NCBI GenBank assembly: GCA_021234155.1
Contig: JAJEKV010000015.1
Span: 1,026,852-1,090,851, forward strand
Direction of reading: 5' to 3'
From: Isoetes taiwanensis
Lineage: Eukaryota; Streptophyta; Lycopodiopsida; Isoetales; Isoetaceae
DNA: 64,000 nt
The notes under the pieces: model-generated
Told to the model about the DNA's origin: nothing
Seen by the model: the letters and a program-made list of their open reading frames with translations, nothing else
Databases searched by the model: none
In this document: positions 1-64,000 of the stretch, piece by piece
Numbering within the stretch: the first letter of the stretch is position 1
How the letters are laid out: the number at the start of each line of letters is the position of its first letter
Program-made: the position numbers and the translations under genes

Positions 1-298
1 TTGTGTGGCCTAATCTTTGATGCCATAATTCCATTGAGTTTTCCTCTCCAACTTCACTTAATAAAATGTTTATACTTCTAGGACAAAACTCAAAATGATT
101 TCCAATTCTTTTTGCATATAATACTATTTTTCCATTATCAAGAACTATGCACATATGCTTGTCAAACAAGACTTTATAATTTTTATCAACTAGATCTCAC
201 TCTGAGATTAAGTTTTTATCATCCCCGTACACACAACACATTATTAATGGTAATAATTTTCCCATTTTCTCCTATGAGTTCAAGCACACCACAAGCTT

Positions 299-1000
299 CT
301 ACATTTTGCTTTTCTCCATTAGCCAAGCGCGACGATCCCGGAGCTTACTAGTTTCAAGATTTCTTAATATCTTTGAACTTTGCATCACGGATTTTTCAGC
401 TCCAGAATCTATAACCACAGGATTAGAAACATTTTCATCACATAAATTTGATAAAGCATATGACTTTACCTCCTCCTCAGGAATTTCTTCCGATACAGAA
501 CCTATAGTTGGCTTTGAGAGAGTAACGCTTCTGGATGCACCTCTACTAGAGGATCCCCTAAAGCTTCCACGTCCTCTTCCCCTTTTTGTACACATATTAG
601 CCAGATGGCCTACTCCTCCGCAAGCATAGCATGAACGTCCTCTGATTTTAGTACAGTTTGACTTAATATGCCCAGTTTCTCCACAACCATAACAAATTAC
701 ATCTTTGCTTCTTCCTCTTCCTCTTCCAAAATATAAAATGTTATCTCCCCCTTGATCATAATTCCTTCTAGCCTCTCTTTGTGTAATTTCAGTCCTCACA
801 ATACTTATAGCTTCTTCTTTAGTTCTAGACATAGTACGAATCAAGGATGCAAGATTTTCATCATAAGCAGCAAATACATCTGAGATATAGAGTATTTTTG
901 ATTGGGCAGAAAGAGGTGCAGCCCCTTCTAAATCCATAAATATTCCATCCATTTTATCAAACAGCTCAACCAAATCTTGACCACTTTCATATTTCAACAT
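299..1000 (-). pseudogene. gag-pro: copia A gag C-terminal part and protease start
   Basis: This minus-strand frame encodes the end of a copia Gag and the start of the aspartic protease. Two CCHC zinc knuckles lie in the middle (CYGCGETGHIKSNC and CYACGGVGHLANMC), followed by an Arg/Gly/Ser-rich linker and the protease active-site motif DSGAEK near residue 197. Gag packages element RNA, and the protease cuts the Gag-Pol precursor inside the virus-like particle. After the active site the frame shifts near base 300 and ends out of frame, while protease-like residues continue in another frame upstream. The broken frame marks it as a non-functional copy. The first Met here is internal: the true Gag start is at 1368. 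Confidence 0.82.
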
Positions 1001-1167
1001 TCTTAATTCTTGTTCTAATTTCTCGTGGATCCATATTATGAATTGAAGCTATGATACCATAACCAAGCTTTGAAATGATAATACCTTTTGCTTGAGCTAA
1101 ATTCCTTGCCTCATCCTTAGCAGCCTTTGCTGATTCTGCAGAGACCTCCGGCTTTGATGAACCAGCT

Positions 1168-1368
1168 TCATTCTTTATAGATACCCGTCTTTGCTTCTCG
1201 GTTTGAAAGGAGAGGATCGGACCCGGATCCCAGACCCTCTGCTTCCAATGCTTTTTCCACCTTCATCTTCCATGCTTGGAAACCAGAACGTCCTTTATAC
1301 ACCTTAACATCAGCTAATATAGAGGCAGCTACCTTATTAGATGCCATCTCCTCTGTTTTTGGACTCAA
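1168..1368 (-). pseudogene. gag: copia A gag N-terminus
   Basis: The short minus-strand frame begins just downstream of the primer binding site and contains a GRSGFQAWKMKVEKALEAEG segment. This is the usual opening of plant copia Gag (a phi-x-G-x-x-F-x-x-W-K pattern). The frame breaks at 1168, and the remaining Gag resumes at 1000, so roughly 55 codons between them are in another frame or lost. Confidence 0.75.
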
Positions 1369-1370
1369 AG

Positions 1371-1382
1371 GCTCTGATACCA
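1371..1382 (-). promoter_or_regulatory. Primer binding site of copia A
   Basis: On the minus strand these bases read TGGTATCAGAGC, the standard plant copia site complementary to the 3' end of initiator tRNA-Met. It lies two bases from the LTR end (LTR boundary at 1385 on the plus strand) and just upstream of the gag N-terminus. This fixes both the orientation and the LTR edge. Confidence 0.9.
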
Positions 1383-1932
1383 GTTGTTAGAATTGAAAAC
1401 TTTGAGCCCGGGAATTGAACCCAGATGAAAAACCAAGTTCAATCTTCTCCCTTTTACACCTGCTTAATATCCACAAAGGATTTACATAAATCGAATAGGA
1501 GCCCACAAAGGATACCCCACAAAGAATAGCACACGCGTATTACCACCACGAACCTTGACAGCGGGGATCGCCACTTATTACCACCGCGTAATATAAAACG
1601 ACACCTACAACCTGTTTACATCTCCTCCAGCTCCAAATCCGGGAGCATACAGTAGATCCAAGTCCGGCATCGAAAAACCCGGCTCCAGCGTTCGCCCATA
1701 AATTCGACTGTTCAAAACCAAAAACCACGCTACGTTTTCGTCACTTTTTCCTCTGTCATACTTTCGTCTACTTTCCCTCTTTTTTTTATTATTTTTCCAT
1801 GCAAAGTCCATCTATAAATGTTAAGCAGGTGTAATATACAGCAATTGCCATCTGTTCAAAATTATCACTTAGGCATGTAACTCCAACAGAAGCTATTCAT
1901 TACACATGAGAAGTAAAATATGATTGTTTGAT

Positions 1933-2835
1933 ATCTTATGATGTGCCATGCATGTTCAAGTTGCATAGAGCCTTCTGCATCTCTTTCTTAGGTATCTTAT
2001 GTGTAATCGAATTTATATCCCTTTTGTTTGAAATGTTATGATCGTGTGGGTTTGGATAAGACCATATCACACAATCTACTAGCTCCCTTCTCGGTGCATC
2101 AGAGGGATTCATGCGCCATCGCTTGTTATAACAATCCTTATACAGTTCCTTACCATCTAAACTTTTCTTCTTGCTCACTGGTGCCCAGTACTGAATCATG
2201 AACCATAGGCGTTCATCGCTATCCACATTAGTACATGGGTCAGTTAGTGCGTGTCCTAGCCAAACTGGGTAGATGTCTTGGTCAGGCCTAACAAGCACAA
2301 AGCAACCCTTGTGTATATCATCAAAAGATGTCCACTCTGGTAGACCATGTCATCTTGATCGTGCACTTTTATGTCCAACATACTAATTTTCATGGGGTCT
2401 AAGGAATCTTTCCACCTACTCGATGGTAGAAAACCATCTGTCAAAATAGAAACCTCACTTGAAGTCTTTGTGAGTTTACTAGCTATATTCTCCCAATATG
2501 AAATCAAGGTATGGAATGACCTTCTTTTCATTTCAGACATGTTATCTCACTCTTCATATGTTTCCAATGCGCAATATATGATTGTATACCTTTTTGGAAT
2601 TGCATGGCATCTTTCAGTGACTCAAATGGTGCCATAGGCTTTGGTTGACCTGGAGGAAAAATAGGTCGGCCTTATTCATCCTTCTTCCACATTTCTATAT
2701 TATGAGTTGGTTCTCATGACATATCTGACGGTCGAAATTTATATTGCATGATTGGAATGCCATCCCTCATAGAAAACTTGAATTGTAGTGGGTTAGAAAG
2801 CCCAATAAGTGTTTATTTACCATCAATCATGTAGT
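1933..2835 (-). pseudogene. DUF7869-like protein, C-terminal part (split gene)
   Basis: The minus strand encodes, across several frames, a protein tail with segments such as PLQFKFSMRDGIPIMQYKFR, GRPIFPPGQPKP, VYPVWLGHALTDP and WFMIQYWAP, ending at the stop near 1936. From memory these match the C-terminal half of large uncharacterised eukaryotic proteins carrying DUF7869; a search is needed. The missing front half is at 11578-12590 in the same orientation. The protein can be followed across the gap (DWKGFVEGY on one side, YMIDG on the other), so a gypsy-type element at 2836-11577 split this gene. Internal stops and frameshifts show that it is dead. Function is unknown. Confidence 0.6.
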
Positions 2836-3126
2836 TGTTAAGGGTCTATCCCGTCTCACCCCCTTAATCATATGCTCTCATACATAATTCACAGTTAAAG
2901 TTATGAGATAACAATTGCAGACATCAACGCTTACCAGATTATTTATACATCCATATAATTCATCCAGTTCTGGTTCATACAAATCCTCTATGGCATATCC
3001 TGGTACATAAAGATTAGATTATGAACTTTGTAATGCAGGATTGACACAAATGAATCACGAAATGGAGAGTTTATGTTGATCTTGTGCTGGTCAATAACTG
3101 AACCATTTACCCTGGATAAAACTTAT

Positions 3127-5781
3127 CACTAGAGTTGTCCACTGGACCATCTGCGGTCCATGGACTAAAATTGGTCCATCGTACCTCTGCCACTTAAACC
3201 CATATATCTAGAGATGAACTTCTCCATTTTGCAATCTACCACCACCTTTTGAATCTTCACTTGATTCTTTATGATCTACAAGAAGTTCATGACCAATGGA
3301 TTCACCCATATCTTGTGGTGATTGTCCAAACCTCATACAATTTAGCAGTTTTCGTACTAGTCCAGAACTGCATTCTTCATGTTTTCTAGCACAAAGGGGT
3401 CCAAACCTTGCCAAAATAAAAAGCAAATGATTTTTTATGGTAAAACATATTAATTTGCATGTTCCCAAGTTTTTTCACCATTATATGACATTAGATGAAG
3501 TCGCCATACCCAATATTGCTCAAAAGGGTTGTTTGAGGGTATGAATTATTTCTCTCTTACTATTACAAGTTTTGGCCTAATTCTTGTGGCCATAAGTTGT
3601 TGACTCTAAGAGCTATAGTTCGATGTTTTTTTGAAGCATTCATAAGTTATAATGATTTCAATATTGACTAAAGAATCTCTTATATAGAATTCAGGACAAA
3701 AATAAATCTAAAATGATTTAATAAAACTCGTATATCGTCTTTAGAAGGGTAACTAAAGATGCACGCTATGCACTACACTTATATCTACGTAGAATATAAT
3801 TTTATCAACCAATATCTAGTAGCTAATCATCCATTCTCTACATTTGGTTGTGTTTGTGACTACACGGTATTGGAGTTTAAGTATGCTAATTATACACATA
3901 CGTTCATCTTTTAGGAAATGCTATATTTTTAATGAATGTAAGCCTTCATTAGCAACATAGATCTCAAATTTCATGTCAAAATGACATAGTAGTTGCAAGA
4001 TTTAAATATAAATATCCATGGACCATTAATGGTCAATACTTAGACTTGTCAAAATTTGAATTGCTTAATCAAAATAACACTCTTTTTCAACTCACATATG
4101 ATAACACATGTGCATAGAGGTTCTTGATGTCATATATTGCAAAAAAACACAAAGAAATTTACTTCTCTCTTGCTATCATAAACTTACTACTATGTTTGCT
4201 GTCAGACGTATTGTAGGTTAAGTATGATAATAATGCATGTAGATCATCTTTCATGATATGAGCTATATTTTTTTTTTATGGATGCAAGCTTTCCTTGGTA
4301 ATATAGATCTCCTGTTTCATGTTAAAATAATTCGCTATATGCAAGAGTTGAATACAAATGGCCGTTGACTATTTATGGTCCATAATTAAACAAATTGCTA
4401 TCTAATATCACCTCTCTAGCTATTATAAATAACTATATTTATTATTCATTTGTCATCTATACAATGATAATGATGAAATCTTATCTTCTATAGCATAAGG
4501 GATGAGTAGAAATCCTCGTAGATTCAATTTGCTTATGCCTCAAGATTACACCTAATGAGGCAATTCCACAACCAACTAATCTTATCAATTAGAGTACTAT
4601 GCATATGTCTTATGTTCTGAAATTGAGATCAATATGGATTAAGATGGTGACACTCTTGGTTTTATAATGGGCCTAAGCCATTTGGACCAGTAATGGTCGC
4701 GGACATAGCAGATTATCTTTATTTTTTTACAATAATAGCATTTAATTGTATTCCTTCTTTCTTATTGCATTGGTATTGCAACTTGTTATGTTTTAAGAAT
4801 ATAACTTTTGAAGGTCATAACTCCAACCATAAGCTTCAAAATTCATGAAAGACGTAATTTAGCAAATAATTTGAAGTTGAGGTTAAAATGCTTAATCCAA
4901 ACAACAAAATATGTGTATTACATATTTTTAATGAATAGAGTAACTCATGAACTACTCATTTCCAAAAATTCACATTGCAAGTAATTAACAGTAGGAAGTT
5001 CTTGAATTTTAAACAAACTGTGGACCAATAATGGTCTCAGGATAGAAATCTTTCTTGATTTTTTTAGAACAAGTGCTATGCTCGTTTTGTGTGCTTTTTT
5101 TTGCATTTGTCTCATATTGTTATAAGCTTTCAAATTATAATTTTTTGAAGGACAAACTTGAATCATTCTTCTTTTTCTTCTTCAATATAGTCATAAATTA
5201 TTAGTCGATCGTATTAAAAATTGTATGAAAAAACCAAAACATAGAAATCAAGACCAATAAGCATTTTTCTAGGATGAAACAACTTGTTTACTACGTATAT
5301 TCCAAATTCCAAGCTAAAATTCGTTTATTGGAAAAAGTTAGAGATTTGATTCGAGAACAGACTTCTGGGAACCATTATTCGTCCATAGAAGAAAGAAAAC
5401 AGTTTTGACCCTGTCATGTTCGAAGAACTCTATCTTCCTTCTCATACCTCGGAATGAGGTGCAGTTTTTTGTATTGTATTCTCTGACTTACATAGAAAAA
5501 TAAGAAAATACTGAAAAAAATCAAAAAATTCGTTTTATTAAGACAGTTTTACCTTATATAAACATAAGGCAGTTTTGGCATGACCCCCTTGGATTCACAT
5601 AAGCATAACTTCCAAGAATGAAGGTAGATAGATTTTTAGGTATTTTTTATATGGAATATAGCTACTATATATGAATTTCTAGGAAGGATTTTGTTGAATT
5701 TTGAGCCATTGATTTTATATGAATTTTAAAGTGAACAGTGCAAATGCACCATTTTTGGTCCATTGCCTGACAACTCTAGTG
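3127..5781. mobile_element. CACTA-like DNA transposon, non-autonomous, 2655 bp
   Basis: The segment starts CACTAGAGTTGTC and ends with the exact reverse complement GACAACTCTAGTG, a perfect 13-bp terminal inverted repeat beginning CACTA, as in En/Spm elements. It interrupts an LTR that is continuous in the other copy. I find no transposase ORF inside. No three-base target duplication is visible: the left flank is TAT, the right flank is AAG, and LTR copy B has two extra bases (AG) at this point. Motifs of the form TGGACCA/TGGTCCA recur near the ends and inside. Class assignment rests on the termini alone. Confidence 0.75.
3840..5760. repeat. Diverged tandem repeats of about 330-390 bp with a TGGACCATTAATGGTCCA-type palindrome
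   Basis: Palindromic motifs related to TGGACCATTAATGGTCCA occur near 4016, 4366, 4684, 5014, 5364 and 5750, so the spacing is about 320-390 bp. Text between successive motifs is recognisably related (for example TAAGTATGCTAATTATACAC near 3878 against TAAGTATGATAATAATGCAT near 4219, followed in both by similar AT-rich blocks). Further copies of the short GGACCA/GGTCCA motif crowd the left end at 3140-3180. Subterminal repeats of this kind bind transposase in CACTA elements. Confidence 0.6.
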
Positions 5782-6392
5782 AAGCAGTGCTTAATTTGAA
5801 TTCACGCAAACCTCAAGAATAGACATGGCGACTTCCCAGAAGATGCTCTGTGCAGAACAAGACGGAAAACTGGCGAATTTAATGCTGCATGATGCCAAAT
5901 GATCCATGTATGGAAAAATTGTCAGCCACTTTATGAAATCGGCCAAGAACAGTTTCTTTATGCGAATTCAACAGATGAATGGAAATCTGATTTACCGTAA
6001 GCTTTACAGGAGGAACTGCTTTAGGTCGAAATGATCTGCTACTGCCAGAACGATTTTACCAGAGGAACTGCTGGCCGAAATTCCTGGTCTGATCTTTGAT
6101 GGACGAAACTGAAGAGCCTCAGAAGAAGGTGCTGGACGGTTCTCCACTGGCTTCGCTCCCCAAAACAATCCGGCCCTCTTCTGTTTCCTTTGCATCCGTT
6201 TTATGAAGGGGCGCACAGGTCACGCCCCTTCTCATCTCATATTAAAAAGAAATTTTTAATTTTAGAATTATATTTAATTTAAGGTATCTTTTCATTTCAA
6301 AGGTATATTAACATTTTCAAATGTATGTTTTCCAAAACCATGTCCATATTCTTAACTTGCCACAACATACATTTATTTCTGCTTGGAGCAGT

Positions 6393-9305
6393 TTATTTAG
6401 CACCTCGTCGGGTGCGTTTGCCGGTGCGCTTGAAATGATTGTCATAAGGACCATCGCTGTTGTCGTCTTCTAATTCCTCATGGGGCAAATCCTCCCTATT
6501 GTCAACATTATCCCCCGTTTTTGTGTAGAGCGTATGCTCCACACACACTTGACGGTCCTCTTGGTGCTTGCTTGAAGTTGGCACATTGACAGGTTGGAAA
6601 TGCTGATCTCGATAATGCTTATTAAAGATAGCTATATTCTGTTTTCGTCGTCCAGCCATGGACAAAGTTGTGTCGTAATATGCTTTGGAGGCATCAATCA
6701 AGAACCCTGTGGATGTCATATCTTCGAAGACTTGAATGTACCGGGCTGGTAGATGGCTGAGCTTGAGGAATATTGCGGTATCCATAAAAGTCCCATGACA
6801 ACTTTTATTTGGATTGATATGACTAAGCTTCTCTTTGGATGCTGCAGAGGGACTTAGAATAAGAACGAGAAATTTGCAAAATTTAGCTTGTTCATAAATC
6901 AGTTTTTCTGGACTATTCTGGGCATGAGTAATAAAACTCTCCAGGTGTCGAATAGTATCTTCAGAAGTATCCCAGTTGGTCCCTTTTATAATTGCCCAGT
7001 TTGGAACTTGCTTTTGAATTGACTCCTTCCATGGCATTCGACGTGCAAACCTGGGATCAAAATTAGGATCGTCTTGAATAATTGATGGTGCATTGGAGAA
7101 GTTTACTTGTATGTCACTTGTTTGGAGCAAGGATTTTCTCCAGGTGTCATCATCAACCTGTTTAAGGGGAGGCATATCCAAAAATAATTCATTGTTAGGG
7201 TCATTTTTATATAAAGAGTCCATTTTCTGAAGGAAATTCAGAGGCAAATTTTGCTTGAGTGCCTCCCACTCGTCATCTGTTGGTGACTGCCAATCTATAT
7301 TGTGTACGGACAACATTGTCGCTTTATTATTGGTAAGTATGATGTCATAATGCAGAGCTACAATGGAAGCAAATCTCGCCCAAATTCTAAACTCATTGTG
7401 GCGCTTGACGGTGATTTCCATTGCTTGTAAGAGCAATGCTTGTGCCTCTTTAACATGTTGACGGAAATTTAGTTTAGCCAATTCTTGATCAAACTTGTCC
7501 ATGTGTACATGATCACCTGTTGCCTCAAAAACAAACTTGGGTTTAACATCACTGATGGCATCTTTAGTAGTGCTTCTCATGGCGACTTGAGAATGAGCCA
7601 AGTAAGCTATAATATAGCTTGTTACATCAACATCCCATGTTTTACATAGAGTGGCGGTACAAACAGAAATGTCATCACGACATATGGCAGCAACCAGATG
7701 CAGGCGCTGTACATAAGTGAAATTCTTCCATATGGCTGAATATTGCTCCACAGGAATAGGTACAGTGGGATCTATACTTTGAGTCAATCGATGTAGCTTT
7801 AAACTGCTCGAGTCATATTGGTATCTATTTTCAAAAGTTGTTAGTGTAGGTAGAAGCCGTTGGCAATTACCAAATTCGTGGTGAATTTGGTCAATCACGG
7901 ACTGGCTGTGAGTCAACTGACTCTTTAACACTTGGTGGGACTGTTTCATACTCTGCAGTTGCTGCTGCCTTTTAAGTTTGAGAGTGTCCAATTTCGTCTG
8001 GAATAAACTTTTGATAGCTATAATGTTAGTTGGGTTGTTGGCTAAGAGTTCTGCATGGGCATGCTCCATTTCCTGCATTTTCTTAGTGACCTCAGCACAA
8101 TCTTGAATTTTTAGCTTAAGAGCATCTTCGAGACCCTGTTTCTCTAGTTGAAGTCCGCTGATTTGTTGTACTTTAGTTTTAACATCCACTAGAATGGTTT
8201 GATAACAACGTTGAGTATCAGCCAATAAACCTGTCATGAATGCAAATGGATCGTCGGGAGACTGAATAGTCATTATTGGCTCTTCAAGGGGCCCTTGAGG
8301 TGCTAGTTCTTTAATGTCACTATGAGTCTCCCGTAAATTTAACAAATGATGCATCATTAGTTGTAGATGGATGGCATAAGGAAATTCCTGTGCATTATTT
8401 CTTTTAATATTTCGCAATTGCCTATGTAATTGCTCTGTAAAAAGTGTTGCCCAAGGTACTGGAATTCCTTGTGTAGCCATTATCACATAAGCTAACCATT
8501 TCCGACTATAACCATGTTGATTAATTGGCATGAGTCTTTTCTTTAAGTGAAGGAAAATGGCTCTAAATGTTGAATTTACTTTATCAAAATTAAAGCATTT
8601 TTTCTTTACTGTAATGCCATAAGTCCCTAGGTCAATATTGTCATACCGAGGTGCTCGGTTAGTGTTAGGAAGTTTCAAGTTTTGCATGGCTAGTTCCCTT
8701 TGAACTTTAATGTGGCCTGTTTGGCGAGTGTAACTTGTCCTGGTTATCAATTCATAATTGTTTATGTATTCGTTTATCCACTCCTCATTTATTTGTTCAA
8801 ATGGAATAAGAACAAAAGACAATAAGTGAGCTTGTCGTAAATAGCTTACGGCTTGGTCATCCAATTGTGGTAAATTGGTCAAGTTGATGTTTGGATATAT
8901 AATTTGATATGGTTGATTTTGTTGCATCCTGTCAACCATTTGTATGCAATATACTTGAACAGTGGTGATTTGGCGTATTGTTTGCTTCCATTGACGGTGT
9001 TCTCGATGGAAGTTTATGCGTTTTTGCTCTTGTAAGAGTTTGTTGGATATGTAACGATGACGTTTCGAGTTCTTTGGTCTACCAAAACAGAGTAGTATTT
9101 TATTGTATGGCCAAAAACCAATACAGTACATAGCATCCATAAAGGATTCGTCTGGAAATACCCTCAATCGAGGATTCCACCAATGTTTAATTCGTGGACC
9201 TGGTAATGGTACCATGATCAACTGTAAGAGTGCTCCTTGGACTTTTGCTTTACTCAGTCTAACTAAAAATTTTGAGTTGCTCGTGGTCTCTGGCCATTCC
9301 CACAT
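6393..9305 (-). CDS. Extra 3' ORF (ORF3) of the gypsy element, about 970 residues, coiled coil, unknown function
   Basis: An uninterrupted minus-strand frame lies between the integrase and the 3' LTR. The open frame extends to 9377, but its first ~24 residues repeat the integrase tail through a tandem duplication. I therefore place the natural start at the Met at 9305 (MWEWPETTSNS). I recognise no catalytic domain. A long amphipathic, Gln/Lys/Leu-rich stretch (roughly residues 380-500) should form coiled coils, and the C-terminus is basic (RTGKRTRRGAK). There is no obvious signal peptide or membrane anchor, so an envelope role is unlikely. Being free of stops over nearly 1000 codons, in a region where every other ORF is broken, suggests recent constraint. 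A second copy of its tail lies at 11432-11577. Confidence 0.6.
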   Translation of the reverse strand: MWEWPETTSNSKFLVRLSKAKVQGALLQLIMVPLPGPRIKHWWNPRLRVFPDESFMDAMYCIGFWPYNKILLCFGRPKNSKRHRYISNKLLQEQKRINFHREHRQWKQTIRQITTVQVYCIQMVDRMQQNQPYQIIYPNINLTNLPQLDDQAVSYLRQAHLLSFVLIPFEQINEEWINEYINNYELITRTSYTRQTGHIKVQRELAMQNLKLPNTNRAPRYDNIDLGTYGITVKKKCFNFDKVNSTFRAIFLHLKKRLMPINQHGYSRKWLAYVIMATQGIPVPWATLFTEQLHRQLRNIKRNNAQEFPYAIHLQLMMHHLLNLRETHSDIKELAPQGPLEEPIMTIQSPDDPFAFMTGLLADTQRCYQTILVDVKTKVQQISGLQLEKQGLEDALKLKIQDCAEVTKKMQEMEHAHAELLANNPTNIIAIKSLFQTKLDTLKLKRQQQLQSMKQSHQVLKSQLTHSQSVIDQIHHEFGNCQRLLPTLTTFENRYQYDSSSLKLHRLTQSIDPTVPIPVEQYSAIWKNFTYVQRLHLVAAICRDDISVCTATLCKTWDVDVTSYIIAYLAHSQVAMRSTTKDAISDVKPKFVFEATGDHVHMDKFDQELAKLNFRQHVKEAQALLLQAMEITVKRHNEFRIWARFASIVALHYDIILTNNKATMLSVHNIDWQSPTDDEWEALKQNLPLNFLQKMDSLYKNDPNNELFLDMPPLKQVDDDTWRKSLLQTSDIQVNFSNAPSIIQDDPNFDPRFARRMPWKESIQKQVPNWAIIKGTNWDTSEDTIRHLESFITHAQNSPEKLIYEQAKFCKFLVLILSPSAASKEKLSHINPNKSCHGTFMDTAIFLKLSHLPARYIQVFEDMTSTGFLIDASKAYYDTTLSMAGRRKQNIAIFNKHYRDQHFQPVNVPTSSKHQEDRQVCVEHTLYTKTGDNVDNREDLPHEELEDDNSDGPYDNHFKRTGKRTRRGAK

Positions 9306-9854
9306 ATAAATTGATATTTTATATCGCTGAAGGAATCGATTGCCATTGGAAAGGTCGGAAACTTCGTTGAATGGCATTCACATGTACCAATTCCTTAGTT
9401 TTATGTAACTTTAAACGACATCCATTCACTAAGGTGGGCAGTAATGTACCTTGGAGATCTTTTAATTGTACTGATCCATTTTCATACAATTTATGGATTT
9501 GGAATGGACCAAGCCATCTACATTTCAATTTCCCTGGGTGTTGTTTAAATCGGGAATCATATAAAAGAACCTTGGCACCACATATAAATTGATATTTTAT
9601 ATCGCTGAAGGAATCGATTGTCATTGGAAGGTCGGAAACTTCGTTGAATGGCATTCACATGTACCAATTCCTTAGTTCTATGTAACTTTAAACGACATCC
9701 ATTCACTAAGGTGGGTAGTTATGTACCTTGGAGATCTTTTAATTGTACTGATCCATTTTCATACAATTTATGGATTTGGAATGGACCAAGCCATCTACAT
9801 TTCAATTTCCCTGGGTGTTGTTTAAATCGGGAATCATATAAAAGAACCTTGGCA
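9301..9854. repeat. 277-bp tandem duplication across the integrase/ORF3 junction
   Basis: The block beginning ACATATAAATTGATATTTTA near 9302 and ending before 9578 is repeated, nearly unchanged, from 9578 to about 9854. It covers the integrase C-terminal region (GAKVLLYDSRFKQHPGKLKC and following) and the start of ORF3. Copies differ at a few bases. One difference, TTA in the left copy against TAA in the right copy near 9720, puts a stop in the integrase frame. Confidence 0.88.
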
Positions 9855-10538
9855 CCATCATGAAAGTCTTGGAACTTTTGTTTTCGGTCTATCCATGCCT
9901 TCCTTCTGTCTTTAGGTACTTGTTGTGCCCATATAGATTGTTGGCGCTTTTCATCCAGAGCTTCTAATTGTATTAATCTGTATTGTAAAGAAGGAAGATC
10001 TGCCATTCGATGATGAATAGCAATACGCAAGCTTGGTATTACAAACTCGAATGGTAAGACAGCCTCTATCCCATAAGTTAATTGGAATGGAGTATGTCCT
10101 GTGATGGTCTTATAACTAGTTCTGTATGCCCAAAGCACCGCTGGTAATCGTTGTTCCCAGTCATTTCTTGTGGATTCACAAATTTTCTTCAAGATTGTGA
10201 CTAGAATCTTGTTAGTAGATTCAGCCTGCCCATTAGCTCGAGGGTAATAGGGTGTGGATTTACGATGAACAATCAAGAAATCTTTTGTAAGTATTTCTAT
10301 TGTGGAATTGATGAAATGAACTCCTCTATCACTTACAAGTTCAATGGGACAACCAAATCTGGTGATGACCTGTTGGTACAAAACTTTTGCTATACTTTTA
10401 GCTGTATTATCTTTTAGGGCTCTCGCCTCTGCCCATTTTGTATGGTAATCAATTAGAACCAATATATACTGGGCTTTAGTTCGCACTACTGGAGGGTTTA
10501 CTGGCCCGACAAAGTCCATGCCCCACGGGACCAAAATA
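9371..10538 (-). pseudogene. Ty3/gypsy integrase, catalytic core and C-terminal part
   Basis: The minus-strand frame from 10534 opens inside the integrase core (WGMDFVGP, then DYHTKWAEA, SDRGVHF, YYPRANGQAESTNK), so the three catalytic acids of the D,D-35-E core are present (D in MDFVGP, D in SDRG, E in QAESTN). The C-terminal region follows (GAKVLLYD, KLKCRWLGPF). Integrase inserts the element cDNA into chromosomes. The N-terminal zinc-binding part and all upstream pol are missing because the frame abuts an LTR at 10539. The frame stops at 9719 by a single nonsense change; the intact version of the same codon is in the tandem copy, where the frame runs on to about 9371. Confidence 0.85.
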
Positions 10539-11431
10539 TGTTAAGGGTCTATCCCGTCTCACCCCCTTAATCATATGCTCTCATACATAATTCACAGTTA
10601 AAGTTATGAGATAACAATTGCAGACAGCAACGCTTACCAGATTATTTATACATCCATATAATTCATCCAGTTCTGGTTCATACAAATCCTCTATGGCATT
10701 GAATTCAATATCCTGGTACATAAAGATTAGATTATGAACTTTGTAATGCAGGATTGACACAAATGAATCACGAAATGGAGAGTTTATGTTGATCTTGTGT
10801 TGGTCAATAACTGAACCATTTACCCTGGATAAAACTTATAGAAGTAGTGCTTAAATTGAATTCACGCAAACCTCAAGAATAGACATGGCGACTTCTCAGA
10901 AGATGCTCTGTGCAGAACAAGACGGAAAACTGGCAAATTTAATGCTGCATGATGCCAAATGATCCATGTATGGAAAAATTGTCAGCCACTTTATGAAATC
11001 GGCCAAGAACAGTTTCTTTATCACGAATTCAACAGATGAATGGAAATCTGATTTACCGTAAGCTTTACGGGAGGAACCGCTTTAGGTCGAAATGATCCGC
11101 ACGCTTGCCGACGATTTTACCGGAGGCTGAACCGGCCGAAAATTCCCGGTCCGATCTTTGATGGACGAACCGAAGAGCCTCGAGAAGAAGGTCTTTGGAC
11201 GGTTCTCCCACCGGGCTTCGCTCCCCAAAACAATCCGCCCTCTTTCGCTTCCTTTGCATCCGTTTTATGAAGGGGCCATTGTGTCACGCCCCTTCTCATC
11301 TCATATTAAAAGAAATTTTTAATTTTAGAATTATATTTAATTTAAGGTATCTTTTTCATTTCAAAGGTATATTAACATTTTCAAATGTATGTTTTCCAAA
11401 ACCATGTCCATATTCTTAACTTGCCACAACA
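10539..11431 (-). repeat. gypsy LTR copy B
   Basis: This 893-bp copy matches the interrupted LTR at 2836-6367. It retains the uninterrupted site where the CACTA-like element sits in copy A (near 10842). It is richer in CpG than copy A. On its right, 11432-11577 is the end of ORF3 from another element copy, after which the split host gene resumes. Confidence 0.82.
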
Positions 11432-11577
11432 TACATTTATTTCTCGCTTGGGCAGGTTTATTTAGCACCTCGTCGGGTGCGCTTTTGCGTCTTGCTTTGA
11501 AATGATTGTCATAAGGACCATCACATTTGTTGTCGCTTTTTAATTCCTCATGGGGCAAATCCTCCCTATTGTCAATG
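11432..11577 (-). pseudogene. Tail of a second ORF3 copy
   Basis: About 146 bases match the last codons of the extra ORF at 6393-9305 (DNREDLPHEEL, DGPYDNHFK) with small indels. The match ends abruptly at 11577, where the DUF7869-like gene begins. It shows that LTR copy B is a 3' LTR of a largely deleted neighbour copy, not the 5' LTR of the integrase-bearing copy. Confidence 0.75.
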
Positions 11578-12590
11578 ATAGCCTTCCACAAAACCTTTCC
11601 AATCAGGTACTTCATTTATTAAAAATACAACTGGTGAAGGCGATATAGTATTCTCAAATATGTCCATCAATTCTAGCAAGGCCGTGACTGATTCCCTCCT
11701 CAATTGACTTGAAAAGCTGCCAAACAATGCATCAATGTGATCATGTGCATGTCCGACCATCATGAAGGCCACCCTTCACATAATTGAAACACACCCATTT
11801 TAGATATGAACAAGATTGAAATATGCATCTATTCTTGTTCTCCTTGAAGCAATTGTGTAGTTGGAGGTACAACTCCGGTGGTAACTTCTTTGGCTGCAGT
11901 GGTTGGGCTATCCATGCCTTCTCTGTGGCATGTGAAGATCTAGAACCAATCTCTTGCTTGTGAGCCTCAAATGCATCTTCGCCCAGCAAAGCGACACGCA
12001 AGTCACTTGACAAAGATTTATCTTTGATGGAAGTGCTATCTATCAATTCCACGTTCAATATTCCTTAGGCATTTGAAGATAGAGCCAACATGGAAGTTAG
12101 GGCTATCTTCTTAAAGCTCCAATGTAAAATAATCATATATTCCAGCAACCATGACCATGAGTTATCCCTGCTAATGACATCTTCAACTGATGTGCATTCT
12201 TGCAACTTTTGGGCATTGAATCTAGTCTATAAAGAAATGTTTTATGCTGGTCCATCTTGTCGTGTATGATGATTGCATAGATACTTGTCAGGCTGTATGG
12301 ACGAAAAGGTACGCCACTGCCAATACAAAGACCTACATGACTTCTGCTCATTATGATGGTCTGCTGACTGTTGTCTTATGCGTATTCACTGGCTTTCTAT
12401 AATTGTAGATGTTAGTGCATCTCGTAACTCAATACAAACATTGCATTTAGAGAATGGCATGCTCTCTGCCACTACAACATCACTGAAATGCTTTGACCAT
12501 AGTCTATTAAAGCAACTTTGAGAAAGAGGACGACCTCCTATACTCTCGAGTATGGGATTCACTTCAATAAAATATTCTTTCTGTATATAT
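11578..12590 (-). pseudogene. DUF7869-like protein, central part (split gene)
   Basis: Reading the minus strand from about 12590, the frames give SKCNVCIELRDAL-type, MDQHKTFLYRL, KKLPPELYLQLHNCFKENKN and FMMVGHAHDHIDALFGSFS segments, ending DWKGFVEGY at the insertion edge. From memory this is the core of DUF7869 proteins, where the usual motifs are LQLDN..KENKN and VGHTHEDID. Here the Asp of LQLDN is His and HTHEDID reads HAHDHID, so acidic positions that could be catalytic are altered. Frames change several times and there are stops. The C-terminal half continues at 2835 leftwards. Whether the parent was a host gene or a transposase is not settled. Confidence 0.6.
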
Positions 12591-13474
12591 TGATGAGGTA
12601 ATACTCATTACCTCTCTCACACCATCTTTATCTATTTTACTTTTGTGTGGCATGGACTAAGACATGTATCTCACAAAAGTCTCAAACACAGAGATTGCCA
12701 TTAGTGTATTAGTGTGTTATCACGTGTCTTCAAAGAACCTGTATTACTATGACATGCAATCCGTGCCCCTGCTTGATACTTTTCCCAATCCTATTGTTTA
12801 AATTTGGTTTTTCCGGGGTTCCGAAAACTTTTTGGAATTTTTGCTTAATTTGATTTCCTAAGGTTTCGAGGGTTTTGGCGGCCGGAAAATAATTCCGATT
12901 TGCCAAAAATCGGGAAAATTTCCTTAACCTTGATTTGGGGTTTATAATTTTGCTCCTTTCTGATTTTGATTCTTCTAATCCGGTATGCATGTGCGACGAT
13001 GAAGGCATGGAAGACGGGTGGAGCTAGAAGGGATAGAAGGTTTCCAGAGCCTTTTCATCTGTTGGAAAGTTCGGATGGTAGCTTAAACAGTCTATGGAGG
13101 CCAGCTTATCCAGAGTTGTGTATCCAGCATTCAAGTAGTAATTTCTTCTTTTTTGTTTCAATTTTTTCATCGAAGCTCTCATGCAATGTTTTCACCATTT
13201 TTGGAGCTCATCTAATAGAATAAATGGTTCTCCGGTATAGGTTTGGGTTTTTGCTGCAGACTCTTGCAATATCTCTCAACCAGATTTAGTGCAATATAAG
13301 ATCTGTTGGTGCAGGGCTATGTATAAGTACTTAGGGCTTCCGTTGACCCGAAAATCAGAAAACCAAAACCCAGACGGTGTATGATTTCGAGATTAGGGTT
13401 TGGCACAATTCCTTGGGATGATCATAGGTGTCTGCATGCATGCCTGCCACGAAAGCTGAACATACCCGAATGCC

Positions 13475-13577
13475 TGGAGTTTACTCTGGAATTTGGAGTT
13501 TACTCTGGAATAGATGGCATGCAGTTCCGACCACTGCTTGAAATAGATGGCATGCAATTCCGGCCATTGCTTGGATT
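13475..13577. repeat. Two adjacent short tandem duplications (19 bp x2 and 33 bp x2)
   Basis: TGGAGTTTACTCTGGAAT is repeated at 13475 and 13494. It is followed at once by a 33-bp unit starting AGATGGCATGC at 13512 and again at 13545 with four base differences. They look like replication-slippage products. Confidence 0.85.
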
Positions 13578-14229
13578 AACAGAGTCTAATCGGCTAATTT
13601 GGATTCCAAAGAGGATCTTCTTGAAGAAGGAAGTTGTTTGGCATTTTCTTACAAATTGGTATTCGAACATAGATGTTTCTACAATCTCTATGTTTGCTGT
13701 TTCCATTCTGCTATGATTCATATCTCTAACTTTTCTCATCGTTACATGTTTCTACAATCTCTATATTTTCTCTTCACCCAGAATTCTGATTGCGAGCGTA
13801 TTTGCTCTTTGCCCTGAATCCTGATTGCGAGCATCTTAAATGTTTGCCAGGCAGTTACAGTAGTCCGACCAATGGATTTGTGGCTTCAATAGTGCCTTCC
13901 ACTTCTAAAGAGCACTCTAGATTTGCCGGACATGTTAGATAATATCTGTCATAAGCGAATCGCTTCTCTGTCGTTAGGTAGTAGGATCCAGAAATTGCTC
14001 TTAGATTTAAAAATGTTGTTGTGGGCTGTGTTGGCATCTTCTGTGTTGCGTTGCTCTTTGTCCTTTGTCCAGGTTTTGTGTTTGATATATTTGTAATGGT
14101 TATCTTACTATCTTTCATTAGGTATCTACAAAGAAGCTTCTCAATTCTTCTTGAAGGAAATAGATTTCATATATGCATGAATTTTCTTGCTTTCTCACGT
14201 TATTATATTAATTCATTCTCAAATTCATT

Positions 14230-14552
14230 AATACTTGCCAGGTTTCAGTCCTCCAGTTCAAAGGCTTCTTTATGCTCTAACATCATTGCGCTTTAGCCCG
14301 AGGTTGTGGTTATGGTCTTCATCGAAGGACGTGCTTCTGATTCAAGGTACTAAGTCACGTTCACATCAAGAGATAATGCATGGATCTTATTTTATTAAAT
14401 CATTATCAAATTTATGTATACCTACTAGGTTGCAGTCCTCCAGTTCAAGGGCTTCTTTTAAAGTAGAATATTGTTGCCTATTAGGCTGAGGTTGTGGTTA
14501 CGGTCTTCATCAAGAGACATGCTTCTGATTCAAGGTGCGAAGTCACATTCCT
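14230..14552. repeat. Diverged direct repeat, about 130 bp, two copies
   Basis: The copy at about 14230-14365 and the copy at about 14418-14552 share TCAGTCCTCCAGTTCAA-like, GGTTGTGGTTAYGGTCTTCA-like and CTTCTGATTCAAGGT blocks in the same order. No coding sense is apparent. Confidence 0.7.
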
Positions 14553-15381
14553 TTGTGCAGGTTACAAGTCCTATGCTGGTTTCCTTTTACTGCATCTTTT
14601 GGTTAAGTTATCCTTCATTACCGTGATATGCTTTTGCTTTCTCTAGAAACCCATTTTGTTGCACCTCCCTCTAATTTTCTGCTCAGCAAGCAATAAAGCA
14701 AGATGTTGGGGTAACCAAAGGAAGTTCCATTATTTTAGAGCTCCTTTTGTCTAATTTGATTTTTCTTTTTAAAGCACATTATACTTGGGCATAAGTTCTC
14801 TAACATCATGCCTGATGTTGTACACCTTATGCTTGATTACGGACCTATTGTGACTTGATGGAGGACCTATTGTGACTGCAAAGACCTCCTACCAGCTATA
14901 ACAATGTTAATATTCAATCTATTTATATCCAAATGGAGGGACATGGTAGATTCTGCATAGAGAAGTTAAGCGTAGTTGAGTTTGGGATTCATATATAGTT
15001 AAAAATTTATGATCCAAATTGTGAGTTTGTTCTATGATAATGCAGTTTCTGGCAGATTGGTATATTCATTACAAGTGCATGTTATGGTAAGATAGGCCAT
15101 TTCTTTCTATGAAGTCTTGGAGGCTTTCCATCTCTTATTCTGTTTTATGTTAAAAGTTCTACATCCGAATTGTAGGTCACTAAACAATCACTGCGATGGA
15201 TGGTTGTTTACTTTCTCGGGCAAACTCTCTATGGTCTTGGAGGTTAGATTTGTTTTTAGAAGATAGCATTTATCAATGCCACTGATTTTTATTTTCTTCT
15301 TATCATTTGGCAGCTTTGCAATTGCTGAGGGTCCTGGCATAATTGATATAATTACGTAGGTGATTTATTGCGAAGGTGATC

Positions 15382-16638
15382 TTATTGCATAGCAGATGTT
15401 GCAGCACCGACCTTAGAAGTAAGTGTAAATGCATATACAAGGAAATACTCTTTGCAATGTGCATTTGTGTAGATTAGCCATCGCATTTCGTGCAAATTAA
15501 GCCCTTCTATTTTTCTTGCTTACTAACATGTTTTAAGTTATGTCTCTAGAGGAGTTGTGGCAACAAACATACAATAGGGGATCTTTTCACATTCGATGAG
15601 TCATATCTATCCTGGTAAGCCACTTTGAGTGGCGTATTTACTGCCAAGTACAACTCGATTTTTGAAAAGGTACCCACATTTTTCCTACTCATTCTCTATT
15701 TCTTTTCTCTTCAAACATTTCTGTTATTTATTGCAGATTACATCTGTTTGAGACAGTGACATAATATTGTTCATAGAAAAAATTTAGAGGTTCTGCTACC
15801 AGAATTGCCAATGTATCTCCACGAACCATGCTTATGCAAGATTGCTTAATATTAGATATTTTCATATGTTGCCAAGGTTAGCACTTATGTTGAGTAGAAG
15901 TTAAGATCTAGGAACTTCTGATTTATTTCCAACCCATTGTTCAGAAGTTCTGGCATTGTGATACTTCATTAGTGTCATCCCATTTGTTCAGCTTTGGATT
16001 TCATTTATTACCATCCTATAGCAAAGAAAGAATATTGAAGTTGCATTTCTTGACTGTAGCAAGGCAAGTAGTTCTTATATTGTATTAACAGTTTTCAAGG
16101 GCTGCAACAATGTAGATTTTTCCAAGGACATTTTTATTGCATAGCAGATGTTGCAGCACCATCCTTAGAAGTGTAAATGCATATATAAGGAAATAGTCTT
16201 TCCAATGCATATTTTGTGCAGATTAGCCATCGCATTTCGTCAGCCATCACATTTCGTGCAAATTAGGTCCTATTTTTCTTGCTTACTAACATGTTTTAAG
16301 CTGGGGTTGTGGCAATCCACACACACTAGGGGATCTTTTAACATTCGAAGAATCTTATCTATTCTGATAAGCCACTTTGAGTGTCCTATGTACTGCCAAA
16401 TACAATTCGATTTTCTGCCTCTAAAAGGTAGCCACATTTTCCCTACTCATTCTCTAATTCTTTTCTCTTTAAACATTTCTGTTATTTATTGCATATTGCA
16501 TATGTTTGAGACAGAGTGACATGATATTGTTCATAGAAAAATTATAGAGGTTCTGCTACTAGAGTTGCCAATGTATGTCCATGAATCATGCTTATGCAAG
16601 ATTGCTTAATATTAGATATTTTCATATGCTGCCAAGGT
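15382..16638. repeat. Diverged direct repeat, about 500 bp, two copies 755 bp apart
   Basis: 15382-15878 and 16134-16638 align through most of their length: both start TTATTGCATAGCAGATGTTG and end near GATTGCTTAATATTAGATAT. Differences are substitutions and small indels, so the duplication is old. I could not tie it to a known element. Confidence 0.75.
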
Positions 16639-17322
16639 TCAGAAGTTCTGGCATTGTGATGCTTCATTACTGTCATCCCATTTGTTCAACTTTGGATCCC
16701 ATTTGTTCAACTTTGGATTTCACTTAATCGCTATCCTATATTAAAGAAAGAATATGCTCGAACTTTCACAGTTGTGATTCCACAATGAACTCAATAAAGG
16801 TTGGTGGCATGTGTCATTGCAAATGCGTATTTGTTTAAGGCCTAAGAATGCTGTGGTAGTCCATCACAATTACTACTTGGCAAGCTTTTTAATTTATGTG
16901 GAGCAAAGAAACAGAGGTTGCATATTGCATTATCAAATCATGGTTCCTATGCAGCTGCACATGGAAACAAACGCCAAAGATTAGGCAGGTCAAACATTCA
17001 AGAGTATGCAAATGGTGCTGCAATGTACTTGCAGTATTAGGCTGTGATATTGCAATTGCATTGTAGCATTAAACCATCGGAATAAAGGTCTGTGACGACA
17101 GGCAGCTAAATGCCTGGTACATAACCTATTGCAAGTTCAGCCCACATAAGTTACCTACCAGAAGACTAACAACTTCATTGCCATTACAATGTTGTGCATC
17201 CTTTATTATACACAAATCCTCATCATATATTCATCCAAACATTAAAACTCCATGAATACAACCCTCTTAAGACCAACTACTCTAAGGTCTACAAGGGCCA
17301 ATTCACTAAAACATCCTTACAA

Positions 17323-17460
17323 CAATGTCTTGAGGCCTACAAATGCAAAATTGCATGCTTCCTTCTACTATCCATATTTGCTAAAGCCCGGCAATGTCTT
17401 GAGGCCTACAAATGCAAAATCGCATGCTTCCTTCTACTATCCACATTTGCTAAAGCCCGG
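17323..17460. repeat. 69-bp tandem duplication
   Basis: The unit CAATGTCTTGAGGCCTACAA... ending GCTAAAGCCCGG occurs twice back to back (17323-17391, 17392-17460) with two base differences, so it is recent. The open frame across it (repeated CLEAYKCKIACFLL) is not a recognised protein. Confidence 0.9.
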
Positions 17461-17536
17461 CAACGCCGGGCACCATAATTAGTATGGTGTCTTTCCCATT
17501 CCAGTTATCCATATCAATGCTTTAGTACATACCCAA

Positions 17537-18205
17537 TTACCACATAAGAATTCCAGTATCTTTATCATAATGTGAGGATCCAAATATAGAATATATTGTA
17601 TTCAATCTATCAGACTGTTTTACTTCCCAATGTTGCATCCTAACATTTTGTAATTCCTTTATTGAATACTTTGTAGTACACCATAAATCACAACGTGGCC
17701 GGCCTCTCACTCTCTCCATGATTGCAATCGTAGGTCCTTTATACTTCTTTGACTTGTTTTATCCATTTGGCTTTTGCTTCTTAGCTGACTTACGAATATA
17801 GAAATTATACCGCTGTTTTTTAACACATAATGCATGCTCTATGCTGACTTCCTCATCAAGTTGAAGATTAGATTCACATACTCCTTTGGCCTTGATAGGT
17901 ATGAGTTCATCTCCATTTAATTGTTTAAGGTGTCATATTGGCTACCTAAGCTGTGTCTGTTTCTCGATCCGATTCGAGCACATGATACATGAAAAGGAGG
18001 TAACCTGAGAAGTAATTGTATTATTTGAAAGAATTTTGTCTAATCCCACGCCAACATGATCATCACCCAAATATTCATCATTGACAGCGTTTGATGGATC
18101 AATGGATGTTATGATCCCAAGTGCATATGTCTCATTTGTACAGGGATGTATAATTCTACACTTCATCCGCCTCCATGTCAGTCGACTTTGATCACCAGCA
18201 GACAA
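17537..18205 (-). pseudogene. DUF8039-like remnant with basic tail
   Basis: The minus strand encodes MSAGDQSRLTWRRMKCRIIH..., with a C-x-(I/L) start, an ALGIITSIDPS segment and LGDDHVGVGLDKIL. As I recall it, this is the pattern of DUF8039, a domain common in plant transposon-associated (En/Spm-type) proteins. Downstream in another frame is a basic stretch (YIRKSAKKQKPNG, KSKKYKG) and GRPRCDLW. Stops separate the pieces, so it is not functional. A second fragment of the same kind lies at 20708-20998. Confidence 0.35.
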
Positions 18206-20707
18206 CCCACTTCTTTCTTCAATGATGACATGATGAAATTGTATTGTATTTCATATATATTAGACATTTTCAGTAAGGAATAATAATATTCAATATTTTT
18301 TCTTAATTTATAAAAATATATCACATTACTACTGTAAGCAAAAATATATGATGGAATGAATCGAACAAATGACGTCAATCGTTGATGGGATGAATCGAAC
18401 CATAGCCATCAAGCCAAAAGACCAAAACCTTAGCCAATGGATTATGGCTATCAAAGTTACAAATTAAAATCTATAACTTATAAACTATATTATTTTGATG
18501 ATGAAAAATAGGAATAGAAACTAACCTACATAAAAAACAAATTGTGATAAATAAAAACCATTTTTGGAATCTCGACTTCAATGGCAACTACCGAAAATTA
18601 TGGTCGAAATGCAATTGCCGCCAATTCCAATATCTTTCTCAGTCAGTTTGGAGCGAAGATGGAACTGGAGGCGCCTTCTGCCAGAGGCATGGAAACAAGG
18701 TACGATTTTCTACTTTGGAGTTTGGAGGTTTTAATAGCATCATCTTTGAGGAGCAATTTGTTAGATTATCATAGATCAGAATAGTTTTCCTGTACAATTT
18801 TATCCTAATTTTTTATTTATATTGCATGCATCTGCAAAGGAGCAAGGGTTCGTCTGATTATTGTAGAACCTGAGGCCTTCTTTTCTCATCTTGCATTATC
18901 CTTAGACAATTTATCTCTGTTGCTAAAAGATCTTGAGAAAGATTTGGAGACAAGGGCAGAGGATTGTGACCGATTAGGTTATAATAGAGATTAAAGAATT
19001 GGAAATGTGATGGAAAAATATAGCACTGTGGTGCATCGTGCATATGTTGATGTGCTTTCCTATATTGTGAACATCCAAGATCTGTTGGAATAGAATCTTT
19101 TAGAAAACGATTTGAGAATGTCAAAATGTAATTGGCCACTAATTTTATTGACAGACAAATCATTTGTTCTCAGTTCTTCAAGTTGCCAAGGACATGCTAG
19201 TGGCCCCCAAGGCTTATTATGTGTTGCGGTAGATTGGTGAAATGTTGATGGTGTGCAGTATAGTGCATGCAACCAGATATTGGTTCCAAATATCTTTAAT
19301 GTATTTTTGCATATTCAATGGTTTAAAACTCTTTGGAACACAAGTTTGAATGCTTAGACTACATGCTATGCTGAAAGCATCAATGGTCAAGAATGCAAGC
19401 AGTTTTGGACATACCACGCAAACTTCTCACTTAAGTGGTTTAGGAGAGCAGTCTAACGATATCAGGTTACTGAAGTCACAGAAAATTCTTTTCAAGCTTA
19501 AGCCATTGCATTGCAAAATCTTGCAATCGCCCTGTTGTGCAGTTGTGGTGTCATTTAATCTATTGGAAGGCAGATCTAGCTCTTACAATGATCTGAAATT
19601 CCCTATGCTTTCAGGCACTAGGCCATTCAGTATGTTATTTATTACATAGAGTTGTGTGAGTTTGGACTAGAAGCAGGTACGGTTCTAGAGATTAAGCCAA
19701 TTTTTCTCCAGGCTAAAGCAATTGTTGAAGCTTTCTGAAATAATTTAATCTACCTTAAAATTTGCAATGTCTGGTAAACTTTTCTGCGCTACTGTGCTGC
19801 TGCTTATGGGGCCTCCTATCTAACTTGAAGACAATAGGAGTTTGAAGAAAGCACTTGAGCTTGTTGCTACTTCTCATTGTTTGATGCACGTGGAGCTTGA
19901 ATGTATTGTAATGCAAACTCCCAAACTAAAGTGGTACCTACTGTTACTATTTGATATATCTATGCTGCATACTTGAAGCACTAATTTTGGAGGATAATAA
20001 ATCTTGTTGTCCATTTGAGTTGGGCTTTCTTACCCATCAATCTGACATGGACATTGTTATTTGATCCAAACAAGAGAATCTATGTTGGATGTTTATAGAT
20101 AAAGCAAGTTAGCCCAATGGAGGGGGAGATTTACAAGAAAACTGCGGGTTATTTGAGTAGAGATCATGCACATTGGATTGCCTTCATATATACTGAAGAA
20201 TCAGAGGGCCCATATGCAAGGGAAGCTATAAGAGGCAATGAGATTCCAGACAAGCGTCTGAAAGTACTAGAGAAGATATTAGAGTAGCTATGAAGGAGCT
20301 TTTTAGAAACATCTATCTATAAGCATGCATCATGAATACATAACTATGTCTGCAATAGTCTTGATTCAATGGTAGCATAGAGGATAAATGATGGAAAATT
20401 GAGGGGGAAGATGTACATCTAACAAAGTTGCAGTAGATGATAAATTGCAAACTTTTCTCAGAGAAATTGCAAACTTTTTTCAGACGCTTGTCTATAATAG
20501 ACTGGGGCATCTATTTCGGAGAGATAGAAAGCATTGCAAAAGAAGGTGTCTATTACTACTTAAATACCATCCTGGGGAATAAGCTTTAGCCTAAAGCACT
20601 TGAAAAGAGGCATTTGGGCCTCTTATCAATGTGTGCATATATATGACATGTTATTCACCTTATCATGTAAGCTAATAACCAGTGACTATTCATGTTTATC
20701 ATAAGAT
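18206..20707. other. Stretch without a recognised gene; possible small exon at 18581-18702
   Basis: An ATG at 18581 opens a 40-residue frame (MATTENYGRNAIAANSNIF...) that ends at a good splice donor (AACAAG/GTACGA at about 18702). No downstream exon can be confirmed: a frame near 18867 (EPEAFFSHLALSLDNL) is the best candidate but ends quickly. The rest, to 20707, shows only short frames. Confidence 0.2.
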
Positions 20708-20998
20708 TTACGTAAGATTTACAGAGAAAAGGAAATATGATAGAGCACAAAGAAAGCATGGAGTGCTTATCTCAGGGCAATTGCGAATTCCATTTTTCGG
20801 CCACTGTATGGTAGATCCAATAGCTTGCCCCAAAGTGTTTGCAGCAGGCGTGGATTTTAAAAGAATCATTTCTAGAAGAAAGGCTTTTGTGACTGCAACT
20901 TTGATCCATCCAGCCTCCATAATTTGGCAGTGAATTGAGTCACTGGGTGGTAGCAAGATACCAACTCCAACAGTTTTGCCGTCCAAGAGAATAGACAC
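20708..20998 (-). pseudogene. DUF8039-like fragment
   Basis: The minus-strand frame has VKV/VTKAFLLEM-type strands and ends with NTLGQAIGSTIQWPKNGI. The pattern (a TL-x-x-A-(I/V)-G-x-x-(I/V)-x-WP end) is the usual close of DUF8039 in plant transposon proteins, as I recall it. Only one domain is present, and no start or stop context supports a working gene. Confidence 0.4.
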
Positions 20999-21770
20999 AT
21001 CTATAAAGTTTACAAAATAAGCTACAATATATATCCTTTATGTATCAAAGTCATAGCCAGTTTTACCCTTGTTAGAAGCAAAATTAGTTGTTGCACCTCC
21101 ATTATCGCCAATATTTTTATCTTTCACAATTTCATCTGTTCATAATTGTTTGTACTTGAGAAGTCTATTTTAATTTGTTCAGTTTATCATGACTGAAAAA
21201 ACTTAGCAGTGATAGGGAAGGACTCACCTGTGCGAGCAAGAGGAATGCCACTGCTATTGCTACTGAAATCGTTTACAAGATGATTGCCACTGAAATCGCC
21301 CATCTTTCTTGATTGCGAAGTAAATGGGCGCTTACTTGTCCTCCAACACCAAAATCAGAACAAGAAAATTGTACCAAGAAACAGCTTAACATATCATGTA
21401 AAAGAATGAGAGGGCAAAATGTTCAAATTTCAAATTCAGTTTAATGATAGAGATCGATCGTTTTGATCTTGAAAGTTCTTGAAATGGTACTAACTATTTA
21501 ATTTGCTACTTTATAGTGCGTTGGCATTAGTCACATCACGAAGCAAAGATGCATCAAGTCTAGCCAAACTAAGATCGATTGTAATGGACGTCACTCCTTT
21601 ATGTATCGCTGCTGCAGTGTGCTAAATCCTCCTTTATGTATCGTTGCTGCAAATGCGCCAAATCCTGACCTTTGACCATATAAATAACCTCGTATAACAA
21701 AAAGTGAGTGAGCTTCTTTAGTAATGCTATTAGAATATGTGTTAGATCCTGGTAAATTAATGCTTTCTAA
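20999..21770. other. Stretch with no recognised gene
   Basis: AT-rich sequence with a small internal duplication near 21590-21660 (CTCCTTTATGTATCG twice). Nothing else can be supported. Confidence 0.4.
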
Positions 21771-22013
21771 TTGTCAGGCTCTCAAAAATACGAGTATGTC
21801 ATCAAGAGTAAAAGGCCATTATTCCAAGTTGAAATTAATGGTATTGAGATGATGGAGATCCAAATTCATGCAAGATGGTATGTAGAAATCAGTAAATCGA
21901 GAAAGAATGTGGATCTCGAGTTCTTCTACAAGGAACCCAGCATGGAAAATTTTAAGAAATATGGGGTGGTCATTTCTGTAGCTTTAGCCAGCATTATCTT
22001 GAGTTTCAAAAAC
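21771..22013 (+). CDS. Unidentified small ORF or exon with a hydrophobic end
   Basis: The plus-strand frame (MSGSQKYEYVIKSKRPLFQVEING...) runs about 80 codons. It is preceded by a pyrimidine-rich stretch ending CTAATTGTCAG, which could be a splice acceptor, and it ends near CTGTAGGT, which could be a donor. The last 20 residues are hydrophobic (VVISVALASIILS). I do not recognise the family. It lies just upstream of a decayed copia gag and may be a host exon or part of that element. Confidence 0.25.
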
Positions 22014-22049
22014 TGTAGGTTAACACATCTGTCCCTGAAAGAAGGATGC

Positions 22050-23733
22050 AAGCTACAACGAGATTACCTTTCCTGGCGGTCATGTGATTCAAATCTTCGA
22101 TGGAAAGTTTCCATCAATGGAAGAGAAGAATGACTCTCATTCTTAAGGCTGAAGGAGTTTGGGGAATTGTTAGTAGCCAAGAACTAGCACCCGAGCTTGC
22201 ATCAGATGGCAAGAACAAATCTGTTCTTGATGCTTGGTAACGCCGGGATGACAAGGCTATGGCTACGCTGAATCTCTTCTTGATGAGGTTCAGAAGGAGA
22301 ACAACTATGATTTTCGGAATGCTCTCATCCAAGAGCATGAAAAGAAGACCCATACACAAATTGGGCATTTGTATGCTGAAGTGGTGAATATGCGTTGGGA
22401 AGAGACTGAAAGTCTTGATAAATTTGCAGACTACATGAAGAACATCTTTCAATAGATTGAAGCCTCTGGAGAAGAGAATAAGACCTCTCCTTCATTGCAA
22501 TTATTCTTTATTCTTAGATCCTTACCGAATTCTTTCCATGCTTTGCGCAGCAATCTCATGCAAATTGCGACGTGGATCTCAACCGTGCAATTACTTCCAT
22601 CAAGGAGCAGATTATTATGAGAAAGGATGCTGGGATTATCAGAGACGAGCACAATGCTTTCTTTTCAGGTCATTCTGACCCAAAATCCTATGCAACAGGG
22701 AATGAAAAGCTAAGAAAAAAAAGAATAACAGTAGCAGCAATGCTTTAAGGCTGCTGACAGCAAAGGCATAGCACACAAGCAGCTTGTGACTATTGCAAGA
22801 AAGGCAATCATACCGCAACAGAATGTAGGAAGAAGATGAAGAATCTTGAGCACAAACTGAAAGCTTTGGAGATAAACAAAGCTTCAGCCAATGTGGCCCA
22901 AATTGTTGAAGAAGTAAGCGTAGCCAATGTGGTTCCTTGCAGCCCGAATTATGTCTATCTTTGTAAACAGCAGCAGCCCGCTTTATCAAATTCATCATGG
23001 ATTCTGGTGCTACAACTCATATTAGTTGGCACAAAGATTGGTTTCAAAATTTCAGACCTACCTCTTCCAATCACATTGTTCAAATCGATGATAATAGTGA
23101 GCATCAAATCTGCGGAATCGGTAACATTCAAGTACCCCTTAGCCTTGGTATTTTCACTCTAAAAGGGGTTTGTATGCCCCTACTTTGCGTAAAGATCTGA
23201 TTTGTATTGCAGGTCTTACTGATATGGGCACAATAATTTCTTTTGATAGTGAAGACTGCATTGTTCGCAACAGTTACAGGAAAGAGCCTTGCTCGTGCTA
23301 TTCGTACAGGTAATCTCTACCATTTGGGCAAAGAATATGCTGACCAAGTTGTTCTTGTAGCTGCTTGTAATGGTACTTGTGATTTGTGGTATAAGAGGCT
23401 TGGATACATCAATCTTAAAGCACTCAACCAGCTGCCCCAACTTATAGAAGGTTTTGATCTTCATGAGCACCCTCGCTCAATCCTCAACACCCATTCAATT
23501 TTGGGCTGAAACAGTAAGGTACTCAGTTTACATTCTCAATAGATTGCCCACTATTGCTGTGAAAAATCAGACTCTTGAACAAGCTTTCAATGGCATAAAG
23601 CCGAATTTATCTCACTTGTGTGTCTTTGGAAATGCTGCCTTTATGCTTATTCCCAAAGCTAGTCGCAAGAAGCTTGAGCATATCAGGAAGAAAATGATCT
23701 TTGTGGGTTTCTCTGACCAGTGCAAGCATGGTT
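22050..23733 (+). pseudogene. copia B (outer element): gag, protease and integrase remnants
   Basis: In changing plus-strand frames one reads a Gag start (IFDGKSFHQWKRRM...EGVWGIV), a knuckle (CDYCKKGNHTATEC near 22780), the protease (ILDSGATTHIS near 22997), the pre-integrase zinc region (WYKRLGYINLKAL near 23390), then PIQFWAETVRYSVYILNRLP and CVFGNAAFMLIPKASR from the integrase end. The integrase catalytic core between about 23475 and 23480 is missing. The frame is cut at 23733 by copia C, and the same protein resumes at 38002 (KMIFVGFSDQCK, then GYRLIDLDTKKL). Many stops and the deleted core show that it is long dead. Confidence 0.8.
23729..23733. repeat. Target site duplication (TGGTT), left copy, of copia C
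   Basis: TGGTT precedes the LTR start at 23734 and recurs at 38002-38006 after the LTR end at 38001. Five bases is the normal length for copia integration. Confidence 0.93.
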
Positions 23734-24369
23734 TGTTATTGAATTAAGAAAAATGTCTAGCAATGAATTATCCAATGATTACAACTTAGTTAATCAAAGA
23801 TGATGCTAGTAAGGTCACACTTACAAGATACAATAAACCTTTTCAATAGTCTTAATGCAACCAACCATTGAAATAGTATACTGTAGCAATGAAATAAGAC
23901 ATTGTAGCTTTATAATTTCATGACAACCTTAGTCTAGCAATGCCGACAGCTCAGGCATTCATCAATAGATGAATCCGATCAGAAACGCTGACTGCAAGGC
24001 CGATTTGATCTTATCTCCTTCTTATACTGTGTTAGGCGGCACCGATTCACGGAGAATCAGTTCCGACGGTCATGGGCTTGCTAAACAAGTTCGAATCATA
24101 TTTGCCTCTCCTTTTACCTTTAAAAATACAACTTCAATGTTCATTTAACCATTTAAAGTCTTCAATAGTTTCGATGGGTTCGAACGACTATTGTATGCAT
24201 AACCACTTCACCTAGGAAATAGGTTGCACCATAGCCTACCATGGCTAAATACACCTTAGGCATCTGTGAACTTCAATCATGCAATCATCACTGTGCACTT
24301 CTCAAATGCAGTTCCAGCTATCACATGGATCAACTGGATCAAATTATTATAATATGAACATCTCTTTCA
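23734..24369 (-). repeat. 3' LTR of copia C, 636 bp
   Basis: Starts TGTTATTGAATTAAG and ends CATCTCTTTCA on the plus strand. It matches the split LTR at 30659-31056 plus 37776-38001. It retains the undisturbed sequence (ACAACTTCAATGTTCATTTA near 24129) into which the LINE went in the other copy. Confidence 0.93.
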
Positions 24370-24379
24370 CTCTCCCTTC
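24370..24379 (-). promoter_or_regulatory. Polypurine tract of copia C
   Basis: On the minus strand GAAGGGAGAG lies directly before the 3' LTR. This is the expected primer site for plus-strand DNA synthesis in LTR retrotransposons. Confidence 0.85.
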
Positions 24380-26239
24380 ATATTATAATCTGTGCAGCTT
24401 ATCATTTTCCTCAGGTTACAGAATTTGCTGTCAGACAGAGATTTTGTTAACAAGTCTGCCAGGTTCATGTTTGTATGAACATATTGCACCTGTATTATGT
24501 TTCTTTGCACCAAATCTCTAATGAAGTGCATTTCCAATTCTATATGCTTTGTTCTCTCATGCATTATTGGATTTTTCGTCATAGCAATACAGCTAGTACT
24601 GTCAGACTGTAGAACCAATGGATCTTCTTGTTCATATAGAGCTCTTCTAGAAGCCTTCTAATCCATACAAGTTCCTTAGCTGCTAGAGTTGTGGCTGAGT
24701 ACTCTGCCTCAGCAGAGGATAGAGCAATAGATTCTGTTTTTTGCATTTCCATGAGATAGGACCACCACCTAGCATAAAGATAAATCCAGAAGTGGATTTT
24801 CGTTCATCAACATCTCCAGCCGAAATCGAGTCACTAAAGGACTTTAGTTCAAGATTATCACTATTATATTCAATTCCAAAATTGACTGTACCTCTAAGGT
24901 ACCTAAGAACCCTTTTTGCTGCTTGCCAATGGGCTGAACCTGGATTATTACAATATCTGCTTAGCATGTTAACTGCAAATGCAATGTCTGGCCTGGTACT
25001 ATTGGCTAGATATAATAAACAACCAACCAATTCTCGATATGGAACATTTTGTATTTGATTCCTTTCTTCTTCAGATTGAGGGCACATACTATTTGAAAGT
25101 TTGTAACCAGCTACCATTGGAGTTTTAACTGCTTTTGAGTCTTCCATATTGAATCTTTTCAGCACACCTTCTATATTTTCTCCTTGAAATAATGATAATG
25201 TTTTGTTTGCTCTGTCTCGATAGACTTCTATACCTAAAAACTTCTTCAATTCTCCCAAATCAGACATTTTGAACCTCTTACTCAGAATATTCTTGCATTT
25301 TTGCAAGATCTCATTATTATTGCTGAACATTATGTTGTCATCAACATATAATGCAATATAACAGAATTCATTACCTTGTTTGAAAAGATAAATGTTTCCA
25401 TCATTATTCAATTTTGCAAATCCCTGCTCCTTCAAATAAGAATCCATGCAAATGTACCACTGCCTTGGAGATTGTTTTAATCCATAAACTGCCCGTTTTA
25501 ATTTCCATACTTTATCTCTCCCTTGCTCAAAACCAGGCGGTTGTCTCATGTATATGTCTTCTTCTAATTTGGCATTTAAGAAGGCTGTTGTGACATCCAT
25601 ATGATGCACCTCTAAATCCTTAGCATTTGCCATGGCTAATAGCATTCTGATGCTTGACATCTTAACTATAGGCGAGAAGGTATCCTCATAATCTACTCCA
25701 TATTTTTGAGTGAATCCTTGTGCTACTAACCTTGCTTTGTATTTGATGGAATTCTTGTCACTTCCTTGCTTGATTCTGAAAATCCACTTACAGCCAATGA
25801 TATTTTTCCCTTTTGGAATGTCAACCACATCATAAGTATTTGTATCCTGGAAGGCATTTAATTCATCCTCCATGGCCTTTTGCCACTGAAATTTGTCTTC
25901 ATTATTAAGTGCTTCTTCAACTGTTTTAGGTGCTTCCATATCTAACAAAGCTAATATTTCCACCAAATTTAGCTCATCATGTTCATGTCTAAATCTTTTG
26001 CTTTTTCCAGATAAATCTCTACCAAAGAGTTCAGTATTTACCTTGGCCTCTTCTTGCAAAATCTGAGCTTGAGTTCTCCTGGTCCTTTTGGGAAGTTCTC
26101 CTTCTTCAGCCCCGTTGTGGTCTGCCTCCTTTTCTCCTTCAGTTAACATATTGTTAGAGTTATTAGCTGATTCCTGAATTCTTTCATCCCCGCATACATT
26201 AACAAAGATTAGTGTTGGTATCATCATGATCATCATCAC
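24371..26239 (-). pseudogene. pol: copia C reverse transcriptase and RNase H
   Basis: The long minus-strand frame (24683-26239) carries the copia RT: WQKAMEDELNAF, GCKWIFRIKQG, KARLVAQGFTQ, MDVTTAFLNAKL, then the active-site box YVDDN (ALYVDDNIMFS) and LGELKKFLGIEV. The N-terminal part is a charged linker after integrase. RNase H begins with RPDIAFAVNMLSRY and runs to the end, but the frame shifts near 24740 (SSAEAEYSATTLAAKEL is in another frame) and again near 24620, after which SDSTSCIAMTKNPIMHERTKH and ADLLTKSLSD complete the domain. RT copies element RNA to DNA and RNase H removes the RNA. Two frameshifts make this copy defective. Confidence 0.9.
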
Positions 26240-27071
26240 TCATGTACTCATTTTCTGTAATTTTCAATTCCTGCACCAACTCCTTTGCTTTATCAAGATT
26301 ATGTTCAAGTCTGGTGTTCTTGTAGTACTGTTGTTCATCAAAAGTGACATCCCTGCTTATTATGATCTTCCTTTTCTTTGGATCATACATTCTATAGGCT
26401 TTGGATTGGTTATCATATCCTACCAAGTAGGTAATTCGAGCTCTATCATCTAGCTTTAGTCTTTTCTCCTTTGGCACATGTACATAGCCCAAACATCCAT
26501 AAATTTTAAATTTTTCATAACATGGCTTGGTACCAGACCATAACAGCTTGGGTATTGAGCCATTAATACTTGTTGATGGTAATTTGTTTTGTATTTCCAC
26601 AGCAGTGTTTGCTGCTTCTTCCCACAGGAAATTTGGTAGTCCTGCATGCTTAATCATGGCTCTGACAGCATTTAAAATAGTCCTGTTCTTTCTTTCTGCA
26701 ACTCCATTTTGCTGAGGTGAATGGCTACAAGTCAACTGTCTCTGAATTCCCTTTTCTTTGCAATACCTTTTAAACTCTGTAGACAAATATTCTCCTCCTC
26801 TGTCCGAGCGTAATTTTTTAATTTTCCTCCCTGTTTCTAGTTCAACCTCAGCTGAAAAAGCTTTAAATGCCTCAAAGGCTTCATCCTTAGTTCTTAGACA
26901 TGTAATTTTTGCCTTCCTACTATAATCATCTATGAAGGTCATAAAGTATTTTTTTCCTCCAATACTTCTTACATTCAAAGGGCCACATAAATCTGTGTGC
27001 ACAATGTCCAAAACTCCTTTGGCCCTTTTTTGAGATTTTTTGAATGGTAGTCTAGTATGCTTGCCAAGCAT
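26199..27071 (-). CDS. copia C integrase, catalytic core and C-terminal part
   Basis: The minus-strand frame shows the full D,D-35-E core: D in VHTDLCGP, D in KLRSDRGGEY and E in QNGVAERKNRT. It is followed by the copia-specific GCLGYVHVPKEKR and ITYLVGYDNQSKAYRMY stretches (the GKGY-like end domain). The zinc-binding part lies just upstream in another frame (WHERLCHTSNKN at about 27150, CFGCMLGKH at 27060-27080). The overlap with the RT frame at 26199-26239 reflects a frameshift between domains that belong to one polyprotein. Confidence 0.88.
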   Translation of the reverse strand: MLGKHTRLPFKKSQKRAKGVLDIVHTDLCGPLNVRSIGGKKYFMTFIDDYSRKAKITCLRTKDEAFEAFKAFSAEVELETGRKIKKLRSDRGGEYLSTEFKRYCKEKGIQRQLTCSHSPQQNGVAERKNRTILNAVRAMIKHAGLPNFLWEEAANTAVEIQNKLPSTSINGSIPKLLWSGTKPCYEKFKIYGCLGYVHVPKEKRLKLDDRARITYLVGYDNQSKAYRMYDPKKRKIIISRDVTFDEQQYYKNTRLEHNLDKAKELVQELKITENEYMSDDDHDDTNTNLC

Positions 27072-27074
27072 GCA

Positions 27075-27520
27075 GCCAAAACAAACATTCTTTCCAGTGG
27101 TTGTTTCACTGGATTTAATTAAATCCTTCTTTGATCAAGAGTTCCACATTTTTGTTACTTGTATGACATAATCTTTCATGCCAAGTATTAATATCTGGTG
27201 CAATGATAGCATTTATAGCTGGCAAACAATTATTGTCTAAGCCAAAAAGATTTCCCACTCTTTTGCCAAAAAACTTGATTTCATTATTCAGAAGGATAGT
27301 ACATTGTAATCTGTTGAATACAACAGTATATCCCATATCCACCAATTGACTAACAGAAATTAAATTTCTGACTAATGATGGCACACATAGCACATCCTTT
27401 AACACAACTACATTCCCTTGTAGGTCAAACAACTCTAAAACACCAGCACACTGAACCTTTTGGATCTTCCCATTTCCAAGCTTAACATAACCTGTTCTGC
27501 TTTGATTTTCTTCTGCGCTA
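27075..27520 (-). pseudogene. copia C protease (C-terminal part) and pre-integrase region
   Basis: Minus-strand residues run GSAEENQSRTGYVKLGNGK, LKDVLCVPSLVRNLISVSQL and INTWHERLCHTSNKN, the usual protease-to-integrase link of plant copia. The front of the protease, with the active site ILDSGAEKTV, is at about 28060-28115 on the other side of an inserted LINE tail. The first 18 residues of the open frame reaching 27579 come from antisense LINE sequence, not from copia. Confidence 0.85.
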
Positions 27521-27907
27521 CCCACTTGCCCATGAAAAGACGCAGACTCATTGCCTCCATTCGCACAGGGGCACATCATCTTCGAATTGAGACAGGCAGA
27601 TGGATTGGTGAGCCACGTCAGGACAGTGCTCTGTCAATGCTTTGCCAAATGGGAGTCGTGAGGATGAATCTCATACCCTTCAAAGTTGCCCGGCATATGA
27701 TCAAATCGACGCCTGGCTATGCTTTGAGTTGGTCGGGCTGGCCGGCCGCTACATGTGACATTGAGCCACGGCATCCGTACGGATGCTAGGATCATACCTT
27801 CAGGAGGTCATGGACATGCGAGATCAGCTATGTCCTCGGGCACACACTTGACATGTACATACACATTTATTTCATGATGATGTATACTTGTACAGTTTGA
27901 CAGCATT

Positions 27908-27978
27908 CTTATTACTGCCACGGTTTTTCCCTCGAAAACCCTTCGGGGCGGGGGTTTTTTAACCCGGACAGTAATAAG
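27908..27978 (+). repeat. Long stem-loop in the LINE-1 3' UTR (truncated copy)
   Basis: CTTATTACTG at 27908 pairs perfectly with CAGTAATAAG at 27969. The interior contains G- and C-runs (CCCTTCGGGGCGGGGG) able to pair further. The same structure is kept at 37629-37699. Confidence 0.7.
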
Positions 27979-27997
27979 TTTGCTGCGCTCCTTCTGG

Positions 27998-28026
27998 GTC
28001 CCATAGGCCGATTGGTCTCAGTGGAC
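27998..28026 (+). other. 3'-terminal LINE hairpin (truncated LINE-1 copy)
   Basis: Outer stem GTCC/GGAC (27998-28001, 28023-28026) and inner stem AGGCC/GGTCT (28005-28009, 28014-28018) close a GATT loop just before the poly-pyrimidine tail. The same fold, with changed bases, is present in LINE-2 at 59034-59061. Confidence 0.6.
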
Positions 28027-28057
28027 GATAAAAAAACTATTCTATTCTATTCTATTC

Positions 28058-28815
28058 TTTAAGTATTTTGCTTGAGCTTGTCACTGTCTTTTCTGCTCCA
28101 CTATCTAGGATTAACATGTCATTCTCAATGTCAGCTTGTTTACTTTCAGAAATAGCAGAAATTGTATTGTTACTTACCTCAACTTCCTCGTCTTCTTCAC
28201 TTATGCCTTCCTCACTTTCTTGAGTCAGATTTATAGCAGCATTAGTTTTGGATTTCCCTTTGTATGGACTACTGGTTCTGCTGGTTTTTCCTCTCCTTGT
28301 CTTGCCACTAGAGCATCTGTTTGCAAAGTGGCCTCTTCCACCACAGTTATAGCATTCTACTTCCCTCAACTTAGGGCAATCAGATTTCAAGTGACCTATT
28401 GCCTTGCAAATGATAGCATGGCCCAACCCGTTGTTTTTTTTTTTTACATCCCTTGTGTTTTTCCTTTAAACTTACCTCTCGATTATTACAAGACTTCAAC
28501 ATTTTCTTCAAGGTCTTCAAATAAGACCTTGGTTTGTTCAAATTCAGTCCTTATCATTTCTTCTGCAGTCTCCCTGTTCTTAGCCACATTCCTAATTAGA
28601 ATAGCCACCGCTTATTCCCTTCTCTTTGCTCTTGCCACATGCAAAAGCTTTTGCTGCTCAGTCATAACTACTCCAGCTCCTTCAAGATCTGCAATTATGT
28701 TGTCAAACCTTGAAAAAAACTTTGTGAGATCATCCTCTTCTTTGAGCCTTAATTTTCTAAGCTCTTTATCTAGAATGTCAATTTGAGATGACAATTTTTC
28801 TTCATAATGTTGAAG
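28058..28815 (-). pseudogene. gag-pro: copia C gag C-terminal part and protease active site
   Basis: The minus strand encodes SSQIDILDKELRKLRLKEED, a Gag helical region, then two zinc knuckles (C-K-x3-GHLKSDC in IICKAIGHLKSDCPKL, and CYNCGGRGHFANRC), an acidic linker and LILDSGAEKTVTSSSKILKE with the protease active site. Stops near 28440-28480 and an altered first knuckle Cys break the frame. The protein is cut at 28058 by the LINE tail and at about 28815 by another insert. Confidence 0.82.
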
Positions 28816-30262
28816 TAAATATGTAGCATAATAACAGGGGGTTACTTTTAGATTTTTATACGCTTTTTCATATGGTTTTTCTATGATTTCGTTGTTGTAT
28901 TCGTTGAGGTGTACTAAATAGTATTTCTAGAGTGCACCCTTTATGGGCCGTTGATTTTCGTTGGTTGGAACAATCCGAGGGTTGTTGTCTTTCTCTGCAT
29001 GTGTTTGTGCATGAACACTGTGCAAGTGTGTGCATGTGCATGTGTGTGCATGTGCACATGCATGTGCATGTGTGTGCATGTGCATGTTCATATGCATATG
29101 CATGTGTATTGTGCATGTGCAAGTGCAAGTGCAAGTGCATGTGCATGTGTGCATGTGTGCATGTGTGTGCATGTGTGTGCATGTCCTCTTGGATTCTTAT
29201 TGCCGGAGTGGATTTTACTACCACGAGATGGATTTTTTGCTCACACTTACAAAGGTATTTGTTTTTTAATGTTTCTTCAGTTAGCATAATGTTTTTTTTA
29301 CAAGGTATTGGTTTCTGATTCTACAATGTAGTCTTTTGAAAACCCCTTTTGTTTCCTTCCTATGATTTCTTTGCTAGATTCAAGTTTAGGCCCTCTGTTT
29401 GCTTTCAACTCTTGGATATTTACGGCTTCCGGATTGTTCATAGCAGCCAGCCTTTAGCTTCAATCAACAAACGAATTCTTATGCACACAACAAAGGATTA
29501 TTCCGCCCTTTTCCATGTCCGCCTTGATCGGTCAAGCAAAGGCCACAAGAATACATTTATATTGTAGGTTTGGAACTTTAATCGAACCGTAAGGTGAATC
29601 ATGCATTACCTTTAAGCTAGAGATGGAGCATCCAAAATCATATGGATTGATAAACAATGGTGTCATTGTGAAAGAGAAATAGTTGTAGCGGAGTAACAAT
29701 ATGTAGCATAATAACAGAGGGTTTTCTTTGTGTTGTAAACTTTATGACTTTCGAGAATAATGGGATCAATCTGCTCTATCTTTATGGTAACTTTTACTTA
29801 TGTTCTATTTGTTTTATTGTGATCAAATTCAAAAGCTCTGTGTGATGAAAGCCTCAAATGAATTCTAGTTTTTTTTTCCGGTTTGAATTCTAAAATTTTT
29901 GTCACACCTGGGGGCGTCCCTAAGGCCCCTAAGGGACCAAAAAAATTTTTGCAACACAAACCATTAACATCCAACATATAAAAATTAAATCCCCCAACAC
30001 ATAACAACCATTGACATTAACAACCAACACATAACTACCATTGACATTAATTAACATAACCATTGGGTCCAACACATTTAAATTAAAATCCCCCTTAAAC
30101 CCCCTTTGGTTTGGGTGCATATTCACACGGGGGGTGACGTAGGGCAGCGAGAGCTGTTGGATAGGCATATTCACCCCTTATTCCTTAATCTATACCGTAC
30201 GTAAAGTTCCTCGTTTGTGGGGTATGCAAGTACAAAATTTGCTATACTGTATAATAATATTC
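28816..30262. mobile_element. Unidentified ~1.45-kb insert within copia C gag
   Basis: Gag is continuous on either side: the N-terminal part ends GKSPYSILLEIL at 30271, and LLQHYEEKLSSQIDIL follows from 28815. The intervening sequence has no recognised ORF. It contains a purine/pyrimidine-alternating GCATGT tract (29018-29190) and an ATATGTAGCATAATAACAG block repeated at 28819 and 29699. I see no clear terminal repeats or target duplication, so its class is open; the edges are good to about 20 bases. Confidence 0.5.
29018..29190. repeat. (GCATGT/GTGTGCAT)n low-complexity tract
   Basis: About 170 bases consist almost only of TGTGCATG, TGCATG and TGCAAG units, alternating purine and pyrimidine. 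The open frames on both strands here (His/Thr/Cys-rich) are products of this repeat. Confidence 0.92.
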
Positions 30263-30270
30263 ACAAAATA

Positions 30271-30633
30271 CTATAAGATTTCAAGCAGAATACTATATGG
30301 TGACTTGCCTCTGATTTTTAGCAGAATGGATGCCCCAACCTTGCTTGTTAGAATAGCATATGCCTCCTTAATCTTTGTTGAACTTACAGTCACTCTTTCT
30401 GCTGCCACTCTTTCTTCAGAAGAGCTACTTTCTCTTCTATCTCCAGCTACACTAGACGAGGTGCTGCTCCTGCCTGCCACAATACTAGTTGAACCATTAG
30501 ATTCTGAAACTAACTCCCACAAATTTTCATTCTCTAAGACATTTTTAATTTGTTCCTTCCAGATTTGGAATCCAGGACCTCCTTCATAGATTTTAATGCC
30601 ATTGAGTAATGAAGCTCCAAACCTGCTAGACAT
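30271..30633 (-). CDS. gag: copia C gag N-terminus
   Basis: The minus-strand frame starts 13 bases after the primer binding site and contains GIKIYEGGPGFQIWKEQIKN, the usual copia Gag opening, followed by a Ser-rich low-complexity stretch and KIKEAYAILTSKVGASILLKI. Gag forms the particle shell. The frame is cut after ILLEIL by the 1.45-kb insert; the rest of Gag is at 28815 leftwards. The start codon at 30633 is well supported by its position after the PBS. Confidence 0.85.
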   Translation of the reverse strand: MSSRFGASLLNGIKIYEGGPGFQIWKEQIKNVLENENLWELVSESNGSTSIVAGRSSTSSSVAGDRRESSSSEERVAAERVTVSSTKIKEAYAILTSKVGASILLKIRGKSPYSILLEIL

Positions 30634-30645
30634 AGTAACCTGGCT

Positions 30646-30657
30646 GCTCTGATACCA
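30646..30657 (-). promoter_or_regulatory. Primer binding site of copia C
   Basis: The minus strand reads TGGTATCAGAGC, complementary to initiator tRNA-Met, one base from the LTR edge at 30659. Confidence 0.95.
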
Positions 30658-30658
30658 C

Positions 30659-31056
30659 TGTTATTGAATTAAGAAAAATGTCTAGCAATGAATTATCCAA
30701 TGATTACAACTTAGTTAATCAAAGATGATGCTAGTAAGGTCACACTTACAAGATACAATAAACCTTTTCAATAGTCTTAATGCAACCAACCATTGAAATA
30801 GTCTACTGTAGCAATGAAATAAGACACTGTAGCTTTATAATTTCATGACAACCTTTAGCAATGCCGACAGCTCAGGCATTCATCAATAGATGAATCCGCT
30901 CAGAAACGCTGACTGCAAGGCCGATTTGATCTTATCTCCTTTTTATACTGTGTTAGGCGGCACCGATTCACGGAGAATCAGTCCCGACGGTCATGGGCTT
31001 GCTAAACAAGTTCGAAACATATTTGCCTCTCCTTTTACCTTTAAAAATACAACTTC
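30659..31056 (-). repeat. 5' LTR of copia C, first part
   Basis: Matches 23734-24136 with few differences. It stops after ACAACTTC, where LINE-1 begins; the remaining 226 bases are at 37776-38001. Confidence 0.92.
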
Positions 31057-31119
31057 TCATCGTCCTCTCTCCAAAGAATACAACACCACATGCTGCCAAC
31101 ATCATCTGGAAAAAGCTCC

Positions 31120-31800
31120 TCTGCTTAGAAGCCGAAATTTGTTGCGTTGGAAAGCCATCTCAGAGCTCTTTCTGTCGGTATGTGATTTGTATATGTTTCA
31201 CTAATTATTCTGCATCAGAAACACAGATTTCCGGGCTGCAAATTGGGGGCTCCAAAAAACCCTGAAGTATTGGTGGTGCTGCCCACTTTTGATCATATCT
31301 GGAGATCAAAAACTCTGTTTCAGCTGAAATTTATTGCGTTGGGAAGCCATCTCAGATTTCTTCCTATTGGTATGTAATCTGTATGTGTTTTTAATACTAT
31401 TTCCTCAGCAAAAACTCAGATTTTCGGGCTGCAAATTGAGGGCACAAAAAACCCTGAAGTGCTCATGGTATTGTCCACATATGTTTTATAATATTTGGGG
31501 AATTTTAACTCCGTTTCAGCTGAAATTTATCGCGTTGGAAAGCTCCCTCAGAGATCTTTCTGAAGGTATGTGATTTGCATGTGTTTGAATGGTGTTTCCA
31601 TAGCAAAAACACAGATTTTCAGCCTGCACCACCGCTTTGTGGTTCATATTACATTTTGTTCATATCTATTTCTCTGTGACTTTCGGTTTTACGTGAAATT
31701 TATATCTTTGGAGAGCTCTCTCAGAGTTATTTCAAAGATATTTTATGTTGCTGATGTTTGAACAGGATTTCAGAGTGAAAACAACAGATTTTCAGTGCTG
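31120..31800 (+). repeat. LINE-1 5' tandem repeats, about 190 bp, four diverged copies
   Basis: The phrase (G)CTGAAATTTATTGCGTTGGRAAGC..CTCAGA...GGTATGT followed by GCAAAAACACAGATTTTC recurs near 31130, 31322, 31517 and 31690. Spacing falls from about 190 to 175 bases and similarity drops towards the last copy. These sit where promoter monomers occur in some LINEs. Confidence 0.75.
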
Positions 31801-32119
31801 GATTTAGGGTTTCCATTGTTCTATTTTTTCAGCACTATATACTTTTCTTCATATCTATTGATCTCGCAGCTGCTCTTTTTGGGAGCAATGCATATCATTA
31901 GAATGCTTATTCGTGATGATTCTAAAGACATATGGTTTATCCATATTTGCTTAAGATCCGAGAGGAGAAAACAGCCAGTTTTGCAACCCGATTTTAAAGG
32001 CGGGATTCAAAGGGTGTGATACCATCCAATCACCTTGGATTAAAACATTTACATGCTAAAGCCTTGCGAGGCGGGCGCCTGTAAGAGGGAAAAGCCATTG
32101 CTTATTTTCATTTCGCACA

Positions 32120-32480
32120 AATTGTGCGTAAGGTGGCAGAGGTTGAACTTGAGGCTGCGCTTGATTTATGCACTTGAACACTTTCGGGCCGGGGAAATGC
32201 ATAAGGTGAAAGAGCACACACTTGCTTCTTGCACTTGGAAACTGCGCTGCCGACCGCGTGGAAGCTTTGGACGGCGTCTGTAAAGGGGCCGAGGTTTCAT
32301 TTGGACAAATTATGCGTAAAGGTGGCGAGGTTGAACTTGAGGTCAGCGGTTTATGCACTTGAACACTTTCAGGCGGTGTGCACGTAAGGTGAAAAGAACA
32401 CACTTCTTCTTGCACTTGGAAGCTGCGCTGCCGACCGCGTGGAAGCTTTTCGGACGGGCGTCGTAAAGGGGCGAGGTTGT
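32120..32480 (+). repeat. LINE-1 5' direct repeat, about 175 bp, two copies
   Basis: GAGGTTGAACTTGAGG..., TTATGCACTTGAACACTTTC and GCTGCGCTGCCGACCGCGTG occur in the same order in 32139-32290 and 32325-32470. A partial third copy may follow near 32495 (TTTTCGGACAAGCGTCG against TTTTCGGACGGGCGTCG). The block lies just ahead of ORF1. Confidence 0.8.
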
Positions 32481-32494
32481 CGTGATCAAAGTGC

Positions 32495-33459
32495 TTGGAG
32501 GCTTTTTCGGACAAGCGTCGTAGGGTGACACCTATTCATGGCAACTCCGGTGATAGAAGAGCGGACCGAGCCCTGCGTCCCTTCATCCAACCCACCGGAT
32601 ATGCATGTGGATGGTGCGAATCTGGCGATCCCCCTCTACCTAGCGCAGATATGGCAGCAAAACTTCTATTGGGAGAGTACATAGATGCCATCCCCAATCG
32701 CAGACCAGATGACACTGGCAAAATTGATAGGTGCACATTGAAAAGAGAAGCGCGGGCAAAGTCTCGTGCAACAAATATAGCTCGACAGGCCTATGACAGA
32801 TACTCTAGCCTAGCGGCAAGCCGTATCCGGGCTTCACCACCACCAAACCAGGCAGTTGAGGAGCACTGGAAACAGGTTCAAGCAATGGCAGAGGGCAACA
32901 AAGCTCGAATTGCTTGCTTGGCAGAGGAAATGCAGGCCTCCACACCCAAATTGCTCAAGAAGCAGCTGGCTACTGAAAAACAGCGTGTTTCTGGCATGGA
33001 GACCCGCATACAGCACCTAGAAGATGGCCTTCGCCTAGTGCACTCTGAAAGGCAGAAGGACAAGAAGAGTCTTGCTGACATGCAGGCCCGCATGGATTCC
33101 ATGTCCACCGCCATTGAAACCATGACACAGGAAAAGCAACGTGTTGAGCAAGAGACAATGGCAACCATCTCCCGCCTTCAATCGAGGGCCGAGGAGGCTG
33201 CTCTTGTGATCTGAAAAAGTTCAATTCGCTTTTGAAGAAAGCCCGGTCACAATTGAGAGCCCTTCAAACTAGGGTTGAGACACAAGAAGTGGCCTCTGCA
33301 ATGAACCATATGCTGGACTCTAAACTTGCGAGAATCACGGAGCATAGCTCTGCAGCTTCGAATCGAAGGTCGCGGGAGGCGAGGGCAGCCATCAGCGAAC
33401 AAGGCAAGGGCCTCAATGCGAGGCTCATGAGCAATTCTTGCGGTGCATGCGTGAATTGA
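32495..33459 (+). pseudogene. LINE-1 ORF1 (coiled-coil, RNA-binding type)
   Basis: The frame 32495-33214 encodes 239 residues; about residues 110-235 are rich in Glu, Lys, Arg, Gln and Leu heptads (EEMQASTPKLLKKQLATEKQ, METRIQHLEDGL, MDSMSTAIETMTQEKQ), a clear coiled coil. After a frameshift at about 33215 the helix continues in 33232-33459. LINE ORF1 proteins trimerise and coat the element RNA. No RRM can be read here. The start at 32495 is only the first Met in frame. Confidence 0.6.
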
Positions 33460-34254
33460 AAAGGCGGCAACAATTTCAGCAGGAGCTAAGCTCCCCGCCC
33501 GAGAAGGAGAGAGCCGCTATACACCCACGGCGATCCCGCCAAAAGTGCGCAAGGTGTCGGCCCGGGACCGTCACTCTTGCACCCCAAGCCACTCTATGCC
33601 ACCCCGCCCCAATGTAGGCCCGCGACCTATGCTCCGTCGACAACAAACAACTCTGTTGTCTTGCGGCAGGATTGACCCAAAAATCGAGAGTTCCGGAGCC
33701 GGAGGCGAGAAGCCACAATGTGGTGGTGCGTGGCACCCGAGAGAAGAGTGGGGAGGACCTCATTAACCGGCTCCAAATGTTGATTCTTGCTCGAATGACA
33801 TTCCCCGTGCCCAAGACATATTATTAGGGGCGAGACGCCATGGCGCTGGCCTTGAGCCCGCTTCATCGTAGTCACGCTCACAGTCTGAGATGCAAGGAAA
33901 GCAGCCTATCCCACGCCGGGGTAACCGGTAGGGAACCGCCTTGTATGTTGACCGAGACCTGACCCCCAGCCCAACAAGAAGACCGCAGCACGAAGTTGGC
34001 TAAAGTTAAAAGCATTCGCAGACAGGAGGAGCCGCAGGGATGATTCGGGTAAGATGCAAATTTTCAAGCCACCAAATCCTGGCCAATCCGCTTAACCTCC
34101 AACAGCGGCCCCGACCATGCCACTTCTTCGCACCTATCTGCCGCATTGCTCAAGTTGCTTCACCTTCTGTTGCTCGCACATCTCGGGCTACCTCTCTACG
34201 CCATCCCCCTTCTGCTGCCATTGAATCCCCAACCGCCGCCCCTGGCCGACAAAT

Positions 34255-35062
34255 AGGAATTGTGCCTCCGCATGGTCTCCTGGAATTGTCGGGGCTTCCC
34301 ATGCGAAGGGAGATAGTCTTAACTCTCTGCTGCAGATATGGATCTGATCTTCCTTATGGAAACATGGGAGCATCGCGGACCACGGGATACCCGACTTGCG
34401 GGATACTGCGCTACTCAATCTTCAATGATTGCACAGAAAGCGGGGGCATGGGGAGTTGCCTGCTACTATCGAGCGGCCTTGGCACGGTCGGTTTCCTTGT
34501 TCAAGACGGAGACAAGCACAACCCGGTACTTGTGGGTGCGTGTGCAAAGCTGCGATGCAGACCCCTCTTTGTGGCGCCCGCTACTTTCCACATGCGCGCA
34601 ACTTCTATCACACCCACTTCCGGATGTGGATAGGCTGGACCCCTATGGCGATCTATATGATGACATACTGGCGGACATCTGCGGATTAGGCGTGTCATAC
34701 TCCTTGGAGACTTCAATGCGGCGCCTTAGGGGTAGAACAACCCATGAGATTTGATCCCTTGATCGATGATATATTGCAGCTGCGTCTGCGAAGCGGCAGC
34801 CCGGACATCGGATGACAATCGGGTCTACGCTATGGTAGACAATTGCTTTTGCTCGTGGTATCTTTGACTGGTAATCTGCAATGGGTAGCACAGCGGTGGC
34901 CCCACCCAAAAAGCACTTGTAGGCGGGAAAACCCGGGGGGAGGATCTAGCGTGGTGGACTATGTCTTTGGTGCCTGGCGGGATATGCATGTCGTCAAGCA
35001 CTTCCAGTGGGAACAACTAATAGGGATGAAGAGATCGACTCGGACCACTTACCACTTTACTT
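34255..35062 (+). pseudogene. LINE-1 APE-type endonuclease remnant
   Basis: Across three frames one can read SWNCRG near 34280, DLIFLMETWE near 34339 (the catalytic Glu), GVACYYR near 34454, LLGDFNA near 34701, SVVDYVFG near 34950 and SDHLPLYL near 35038. These are the ordered landmarks of the endonuclease that nicks the target DNA. At least five frameshifts separate them, so it is inactive. Confidence 0.7.
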
Positions 35063-35629
35063 GAAGTTGGCTTGGCGGGTTGGGCGAACCCCCGTGCCAC
35101 AACTCCTCACATGCCTCACCTGCGATTGGATTATGAACATCGCGAGGCTTATACCCGGATGCTTATAGATGACCCGCAGAAATTTTGCAATATCCTACAC
35201 TAGAGCAACAGATGGCCCGTGGCCGATGTGCTTAGGATCATGGCAGAGAGATGCTTTGGGATAAGCCAGCCGCGACGGACCTCCGAGAACACAACCTTCC
35301 CACGTAATCAATGGTTTGATGCACGAGTGCAAGGAACACAAACGCCGGCTCCGCCAAGTCACGTGACCACGCTTTTACGCCCACATGCGGTCCGGACAAT
35401 ACCGTCTTCCTTAAAGCTAAGAAAGCCAGGTACATTGCAGCACATCAAAGGGAAATGTTTTATCTCCTGGAACGTCACCCCAGGACCTTCTGGCGAAGGG
35501 TTCTTAGAAAGCCGCATACAACCCACGGGGAACATCACTCCCGGCGGTGGAGGCAATACTTGCAACAGCTATAATGACCCTCGGGGTGCACATGCAAAGA
35601 TTACCCCAAGCAAGAAGGCCCGATCTTTG

Positions 35630-36780
35630 GAAATCACGATTCGGACGTGGAACAAGGCTTACGGCGTCTTGCCAATGGGAAAGCCCCGGACCGGGATGGC
35701 ATGCGCGAAGGCGAGAATTGCTTAAGTGGGCGGGGCCGTCCATAATACCCGTGTTGGCCCGCCTTGTTCAACAAGGCATTACAGAAGGCTTCCCGATCAC
35801 GGGGACCAATAGCGAGTTGTTCCCATCTATAAAGGCGGTGACCCGCCACGCCCGATGATACCGAACAATCATGGTCAGTTCGGTGTTTGCAAAATTGCTT
35901 CTTTGGGATTCTCGAGCAGCGGTTGACCCGGCTGGGCGAGGCGGCGAGATAATGGCCCTCACCCGTGCGAGATTCGGACCCCCACACTCAACCATTGACC
36001 ACATCTTCACATTGCGAGCTCTGGTTGAAGACGGCCAGAACCGCCCGTCGGGGATCTATATTGTTGCTTCGTGGATTTTGCAAAGGCATTTGACACCGTG
36101 CCTCGGGGAAAAACTATGGGCAAGATTATGCGGCGGTTGGGGTTCCGTAGATTTGCGTAATGCGATTAATACGTGCTTTATGAAAGATGCTCGGCCGGTT
36201 GCGGCCGACAAGCCAACCATTTGATAGTAGTATCGGGGTTCGCCAGGGATGCCCTCTCTCCCCAACATTGTTTGGGCTTTACATTGATCAATTGGAGAGC
36301 TGGGCTTGGTTGATAATGGGGGCGGCGGGGCTCACCTTCTCTACCGGATCATCAAGCGGTTAATATATGCCGATGATGTGGACCTCTAGCTTACACACCA
36401 GCCAGGACATGCAACGACATCTCGATGCCCCGGACACATTTTGTCAAGCAACCGATATGCGTGTCAACTTGGCCAAGACTAAGGTGGTTTTCATATCATC
36501 TTCACGACGGTAGGGATCCCCTCCTTCCGTTATCGAGGGCGTAATGTGGAAGTAGCATCCACATACAAATATTTGGGAGTGGAGTTTCCGTCTACTATGC
36601 ACCGGGACACATCCATACATTTCACGAGTTACTGGGGCTGGAAAGCACTATATGCAATGCAAAACAATAGTCATAGAGCGGAGTTGTATGATTGGACCCA
36701 TCACCACACCTGCTCAAAGTCTTAGTGGAGCCCGTCCCTTTTATACGGGGTGGAAGTATGGGGCCCAGAGAGTATCCTAA
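35630..36780 (+). pseudogene. LINE-1 reverse transcriptase remnant
   Basis: Readable fragments in order: LRRLANGKAPD-like text near 35660, FVDFAKAFDTVPRGK near 36066, SIGVRQGCPLSPTLFGLYID near 36230, an IYADDV active-site box near 36366, QRHLDAPDTFC and NLAKTKVVF near 36415-36495, and KYLGVEF-like text near 36568. These match LINE-2 (57145-59031) and LINE-3. Stops and frameshifts are dense. Confidence 0.75.
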
Positions 36781-37189
36781 GCTACTTGGAATGACTTGGA
36801 GCGAGGTCTGAAAAGCCTTCTTGGTAATGCGAGCACTAGGGGTGAAGTCCACGTCCCATATCAAATTCTACCGCGAGAAAAGCGTGATTTTTGCCTCTTC
36901 GGAGGGCCCCTTGATAAGCCACATTGTCTATTTTTCGGAAGGTGGTCAACATGGGCGATGCTCGTCTCCCAAAACTAGCTTATATCATGGCAATGGGGCC
37001 TACAACCTCAAGGCCTCTTTGGAGGAAAAGAGAGCTCAATGGATGGCTAGATGGAATGTGCGGGGAGGACGAGGTGCATACATGTGCAAACAGAGGCGGT
37101 CGCCATAGCCCGAGGCAATATCTTGACTCTTGCTTCATCAGCAAGCTTTGGGATGCCGCCCTTGAACAGGTCAAGACAAAGACACTACC

Positions 37190-37610
37190 ACGGTGCCACA
37201 TAAATCCCACATTGGAACGAGGCCCACAATGCTACTGCGGACCCACTTGCCCATGAAAAGACGCCGACTCATTGCCTCCATTCGCATGCGGGGCACATCA
37301 TCTTCGGTGAGACAGGCGGATGGATTGGTGAGCCACGTCGGGGCCGAGCTCTCCAATGCCGCCAAATGGGAGTCATTGAGGATGAATCTCATACCCTTCA
37401 AAGTTGCCCAAAGATATGATCAAATCCGGACGCTTATCTTTGCCGAAGTTGGTCGGGCCTGGCCAGCCGCTACATGTGACATTGAGCACGGCATCCGTGG
37501 GATGCTAGGATCATACCTTCGGGGAGGTCATGGACATGCGAGATCAGCTATGTCCTCGGCACGCGCACTTGACATGTACATACACATTTATTTCATGATG
37601 ATGTATACTT
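37190..37610 (+). pseudogene. LINE-1 ORF2 C-terminal end
   Basis: The frame around KRRRLIASIRM and VRQADGLVSHVG corresponds to the IARIRLSSHHLGVEIGRW region before the CCHC finger in LINE-2. The better-kept truncated copy at 27530 reads HHLRIETGRWIG at the same place. Frame changes hide the finger here. Confidence 0.6.
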
Positions 37611-37628
37611 GTACAGTTTGACAGCATT

Positions 37629-37699
37629 CTTATTACTGCCACGGTTTTTCCCTCGAAAACCCTTCGGGGCGGGGGTTTTTTAACCCGGACAGTAATAAG
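37629..37699 (+). repeat. Long stem-loop in the LINE-1 3' UTR
   Basis: CTTATTACTG (37629) and CAGTAATAAG (37690) form a perfect 10-bp stem, as in the copy at 27908-27978, with the same G/C-rich interior. Confidence 0.7.
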
Positions 37700-37718
37700 T
37701 TTGCTGCGCTTCTTCTGG

Positions 37719-37747
37719 GTCCCATAGGCCGATTGGTCTCAGTGGAC
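37719..37747 (+). other. 3'-terminal LINE hairpin (LINE-1)
   Basis: Stems GTCC/GGAC and AGGCC/GGTCT around a GATT loop, immediately before AT-rich sequence and the (TTCTA)n tail at 37757-37775. Confidence 0.6.
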
Positions 37748-37775
37748 GATAAAAAAACTATTCTATTCTATTCTA

Positions 37776-38001
37776 TTTAACCATTTAAAGTCTTCAGTAG
37801 TTTCGATGGGTTCGAACGATTATTGTATGCATAACCACTTCACCTAGGAAATAGGTTGCACCATAGCCTACCATGGCTAAATACACCTTAGGCATCTGTG
37901 AATTTCAATCATGCAATCATCACTGTGCACTTCTCAAATGCAGTTCCAGCTATCACATGGATCAACTGGATCAAATTATTATAATATGAACATCTCTTTC
38001 A
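37776..38001 (-). repeat. 5' LTR of copia C, second part
   Basis: From TTAACCATTTAAAG to CATCTCTTTCA it matches 24144-24369 with about three differences. It is followed by the TGGTT duplication. Confidence 0.92.
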
Positions 38002-40041
38002 TGGTTATAGGCTGATTGATCTGGATACCAAGAAGCTTTGTGTTAATTGAGATGTTATTTTTCATGAAGATGTTTCGGCATTTCAGCAAGGTTTAGAAAC
38101 TCCTAATGTGGAATTTATTGATATCTCTGCATGGGTAACAGATGATGTCGTAGCTTCTAATCCATCGGACTCAATTTCTAATTATTCTAGTGGAGCAGTT
38201 CTAGAACCTGCAGTGGTTTCAACACCTGCAGTGCTTACAACACCTCTGTTTCCTGATCACAGCGCATATCTTGACACATCTGATCAAGGAGGAGATCTTG
38301 ACTCATTTGATCTAGGAGGTGATTTTGATCATCTTGATCAAGGAGGAGTTGAAGAAGAACTTGGTCGAGAAAAAAGGAAATGTTTCCCTCCTCAAGGGTT
38401 TGCCTTCTATGCCGAAATTATGCCTAGCATTATGGAGTTTTGTGATGCTACTAATATCATTGAACCACCAGCTATCATGAAGCTATTTCATGTGCTGCTG
38501 CACCTCATTGGAAGCAGGCAATGGACTACAAAGTGGATTCTAATTCTACTGTTCAAAATGGCATTTGGGATTTGGTTCCTCTTCCTCATGATCGGAAGGT
38601 CGTTGGTAACAAATGGGTCTACAAATGCAAGATCTATTCTGATGGCGCCATCAGCAGCTACAAAGCATGCTTGGTTGCACAGGGTCTCAGCCAGCAATAT
38701 GGTATTGGTTACTTGGAAACATTTTCTCCAGTGGTCAAGATGATGAGCATTCACATTTTTCTTTCATTTGCTGCTCATTATAATCTGTAGGTTCATCAAA
38801 CAGATGTCAAAATAGCATTTCTTAATGGCAAGCTTGATGAAGAAATATATATGAAGCAACCTCCGGGTTATGTCAAAGCTAGTGCTGAGCATTTAGTATG
38901 CAAATTGACGAATGGCACTTTATGAGTTAAAGCAAGCATCATGTGCTTGGTACAAGACTATAGATTCTTTCTTCAAAGATCAAGGATTCCAGCCTATTGA
39001 GGCCGATTCTAATGTCTACATCTGTCGTCAAGGCAAGTTCTTACTCATCATTGCTTTGTATGTGGATGATTCCTTGCTCATAGACAACAATAATGAGCAC
39101 ATTGCTGAATTCAAGACAAGGCTTACTGCTAAGTTTCCAATGGTAGACTTGGGTAAAACTCACGATTGTTTGGGTTTGTAAATTGCAAGAGACCGGAACA
39201 AAGGCATTCTTCATATCTCCCAAAAGAAGTACATTGAAAAAATGCTTGAGCACTTTGACATGGCTGATTGCAATCCATCTAAAGTCCTTATGAATCCAGA
39301 TTCTCTTTTTACCAAGCAAGATTGTCCACAATTTGATGTTGCGTCTTTCTATGGCAAAAGTTCCATTTCCACAATTGATTGACATCCTTATGTATTGCAT
39401 GGTTTGCACCAGACCTGATATTGCATTTGCTGTTATAGCTCTAAGCCAATTTTCGGCAGATCCAGGTCATAAGCATTGGGAAATGGTCAAGCACATTCTC
39501 CGATACTTAAAGAGTACTGCTGATTATGGCCTTATATATTGCAGCAATAGTGATGCTTTTTCATTGCTGACATACAATGTTTCCTCACTTTGCAACGTGA
39601 TAGACAACTCTAGGTCCATATCCGGCATATGCTTTCTGCTTGCCAATGCTGCCATTGCTTGGATCAGCAAGAAACAGGGCCATATATGTCTTTCTTCCAC
39701 TGAAGTGGAGTATGTTGCAGCATTTACAGCAGCCTGTGAGATCATTAATTTGAAGGATTTTCTTGACGGCATTGGGGAATACACTCCTAGACCAGAAAGG
39801 ATGCTTATGGATAATAAAGGTGGCATTGCTTGATGTTCCCCTGAAGTTAGCATGTTCCCAAGCATTATCATTTTGTGAGGAACCTTGTTGGTTGATAAAC
39901 AAGTTCAAATTATGCATCTTCCTACATGGGACAATACTGCAGATCTCTTGACCAAGCCTTTGGCTTGTGAGCTTTTTGAGCAACATCGACTTAGTATTGG
40001 TCTTGATAGATTCCAGATCTCATCTCCAGAAGAAGAAGATT
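38002..40041 (+). pseudogene. pol: copia B (outer element): integrase end, RT and RNase H
   Basis: Immediately after the TGGTT duplication the interrupted protein resumes (GYRLIDLDTKKLCVN, DVIFHED). A variable acidic linker is followed by RT (MDYKVDSNSTVQNGIWDLV, NKWVYKCKIYSDG, YLETFSPVVKM, TDVKIAFLNGKLDEEIYMKQ), the active-site box YVDDS near 39059, KKYIEKMLEHFDM, and RNase H (RPDIAFAVIALSQF, AWISKKQGHICLSSTEVEY). It ends with TADLLTKPLACELFEQHRL and a stop at about 40041. Stops and frameshifts occur at about eight points. A purine-rich stretch near 40075 (TTAGAGGGATGGAAG) may be the polypurine tract, but I could not confirm an LTR. Confidence 0.82.
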
Positions 40042-40475
40042 GAGCATGGAGATCTTTGAAACCACTTTATATTAGAGGGATGGAAGATAGAGAAACGTGT
40101 ATCATTCAAGAACAAATTTCGTAAGGCAAGCCATAAACAAAGTGATACTTGATCAAAGCATACATGGCTCCAATTGCACCAGCAATTCTGATGTGTGTGG
40201 CTCAGGTTCCACTTGCAATGCCAATAGTAGTTGTATATATGCCTCTACATCTGATCATTGGAGAGCCCTAATATGCTTCAAAGAGAAGGATGAATGCCAT
40301 GCACATAATTGTGTTTTTCTCAAATGCAAAAGATGTGGACCTATCAAATTGCCTACATATCCCAAGGAATATGATGTGAATTTGGGTTATCAATTTATGG
40401 AATGGAAGATATTTAAGAAGGTATTTGAGAATATTAAATTACAAAATAAAAAATAAAAGAGACTGTTAAACCAAT
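40042..40475 (+). other. Flank of copia B with an unidentified Cys-rich small ORF (40097-40456)
   Basis: A 119-codon frame contains FKEKDECHAHNCVFLKCKRC, a cysteine-rich motif that might bind metal. I recognise no family. It sits between the end of copia B and the left end of the Sola-like transposon. It could be an exon of the disrupted locus or chance. Confidence 0.2.
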
Positions 40476-40479
40476 AAAT
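40476..40479. repeat. Target site duplication (AAAT), left copy, of the 9.3-kb transposon
   Basis: AAAT precedes the terminal repeat at 40480 and recurs at 49811-49814. Confidence 0.7.
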
Positions 40480-40501
40480 GGGTAAAAGCATGAAAGGGTG
40501 T
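40480..40501 (+). repeat. Left terminal inverted repeat
   Basis: 22 bases, GGGTAAAAGCATGAAAGG followed by GTGT; 21 of 22 match the right end (49789-49810) in reverse complement. Confidence 0.85.
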
Positions 40502-40737
40502 CTATAAATGAAGCCCTTTTTGTACATATACATATGTACAAAATGCACATTTTTGGAATAACTGTCATCATGATCCGCTAGTAACTGCCATGATTAATGG
40601 CTATCCACTACTCTGAACCCGCAATTATCGGATTTTGAAATTCTTTCCCAAATTCTTTCTTGGTTTGCCTCTCGTTCACTATCCCGCCCCTGCCTTCTCT
40701 GCTTGAATTCCGATCACGAATTCTTCATCTAGCTATG

Positions 40738-41921
40738 GCCACAAAACGCCCCCAGATGAGTGCTTGCTCATCACCACAGCCCAAGCAAGATGCCAGTGCT
40801 TCCGGCAGTGGATTTTTACCTCCAAGGAGTTTACGTTTGGGTTCTGAGGTGATCTAAGCCAAAGACCTCCGTGATAAACATGCAGAGGCCCACATACCCA
40901 ACCTAGAGATGGTTATGAACGAGGTATGGGGTGAAGCTCCAAAAAACAGACGAGGATTCAAGGAAGGGAGAATCCAGAACGCATGGAAAGATGATTTTTT
41001 TAAATATTATGAATTGGTGGTTACAAACCATTATATTTCTACCTATTTTGCCAGAGCATTTGCTCTTCACTTGAAGGGACGGCTTGTTGATTGGATGGAC
41101 GTGGCTAGGACCGCCAAAGATCTTGCCAAAACCCTCATTTCGTGACGCTTACAGGGACCCTACAACAAAAAATCCTCAACTATCAAACAGACATCGTATT
41201 GCGTGAGAATATTAGAGCCCCGGGTTATTCTAGATCGATGTTGACACAATAAAGCGCTTACTTAAGCATGGGTTGGAGGAGAAAACTAACCTATTGAATG
41301 AAGTAGAAGCATTGGAAGAAAGAAAGAGGGATGCATTGAAGGTCATCACCGGATTGAGGGTAGAAAGGATATGCTATCCCAAGATCTCAGAGCGAATCCG
41401 CCGAGAAAATAGATGAGACAAAACAGGAATTTGACAAATTGTCCCAGGATCCTGCTGGAAATCAAGTTATGTTCGGAGTGTTGAAGTACAAGTTGGAAGA
41501 CTTGGTTATGAGTAGACATGATAAAGAGCAGCACTCTTCTAAGCTAGACATTGGTTTGCAGGAAGCAACTAAAGAAATTGAAAGGCATGAAATCTCAATT
41601 GAACAAGCAAAGGAAAAACTTAATTGCATTGAATTGGTTCAGCAAAGGCATTCACAGATTTTGGATTTCATGGGGAGAGCAGGACCTATTGTTCTCAAGA
41701 CCAGGCCCTACCCTCAGGGAGCTACTTCTATAGAGCAGTTCATCACATTCAGTTCATGTACTTTTGTGGCCAAGGCTTTGGGCAAAACCGGTTTGTTGTT
41801 GCTAGCTCCATGCGTAGATGCTTATTGCCTCTTCGCTTGTGTTATCTCGGTCCATGAAAGACGTAATTGCATAAAAGGTTGCATCCGGGATGAGGGCATT
41901 CAATTCAACTTGGTTTCCTAA
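40738..41921 (+). pseudogene. Transposon plus-strand gene: N-terminal and coiled-coil region
   Basis: A start at 40738 (MATKRPQMSACSSPQPKQD) leads in changing frames to WGEAPKNRRGFKEGRIQNAW, LEEKTNLLNEVEALEERKRDALK and the open frame 41439-41921 (KYKLEDLVMSRHDKEQ, EIERHEISIEQAKEKL). The second and third are strong coiled-coil predictions. No catalytic domain is seen. The segment lies upstream of Ulp1-like exons on the same strand and may be their N-terminal part or a separate accessory gene. Stops between pieces could be introns or mutations, and I cannot separate the two. Confidence 0.4.
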
Positions 41922-41999
41922 CAGTGAAAGGTATGCATTGCTCTCAACTAATTTAAACTTATATTTCACTTAATTCATATTTGTTATTGTAATCTGCAT

Positions 42000-42450
42000 A
42001 GTTCTACATGTATGGCTTTCAGTGCATTGCTATTCCTTGTACATGTATAACTTTTAGTTTACATCTGTAAGCAGAGGTACATAGGCATATATTTGCTTGT
42101 TTATTGATGCTTTTATTTTTGAGCTTGGAGTGCGCTTTGTATCGGTTGTACATGTCTCTAATGGAGTCTCTACATTTGCAAATAGATGTACATGCATTTA
42201 TTTTTAGAGTGCATCCGTAGATGGATTCATAAGTATGTGCATTTTTACATATATGTGCTTTTTTGGGCATAGATCTACATTCCCTAACCGGATACCTGGG
42301 TACATCTGGGTACATCAGTGTACATCTGGGTACACTGATGTACCTTTATGTACATTGAGGAACATGTACATGTACATTTGGCTATAGTTAAATGTAGTTA
42401 CTTACATTTGGTACATTTTATGTACATGAAATGTACATGCTTGGCGTAAT
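42000..42450. repeat. GTACAT-motif cluster 1
   Basis: GTACAT or ATGTAC occurs many times in 450 bases, most densely at 42296-42450 (for example GGGTACATCAGTGTACATCT). A small group is also present just inside the left end at 40525-40545. Confidence 0.8.
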
Positions 42451-42989
42451 GTACCGGATATTTCTCATTAGTTCTGCTTTTCATGTTCTTTTATGTCTAT
42501 TGAAATTTAGGTCATTTGTTTGTTTTGCGGATGAGGTCGTTCCTATCCCGTATGCTTTTAATGGCTGATGTTCTTGAGCCATCTGCATGATCGACTCTCT
42601 TTACAGATTTTACTTGAGCATAATAAGCGCATCGAATTTGTAGATCCTCTACCTTCCAGCTCGGATCACCAATGACATTTACAAAGGCTGCCCGTAATAG
42701 AACAATGCAAGCAAATGCTGCCTCCTCGAACATGGCAAAGTGAAGTTGAGGAAATTGAGAGGATGGCACTTGAGAAAGCTAAAGCAGCTTGCAAAAGTGC
42801 ACCCTTCAATGATCGCCGCAATGTAAAACTCCTTCATCACCAAGTGCTAAATTAGTAATTGGAGAAGCTAAGAAAGATTCAAATTGTCTCAAAGATCATC
42901 TGCGTCCCCCGCCTGGACCTCATTCTGAAGCTACAAAGGAATCAGATCCGTGATTTTATCCCATGAGATACCGTGGAAGAGGAAGCTGA

Positions 42990-43190
42990 GTTGGTAGTTG
43001 AGTCCACTCCAAAGAGGAGGCAAAAGAATGTTGGTGATGGCACTCCAAGAGGAAAAAAAAAAAAATCTCTAGCAAAGAAAAAAATGTCCTCCTAAAAAGA
43101 AAATCTCCGTGCAAAAAAAGTGCCACCACCACCTAGAAAGAGGTATGTCCAAGATGAACTAATTTTGTTAAACATCTCAGGTTATGATAA
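42990..43190 (+). other. Lys-rich basic segment of the transposon plus-strand gene
   Basis: Plus-strand reading gives VEEEAELVVESTPKRRQKN, GTPRGKKKK and KKRKSPCKKS-like stretches in adjoining frames, resembling a bipartite nuclear-localisation region between the coiled-coil and protease parts. It is low-complexity, so the evidence is weak. Confidence 0.3.
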
Positions 43191-43509
43191 TTTACCACCA
43201 CATTTTTGTACATAGGACACGATCACGGTAGTGAAGGAAGCTGATCCCCGATCCTTCCGAAGTGAACCTAAGAGGAAGAGGATGAGGATCTACAAGCAAA
43301 TATTGATGTGATAACAAATAAGGTGCAGCAGTCCACGTAAGATCTTTGAAGCGGTGATGAATTTACAAGGTGAGTAATATACAATTGATTACAATAGATA
43401 TATTCTTTTGCTAATCTTTGTTGTTTCCTTATACGGTTTAGTGAACCGAATCCTAAAGGTTGGTTCCATTCACTCCTTATAGGGACCGTCCTCCTAAGCC
43501 TCACCACCC

Positions 43510-44468
43510 TCTATCTTTCAAAGTGATGTTGACGAAGTTCTCGGCTGAAGCGGACTTGACCTCTAAGATGGTAGATGTCTATGGGAGGTAGGCTAGCATT
43601 TCAACATATTTATGTTATTTCATTCCCTAAGTCACTCATCTTATGTATTAATATGTATTCTGGATTTGTGTGCAGGTACCTTTGTAGCAGTCTTCCATCT
43701 GATTGGAAACACAAGTTTTTTACAGTTCGACCGGACACCTTCGAATTTTGTGAATTCCCTCAAGAACGAAGGCGGATGCACGTAACACTAACATAAAGGA
43801 AGGGTTGGATGGCATTTTGATTGCAAGATGCCAATACATATTTGTTCCAATTCTGCAAGGCCCAAATGTGGCATTGGCAATACTTGTGCTTGCTGGTCCG
43901 GTGAAAAGCTCTTGTCCATCTATAGCTAGCCCAAGTATACAGATCCTCTCTCCTGTCAAAGGCTATGTACCCGATGCTAAAGTGGTCCAGAAGTAAGTAT
44001 GAGTTTCTGTTTTAGTTTTATGATTTGATTATTCTCATATTGCAATTTCTTATGCTTGATTTATTCTCACATTGCAATTTTGCAGGTTTCATAAGCTTGT
44101 GATCAATAACATGATGCTCGGATCCAACAGCTTAAATCATGGTAGGAAGAACTTTGATGCTCCTGTGTTCTGTCCTAAAATGCCAGAAACTAGTACCAGC
44201 AACCCTTGCATGTACATTGTGGCTTACATGCACAAATTCATAGATGTCGTGGTTGATGCACAGCCAAGCTCCATTTTTGTAAGTAGAACATGTTATTTTC
44301 CTATTAGTTATTTGTTGGTATAGTCCTCTAATGCTTGTGCACCATGCAGATGACACCCAGTTGGTTCACTGATGCCTATGCCAAGTCACGGAGGGATCAT
44401 CTAATGGAGGCATTAATTGTAGAAGGCGAGATGAATATACAAGCAGTTGTTCCTACACAGGGTAGATA
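43510..44468 (+). pseudogene. Ulp1-like (C48) cysteine protease region, four exons
   Basis: Exons end and begin at good GT-AG sites: 43587/43676, 43992/44086 and 44278/44350. Each junction keeps the reading frame (VYG-R-YLCSSLPSDW; VVQ-K-FHKLVINN; SSIF-MTPSWFTDAY). The protein has IARCQYIFVPILQGPNVALA, the Ulp1 block where the usual text is ..YIF(I/V)PI..x-HW.., and SNPCMYIVAYMHKFIDVV, which holds the catalytic Cys. The usual catalytic His-Trp pair is not visible (NVAL instead), so activity is doubtful. A frameshift lies near 43790. Ulp1 domains cut SUMO and are often carried by plant transposons of other superfamilies. Confidence 0.55.
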
Positions 44469-44689
44469 GTCCCTTTGACTTGTTTGTGAATTACAGTTTT
44501 GTATGAGCCATGCTCCGAGCTTCTTTGTACTCAATAAGTAATGAAAAAATTAATTTATTTGACTCACTTACACCTGTGCAAATAACAATTGTGTAATTAT
44601 CAATGTGTTTTCTCAATTGTGTAATCTGAAATGTAATTATAAATTGTGAATAGACTCTCAAGTGTTTTGTTGTCGACAGTGAATCATCT

Positions 44690-45174
44690 AATTCAGGGGA
44701 GAAAGCTCATTATCTTTGACTTAAATTCTGTGTTGGGCAAGAGTGTGCACAAGAATGAAAATATTAACTCAAGATACCAAAAGATCCAGAAAGATGAGCT
44801 TCAATTCAATATAGGAAACATGTTTTTTTACTGCAGGCCAGGGTTAGCATCACTGTTTGCATTTGTAAGAGAAGGGTTTGATGTTGTCATCCGTCTTCAC
44901 TCACTTCTAAAAATCTTCTACCAATTGTGGATCAAATTTGTGATGCTTTTTCCATAAAGTGAAGTTTGTTTACAGCCGAGAGCAAGTGTTGGACTCGCCA
45001 CACAAACACCCTCTTGAACCTCAAAAGGGCTTGTTTGTGAAGCCATTAGTCGTGGTATGGAAAGAGTACCCAGAAGTACTATGGAAATACGCTTTGATCG
45101 ATGACGAGAGATACAAATCCACTCAATCCCGTGAGGAAGCTACATATGTCCTTTCTCTTGGACACCAATATTAG
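44690..45174 (+). pseudogene. FCP1/NIF-like phosphatase domain (HAD fold)
   Basis: The plus strand encodes RKLIIFDLNSVLGKSV, FYCRPGLASLFAFVREGFDVV, then after frameshifts near 44890 and 44955 KNLLPIVDQICDAFSIK, KFVYSREQVLDS, GLFVKPLVVVWKEYP and YALIDDERYKS. This is the order of an FCP1/NLI-interacting-factor domain: D-x-(D/N)-x-(T/V), RPGL, the W-x-S region, K-P-L...VW, and IDD. The second catalytic Asp is Asn (DLN). Plant FCP1-like proteins with DLN are known to me from memory. It lies 220 bases after the Ulp1-like exons on the same strand. Confidence 0.6.
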
Positions 45175-45284
45175 TTGGCTTACGGTTGTTTGTCATGGAG
45201 CTCATTCCATGGCTTAATGGATTGAAAATGGCTGAAGATGGTATAGTGTATGTAAAAAGAGCATCCAATGACTAATGCACAGAT

Positions 45285-45980
45285 ATAGCATATCGAAAGC
45301 GGTGGAAAATATTTTGTCTTTGGCAAACTATGGCAAAGAACTTGGGTGCTCTGCGCCTAAATTTAGTCAATATATGGAGCAAGCAATGGAGAAACCGCCG
45401 TCATGTTATTGGCCTCTCGAGTGGCCCATTGTTGGTACGTACTAAAACCGATGTACAAATTCAAATGTTATGAATATATGTATGAAAGTTTTGTTCATTG
45501 CACTTGAGTACTGCTTTTTACCGTCTTTCTTATTGGTACAATTATGAGTGTGTATACATAATTAAGTCAATCTTCATTTGCTTTGTAGATGAATGGACTC
45601 AAAACACAAAAGACTATTATGAAACTAAGAGATAGAGTTCTCGCTAACACCCGTGAGGTAATAGAAACCAACACAAGCCGCAAGCACATAGGGTTGGGGA
45701 CCGATTATCGCCTCTATAATCTTGTTCTTGATCGTGGGAAAAGGTTGACCAAATTGAAAACTATGAGGAACGAGCAACCACAAAATGTATATTGGCAGCA
45801 AATCACTTGTTGCACAACCCTTGGGGAAGGCACGGTCCTGAAGATGAAGGCCATGTAGGATGGAAAGGTTTGCCTAAGTGGCACGAGCTATAGAAACTGC
45901 ATGGACTACTTTGCGTTAGAGGAGGATATCTCTACCTCTCTAGGCGGGCTGGAAGACATGATGCAATAGTCATAAGATAT
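45285..45980 (+). pseudogene. Transposon plus-strand gene: C-terminal region, two exons
   Basis: After the FCP1-like block one reads SKAVENILSLANYGKELGCSAPKFSQYM and PPSCYWPLEWPIV. A GT-AG intron (45435-45588) joins the last codons to DEWTQNTKDYYETK. Further on, in another frame, are AANHLLHNPWGRHGPEDEGH and KLHGLLCVRGGYLYLSRRAG. The exact splice agreement supports a real spliced gene; the later frame change shows decay. The final segments resemble no family I know. Confidence 0.45.
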
Positions 45981-46194
45981 CAGGCTCCTACTGACATTTT
46001 GAAGCTAGGCCATGAATTATGAGCCATGCTCACTTTCAGGTGTGTTGTATTTATGTCCACAATATAAATATATGAACCTTTTGTACATGAAAACCTGTCC
46101 ATTTCTTATCTTTGCCATGATCAAAACTATTTTAATGTTTATGTAATTCAACTTTCTTATGTTCAATTCTAATCAACTTACACTTAACAAATAT

Positions 46195-46270
46195 CTCTGG
46201 AATGTACAACAGATGTACATAAGATGCACATAGGATGTACATATTATGTACATTGATGTACCTAATGCAC
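46195..46270. repeat. GTACAT-motif cluster 2
   Basis: ATGTAC/GTACAT-type units occur about seven times in 75 bases between the convergent genes (GATGTACATATTATGTACAT). Confidence 0.75.
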
Positions 46271-46382
46271 TATTGAAGTAGTCCTTGTCATGTACAATGA
46301 AAATTTGTTCAGTTCTTATCTCTTATATGAACAAAGTATTACAATATTTCGAAAGTACCACGAGATCCTGACTTAGTCCAAG

Positions 46383-49000
46383 TCATCTACAATTCTTTGG
46401 AAGTTGTGATAACAATGTCTCATGGACTTCATCCGGCAAGTGAAATGTTTGGCTTGCCCCTTCAAATTGTGTTTTACTTTCTTGAATGGGATTCGAACCC
46501 CAATCACGGATTCTGCGCAGTACCAAAACATTCTTAGTAGGAAGCGGTTTTATACTTATTGTGGCAGCCGGGATTAGTTCATAATATTGTCCTTCAATGA
46601 CACTAGTGCCGCCAGAGTAATCATTTCCATAGTCACCAATTGAATCTTCTTCCAATGCATGCTTTTCCCTCGTGCACATGATAACATAGTATGAAACACC
46701 TTCCACATTGTCCGGTGTCGCAAAAGACACAAATACATCCAAACTCCTACAAAGGTCATCTAAACCAAAATTTCGCCTTCTCGCATACAAAACATCCACA
46801 TCATTTTCAGCTTCACCACAAGAGGCAATATGATCTGTGGGCTCCAAACTTTTTAGAGACCATTCTCCACAATGTTTAATGTTCTCACAATTCAACCAAT
46901 TGAAGTTAATGCAAGCATCACAAAAGCACAAGAGTGGTCTCTGAGATAGCAACTTTGTTGGATCTGGCATGGGTTTATAGTTGACACGTAATGTATCTGG
47001 CTGAAAGTACCGTAAAGTCTTGCAATTGAATGCTTGCCGCCTGTTCACATCTGTTTTTCCAACCTCCCAAAACACCCTTTCACAATCCGATTCCTTGGCC
47101 CTTAAAACTGCACAAGCTGTTTCTGCACCTGTCACTGGCATGCCATTTTGTTTTTTCTGCTCGCTCTCAAGCCACAACTTTGCTATACCAGCCTCGCCAT
47201 CACGTGTGCCTTTCCCATGGCCAGATCCAAAGAAATTCCATATCACTTTCGAATTTTATTTTCAACATGGTATCTACAGATTCCATACCATGCCCGTCTT
47301 GATTTGAATTGAGATGCACAACCATCCGACCACACATAATGAAGGTTTATGTGTCCACCTCCATTATTCTTAAGCCACCCCAAATGTAATTTAAAACCAT
47401 GTTGCACAAAATGAGTGTCATGCTTTCATCATCCAAAACATAGAAATGCACTCGCTTTTTTAAGCTTACCTTCTATTTTCATCATTGAAATATGGACCAA
47501 AATACTAATTTGATCGAGATTCCAATGCTCGGATTGCACTTCTCGTCCCCTGGTTTCAATGTGTAGTTCTCTCAAAGTCAACAAATGACAACACACTATT
47601 ATCCTGAGTTTCTCAACACATCTTTTAAACTGTTTTGCTCTCGCCAAAGTGTCAATGTAAAGTTATGATCTATAAACTTAGCAAGCTGATTTTTCATGTT
47701 CTTTAACAAAAACAGATGCTTTGTCATTCGATCAACTAATCTAAGCCTTCCGATGTACCTTTTTGATGGCTCATTGACATATGCATATACTTGCCGGTCC
47801 ACATTCTGAATTCCATCTTCCTCGCTTGGACAAATGTCGAATTTCTTCACTCCACATTCATCACATTCACCTTTGATGCATTTTAGTTTATGCCATTCAT
47901 CCGTCACAAATTTTCGCAAACCGCTGACCTCCACAAGATACTAACATTATCAAAAGTCTTCTTGTTTGCTTGACATACTCCATTGTTTTGTTGGGATGCA
48001 CGCATTAATCGCAGCAAGTGCAATTAACATGTAGGGATCTCCTCATATCATTGAAGGCCTTTCAGACAGATCCGCTTGCTCATGTTTGACACAACAACAT
48101 GTGTTTCTCTCCTTCTATTTCCTTATGCAATCAGGTTTCGGATACTTTAACCGTCGGCTTAATTTTGGTATCGATTCTCGATATACAAACCGCTGATAAA
48201 GCTCGGGATCGCAAAGAACAAAACCATTAAAGACCATGTTAGCAAAATGATGTCGGCAACCGATGCCAAAAGAGTATTGAACTATACTATTGTACAATTA
48301 ATGTATGGTCTATGTACATAAAATGTCCATCCAACAGTTCCGATTCGACTGTTATCATGTACATCTAATGTACATCAAGACATCTAATGTACGAACAGCC
48401 CCATCGATGCATTCTCAGTACATCCAATGTACATCCATGTACATCCAAAGTACATCTAATTAATGTTCCAATATTAGTACATCACATTAATGTTACAATA
48501 TTAGTACAACTAATGTACATATGTCGATTTGTTTGGCTTCATTACCCGAAAGTACACTAAACCGTAGAATGATGTAATTTTGATATTCAAGTACATGCAA
48601 ATGCAAAATGCATGGACATGTAAGTGTTAATGGATGTACATCTAAAAAGTACCTAATAGCACATCACCGCAAGATTTCTCATCATTCTTTGTGTAAACAA
48701 TGTATAAATGTAAACAATGTAAAATGCAATACATTTCATGAAAACCATGTGTATTCATTAACGTGTCACTCGAACAAAACTAGAATGTACTGAGAAGAAA
48801 GTCATGAAAGAATTTTGGAAGAAAACATAATCTCCAAAACTAAATTGATTCAATTACAAGAGCAAACCTGCGGAGATATCAAGGTATTGTATTGCTTGTG
48901 TTCTCCCTCTTCATGACATCTCTAACCTTTGGTGAAACTTTGGTATTGTCAAGCCAAAATTCACTTAACCCCGACATTTGATTGAATCATCGATTCTATT
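46383..49000 (-). pseudogene. DDE transposase-like gene of the 9.3-kb element
   Basis: Minus-strand fragments in order: FWLDNTKVSPKVRDVMKREN near 48930, an interruption (48300-48800, possibly an intron, with GTACAT units), a zinc-ribbon-like CIKGECDECGVKKFDIC near 47870, EVQSEHWNLDQISILV near 47520, YVWSDGCASQFKSRRAW near 47310, then VIWNFFGSGHGKGTRDGEAG opening the long frame 46383-47246. The (E)-(I/V)-Q-x-x-HW, WSDG-x-x-SQFK and HGKG-x-x-DG-x-(G/A)G blocks recur, as I recall, in many unannotated animal and plant transposases; I suspect Sola2. The acidic residue in WSDG is kept. Frameshifts at about 47247 and 47600 break the gene. Confidence 0.6.
48300..48560. repeat. GTACAT-motif cluster 3
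   Basis: About 15 copies of GTACAT or near-variants (for example GTACATCCAATGTACATCC) lie in the non-coding gap of the transposase gene. Confidence 0.8.
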
Positions 49001-49719
49001 TGATCTTGGCATCCTTCCCGCCAAAGCCCATACATTTGCTCCACTTAATGACATTATCTTCCTTCTTGCTGCAGCTTTGGATAAATTTCTTGGTCAGATC
49101 TTTAGCAATTTTGAAGAAACATTCTTGTTTATATCTCCTTTTTTCCAACAATCATTGATAATAATGTGAATGTTTTGCAGCCAATTTATCTTTGCTATTA
49201 GCGACTTTACTTCTTGAAGCCCATCTTTCAAGTTTCTAATCATTGATTTCATAACAATAACTTCAGAAGGATTTCCAATTACAGGTTCGAAAACAGGAAA
49301 AAGCCTGTCATCTTGCAACAAACGATCACAAAAAACTAATCTTTGATCTGGACGAAGCGTTTGCCGAAGAATCGAGGATGCAATCTACCGACTTCAACAA
49401 CACGCTTTATTTGTTTTGTGGCATAACACCGGGCCAATGTCGGCATACTTACGCTTTAGAACCATCACTTCCATTGGAATTCTCACCCTCCATGAACAGA
49501 TTGAAATTGATTTGTATTTCTTGTAGATTCAATTGGCATGTGTTTGCTTCTGGAATTCGTTCGGTGTTCGTCCTGTGAAAGGGGGGAATTTCGGAAAGGG
49601 AGGGACGGATCCATTCGAATTGGTTTGGTGGTTCGGTGGTTAACCAAGAATTTCGGGGGGAATGTCAGGGATGATCTTGCAATCATTGCATATCTGACAC
49701 AAAACAACAAACCATAGTA

Positions 49720-49790
49720 TCTTGATGTACATCTAAAATGTACCCCAAAAAAGCACAAATTCGTCCTTCAATTCAGTACGATGTACGTAC
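49720..49790. repeat. GTACAT-motif cluster 4 (right subterminal)
   Basis: GATGTACATC, ATGTACCCC and CGATGTACGTACACC lie directly inside the right terminal repeat, mirroring the cluster just inside the left end. Confidence 0.7.
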
Positions 49791-49810
49791 ACCCTTTCGT
49801 GCTTTTACCC
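49789..49810 (-). repeat. Right terminal inverted repeat
   Basis: Plus strand ACACCCTTTCGTGCTTTTAC followed by CC; the reverse complement of the left end with one mismatch. AAAT follows at 49811. Confidence 0.85.
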
Positions 49811-49975
49811 AAATACAGTAAATTAACTACAAATATGCATTAACTAATGGTACCAAAGTTACTCAAGCGGAGAGGTTGGAAAATCTTACCAAAGGAGATG
49901 ATAGTCCTGTATGTTGTTCCCATGCTCTTTTCTCTGGCCTATGGGGACTTCAAAACCTCATGATTCATCACGGTA

Positions 49976-50590
49976 GAGCACAACCCAGATCGGCATGTCG
50001 CATCTTCATGGAAAATTCAATTTCACTGAGTCCACGTTGGAGACAATTGGGCAGTCGTTACAGTTGAGATATTTGGTTAAGTCATGTAACAAGCACAACC
50101 CTAGTTTTGTGTCACCATCTCCTGCATTTTGACAAAGGACTGCTAGTGATATTGGCATAATAATATAAGCATGCCTGACCATGAGACTGACCCTCGAATA
50201 GGGACGAAAGTCCGCTAGGCATTTCACCCCTAACCACAACTCATCCGCTGATTTTCAACATTAGTCTGAGAAATGAAATACTTCAAAACCAGTGTAGAGC
50301 ACATGCCGGATCGACATCTTTGCATCATCATGCGTAATTCAATTTCACTTTGAGTCCATGTTGAAGACATTCGTGCGGTCGTTACCAGATTTTTGGTTAA
50401 GTCATATAACAAGTGCAATCCTAATTTTTTAGTCCAAGTGACATTGGCGTAATAATATAAGCCTGCCTGACCATGAGATTGACCCTCGAATAGGGACGAA
50501 AGTCCGCCAGGCAGTTCACCCCTAACCACAACTCATCCGCTGATTTTTCAACATCAATCGGAGAAATGAAATACTTTAAAAGGAACCTCT
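49976..50590. repeat. Tandem duplication of about 320 bp
   Basis: 49976-50296 and 50297-50590 align throughout: both start GAGCACA, share AAGCMTGCCTGACCATGAGA-like and GACCCTCGAATAGGGACGAA blocks, and end near AATGAAATACTT. Divergence and indels show it is not recent. No gene is evident. Confidence 0.85.
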
Positions 50591-51309
50591 GTTTTAATAT
50601 CATGGTCGAGGGAATGAAGAGAAATTCCATTCTAATCTCTTTTCTCACCGGGGCTCACGCCTACCATCTATCTATCTTCCACGTTTCTATGGATGGATTG
50701 AGAAATACTAAAGCCTAAAAAGAGCCGCAGGAAGTATAAGTTCCATATATGGTCTGGAATTCGAGCCTATGCAGCAAAGTTCCCCATATTAAGGGTGTCC
50801 AGTCCACTTAGTATGCTTTCTGGGGATATGGTTATTTTACCTAATGGCGTCGGTGGTAAAAACGGAGGGAACATTCCAAATTGGGTGGCCTTGGCCAAAT
50901 CATGGTATAAACAAAGCCATTGAAGTAAATTGAATATGGTATACCTCCTTCTACCGCAAAAGAGAAGAGCATAACTGATGTAATTGTCAAAACCATTCCC
51001 CTGAAGTTAGTTTTGGCAGTTACAGCTCATCTGACGTCCATTTATAGCTTTCTTTCTCTCCTCCTTTTTCATCAGCTCATCTGCATCTCCCTTGGTGTTT
51101 GCCGTAGACCATCCTTCTATAGCACCCACGTCCTTGCCTGGTTGTCTGGTTGTCCTGTTCGACATCTTCTGTTCGACATCTTCTGGCTTTTTGGATTGCC
51201 TTGGTCGTTTCCCCTTTCCTTTCCTCATATTTCCTTTAGGTTTCTTTGGGCCACCCCAAATCGGCCGGAGTTGATGCTGGTTTGTCTGCACTGCTAGTGG
51301 CCCGGCTGG
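50591..51309. other. Stretch with no recognised gene
   Basis: Short frames on both strands match nothing I know. The missing RT domain of the DIRS-like element would be expected here, but I cannot read it. Confidence 0.35.
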
Positions 51310-51954
51310 GAAGTGTCTATTTGCTTATGGAGATTCCTTGAATTGTTTTTACATTTTGAATAAAGGGGGCTCTAGGATCCCAACCCTTCATTGCTTGTGT
51401 CTCCAGATCTTCACATTTTGTCTTCGTCATAATATCATCCTAAAGCCTGCTTGGATTCCCCAGAGCCTCAATCGATGGGCGATTATTTGTCTAAGCCGAG
51501 GGATTTTGATGACTATAGCCCCGAGGTTTTTCGCATCATTGACCTAGCCTGGGGGCCCCATGAGTGGGATCGCTTTGCCAATCTAGACAACCATCTCTTA
51601 CCTAATTTCAACTGTTGGCACCCTATCCCAGGGGATCCTTGCCCTCCAAATGCCTTTTCTCAATCTTGGTATGGTGTGAATAATTATTGTTTCCCTCCAC
51701 CAGCCTTGACCTTCAAAGCTTTTGCATTTGCTAGAGCCTGCAAAGCCGATTGCACCTTGGTGATCTTTCATTGGGAATCAGCTCCATGGTGGTCAGCCTT
51801 ACATGATGACGCTGGAGAATGGGATTCGAAGATTGTAGACCACTTGTATTTTCCTGCTGGTGGTAAAGGTCTTGTACCTAGTACGTCCTCTAAGTTGCCG
51901 CTTCGGAAGCCGACAAGTCCTATTATTGCGTTACGAGTTATGAATACTAATTAG
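51310..51954 (+). pseudogene. DIRS-like retrotransposon: RNase H and downstream region
   Basis: The plus strand reads LNKGGSRIP, LCLQIFTFCLRHNIILKPAW and WIPQSLNRWA, then, after a frameshift near 51475, DYLSKPRDFDDYSPEVFRII, WGPHEWDRFANLDNHLLPNF, PPNAFSQSWYGVNNYCFPPP and CTLVIFHWESAPWW, to a stop at 51954. This is the RNase H end of DIRS-type pol: the H-x-I-x-L-x-x-x-WIP-x-x-x-N...D-x-LSK motif, then the WGP...DRFA, FNxxxW and FPPP blocks that follow it in DIRS/PAT/Ngaro elements. The RT domain upstream is not found. The recombinase gene follows 49 bases later on the same strand. Confidence 0.75.
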
Positions 51955-52003
51955 GTGAGTTTGTGCTCTTGCAGATGTTTTCTCTTCAGAATTTTGGCTA
52001 ACT

Positions 52004-53029
52004 TTGGATGGAGACGATGAGTTGCTATATTTGAAGAAGTGTTTTCAAAAGTTTTTGGTGTCTTCTAGATCTGACAGTACTTTGAGGGGTTATCAACATG
52101 CTTGGAACCTTTTTAAGAATTGGTGCAAGTCTAAGAACCTAGTTTTCCTACCTGCGGAGCCTTCCACTGTTTGCCTTTTTCTCACATTGTTGATCACTTC
52201 CTTTTCTAATCCATTAGCTCGTGTCAGCACGACCATTGCTGCTGTTTCCTTTCATCATCTGCTTGCCGGTTACTCAAAGCCTACAGATCATCCATTAGTT
52301 GGCCTTGCTCGAGATGTGGCTAAGAGATTATCCATTCCTTCACTTAAAAAGAAACAACCCATCCTTCCCCATATGATCCGCAAGGTCTTTGTGCAATTTG
52401 CTTCTCCTTCAGCTTCCCTTTTGGATGTTATGAGATGTACAGCTATTGTTTTTTCTTTCGTTGCCTTCTTGCGTAGCAAAGAGCTGCTATCCTTGTTTTG
52501 GAATGAGATTCTGATTTTGGATACCCATGCTAGTCTTTTTATCCGTTCCTCCAAGACAGATCAGTTGGGTGTTGGTGCCTGGGTCTCTATTGCTCGCCTC
52601 TCTGGTCCTTATTGCCCCGTTGGCCTTTTGGAAAGACTGTTGAAGTTAGGGAATTATGCTGAAGTGGATGGTGTGGCTGGAGGCCATTTGATTAGGGGTA
52701 TACGTGTGACACATCATGGTTGCTTTCTAAGGAGAAGGCCCGTTTCATATTCCACTCTGAGAACTTGGTTCAAGCATTGCCTTGCTGCCATTGGTGAAGA
52801 TGCTAGTGCTTTTGGTACCCATTCAGCAAGAAGAGGAGGAGCCACTTCAGCAGCTGCTTTGAATGTCCCAGATAGAATTTTCAAGGCTCATGGTCGTTGG
52901 CGCTCTGATTCAGGTTATGTTTTGCCTTCTATCCAACAACAACTGCTTGTTTCCCGTTTGTTAGGCTTAGGCCCTGAAGACCCTAGTGCCTTTGGCCCTG
53001 TTGTCGGCTTCCTCTGCCCCTCTCTGTAG
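52004..53029 (+). CDS. Tyrosine recombinase of a DIRS-like element, 341 residues, catalytic residues intact
   Basis: An uninterrupted frame encodes a tyrosine recombinase. Residues 1-105 look like the SAM-like core-binding domain (STLRGYQHAWNLFKNWC, FLTLLIT). The catalytic domain carries Arg157 (VAFLRSKELLSL), Lys184 (RSSKTDQLG), His273 and Arg276 (THSARRGGATSA), His296 and Trp299 (AHGRWRS) and Tyr305 (GYVLPS): the complete R-K-HxxR-H/W-Y set. Such enzymes replace integrase in DIRS-type retrotransposons, inserting a circular DNA without target duplication. Met at 52004 is the first usable start; an in-frame stop lies just upstream. The RNase H end of the same element precedes it. No terminal or split direct repeats were found. 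Confidence 0.85.
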   Translation: MDGDDELLYLKKCFQKFLVSSRSDSTLRGYQHAWNLFKNWCKSKNLVFLPAEPSTVCLFLTLLITSFSNPLARVSTTIAAVSFHHLLAGYSKPTDHPLVGLARDVAKRLSIPSLKKKQPILPHMIRKVFVQFASPSASLLDVMRCTAIVFSFVAFLRSKELLSLFWNEILILDTHASLFIRSSKTDQLGVGAWVSIARLSGPYCPVGLLERLLKLGNYAEVDGVAGGHLIRGIRVTHHGCFLRRRPVSYSTLRTWFKHCLAAIGEDASAFGTHSARRGGATSAAALNVPDRIFKAHGRWRSDSGYVLPSIQQQLLVSRLLGLGPEDPSAFGPVVGFLCPSL

Positions 53030-54969
53030 CTCTTGACTCTGCTGCCTCTATTTTTCAGCATTGTGACTCTTGTTGTTGGTTTTTAGTGGAGATGCCCAGA
53101 TGTGGCTTTCTTTCATTTGCATTCTCTCTCTTAGTTAGCTTGATGGTTTTGACAATTGAATTTATCTTCGTATAATGATAAGAAGATAAAGAAAATAAAC
53201 TAAGAAGGTAAAAGACAAATATAGCAAGAAGGATACTAAAAGAAAGAGTCCCAACAAGAAGAACATCGAGAAGAAGAACACCAGGGAAAACAATAGCAAC
53301 ATGAAGATAGATAGATAGATAGATAGATAGGTAGGTAGGTAGGTAAAAATTTTAATATCCATGAAGGCCAATTGGCCATGGAACCCAAACAACAGAAGGG
53401 ACATGAAAGCCCAAAATTGCAAAGAGCTAATAATAGAAATAGAAATAATGCTAGTAATAACATGATGCTACTTAAATCTTCTAGACTTAGTCAGTCCAAA
53501 GGTTGGAAGGCTTTTGGTCGACAAATGGGCCTCCCCTATAAACTACCCATTTTTTGTGTTGATGTGCTTCCATCACTGTGCGAGCTCGTACAATTAAATA
53601 GAGAAAGATCCTCTTTGGATTGAGAAGCTAGTGCCTTTAAGATGGTTGTTAGCTGAAGAATATGTAGGCGACCTAGCTCGTCTTGAAACTGAAGTAAAAG
53701 GTGGCGAAGACGATTTGGGTGCGCAACCCCCATCCTAACAACAGACACAATTCCAGTAGTAGGGACATGCATAATAATAGTAAAAAAATGCATAAATGCA
53801 TCTAAATATGTCTGACCCCCTCTCTGTCTCAGTGACCCTTAATGCACAAATTGATGGCTTAGTGTCAGGCACCGAGGCATCCTACAGTGATGGCTCCATT
53901 GTGCATGAAGACGATGTCTGGATATTGGTCTCAACATAGTGTGGTCTCTGGGGCTGCAACTCTGTCGCCTCAACATACAACTTTTCTTGGAACCGGAACT
54001 GGAACTCCAATGTTTGCATTGGGGCATTAATTATGCTCATACACAAGCCACTAGAGTCTGCAGCCAAGGCCTGGATTTAAAACAACAATTGTATCCATCT
54101 AGAAATAGATACAATCATAGATGAGGCCTTCATCCTTCCCCCAGAATGAATAGTTCTTACATGAACACGAAGTGTAGGCGACATCTAAAGCATCCTAGAA
54201 ATCCTGATGGTTTTTGAAAATAAAGTTATAAAACATTAATTAGAGAAATTTTATTCTCTCATTTGATAAGAAAATAGGTTGTGTCATCGCCTAGAAAGAA
54301 AAAACTTGTCCACATCGACCAAAGTGCAACAAGTATATTTCAACGTACTGTCTGCTAGAAAAAATCTTACTTGTGAGACGCTTATCCTTATGGTGAAGGA
54401 ATATCAACTTATGCGTCATTAATGTCAAGATTGCACCAAGAAAGGGAGGGAAGGGGATGCACACCGATATTTGAGAGTGCAAGCTCCCAAAACTAAGGCA
54501 AAATTGAATTGTATTGAAACGCATGTGAGAATACAAGATATACAATGGGCGGGCAATATTAATTGCTCTTGTTACCAACCAGTCCTAATTATGTCGTAGC
54601 TAATTATGACAAGTGGTGGGCCGCTGCTAGACTCTGATAAAGTGCTTAGCCAGCACTTATGTGCTGAGTGTTTTAAGTGCTAAGTGCTGATACACCACTT
54701 CTAGCGGCAAGATGGTGATCTCGATATCATATATCTCGACACTCCTCCTCGATGAGAGGTCACCTTCTTTCCAGAGGATTTGAATTTGATCACATGCATT
54801 TTGCATGGTGATACTCTAGTATTGTATCTCCAAAAGGCAACCACCAAAATTCTTTCATCATAAAAAGGTTTGTCGCACTTGGATTTGTTTTCGAACATGG
54901 ACCAAGGCTCATCATTTAGCTTTTGTTGTTAATCTTCTTCTCACAAAATTTGTAATAAACCTAATAATT
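53030..54969. other. Non-coding stretch with a tetranucleotide microsatellite
   Basis: No gene is recognisable. It contains the (GATA)n/(GGTA)n tract and, near 54636-54690, several AGTGCTTAGC/CAGCACTTA-like units that could form a hairpin. The 3' end of the DIRS-like element should be in the first part but is not marked by a visible repeat. Confidence 0.4.
53307..53345. repeat. (GATA)n-(GGTA)n microsatellite
   Basis: About six GATA units run directly into four GGTA units. Confidence 0.95.
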
Positions 54970-54973
54970 TGCC

Positions 54974-55168
54974 CATCGCGGTGGTGGTTTAGTGGTAAGG
55001 CTTTGGGTTGGGGTGACCCCCACCAGGGTTCAAAACCCACTAGATGGTGTGGTAAGGCCTTGGGTTGGGGTGACCCCCACCAGGGTTCAAAACCCAGTAG
55101 CTACCATCGGGTGAGAGACGTGGGTGGGTGCAAGTCCCACCAACCTTGCCTTCAAAAAAAAAAAAAAC
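54974..55168 (+). mobile_element. tRNA-derived SINE with duplicated promoter segment and poly(A) tail
   Basis: The sequence starts GCCCATCGCGGTGGTGGTTT, where TGGTTTAGTGG is a good A box. GGGTTCAAAACCC, about 40 bases on, is a B box. The segment GGTAAGGCTTTGGGTTGGGG through the B box is then repeated (GGTAAGGCCTTGGGTTGGGG... GGGTTCAAAACCC), so the head has two B boxes. A body (GAGAGACGTGGGTGGGTGCA) leads to TTGCCTTC and 14 A's. This is the pattern of plant SINEs moved by LINE machinery. No clear target duplication. Confidence 0.75.
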
Positions 55169-55960
<792 letters not shown>

Positions 55961-55989
55961 AGAGGTGCTAAGGCATAAGGCATCGCCGC

Positions 55990-56575
55990 AGAGTATTTGG
56001 ATTGGGCTGAATGGTAGGACAAGCAAAATATATGTTGCTGGCTGTTATTTTCCGCCCAGGGATTCACCGGTGTATGATAAGGGGGATCTTGATAGGGATG
56101 ACCCATTTTTCCACTTAGAGCAGGATATTCTGGCATTGAGTAGAACAGGGGAAGTCTTGCTATTGGGGGATTTTAATGGGCGCACTGGTAATAACCAAGC
56201 AGCATTGGTAAGTCCAGATGGGAATGAGGAGTGGTTGGAGATGATGGATAATGGCGAGCTTGAGAAAACTGGGTGGAATAGGATATCTGATGACTTGGTG
56301 AAATGGCCAACTCCGCAAGGCCGGCATGTTCTACATATGTGTAGTGGTTTTGACATGGTAATCTTCAACGGAACAACAAGATATCCGGGATCGGGTAAAT
56401 GCACCTGTAAAAATGCAAGCGTGGTAGACTATGTCATTGCTAAACCTTCCTTTGGGGAACATATTGTTAGCATATCCATTGGGGATGAGAATGAAAACTC
56501 GGACCATGTACCGGTATTTCTTGAAATAAGAGTGCAATTGCATGGCGTGCAGCGGGTTGATATGACATAAAAACA
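55990..56575 (+). pseudogene. LINE-2 endonuclease, C-terminal half
   Basis: The APE-type endonuclease is represented from the middle strand on: GCYFPPRDSPVYD, LLLGDFNGRTGNN (catalytic Asp and Asn), SVVDYVIAKPS and ENSDHVPVFLEI (catalytic Asp-His), ending at a stop at 56570 just after the domain. The N-terminal catalytic residues (N and E) are lost by 5' truncation. The open frame upstream to 55602 reads through the CT tract and does not belong to the protein. This domain would nick target DNA to prime reverse transcription. Confidence 0.88.
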
Positions 56576-56579
56576 ACAG

Positions 56580-59031
56580 ATACATCTGAGATATGATAAG
56601 GCGGAGAAATACAGTGATATATGCGAGGAGAAAGTTAAGGCTCTTGTATGGCCGAACTCCTTACAGGAGATGATGTGTTGACTAATATTTTGCTTCAATC
56701 AGCGGACAGTTGTTTTGTCTCTTATCGCCAAAGGATGGGATTGCCTTGCAATGGCTGGTTTGACTTGGAATGCAAGCGACAGCGGGAAAGATTCAAATCA
56801 TCACATGGAGCAGCTAAGGCACAGGAAAGGAAAGAGTACATTAAGCTGATAAAAAATAAAAAGAGAGTGTATTTGTACAGGAAACAAGAGAAGATGGTAA
56901 AAGAGTTGCTGGTGGACCCAAAAAAATTCTGGAAGCGACTCAAACCGTTGAAATATGCGGACAATGAATTGCGAGTAGAGCTGCTTATGGCGCATGTGCG
57001 CAAGCTTTATGATGTGCCCGGGGGCAAAAAGATGGCAGATGACACGGATACTATAACAGATATGTTGGCATTCACTGTAGAGGATGTACGGGTGGGGGGC
57101 TCAAGAGACTTGCTAATGGCAAAGCGGCTGATACTTGCGGCCTCGTGGCGGAATTGCTTAAATGGGCGGGGGAGGCAGTTGAAAATAAGTTGGCAGATAT
57201 GTTTAACTTAGCTTTGACAGGTGGCTTCCCTGTGTCGTGGCAAGTTAACAGGGTTGTACCATTGCACAAGTCAGGGGATAAAAAAGATCCGAGCAACTAT
57301 CGCACTATCATGGTGGGCAGCCTATATGCAAAACTGTTTGCATCTATTCTGGAGAGCAAGGTAAGTATGTGGGCAGAAAACCATAATGTCAGGGCGGTGG
57401 GGCAGGCAGGTTTTAGGCCCAAGAAGTCCACGACCGATCATTTGGTTACTCTTAGGGCCATGATGGACTCAGTAGTGGGGAAAAGGAAACCGTTGTATGC
57501 TACATTTGTGGATTTTAGCAAGGCTTTCGATATGGTGAATAGAGAAAATCTGGGACATAGGATGGTAGATCTTGGCATCCCGAAGGAGCTCATGCATGCG
57601 GTAAGGGTACTCTATGATAAGGTACTTGTGCAATTGTCATTTCCTTTTGTGGAATTTTGCGATGAGGTAGTAGAGAGCAATATGGGTGTGAAGCAGGGGT
57701 GCCCCTTATCACCTACTCTATTTGGGTTATTCATAGACCAATTGGAAGAATGGATAGGAGCACATGGGGGAGATGGCACACCTCTGTATGGACATGTTCT
57801 CAGGCTCTTACTGTATGCTGATGATATTGTTTTGCTATCCCGGAGCATACAAGGGATGCAAAGACATTTAGATGCATTGGCGACATTCTGCAGTAATCAG
57901 GGTATAGTGAACTTGGATAAGACCAAAGTGGTGGTATTTGGGGCAAGTAAGACCGATCACATTCAGCTAGATTATATGGGCAAACACGTGGAGGTGGTAG
58001 ACAACTACAAATATCTGGGGGTGAACGTAGATAAGAGCCCCACCTGGAACCAAGCAGTTGAGCATAGAGTGAATGCGGGCTTAAAGGCACTATATGCTAT
58101 GCAAAAAAAGTGTGTGCACGCTGAGGTATGGAATTTTGAGATGAAGCGCATGCTATACAAAGTATTGGTGCAAATTGTTGTGCTATACGGGTGTGAAGTC
58201 TGGGGGCCGGGCCTTGCTAATGATAGCTGGAAAAAAATAGAGAAGATACAAAAGAAATTTTTTCATACGGAGCTAGGCACCAAAATGCAAACACCATACG
58301 ATATGATGTTAGTGGAGTGTGGGATGATGCCACTTGAGGCTGAAGCGCTTTGCAGACTCTTACGCTACATGTGTAAGCTATATGAGTTGCCAAACAATAG
58401 TCTACCACGACTTGCTTTAGAGGAAACAAAAAGCAAGGGCTGGTTTGCAGACATTGAGAGATGGCTTATAAAATGGGGAATGAGTATCCATGATTTAGAA
58501 GTACATAAGGAAAATATAGAGGAATGGGTCAGGGATAGCTTTCGACATAAGTCATGGAGTGTACCAGTAGTGAAGAAAGAGTATTACAGATTACATGTGA
58601 ATCCTTCCATGCAGGCAGCGCGTTATCTTGGGGAGCCCATATCAGTAAAATATAGACAAGCGATTGCCAGGATCCGATTGAGCTCTCATCACCTGGGGGT
58701 AGAGATTGGGAGATGGGCAAATATTGCACATGACATTAGGCATTGCAGGGTGTGTGATGGAGGGGTGGTAGAGGACGAGACTCACGTCTTGACTTCATGT
58801 CCAGCATATTCGAGTATCAGACTCAAGCATGGGGTCTTGGCTACTTCACTTGGTGATTTCTTCTCATATCCAGGATCATGTATTGGGGGGTGTATAGTTG
58901 ATATTCTTGGATGCAGAGAGGACCTATTGAAACAACGTGCAGTAGAGGAGATAGAGGTAGAGGAGCCCAGTGCATTATTCTCAGAGGATGCACTGGATGA
59001 TCTGTTTTATGATTTTGAAAGCAATGTGTAA
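56580..59031 (+). pseudogene. LINE-2 reverse transcriptase and C-terminal CCHC region
   Basis: The linker between endonuclease and RT lies at 56580-57098 (LPCNGWFDLECKRQRERFK, KRVYLYRKQEKMVKELL, KKFWKRLKPLK); a stop at about 56570 and frameshifts near 56648 and 57098 break it. From 57100 on the frame is open for over 630 codons: LLKWAGEAVENKLADMF, NRVVPLHKSGDKKDPSNYRT, GQAGFRPKKSTTDHLVTLRA, FVDFSKAFDMVNRENL, GVKQGCPLSPTLFGLFIDQL and the active-site box YADDIVLL near 57814. The thumb and C-terminal region follow, with a zinc-finger-like C-x2-C-x7-E-x-H-x4-C (CRVCDGGVVEDETHVLTSC). The listed Met at 57145 is internal. Confidence 0.9.
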
Positions 59032-59032
59032 A

Positions 59033-59062
59033 CGTCTCATAGACCTGGCGGTCTCGAAGACG
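59033..59062 (+). other. 3'-terminal LINE hairpin (LINE-2)
   Basis: Outer stem CGTCT (59033-59037) with AGACG (59058-59062), inner stem AGACC (59041-59045) with GGTCT (59050-59054), loop TGGC. It starts right after the ORF2 stop and 18 bases before the pentamer tail. It corresponds in place and shape to the LINE-1 hairpin. Confidence 0.65.
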
Positions 59063-59080
59063 AGATAATAAATTTCATTT

Positions 59081-59754
<674 letters not shown>

Positions 59755-60791
59755 ATGCCCAAAAACTCTAAAAAACCTAAAAAAACTGATGGTGGGTCGG
59801 ATTCTGAGTCAGCAAGCTCGGAATCAGGGGGATATGACGGATCCATTGGATTGAAGGTGGCTGGTGCAGACCCATCTCAACTGCAGGTTCCGGAAGGAGC
59901 AATTTTGGATGGGATACTTGGTGGAGCAGTCCAAAACAACGTGCTTGGAAAAGCAGAGATGCAATTGAAGAAACTTGATGCAAAACATGATGCTTTGGAC
60001 GGAATATCAGCTGAGTATGAAGTTGGGTCTGTAGCTGCAACAGGGGAGCTTAGTAAGATTGCCGGAGGAGTTACAAAGGAGGATTTGTTCTTTGCGAGTG
60101 GGCATATGAGACAAGCAATGGACCAAGCAATGTCGTCAATGAAATCAGCCATGGAATCTTCAGTCCAAGGTATGGTAAATGATCTTAAGTCTTTCCTTCT
60201 TGCTCAAGTTCAGCATGAAATTGATAATTGCAAGAATAAAATGCTGCAAGAAGTAGCAGAATTTAAGAGGGAAATGAGAGAGGAATTTGAGATGTTTAAG
60301 CAGGGATTTCCCTCTACTGTAGAGCAGACCAGCGATGTTTGTGGAGAAGATCATAGCAATGATATGATACAGGTGAAAAGTCAGCTTGCAGCATATATTG
60401 AAGAGCAGGAAAGGAAAGAAAAAGCCCTGAATCTTAGAGTCATAGGGCTGTCGGAGGAAGCCGAAGAGAAACCACTGAAGCAATGATGTCCTTTTGCAGA
60501 CACGAGCTCCAAATAATTGATGCTGGTATTATGGAAGCATTCCGGGTTGGGAAGCCTAATAACAGGGACAGACATATCATAGTAAAGTTTCGCTCAAGAG
60601 AAGATAAGATCAATGTGCTAAAGAAGAAGTCCTTGTTGAAAGGGAAAAAGATATGGATAAATGACGATCTTACTAAGATCCAGTTGCAAGAGTATAAAGA
60701 GCAGGTGCAGGTATTTCGGGAAGCCAAGCAAAATGGCAAAAAGGTTTTTTGGCGTCGTGGGAAGGTGGTAATTGAAGAGGAAGCTGCATAG
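59755..60791 (+). pseudogene. LINE-3 ORF1 (Gag-like RNA-binding protein), one frameshift
   Basis: ORF1 starts at 59755 with MPKNSKKPKKTDGGSD (basic, Ser-rich N-terminus). About residues 110-185 form a helical coiled coil (MRQAMDQAMSSMKSAMESS, CKNKMLQEVAEFKREMREEF). The RRM-like start ALNLRVIGLSEE is then cut by a one-base shift near 60468. In the next frame TTEAMMSFCRHEL, AFRVGKPNNRDRHIIVKFRS and KIWINDDLTKIQLQEYKEQ complete the domain to 60791. This middle/C-terminal region resembles LINE ORF1 RRM plus C-terminal domains that coat RNA and act as chaperone. The four-base ATGA overlap of the two frames at 60483 follows from the shift and is not evidence of coupling. Confidence 0.8.
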
Positions 60792-60812
60792 GAATTCGAC
60801 ACCACCAGGGTT

Positions 60813-61590
60813 ATGTGTTGGAATATAAACAGTTTAAATGTGACCAAAGTAAATATGATGGGAGATATGCTGGAACAAGCAGATTTAATCTTTTTTTTAG
60901 AGACGTGTGAGAATGAAGAGCGCGGTGCTGTAGATATTGCAGGTTTTGATCTGATACATTCTGTGTGGAATTATAAACACTGGAGATTGAAGGGTCATGG
61001 TGGCATTGCATGTTATGTGAGGCAGAAAATGAAGCATTTGGTAAGGCTAGTACAAGGACATGGATCTAAACAGCATATATGGGTTGAGATATCTGGGCAT
61101 AAAGGAAGGATCTTTATAGCAGGATGCTATTTTCCTCCACGTGAATCCCCAGTTTATAATGGTGGAGTGCTAGACAGGGATGATCCCTTTTTTGATTTGG
61201 AGCAAGACGTTCTTAAATTATTGTCTCAGGGGGAAACACTCCTTATGGGAGACTTTAATGGGCGTATTGGGAGTAGGCAGGCAGCAATTGCAAGTACAGA
61301 CGGAGAACCTATATGGATGGAAATGATCGATGCAAACGAGCTAATGCAAAGTGGGTGGAATAGAGTTTCTGCAGATGGAATAAGGTGGCCTACTCCTCAA
61401 GGTAATCATCTCCTCAGCATGTGTACAGGATTAGACATGGTAATATATAATGGTGTTCATAAGTACCCAAATACAGGGAAGCTCACATGTAGAGGATCCA
61501 GTGTGGTTGATCTAGTAATAGCAGATTGTAAATTTTGTGATTGGGGATGAGAGACTTGAATCGGATCATGTGCCCATTTTCATCTCTTTA
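60813..61590 (+). pseudogene. LINE-3 ORF2: APE-type endonuclease
   Basis: The frame opens MCWNINSLN (catalytic Asn), then LIFFLETCENEE (Glu), HGGIACYVRQK, FIAGCYFPPRESP, LLMGDFNGRIGSR (Asp, Asn) and SSVVDLVIAD, ending at 61550. The closing ESDHVPIFISL, with the catalytic His, is read in the next frame from about 61555, so one frameshift near 61545 separates it. All usual catalytic residues are present. The enzyme nicks the chromosomal target; its preference may be (CT)n DNA, judging from the insertion site. Confidence 0.87.
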
Positions 61591-64000
61591 CGAGTTAGCA
61601 AATATGAGATTGTTAAGAAAGTTGCTAATGATGGCCCAAAAAAAATTTGTCATGCGCTTTCATAAGGCTGATAAATATGAATCCCTATGTGAAGTGGAAG
61701 CAGCGAGAATAGATTGGCCTAATAAGGCCGAGGACATTAGTGCATTGCTTAGTACTATGGTACTGGATGCTGCTAAGAAATGCTACGTATCCCATAGAAA
61801 GTTGAAAGGCCTGCCATGTAATAGCTGGTTTGATGAGGAATGTAAGATGAAAAGACAGGAATTTAAAACAGCAAAGGGGGATGAAAAGAAGTTGATTAAG
61901 AGAGAGTATATGAAGATGGTGAAATCAAAGAAGAAGAAATTTCTATATGAAAGGCACTTGCAAATGATGGGTGAGCTGCTTAAGGAGCCCAAGAGATTCT
62001 GGAATCGAATCAAACCGAAATTAAAACACTCGGCGGTGTTAGGGAAGGAAGAATTACTAGATTATATATCTAGATTGTATCACATCCCAGGCATAGAGGA
62101 CAATGTGTCAGTGCAATATATAACTGATAGGGGATGGGAGTTCACGTTGGAGGATGTAGAAGAAGGTTTGCAAACATTAGCAAATGGGAAAGCTGCAGAT
62201 ACATTAGGATTAGTAGCAGAGATGTTTAAATGGGCAGGCCCGAAAACTCATGAGATTCTTTGGAAATTAATGAATGCAGTCTTGAGAGAGGGCTTTCCGC
62301 ACAGTTGGCAAGTGAACAGAGTTATTCCCTTGCACAAACTAGGGGATGAAAAAGATCCAAACAATTACAGAATGATAATGATTAGCAATTTGTATGCCAA
62401 ACTATATGCCACCATGGTAAACAGGAAGATTAGTGGATGGGCTGAAGAGAACAATGCTAGGGCAGTGGGGCAAGCAGGTTTCAGGCCTAAAAGATCAACG
62501 ACAGATCATTTGATCACTTTGCGTGCTCTGATAGACTCAGTCATAGGAACTAGAAAACCATTATATGCACTTTTTGTGGATTTTACAAAAGCATTTGACA
62601 CTGTACATAGGGGGAATCTTTGGGAGTGGATGGAGATGCTTGGGATACCTGAGGAATTGAGAAATGCTGTCAAGATGCTATATGAAAAGGTATTGGTAAA
62701 GCTTTCATTTCCTTACTATGGTGTAGGTTCAGAAGAGGTGAGCAGTAATATGGGGGTCAAACAGGGCTGCCCTATGTCCCCTACTTTGTTTGGACTGTTT
62801 ATAGACCAGCTTGAAGATTGGGTGAAACAACTTGGAGGAGATGGTATGGTCATGGGAGGCTATGTGTTGCACATGTTGTTGTACGCAGATGATATAGTTA
62901 TTTTATCCGTCAGTGGCAGGTATGCAGAAGCATTTAGATGCTTTGTCTCTCTTCTGTGACAATAAGGGCATGAAGGTGAATTTGACTAAAACTAAATTGA
63001 TTGTTTTTGGGGCACTTAAAGTTGGACATCTTAAATTTTTATATAAAGGAGAACAGGTTGATATTGTAGACTCATATAAATATTTGGGGATTCAAGTGGA
63101 TAAAACTCCAAGTTGGAATCAGGCTGTAGATCAGAGGTTAAGTGGTGGGTTGAAGGCTTTATATAGTATGCAACGCAGAAGTGCAAATGCTGATATTTGG
63201 AATTTTGAACTAAAGAAAATGCTATATAAAGTGCTTGTACAAACTGTTGTACTATATGGCTGCGAGATGTGGGCACCTGGGCTAGCAGAAGAAACCTGGA
63301 AAAAAGTTGAAAAGGTTCAGAAGAAATTTTTCAGAACAGAATTAGGGGTTAAGGCACAAACTCCATACGATATGATGTTGGCAGAATGTGGCATGATGCC
63401 TCTAGAGGCAGAGGCACTGTGCAGAACACTTGAATATGTTTGCAAGGTACAAATGGATATGCACGAAGAGAGCTTGCCTAGAATTGCCATGGATGCAACG
63501 AGGTCCAAGGGATGGTACTCTGATGTTCAAGCTTGGATGAAAAAATGGGGATTGGAATGTAATGATTTACATATCCAACGTGGTGATATTAGGGCCTGGG
63601 TACAGGAACACGTGATTATGAGATCGTGGCGTGTCCCAGAAGTGAAGAAAACATATTATAAACAGTGCATTAATCCTTCTCTTCAGCAGCCAGGATATTT
63701 GAGTGAAGGGATATCAGTGAAGTGTAGGCATGCAATTAGTAGACTAAGGCTCAGCTCACACAGATTAGGAGTGGAAGTGGGTAGATGGAGCAACATACCT
63801 CATGAGCTTAGGATGTGTAGGCTATGCGGTATGGGAGAAATTGAGGATGAGGCACATGTTCTTTTGCGCTGCCCACAGTATGCAGGTCTACGTCTTATAT
63901 ACCAAATTAACTGTAATGATTTGGTTGCATTTTTTGGTCTCTCGGGAAACATCACAGGTCATTTTATAATTGAAACGATGGAACACAGGAACAATGTGCT
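61560..64000 (+). pseudogene. LINE-3 ORF2: reverse transcriptase and C-terminal region (3' truncated by window)
   Basis: The frame 61541-62959 has the linker (LPCNSWFDEECKMKRQEFK), then LHKLGDEKDPNNYRMIM, GQAGFRPKRSTTDHLITLRA, FVDFTKAFDTVHRGNL, GVKQGCPMSPTLFGLFID and the active site YADDIVIL near 62886. Two frameshifts (about 62913 and 62950) follow. From 62951 a frame stays open to the window end: NLTKTKLIVFGA, SYKYLGIQVDKTPSWNQAV, MLYKVLVQTVVLYGCE, EKVQKKFFRTELGV, LRLSSHRLGVEVGRW and the finger CRLCGMGEIEDEAHVLLRC near 63811. With LINE-2 it gives a reliable family alignment. Confidence 0.9.

Follow-up and report, generated by a model that had tools for sequence, protein, structure and literature searches.

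Positions 40480 to 49810 of the stretch of Isoetes taiwanensis DNA analysed here (64,000 nt, hereafter the window) hold what is most probably, at a likelihood of roughly 0.8, an autonomous-type cut-and-paste DNA transposon belonging to a large Sola2-like lineage of Isoetes, in which an accessory gene is a lasting component. The element has fixed ends (GGGTAAAAGCATG...) and duplicates 4 bp of its target; it holds a transposase-like gene and, convergent to it, a putatively spliced accessory gene with Ulp1-like and NIF-like domains. The transposase would cut at the terminal repeats and join the element to a target opened with a 4-bp stagger. The features are as follows:

40476..40479, no strand: left target-site duplication, AAAT
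40480..49810, no strand: whole cut-and-paste transposon, 9331 bp; 12 of 20 fetched copies show the same two ends
40480..40501, plus: left terminal inverted repeat, GGGTAAAAGCATGAAAGGGTGT, 22 nt
40735..41930, plus: accessory gene, first exon region (N-terminal part, coiled coil); reading frame interrupted in the window copy
41745..41890, plus: possible degenerate RING-like Cys cluster, tentative
41931..42606, plus: accessory gene, intron 1; holds a TGTACA array at 42038-42437
42607..43142, plus: accessory gene, Lys-rich linker exon
43143..45588, plus: region with seven more GT-AG intron candidates
43143-43215, 43370-43441, 43588-43675 and 43993-44085, plus: intron candidates 2-5
44279-44349, 44462-44679 and 45435-45588, plus: intron candidates 6-8
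43457..44460, plus: Ulp1-like (C48-related) domain, four exons; similarity to relative L035
44682..45434, plus: NIF/FCP1-like domain exon, PF03031
45589..46022, plus: accessory gene, last exon with C-terminal part
46082..46296, no strand: TGTACA array between the convergent genes
46383..48273, minus: main part of the transposase-like gene, with D...D...E-type blocks; frame broken in the window copy
48291..48640, no strand: TGTACA array, putative intron of the transposase gene
49097..49520, minus: putative N-terminal part of the transposase; ORFs in the window and in copy L025
49789..49810, minus: right terminal inverted repeat, one mismatch to the left one, 22 nt
49811..49814, no strand: right target-site duplication, AAAT

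A preliminary description of this DNA had proposed 22-bp ends, matching at 21 positions and flanked by AAAT, and both the window and further copies in the genome confirm them. The inverted repeat pairs 40479-40501 with 49789-49811 (23 nt, 96%), of which 22 nt, 21 of them matching, lie inside the element; short imperfect terminal repeats of this kind (22 bp, one mismatch) agree with those of Sola2. Besides the window, the 39 best matches to the left end in the same genome were considered, and 10-kb stretches were fetched at 20 of them; the sample is skewed toward good left ends because it was chosen in this way. Alignments reach both position 1 and position 9331 of the element in 12 of the 20, and independent copies terminate at identical bases. 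Eight of the 20 align without interruption (L012, L013, L016, L017, L021, L024, L025 and L028), the alignments of L020 and L023 are split in two but retain both genes, and L015 and L027 carry internal deletions. For the remaining eight, both ends were not found within the 10 kb fetched; the right end is listed about 0.1, 1 and 7 kb past the fetched stretch for L018, L009 and L010, respectively. A perfect 4-bp target duplication flanks the window copy and 10 of the 12 two-ended copies, those of L012 and L021 being one base off, and 8 of the 11 distinct duplications have at least three A/T. L012 and L013 have common flanks and probably represent a single insertion that was later duplicated. Both ends and both genes are shared by 10 of the 20 copies, which establishes a real multi-copy transposon, and the tentative name Sola-like fits the 4-bp duplication and the short ends.

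Sequence comparison also supports the proposed minus-strand transposase-like gene, whose predicted product is 52% identical over 211 residues to that of a relative, L036. Among its previously described blocks, EVQSEHW and WSDGCASQFK share a frame that stops interrupt between the two, and GHGKG..DG lies in another. Pfam returned nothing convincing for the transposase-like protein, and viral contigs searched with the transposase gave no match.

The accessory gene is made up of coiled-coil, Lys-rich, Ulp1-like and NIF/FCP1-like parts. It had been described as having four GT-AG introns that keep the frame; eight intron candidates are now recognised, and the frame does not hold throughout, as the window copy contains many breaks and stops. 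The donor GT is present in all copies scored (12 or 13) for seven candidates and in nine copies for the remaining one. The acceptor AG of introns 3 and 8 is retained in 12 copies, that of intron 2 in 11, of intron 6 in nine, of intron 5 in eight, of intron 1 in five, of intron 7 in four and of intron 4 in three, and at introns 1, 4 and 7 other letters, among the three commonest, are equally common or commoner. For the RING-like cluster, the comparison of L021 with the RING-like part of relative L034 gives a score of 64, where the highest among 20 shuffles is 41, and four of the 12 copies scored (L012, L013, L017 and L025) do not rise above their own best shuffle. Pfam searches with the N-terminal, coiled-coil and tail parts found no convincing family, nor was a convincing DNA-binding domain recognised by Pfam in the accessory protein.

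That this gene joins Ulp1-like and FCP1/NIF-like parts is upheld, the latter by PF03031 scores and the former by way of relative L035. The Ulp1-like part of the window, in its in-frame reading, finds L035 by tblastn at E 1.1e-21, and a local alignment of the two scores 265.5 (shuffled maximum 82.5 in 300). L035, read across two exons, matches PF02902 at 44.6 bits, and the single L036 exon does so at 33.6 bits (cut-off 20.7 for both). An out-of-frame WHW block in the first Ulp1-like reading was rejected, since L035 shows the other frame to be right; the SENP7 match of that reading consequently counts for the Cys segment only, and as several tblastn queries had included the block, the search was repeated with the in-frame reading. 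This partly out-of-frame origin of the first supporting match, together with the absence of C48 families from the Pfam matches of the window reading (E up to 1), would be expected if the label were wrong and the region had an unrelated fold, a reading made very improbable by the PF02902 score of its homologue L035, whose top three matches in the PDB, two to SENP7 and one to Ulp2, have weak E-values (0.018 to 0.17). In the alignment with L035, the window lacks the His of the C48 His-Asp-Cys triad (PNVALAILVL versus PAHHVLVIFVL), has Ser at the Asp position and keeps the Cys, while L035 and L036 retain His and Cys with Asn replacing Asp. Assembly errors could blur the reading of the triad in the window.

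Against PF03031, for which the cut-off is 21.8 bits, the NIF/FCP1-like part reaches 46.3 bits in an ORF of copy L009 used without modification, and the joined pieces of the window copy score 29.5 bits. For the L009 ORF, UBLCP1 is the sole PDB match up to E 10, at 8.9e-5, and an AlphaFold model was uninformative (mean pLDDT 29.7). The catalytic motif of NIF/FCP1-like phosphatases is DxDx(T/V). All six aligned dispersed NIF domains depart from it with Asn or Gln at the second catalytic Asp, reading DLN in the window family and DxN or DxQ in the other five rows, whereas L030, the sole host-like row compared, has DLD. It is therefore doubtful that the accessory protein supplies working enzymes acting on SUMO and phosphoproteins, as had been suggested, and since both enzyme-like domains look catalytically eroded, a role as an adaptor is favoured.

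The element represents a single branch within a very large lineage, whose copies or fragments appear to number in the thousands. In L036, Ulp1-like and NIF-related parts are again convergent with the transposase; the NIF-related part finds the NIF domain of the window family by tblastn at E 2.0e-18, and its ORF falls below PF03031 in the profile search. A second, diverged family, represented by L029, has ends GGGTGAAAGTATG, the duplication ACCT, the same convergent layout and a transposase 35% identical over 270 residues to that of the window. In the other branches the NIF domain is present and the Ulp1-like part was not found. Among 103 lower-scoring NIF matches, 14 have one of the 150 transposase matches listed no more than 6 kb away, where even placement predicts 0.11; 13 of these 14 are convergent with the transposase. 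Because a related family keeps the same gene set, the accessory gene appears to serve the element rather than to be carried along by accident.

Within the window family, purifying selection was not detected from codon positions in 13 copies. Counting polymorphisms common to at least two of the 13 and away from CG/CHG, positions 1/2/3 gave 29/43/36 for the accessory gene, 10/12/18 for its NIF and tail part and 22/18/16 for the transposase. Between L035 and L036, the Ulp1 exons differ at four synonymous and six non-synonymous codons, too few to judge. Differences between copies amount to 7.0% near CG and 9.6% near CHG versus 1.55% elsewhere, with no marked C-to-T excess. This clustering, in an assembly based on Nanopore reads with Illumina and Bionano data (PMC8566536), means that many frame breaks may stem from miscalled bases at methylated cytosines, and a dead family, considered on account of the breaks, need not be what they indicate. 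The idea that non-coding parts are less methylated than exons was rejected, as differences near CG/CHG have much the same frequency in the two.

Captured host exons alone, also suggested earlier, are unlikely to be a full account, because the NIF-transposase pairing is common to deeply diverged families. In its strict form, in which host Ulp1 and FCP1-like exons ride along as passengers with no role for the element, this account is rather unlikely: it would agree with the missing selection signal in the window family, the eroded catalytic residues and the captured Fanzor1 genes known from Sola2 elements (accessible text of PMC3627910), but not with the recurrence of the convergent pairing beside transposases 35 to 52% identical to that of the window, the long open NIF frames of relatives (423, 347 and 292 codons) or, weakly, a dN/dS of 0.37 on 34 differences between the NIF domains of L029 and L031.

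A further property of the family is its TGTACA content. The element has 29 sites, where 3.06 are expected and none of 300 simulated sequences has more than 9; 28 of the sites are outside exons as drawn here, and the other 54.7 kb of the window has 17. The other two-ended copies have 27 to 38 each (n = 11 without L015), and the strongly deleted L015 has 15; the relatives L036 (six sites in 5.5 kb) and L029 (three) do not share the arrays. The accessory protein or the transposase could be a transposition helper that binds the TGTACA sites and brings the element ends together, in the manner of TnpA in maize Spm. The palindromic sites, arrayed with 10- and 11-bp spacing and lying near both ends (40521, 40535 and 49726), would suit such bridging; most sites, however, are in introns and between the genes, with few in the terminal few hundred bases, and this explanation is somewhat unlikely. 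GTAC is the core of SBP-box sites and occurs 66 times in the element, 56 of them outside exons, so that the arrays might recruit a host transcription factor unconnected to the accessory protein, which we regard as improbable.

The arrays resemble the target arrays of the Arabidopsis VANC anti-silencing proteins: the motifs bound by VANC21 are described from introns and from non-coding DNA between genes and at the termini, and tandem repeats are frequent among VANC targets (both from the accessible text of PMC5735166). A VANC-type system is defined by an element-encoded protein that recognises such a repeated non-coding motif and brings about loss of methylation; of these traits, the motif arrays are present in the Isoetes element. 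By this analogy, we propose, with rather low confidence, a largely non-catalytic adaptor with eroded Ulp1-like and NIF-like folds, which would recognise the element, perhaps via the TGTACA arrays of its non-coding parts, and would relieve host silencing or help transposition, as VANC does for VANDAL elements. The more specific version, in which a VANC-like, sequence-specific anti-silencing system evolved independently in a lycophyte, with dead folds reading the TGTACA arrays and helping the lineage multiply, is speculative and quite unlikely as it stands.

With the enzymes themselves the likeness is partial. FCP1/SCP/UBLCP1-type HAD phosphatases share the PF03031 profile domain, UBLCP1 being the closest PDB sequence, but have DxD where the six dispersed domains have DxN or DxQ (with one host-like row compared). 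Ulp1/SENP cysteine proteases (PF02902) are matched above the cut-off by L035 and L036, in which His and Cys are present and Asn stands in place of Asp; unlike them, the window family is without His and Asp. MULEs have target duplications of 8-11 bp, while that of the element is 4 bp, and no MULE family was matched in Pfam. Within the collection searched, the literature held no paper on Ulp1 with a Sola transposon and a phosphatase, on NLI interacting factor with a transposon and Ulp1, or on Isoetes DNA transposons of Sola type. Ulp1-like accessory genes also occur on plant CACTA elements, and the plant group of Isoetes split off before ferns and seed plants.

Of the transposons compared, Sola2 elements have 4-bp AT-rich duplications including AAAT and short ends of 12-13 or 21 bp, and form Sola2-Fanzor chimeras in Dictyostelium and Polysphondylium (accessible text of PMC3627910). 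The Isoetes element is like them in its 4-bp duplication, short ends, transposase and possession of a second gene; it differs in its host, a land plant, in the make-up of this gene, which combines Ulp1-like and NIF-like parts and has introns, and in that its duplications are less strictly AT-rich. VANDAL and Kaonashi (KIU) MULEs of Arabidopsis, with VANC and the Ulp1 domain (review, PMC13317346), likewise place an Ulp1-domain accessory gene beside the transposase and repeat a short motif in non-coding parts; the Ulp1 link comes from the review, the accessible parts of the VANC papers searched making no mention of it. They differ in transposase and duplication length, and a NIF-like domain goes unmentioned for MULEs in the accessible text of PMC13317346 and PMC5735166. 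The Ulp1-like accessory genes that PMC13317346 describes for plant MULEs are linked here with a different transposon lineage, together with an FCP1-like domain that deeply diverged families retain beside the transposase; should the accessory protein prove to counter silencing, anti-silencing linked to Ulp1 would have more than one origin.

The terminal inverted repeats and AAAT flanks reported in the preliminary description of a Sola-like transposon are reproduced in the window, whose features are as follows:

40480-49810: element of 9,331 bp, bounded by terminal inverted repeats and flanked by an AAAT duplication
6393-9377, minus strand: 994-codon open frame, no convincing match in Pfam
51959-53029: 356-codon open frame, no match in Pfam; its end shows, by eye, motifs resembling those of tyrosine recombinases (HSARRGG)
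55584-63998: by eye, two sets of LINE-type reverse transcriptase genes, related to each other and in succession, surrounded by long TC-type simple repeats

Copies of the element were sought in 1,658,258,908 bases of the genome (1,110 contigs). With the left end (first 221 bp) as query, 40 matches including the window were scored of 558 first-look candidates, and with the right end (last 250 bp) 40 of 548; all are full-length, at 98 to 100%. Twenty of the 39 non-window left-end matches scored were fetched. Both ends align exactly in 12 of these, ten of which show perfect 4-bp target duplications (TGAT, TAAT, TCAA, TTAT, TATA, CCCT, CTAT, AAGT, GCCT and GGTC), those of copies L012 and L021 being one base off. 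L012 and L013 lie 48 kb apart on one contig and probably represent a single insertion, the element having been duplicated together with its site, since their flanks are identical. Copies combining both ends with both genes make up half of the fetched sample (10/20).

The blocks on which the minus-strand gene had been called transposase-like (EVQSEHW, WSDGCASQFK and GHGKG..DG) are all present on that strand; in the window copy they are split over two frames, where the first two share one frame and GHGKG..DGE lies in another. VDFAENY and SDD..HD blocks are legible in other copies (L024 and L025; L018), and a Pfam search with this gene returned no convincing family. In the convergent accessory gene, eight GT-AG introns are now proposed instead of four; their donors are well conserved across copies. 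Several acceptors are poorly conserved, perhaps because several sit in CAG contexts, where the assembly varies most between copies. Differences between 40480-49810 and copies L012-L028 concentrate near CG (7.0%) and CHG (9.6%), as opposed to 1.55% otherwise. The pattern resembles what miscalling of methylated cytosines would give, in which case many frame breaks in the assembly would be artefacts. As a whole, neither gene showed an excess of third-codon-position differences within the family; for the accessory gene's NIF and tail portion by itself, the counts at codon positions 1/2/3 are 10/12/18.

Of the domains described for the accessory gene, the NIF-like one scores 46.3 bits (E 4.8e-12) in an unmodified open frame of copy L009, for which UBLCP1 (E 8.9e-5) is the sole PDB match at E-values up to 10. 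The Ulp1-like domain is supported through relatives such as L035, one of 52 matches to the C48 peptidase profile PF02902 among 150 scored of 800 candidates. L035 aligns with the window's Ulp1-like region: the in-frame read of that region gives tblastn E 1.1e-21 (26% over 250), and the local score of the pair is 265.5 against a maximum of 82.5 in 300 shuffles. The two-exon read of L035 reaches 44.6 bits with PF02902. Among its six PDB matches listed at E-values up to 10, SENP7 (twice) and Ulp2 rank as the best three, weakly so (E 0.018 to 0.17). Behind these exons, at L035 4032-7000, a Copia-type retrotransposon with long open frames was recognized by eye.

Related gene sets occur elsewhere in the genome. 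In the relative L036, Ulp1-like exons are followed by a NIF-related exon and a convergent transposase (52% identity to the window's over 211 residues, E 9.9e-72); this is the window's gene set. A single Ulp1-like exon scores 33.6 bits with PF02902, and the NIF-related exon is found at tblastn E 2.0e-18 with the window family's NIF as query, its open frame falling below the threshold of the NIF/FCP1 profile PF03031. L029 contains a 7.7-kb element whose ends are related (GGGTGAAAGTATG) and whose duplication is ACCT; its 423-codon open frame, in which NIF scores 69.1 bits, is convergent with a transposase (35% identity to the window's over 270 residues, E 5.1e-41). L034 combines a coiled coil, a RING-like part, a NIF domain (76.1 bits) and a convergent transposase; a search for its own terminal ends found none. 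The RING-like parts score low (L031 best at 21.6 bits, cut-off 27.3; L034 13.8 bits) and match each other at tblastn E 2.9e-17. An Ulp1-like part was sought in L029 and L031-L034 with window and L035 sequences, and none was found (best E 0.14). Comparing L029 with L031 gives weak dN/dS estimates: NIF has 0.37 on 34 differences and the RING-like part 0.32, while two pieces of the transposase have 0.78 and 0.63.

Two further NIF-like genes, in L032 (G000:C179:238600-248599; 77.7 bits) and L033 (G000:C1027:14497800-14507799; 74.7 bits), belong to a different branch. Since a frame weakly similar to DUF7869 (20.2 bits, cut-off 26) lies near that of L032, NIF may be carried by more than one transposon type.

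Genome-wide, 150 of 3,261 first-look PF03031 candidates were scored and 151 matches counted, all 150 listed rows lying above the cut-off. Leaving out the 47 top rows (over 91 bits, more host-like) gave 103, one of which, L030, turned out host-like. A search with the L029 transposase protein gave 8,344 first-look candidates, 150 of them scored. Within these best-scoring parts of both lists, 14 of the 103 NIF rows lie at most 6 kb from one of the 150 listed transposase matches (0.11 expected under even placement), and 13 of the 14 pairs are convergent.

The second Asp of motif I is replaced by Asn or Gln in all six dispersed NIF-like domains aligned, namely the transposase-adjacent ones of L009 (window family), L036, L029 and L034 and, likewise, those of L032 and L033; L030, the sole host-like row compared, has DLD. 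Beside the NIF-like domains of L032 and L033, a relative of the window's transposase was sought and not found. The substitution may therefore be an old one, and a host gene family could have it already. The NIF-related part of L036 additionally has TD in place of the later DD. Of the catalytic triad, His and Cys are retained in the Ulp1-like part of L035, where Asn replaces Asp; that of the window is devoid of both His and Asp. Both domains are predicted to be adaptor folds.

The open-licence literature searched yielded no paper uniting Ulp1, Sola, transposon and phosphatase, none on Sola among Isoetes DNA transposons, and none joining NLI interacting factor with transposon and Ulp1. A likeness to known systems lies in the non-coding parts. 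The element contains 29 TGTACA sites (3.06 expected, maximum 9 in 300 first-order Markov sequences) and the remaining 54.7 kb of the window 17; 28 of the 29 sites fall outside the exons of our gene model, and spacings of 10 and 11 bp are present. In Arabidopsis, the short motif bound by VANC21 lies in introns and in the intergenic and terminal non-coding regions of the element that encodes it, and tandem repeats are frequent among VANC targets (PMC5735166); according to a review, the VANC genes carried by KIU elements have an Ulp1 domain (PMC13317346). The likeness is restricted to this layout of motif repeats in non-coding parts and an Ulp1-type accessory gene. The arrays are absent from L029 and almost absent from L036; VANC motifs also vary among related families (PMC5735166).
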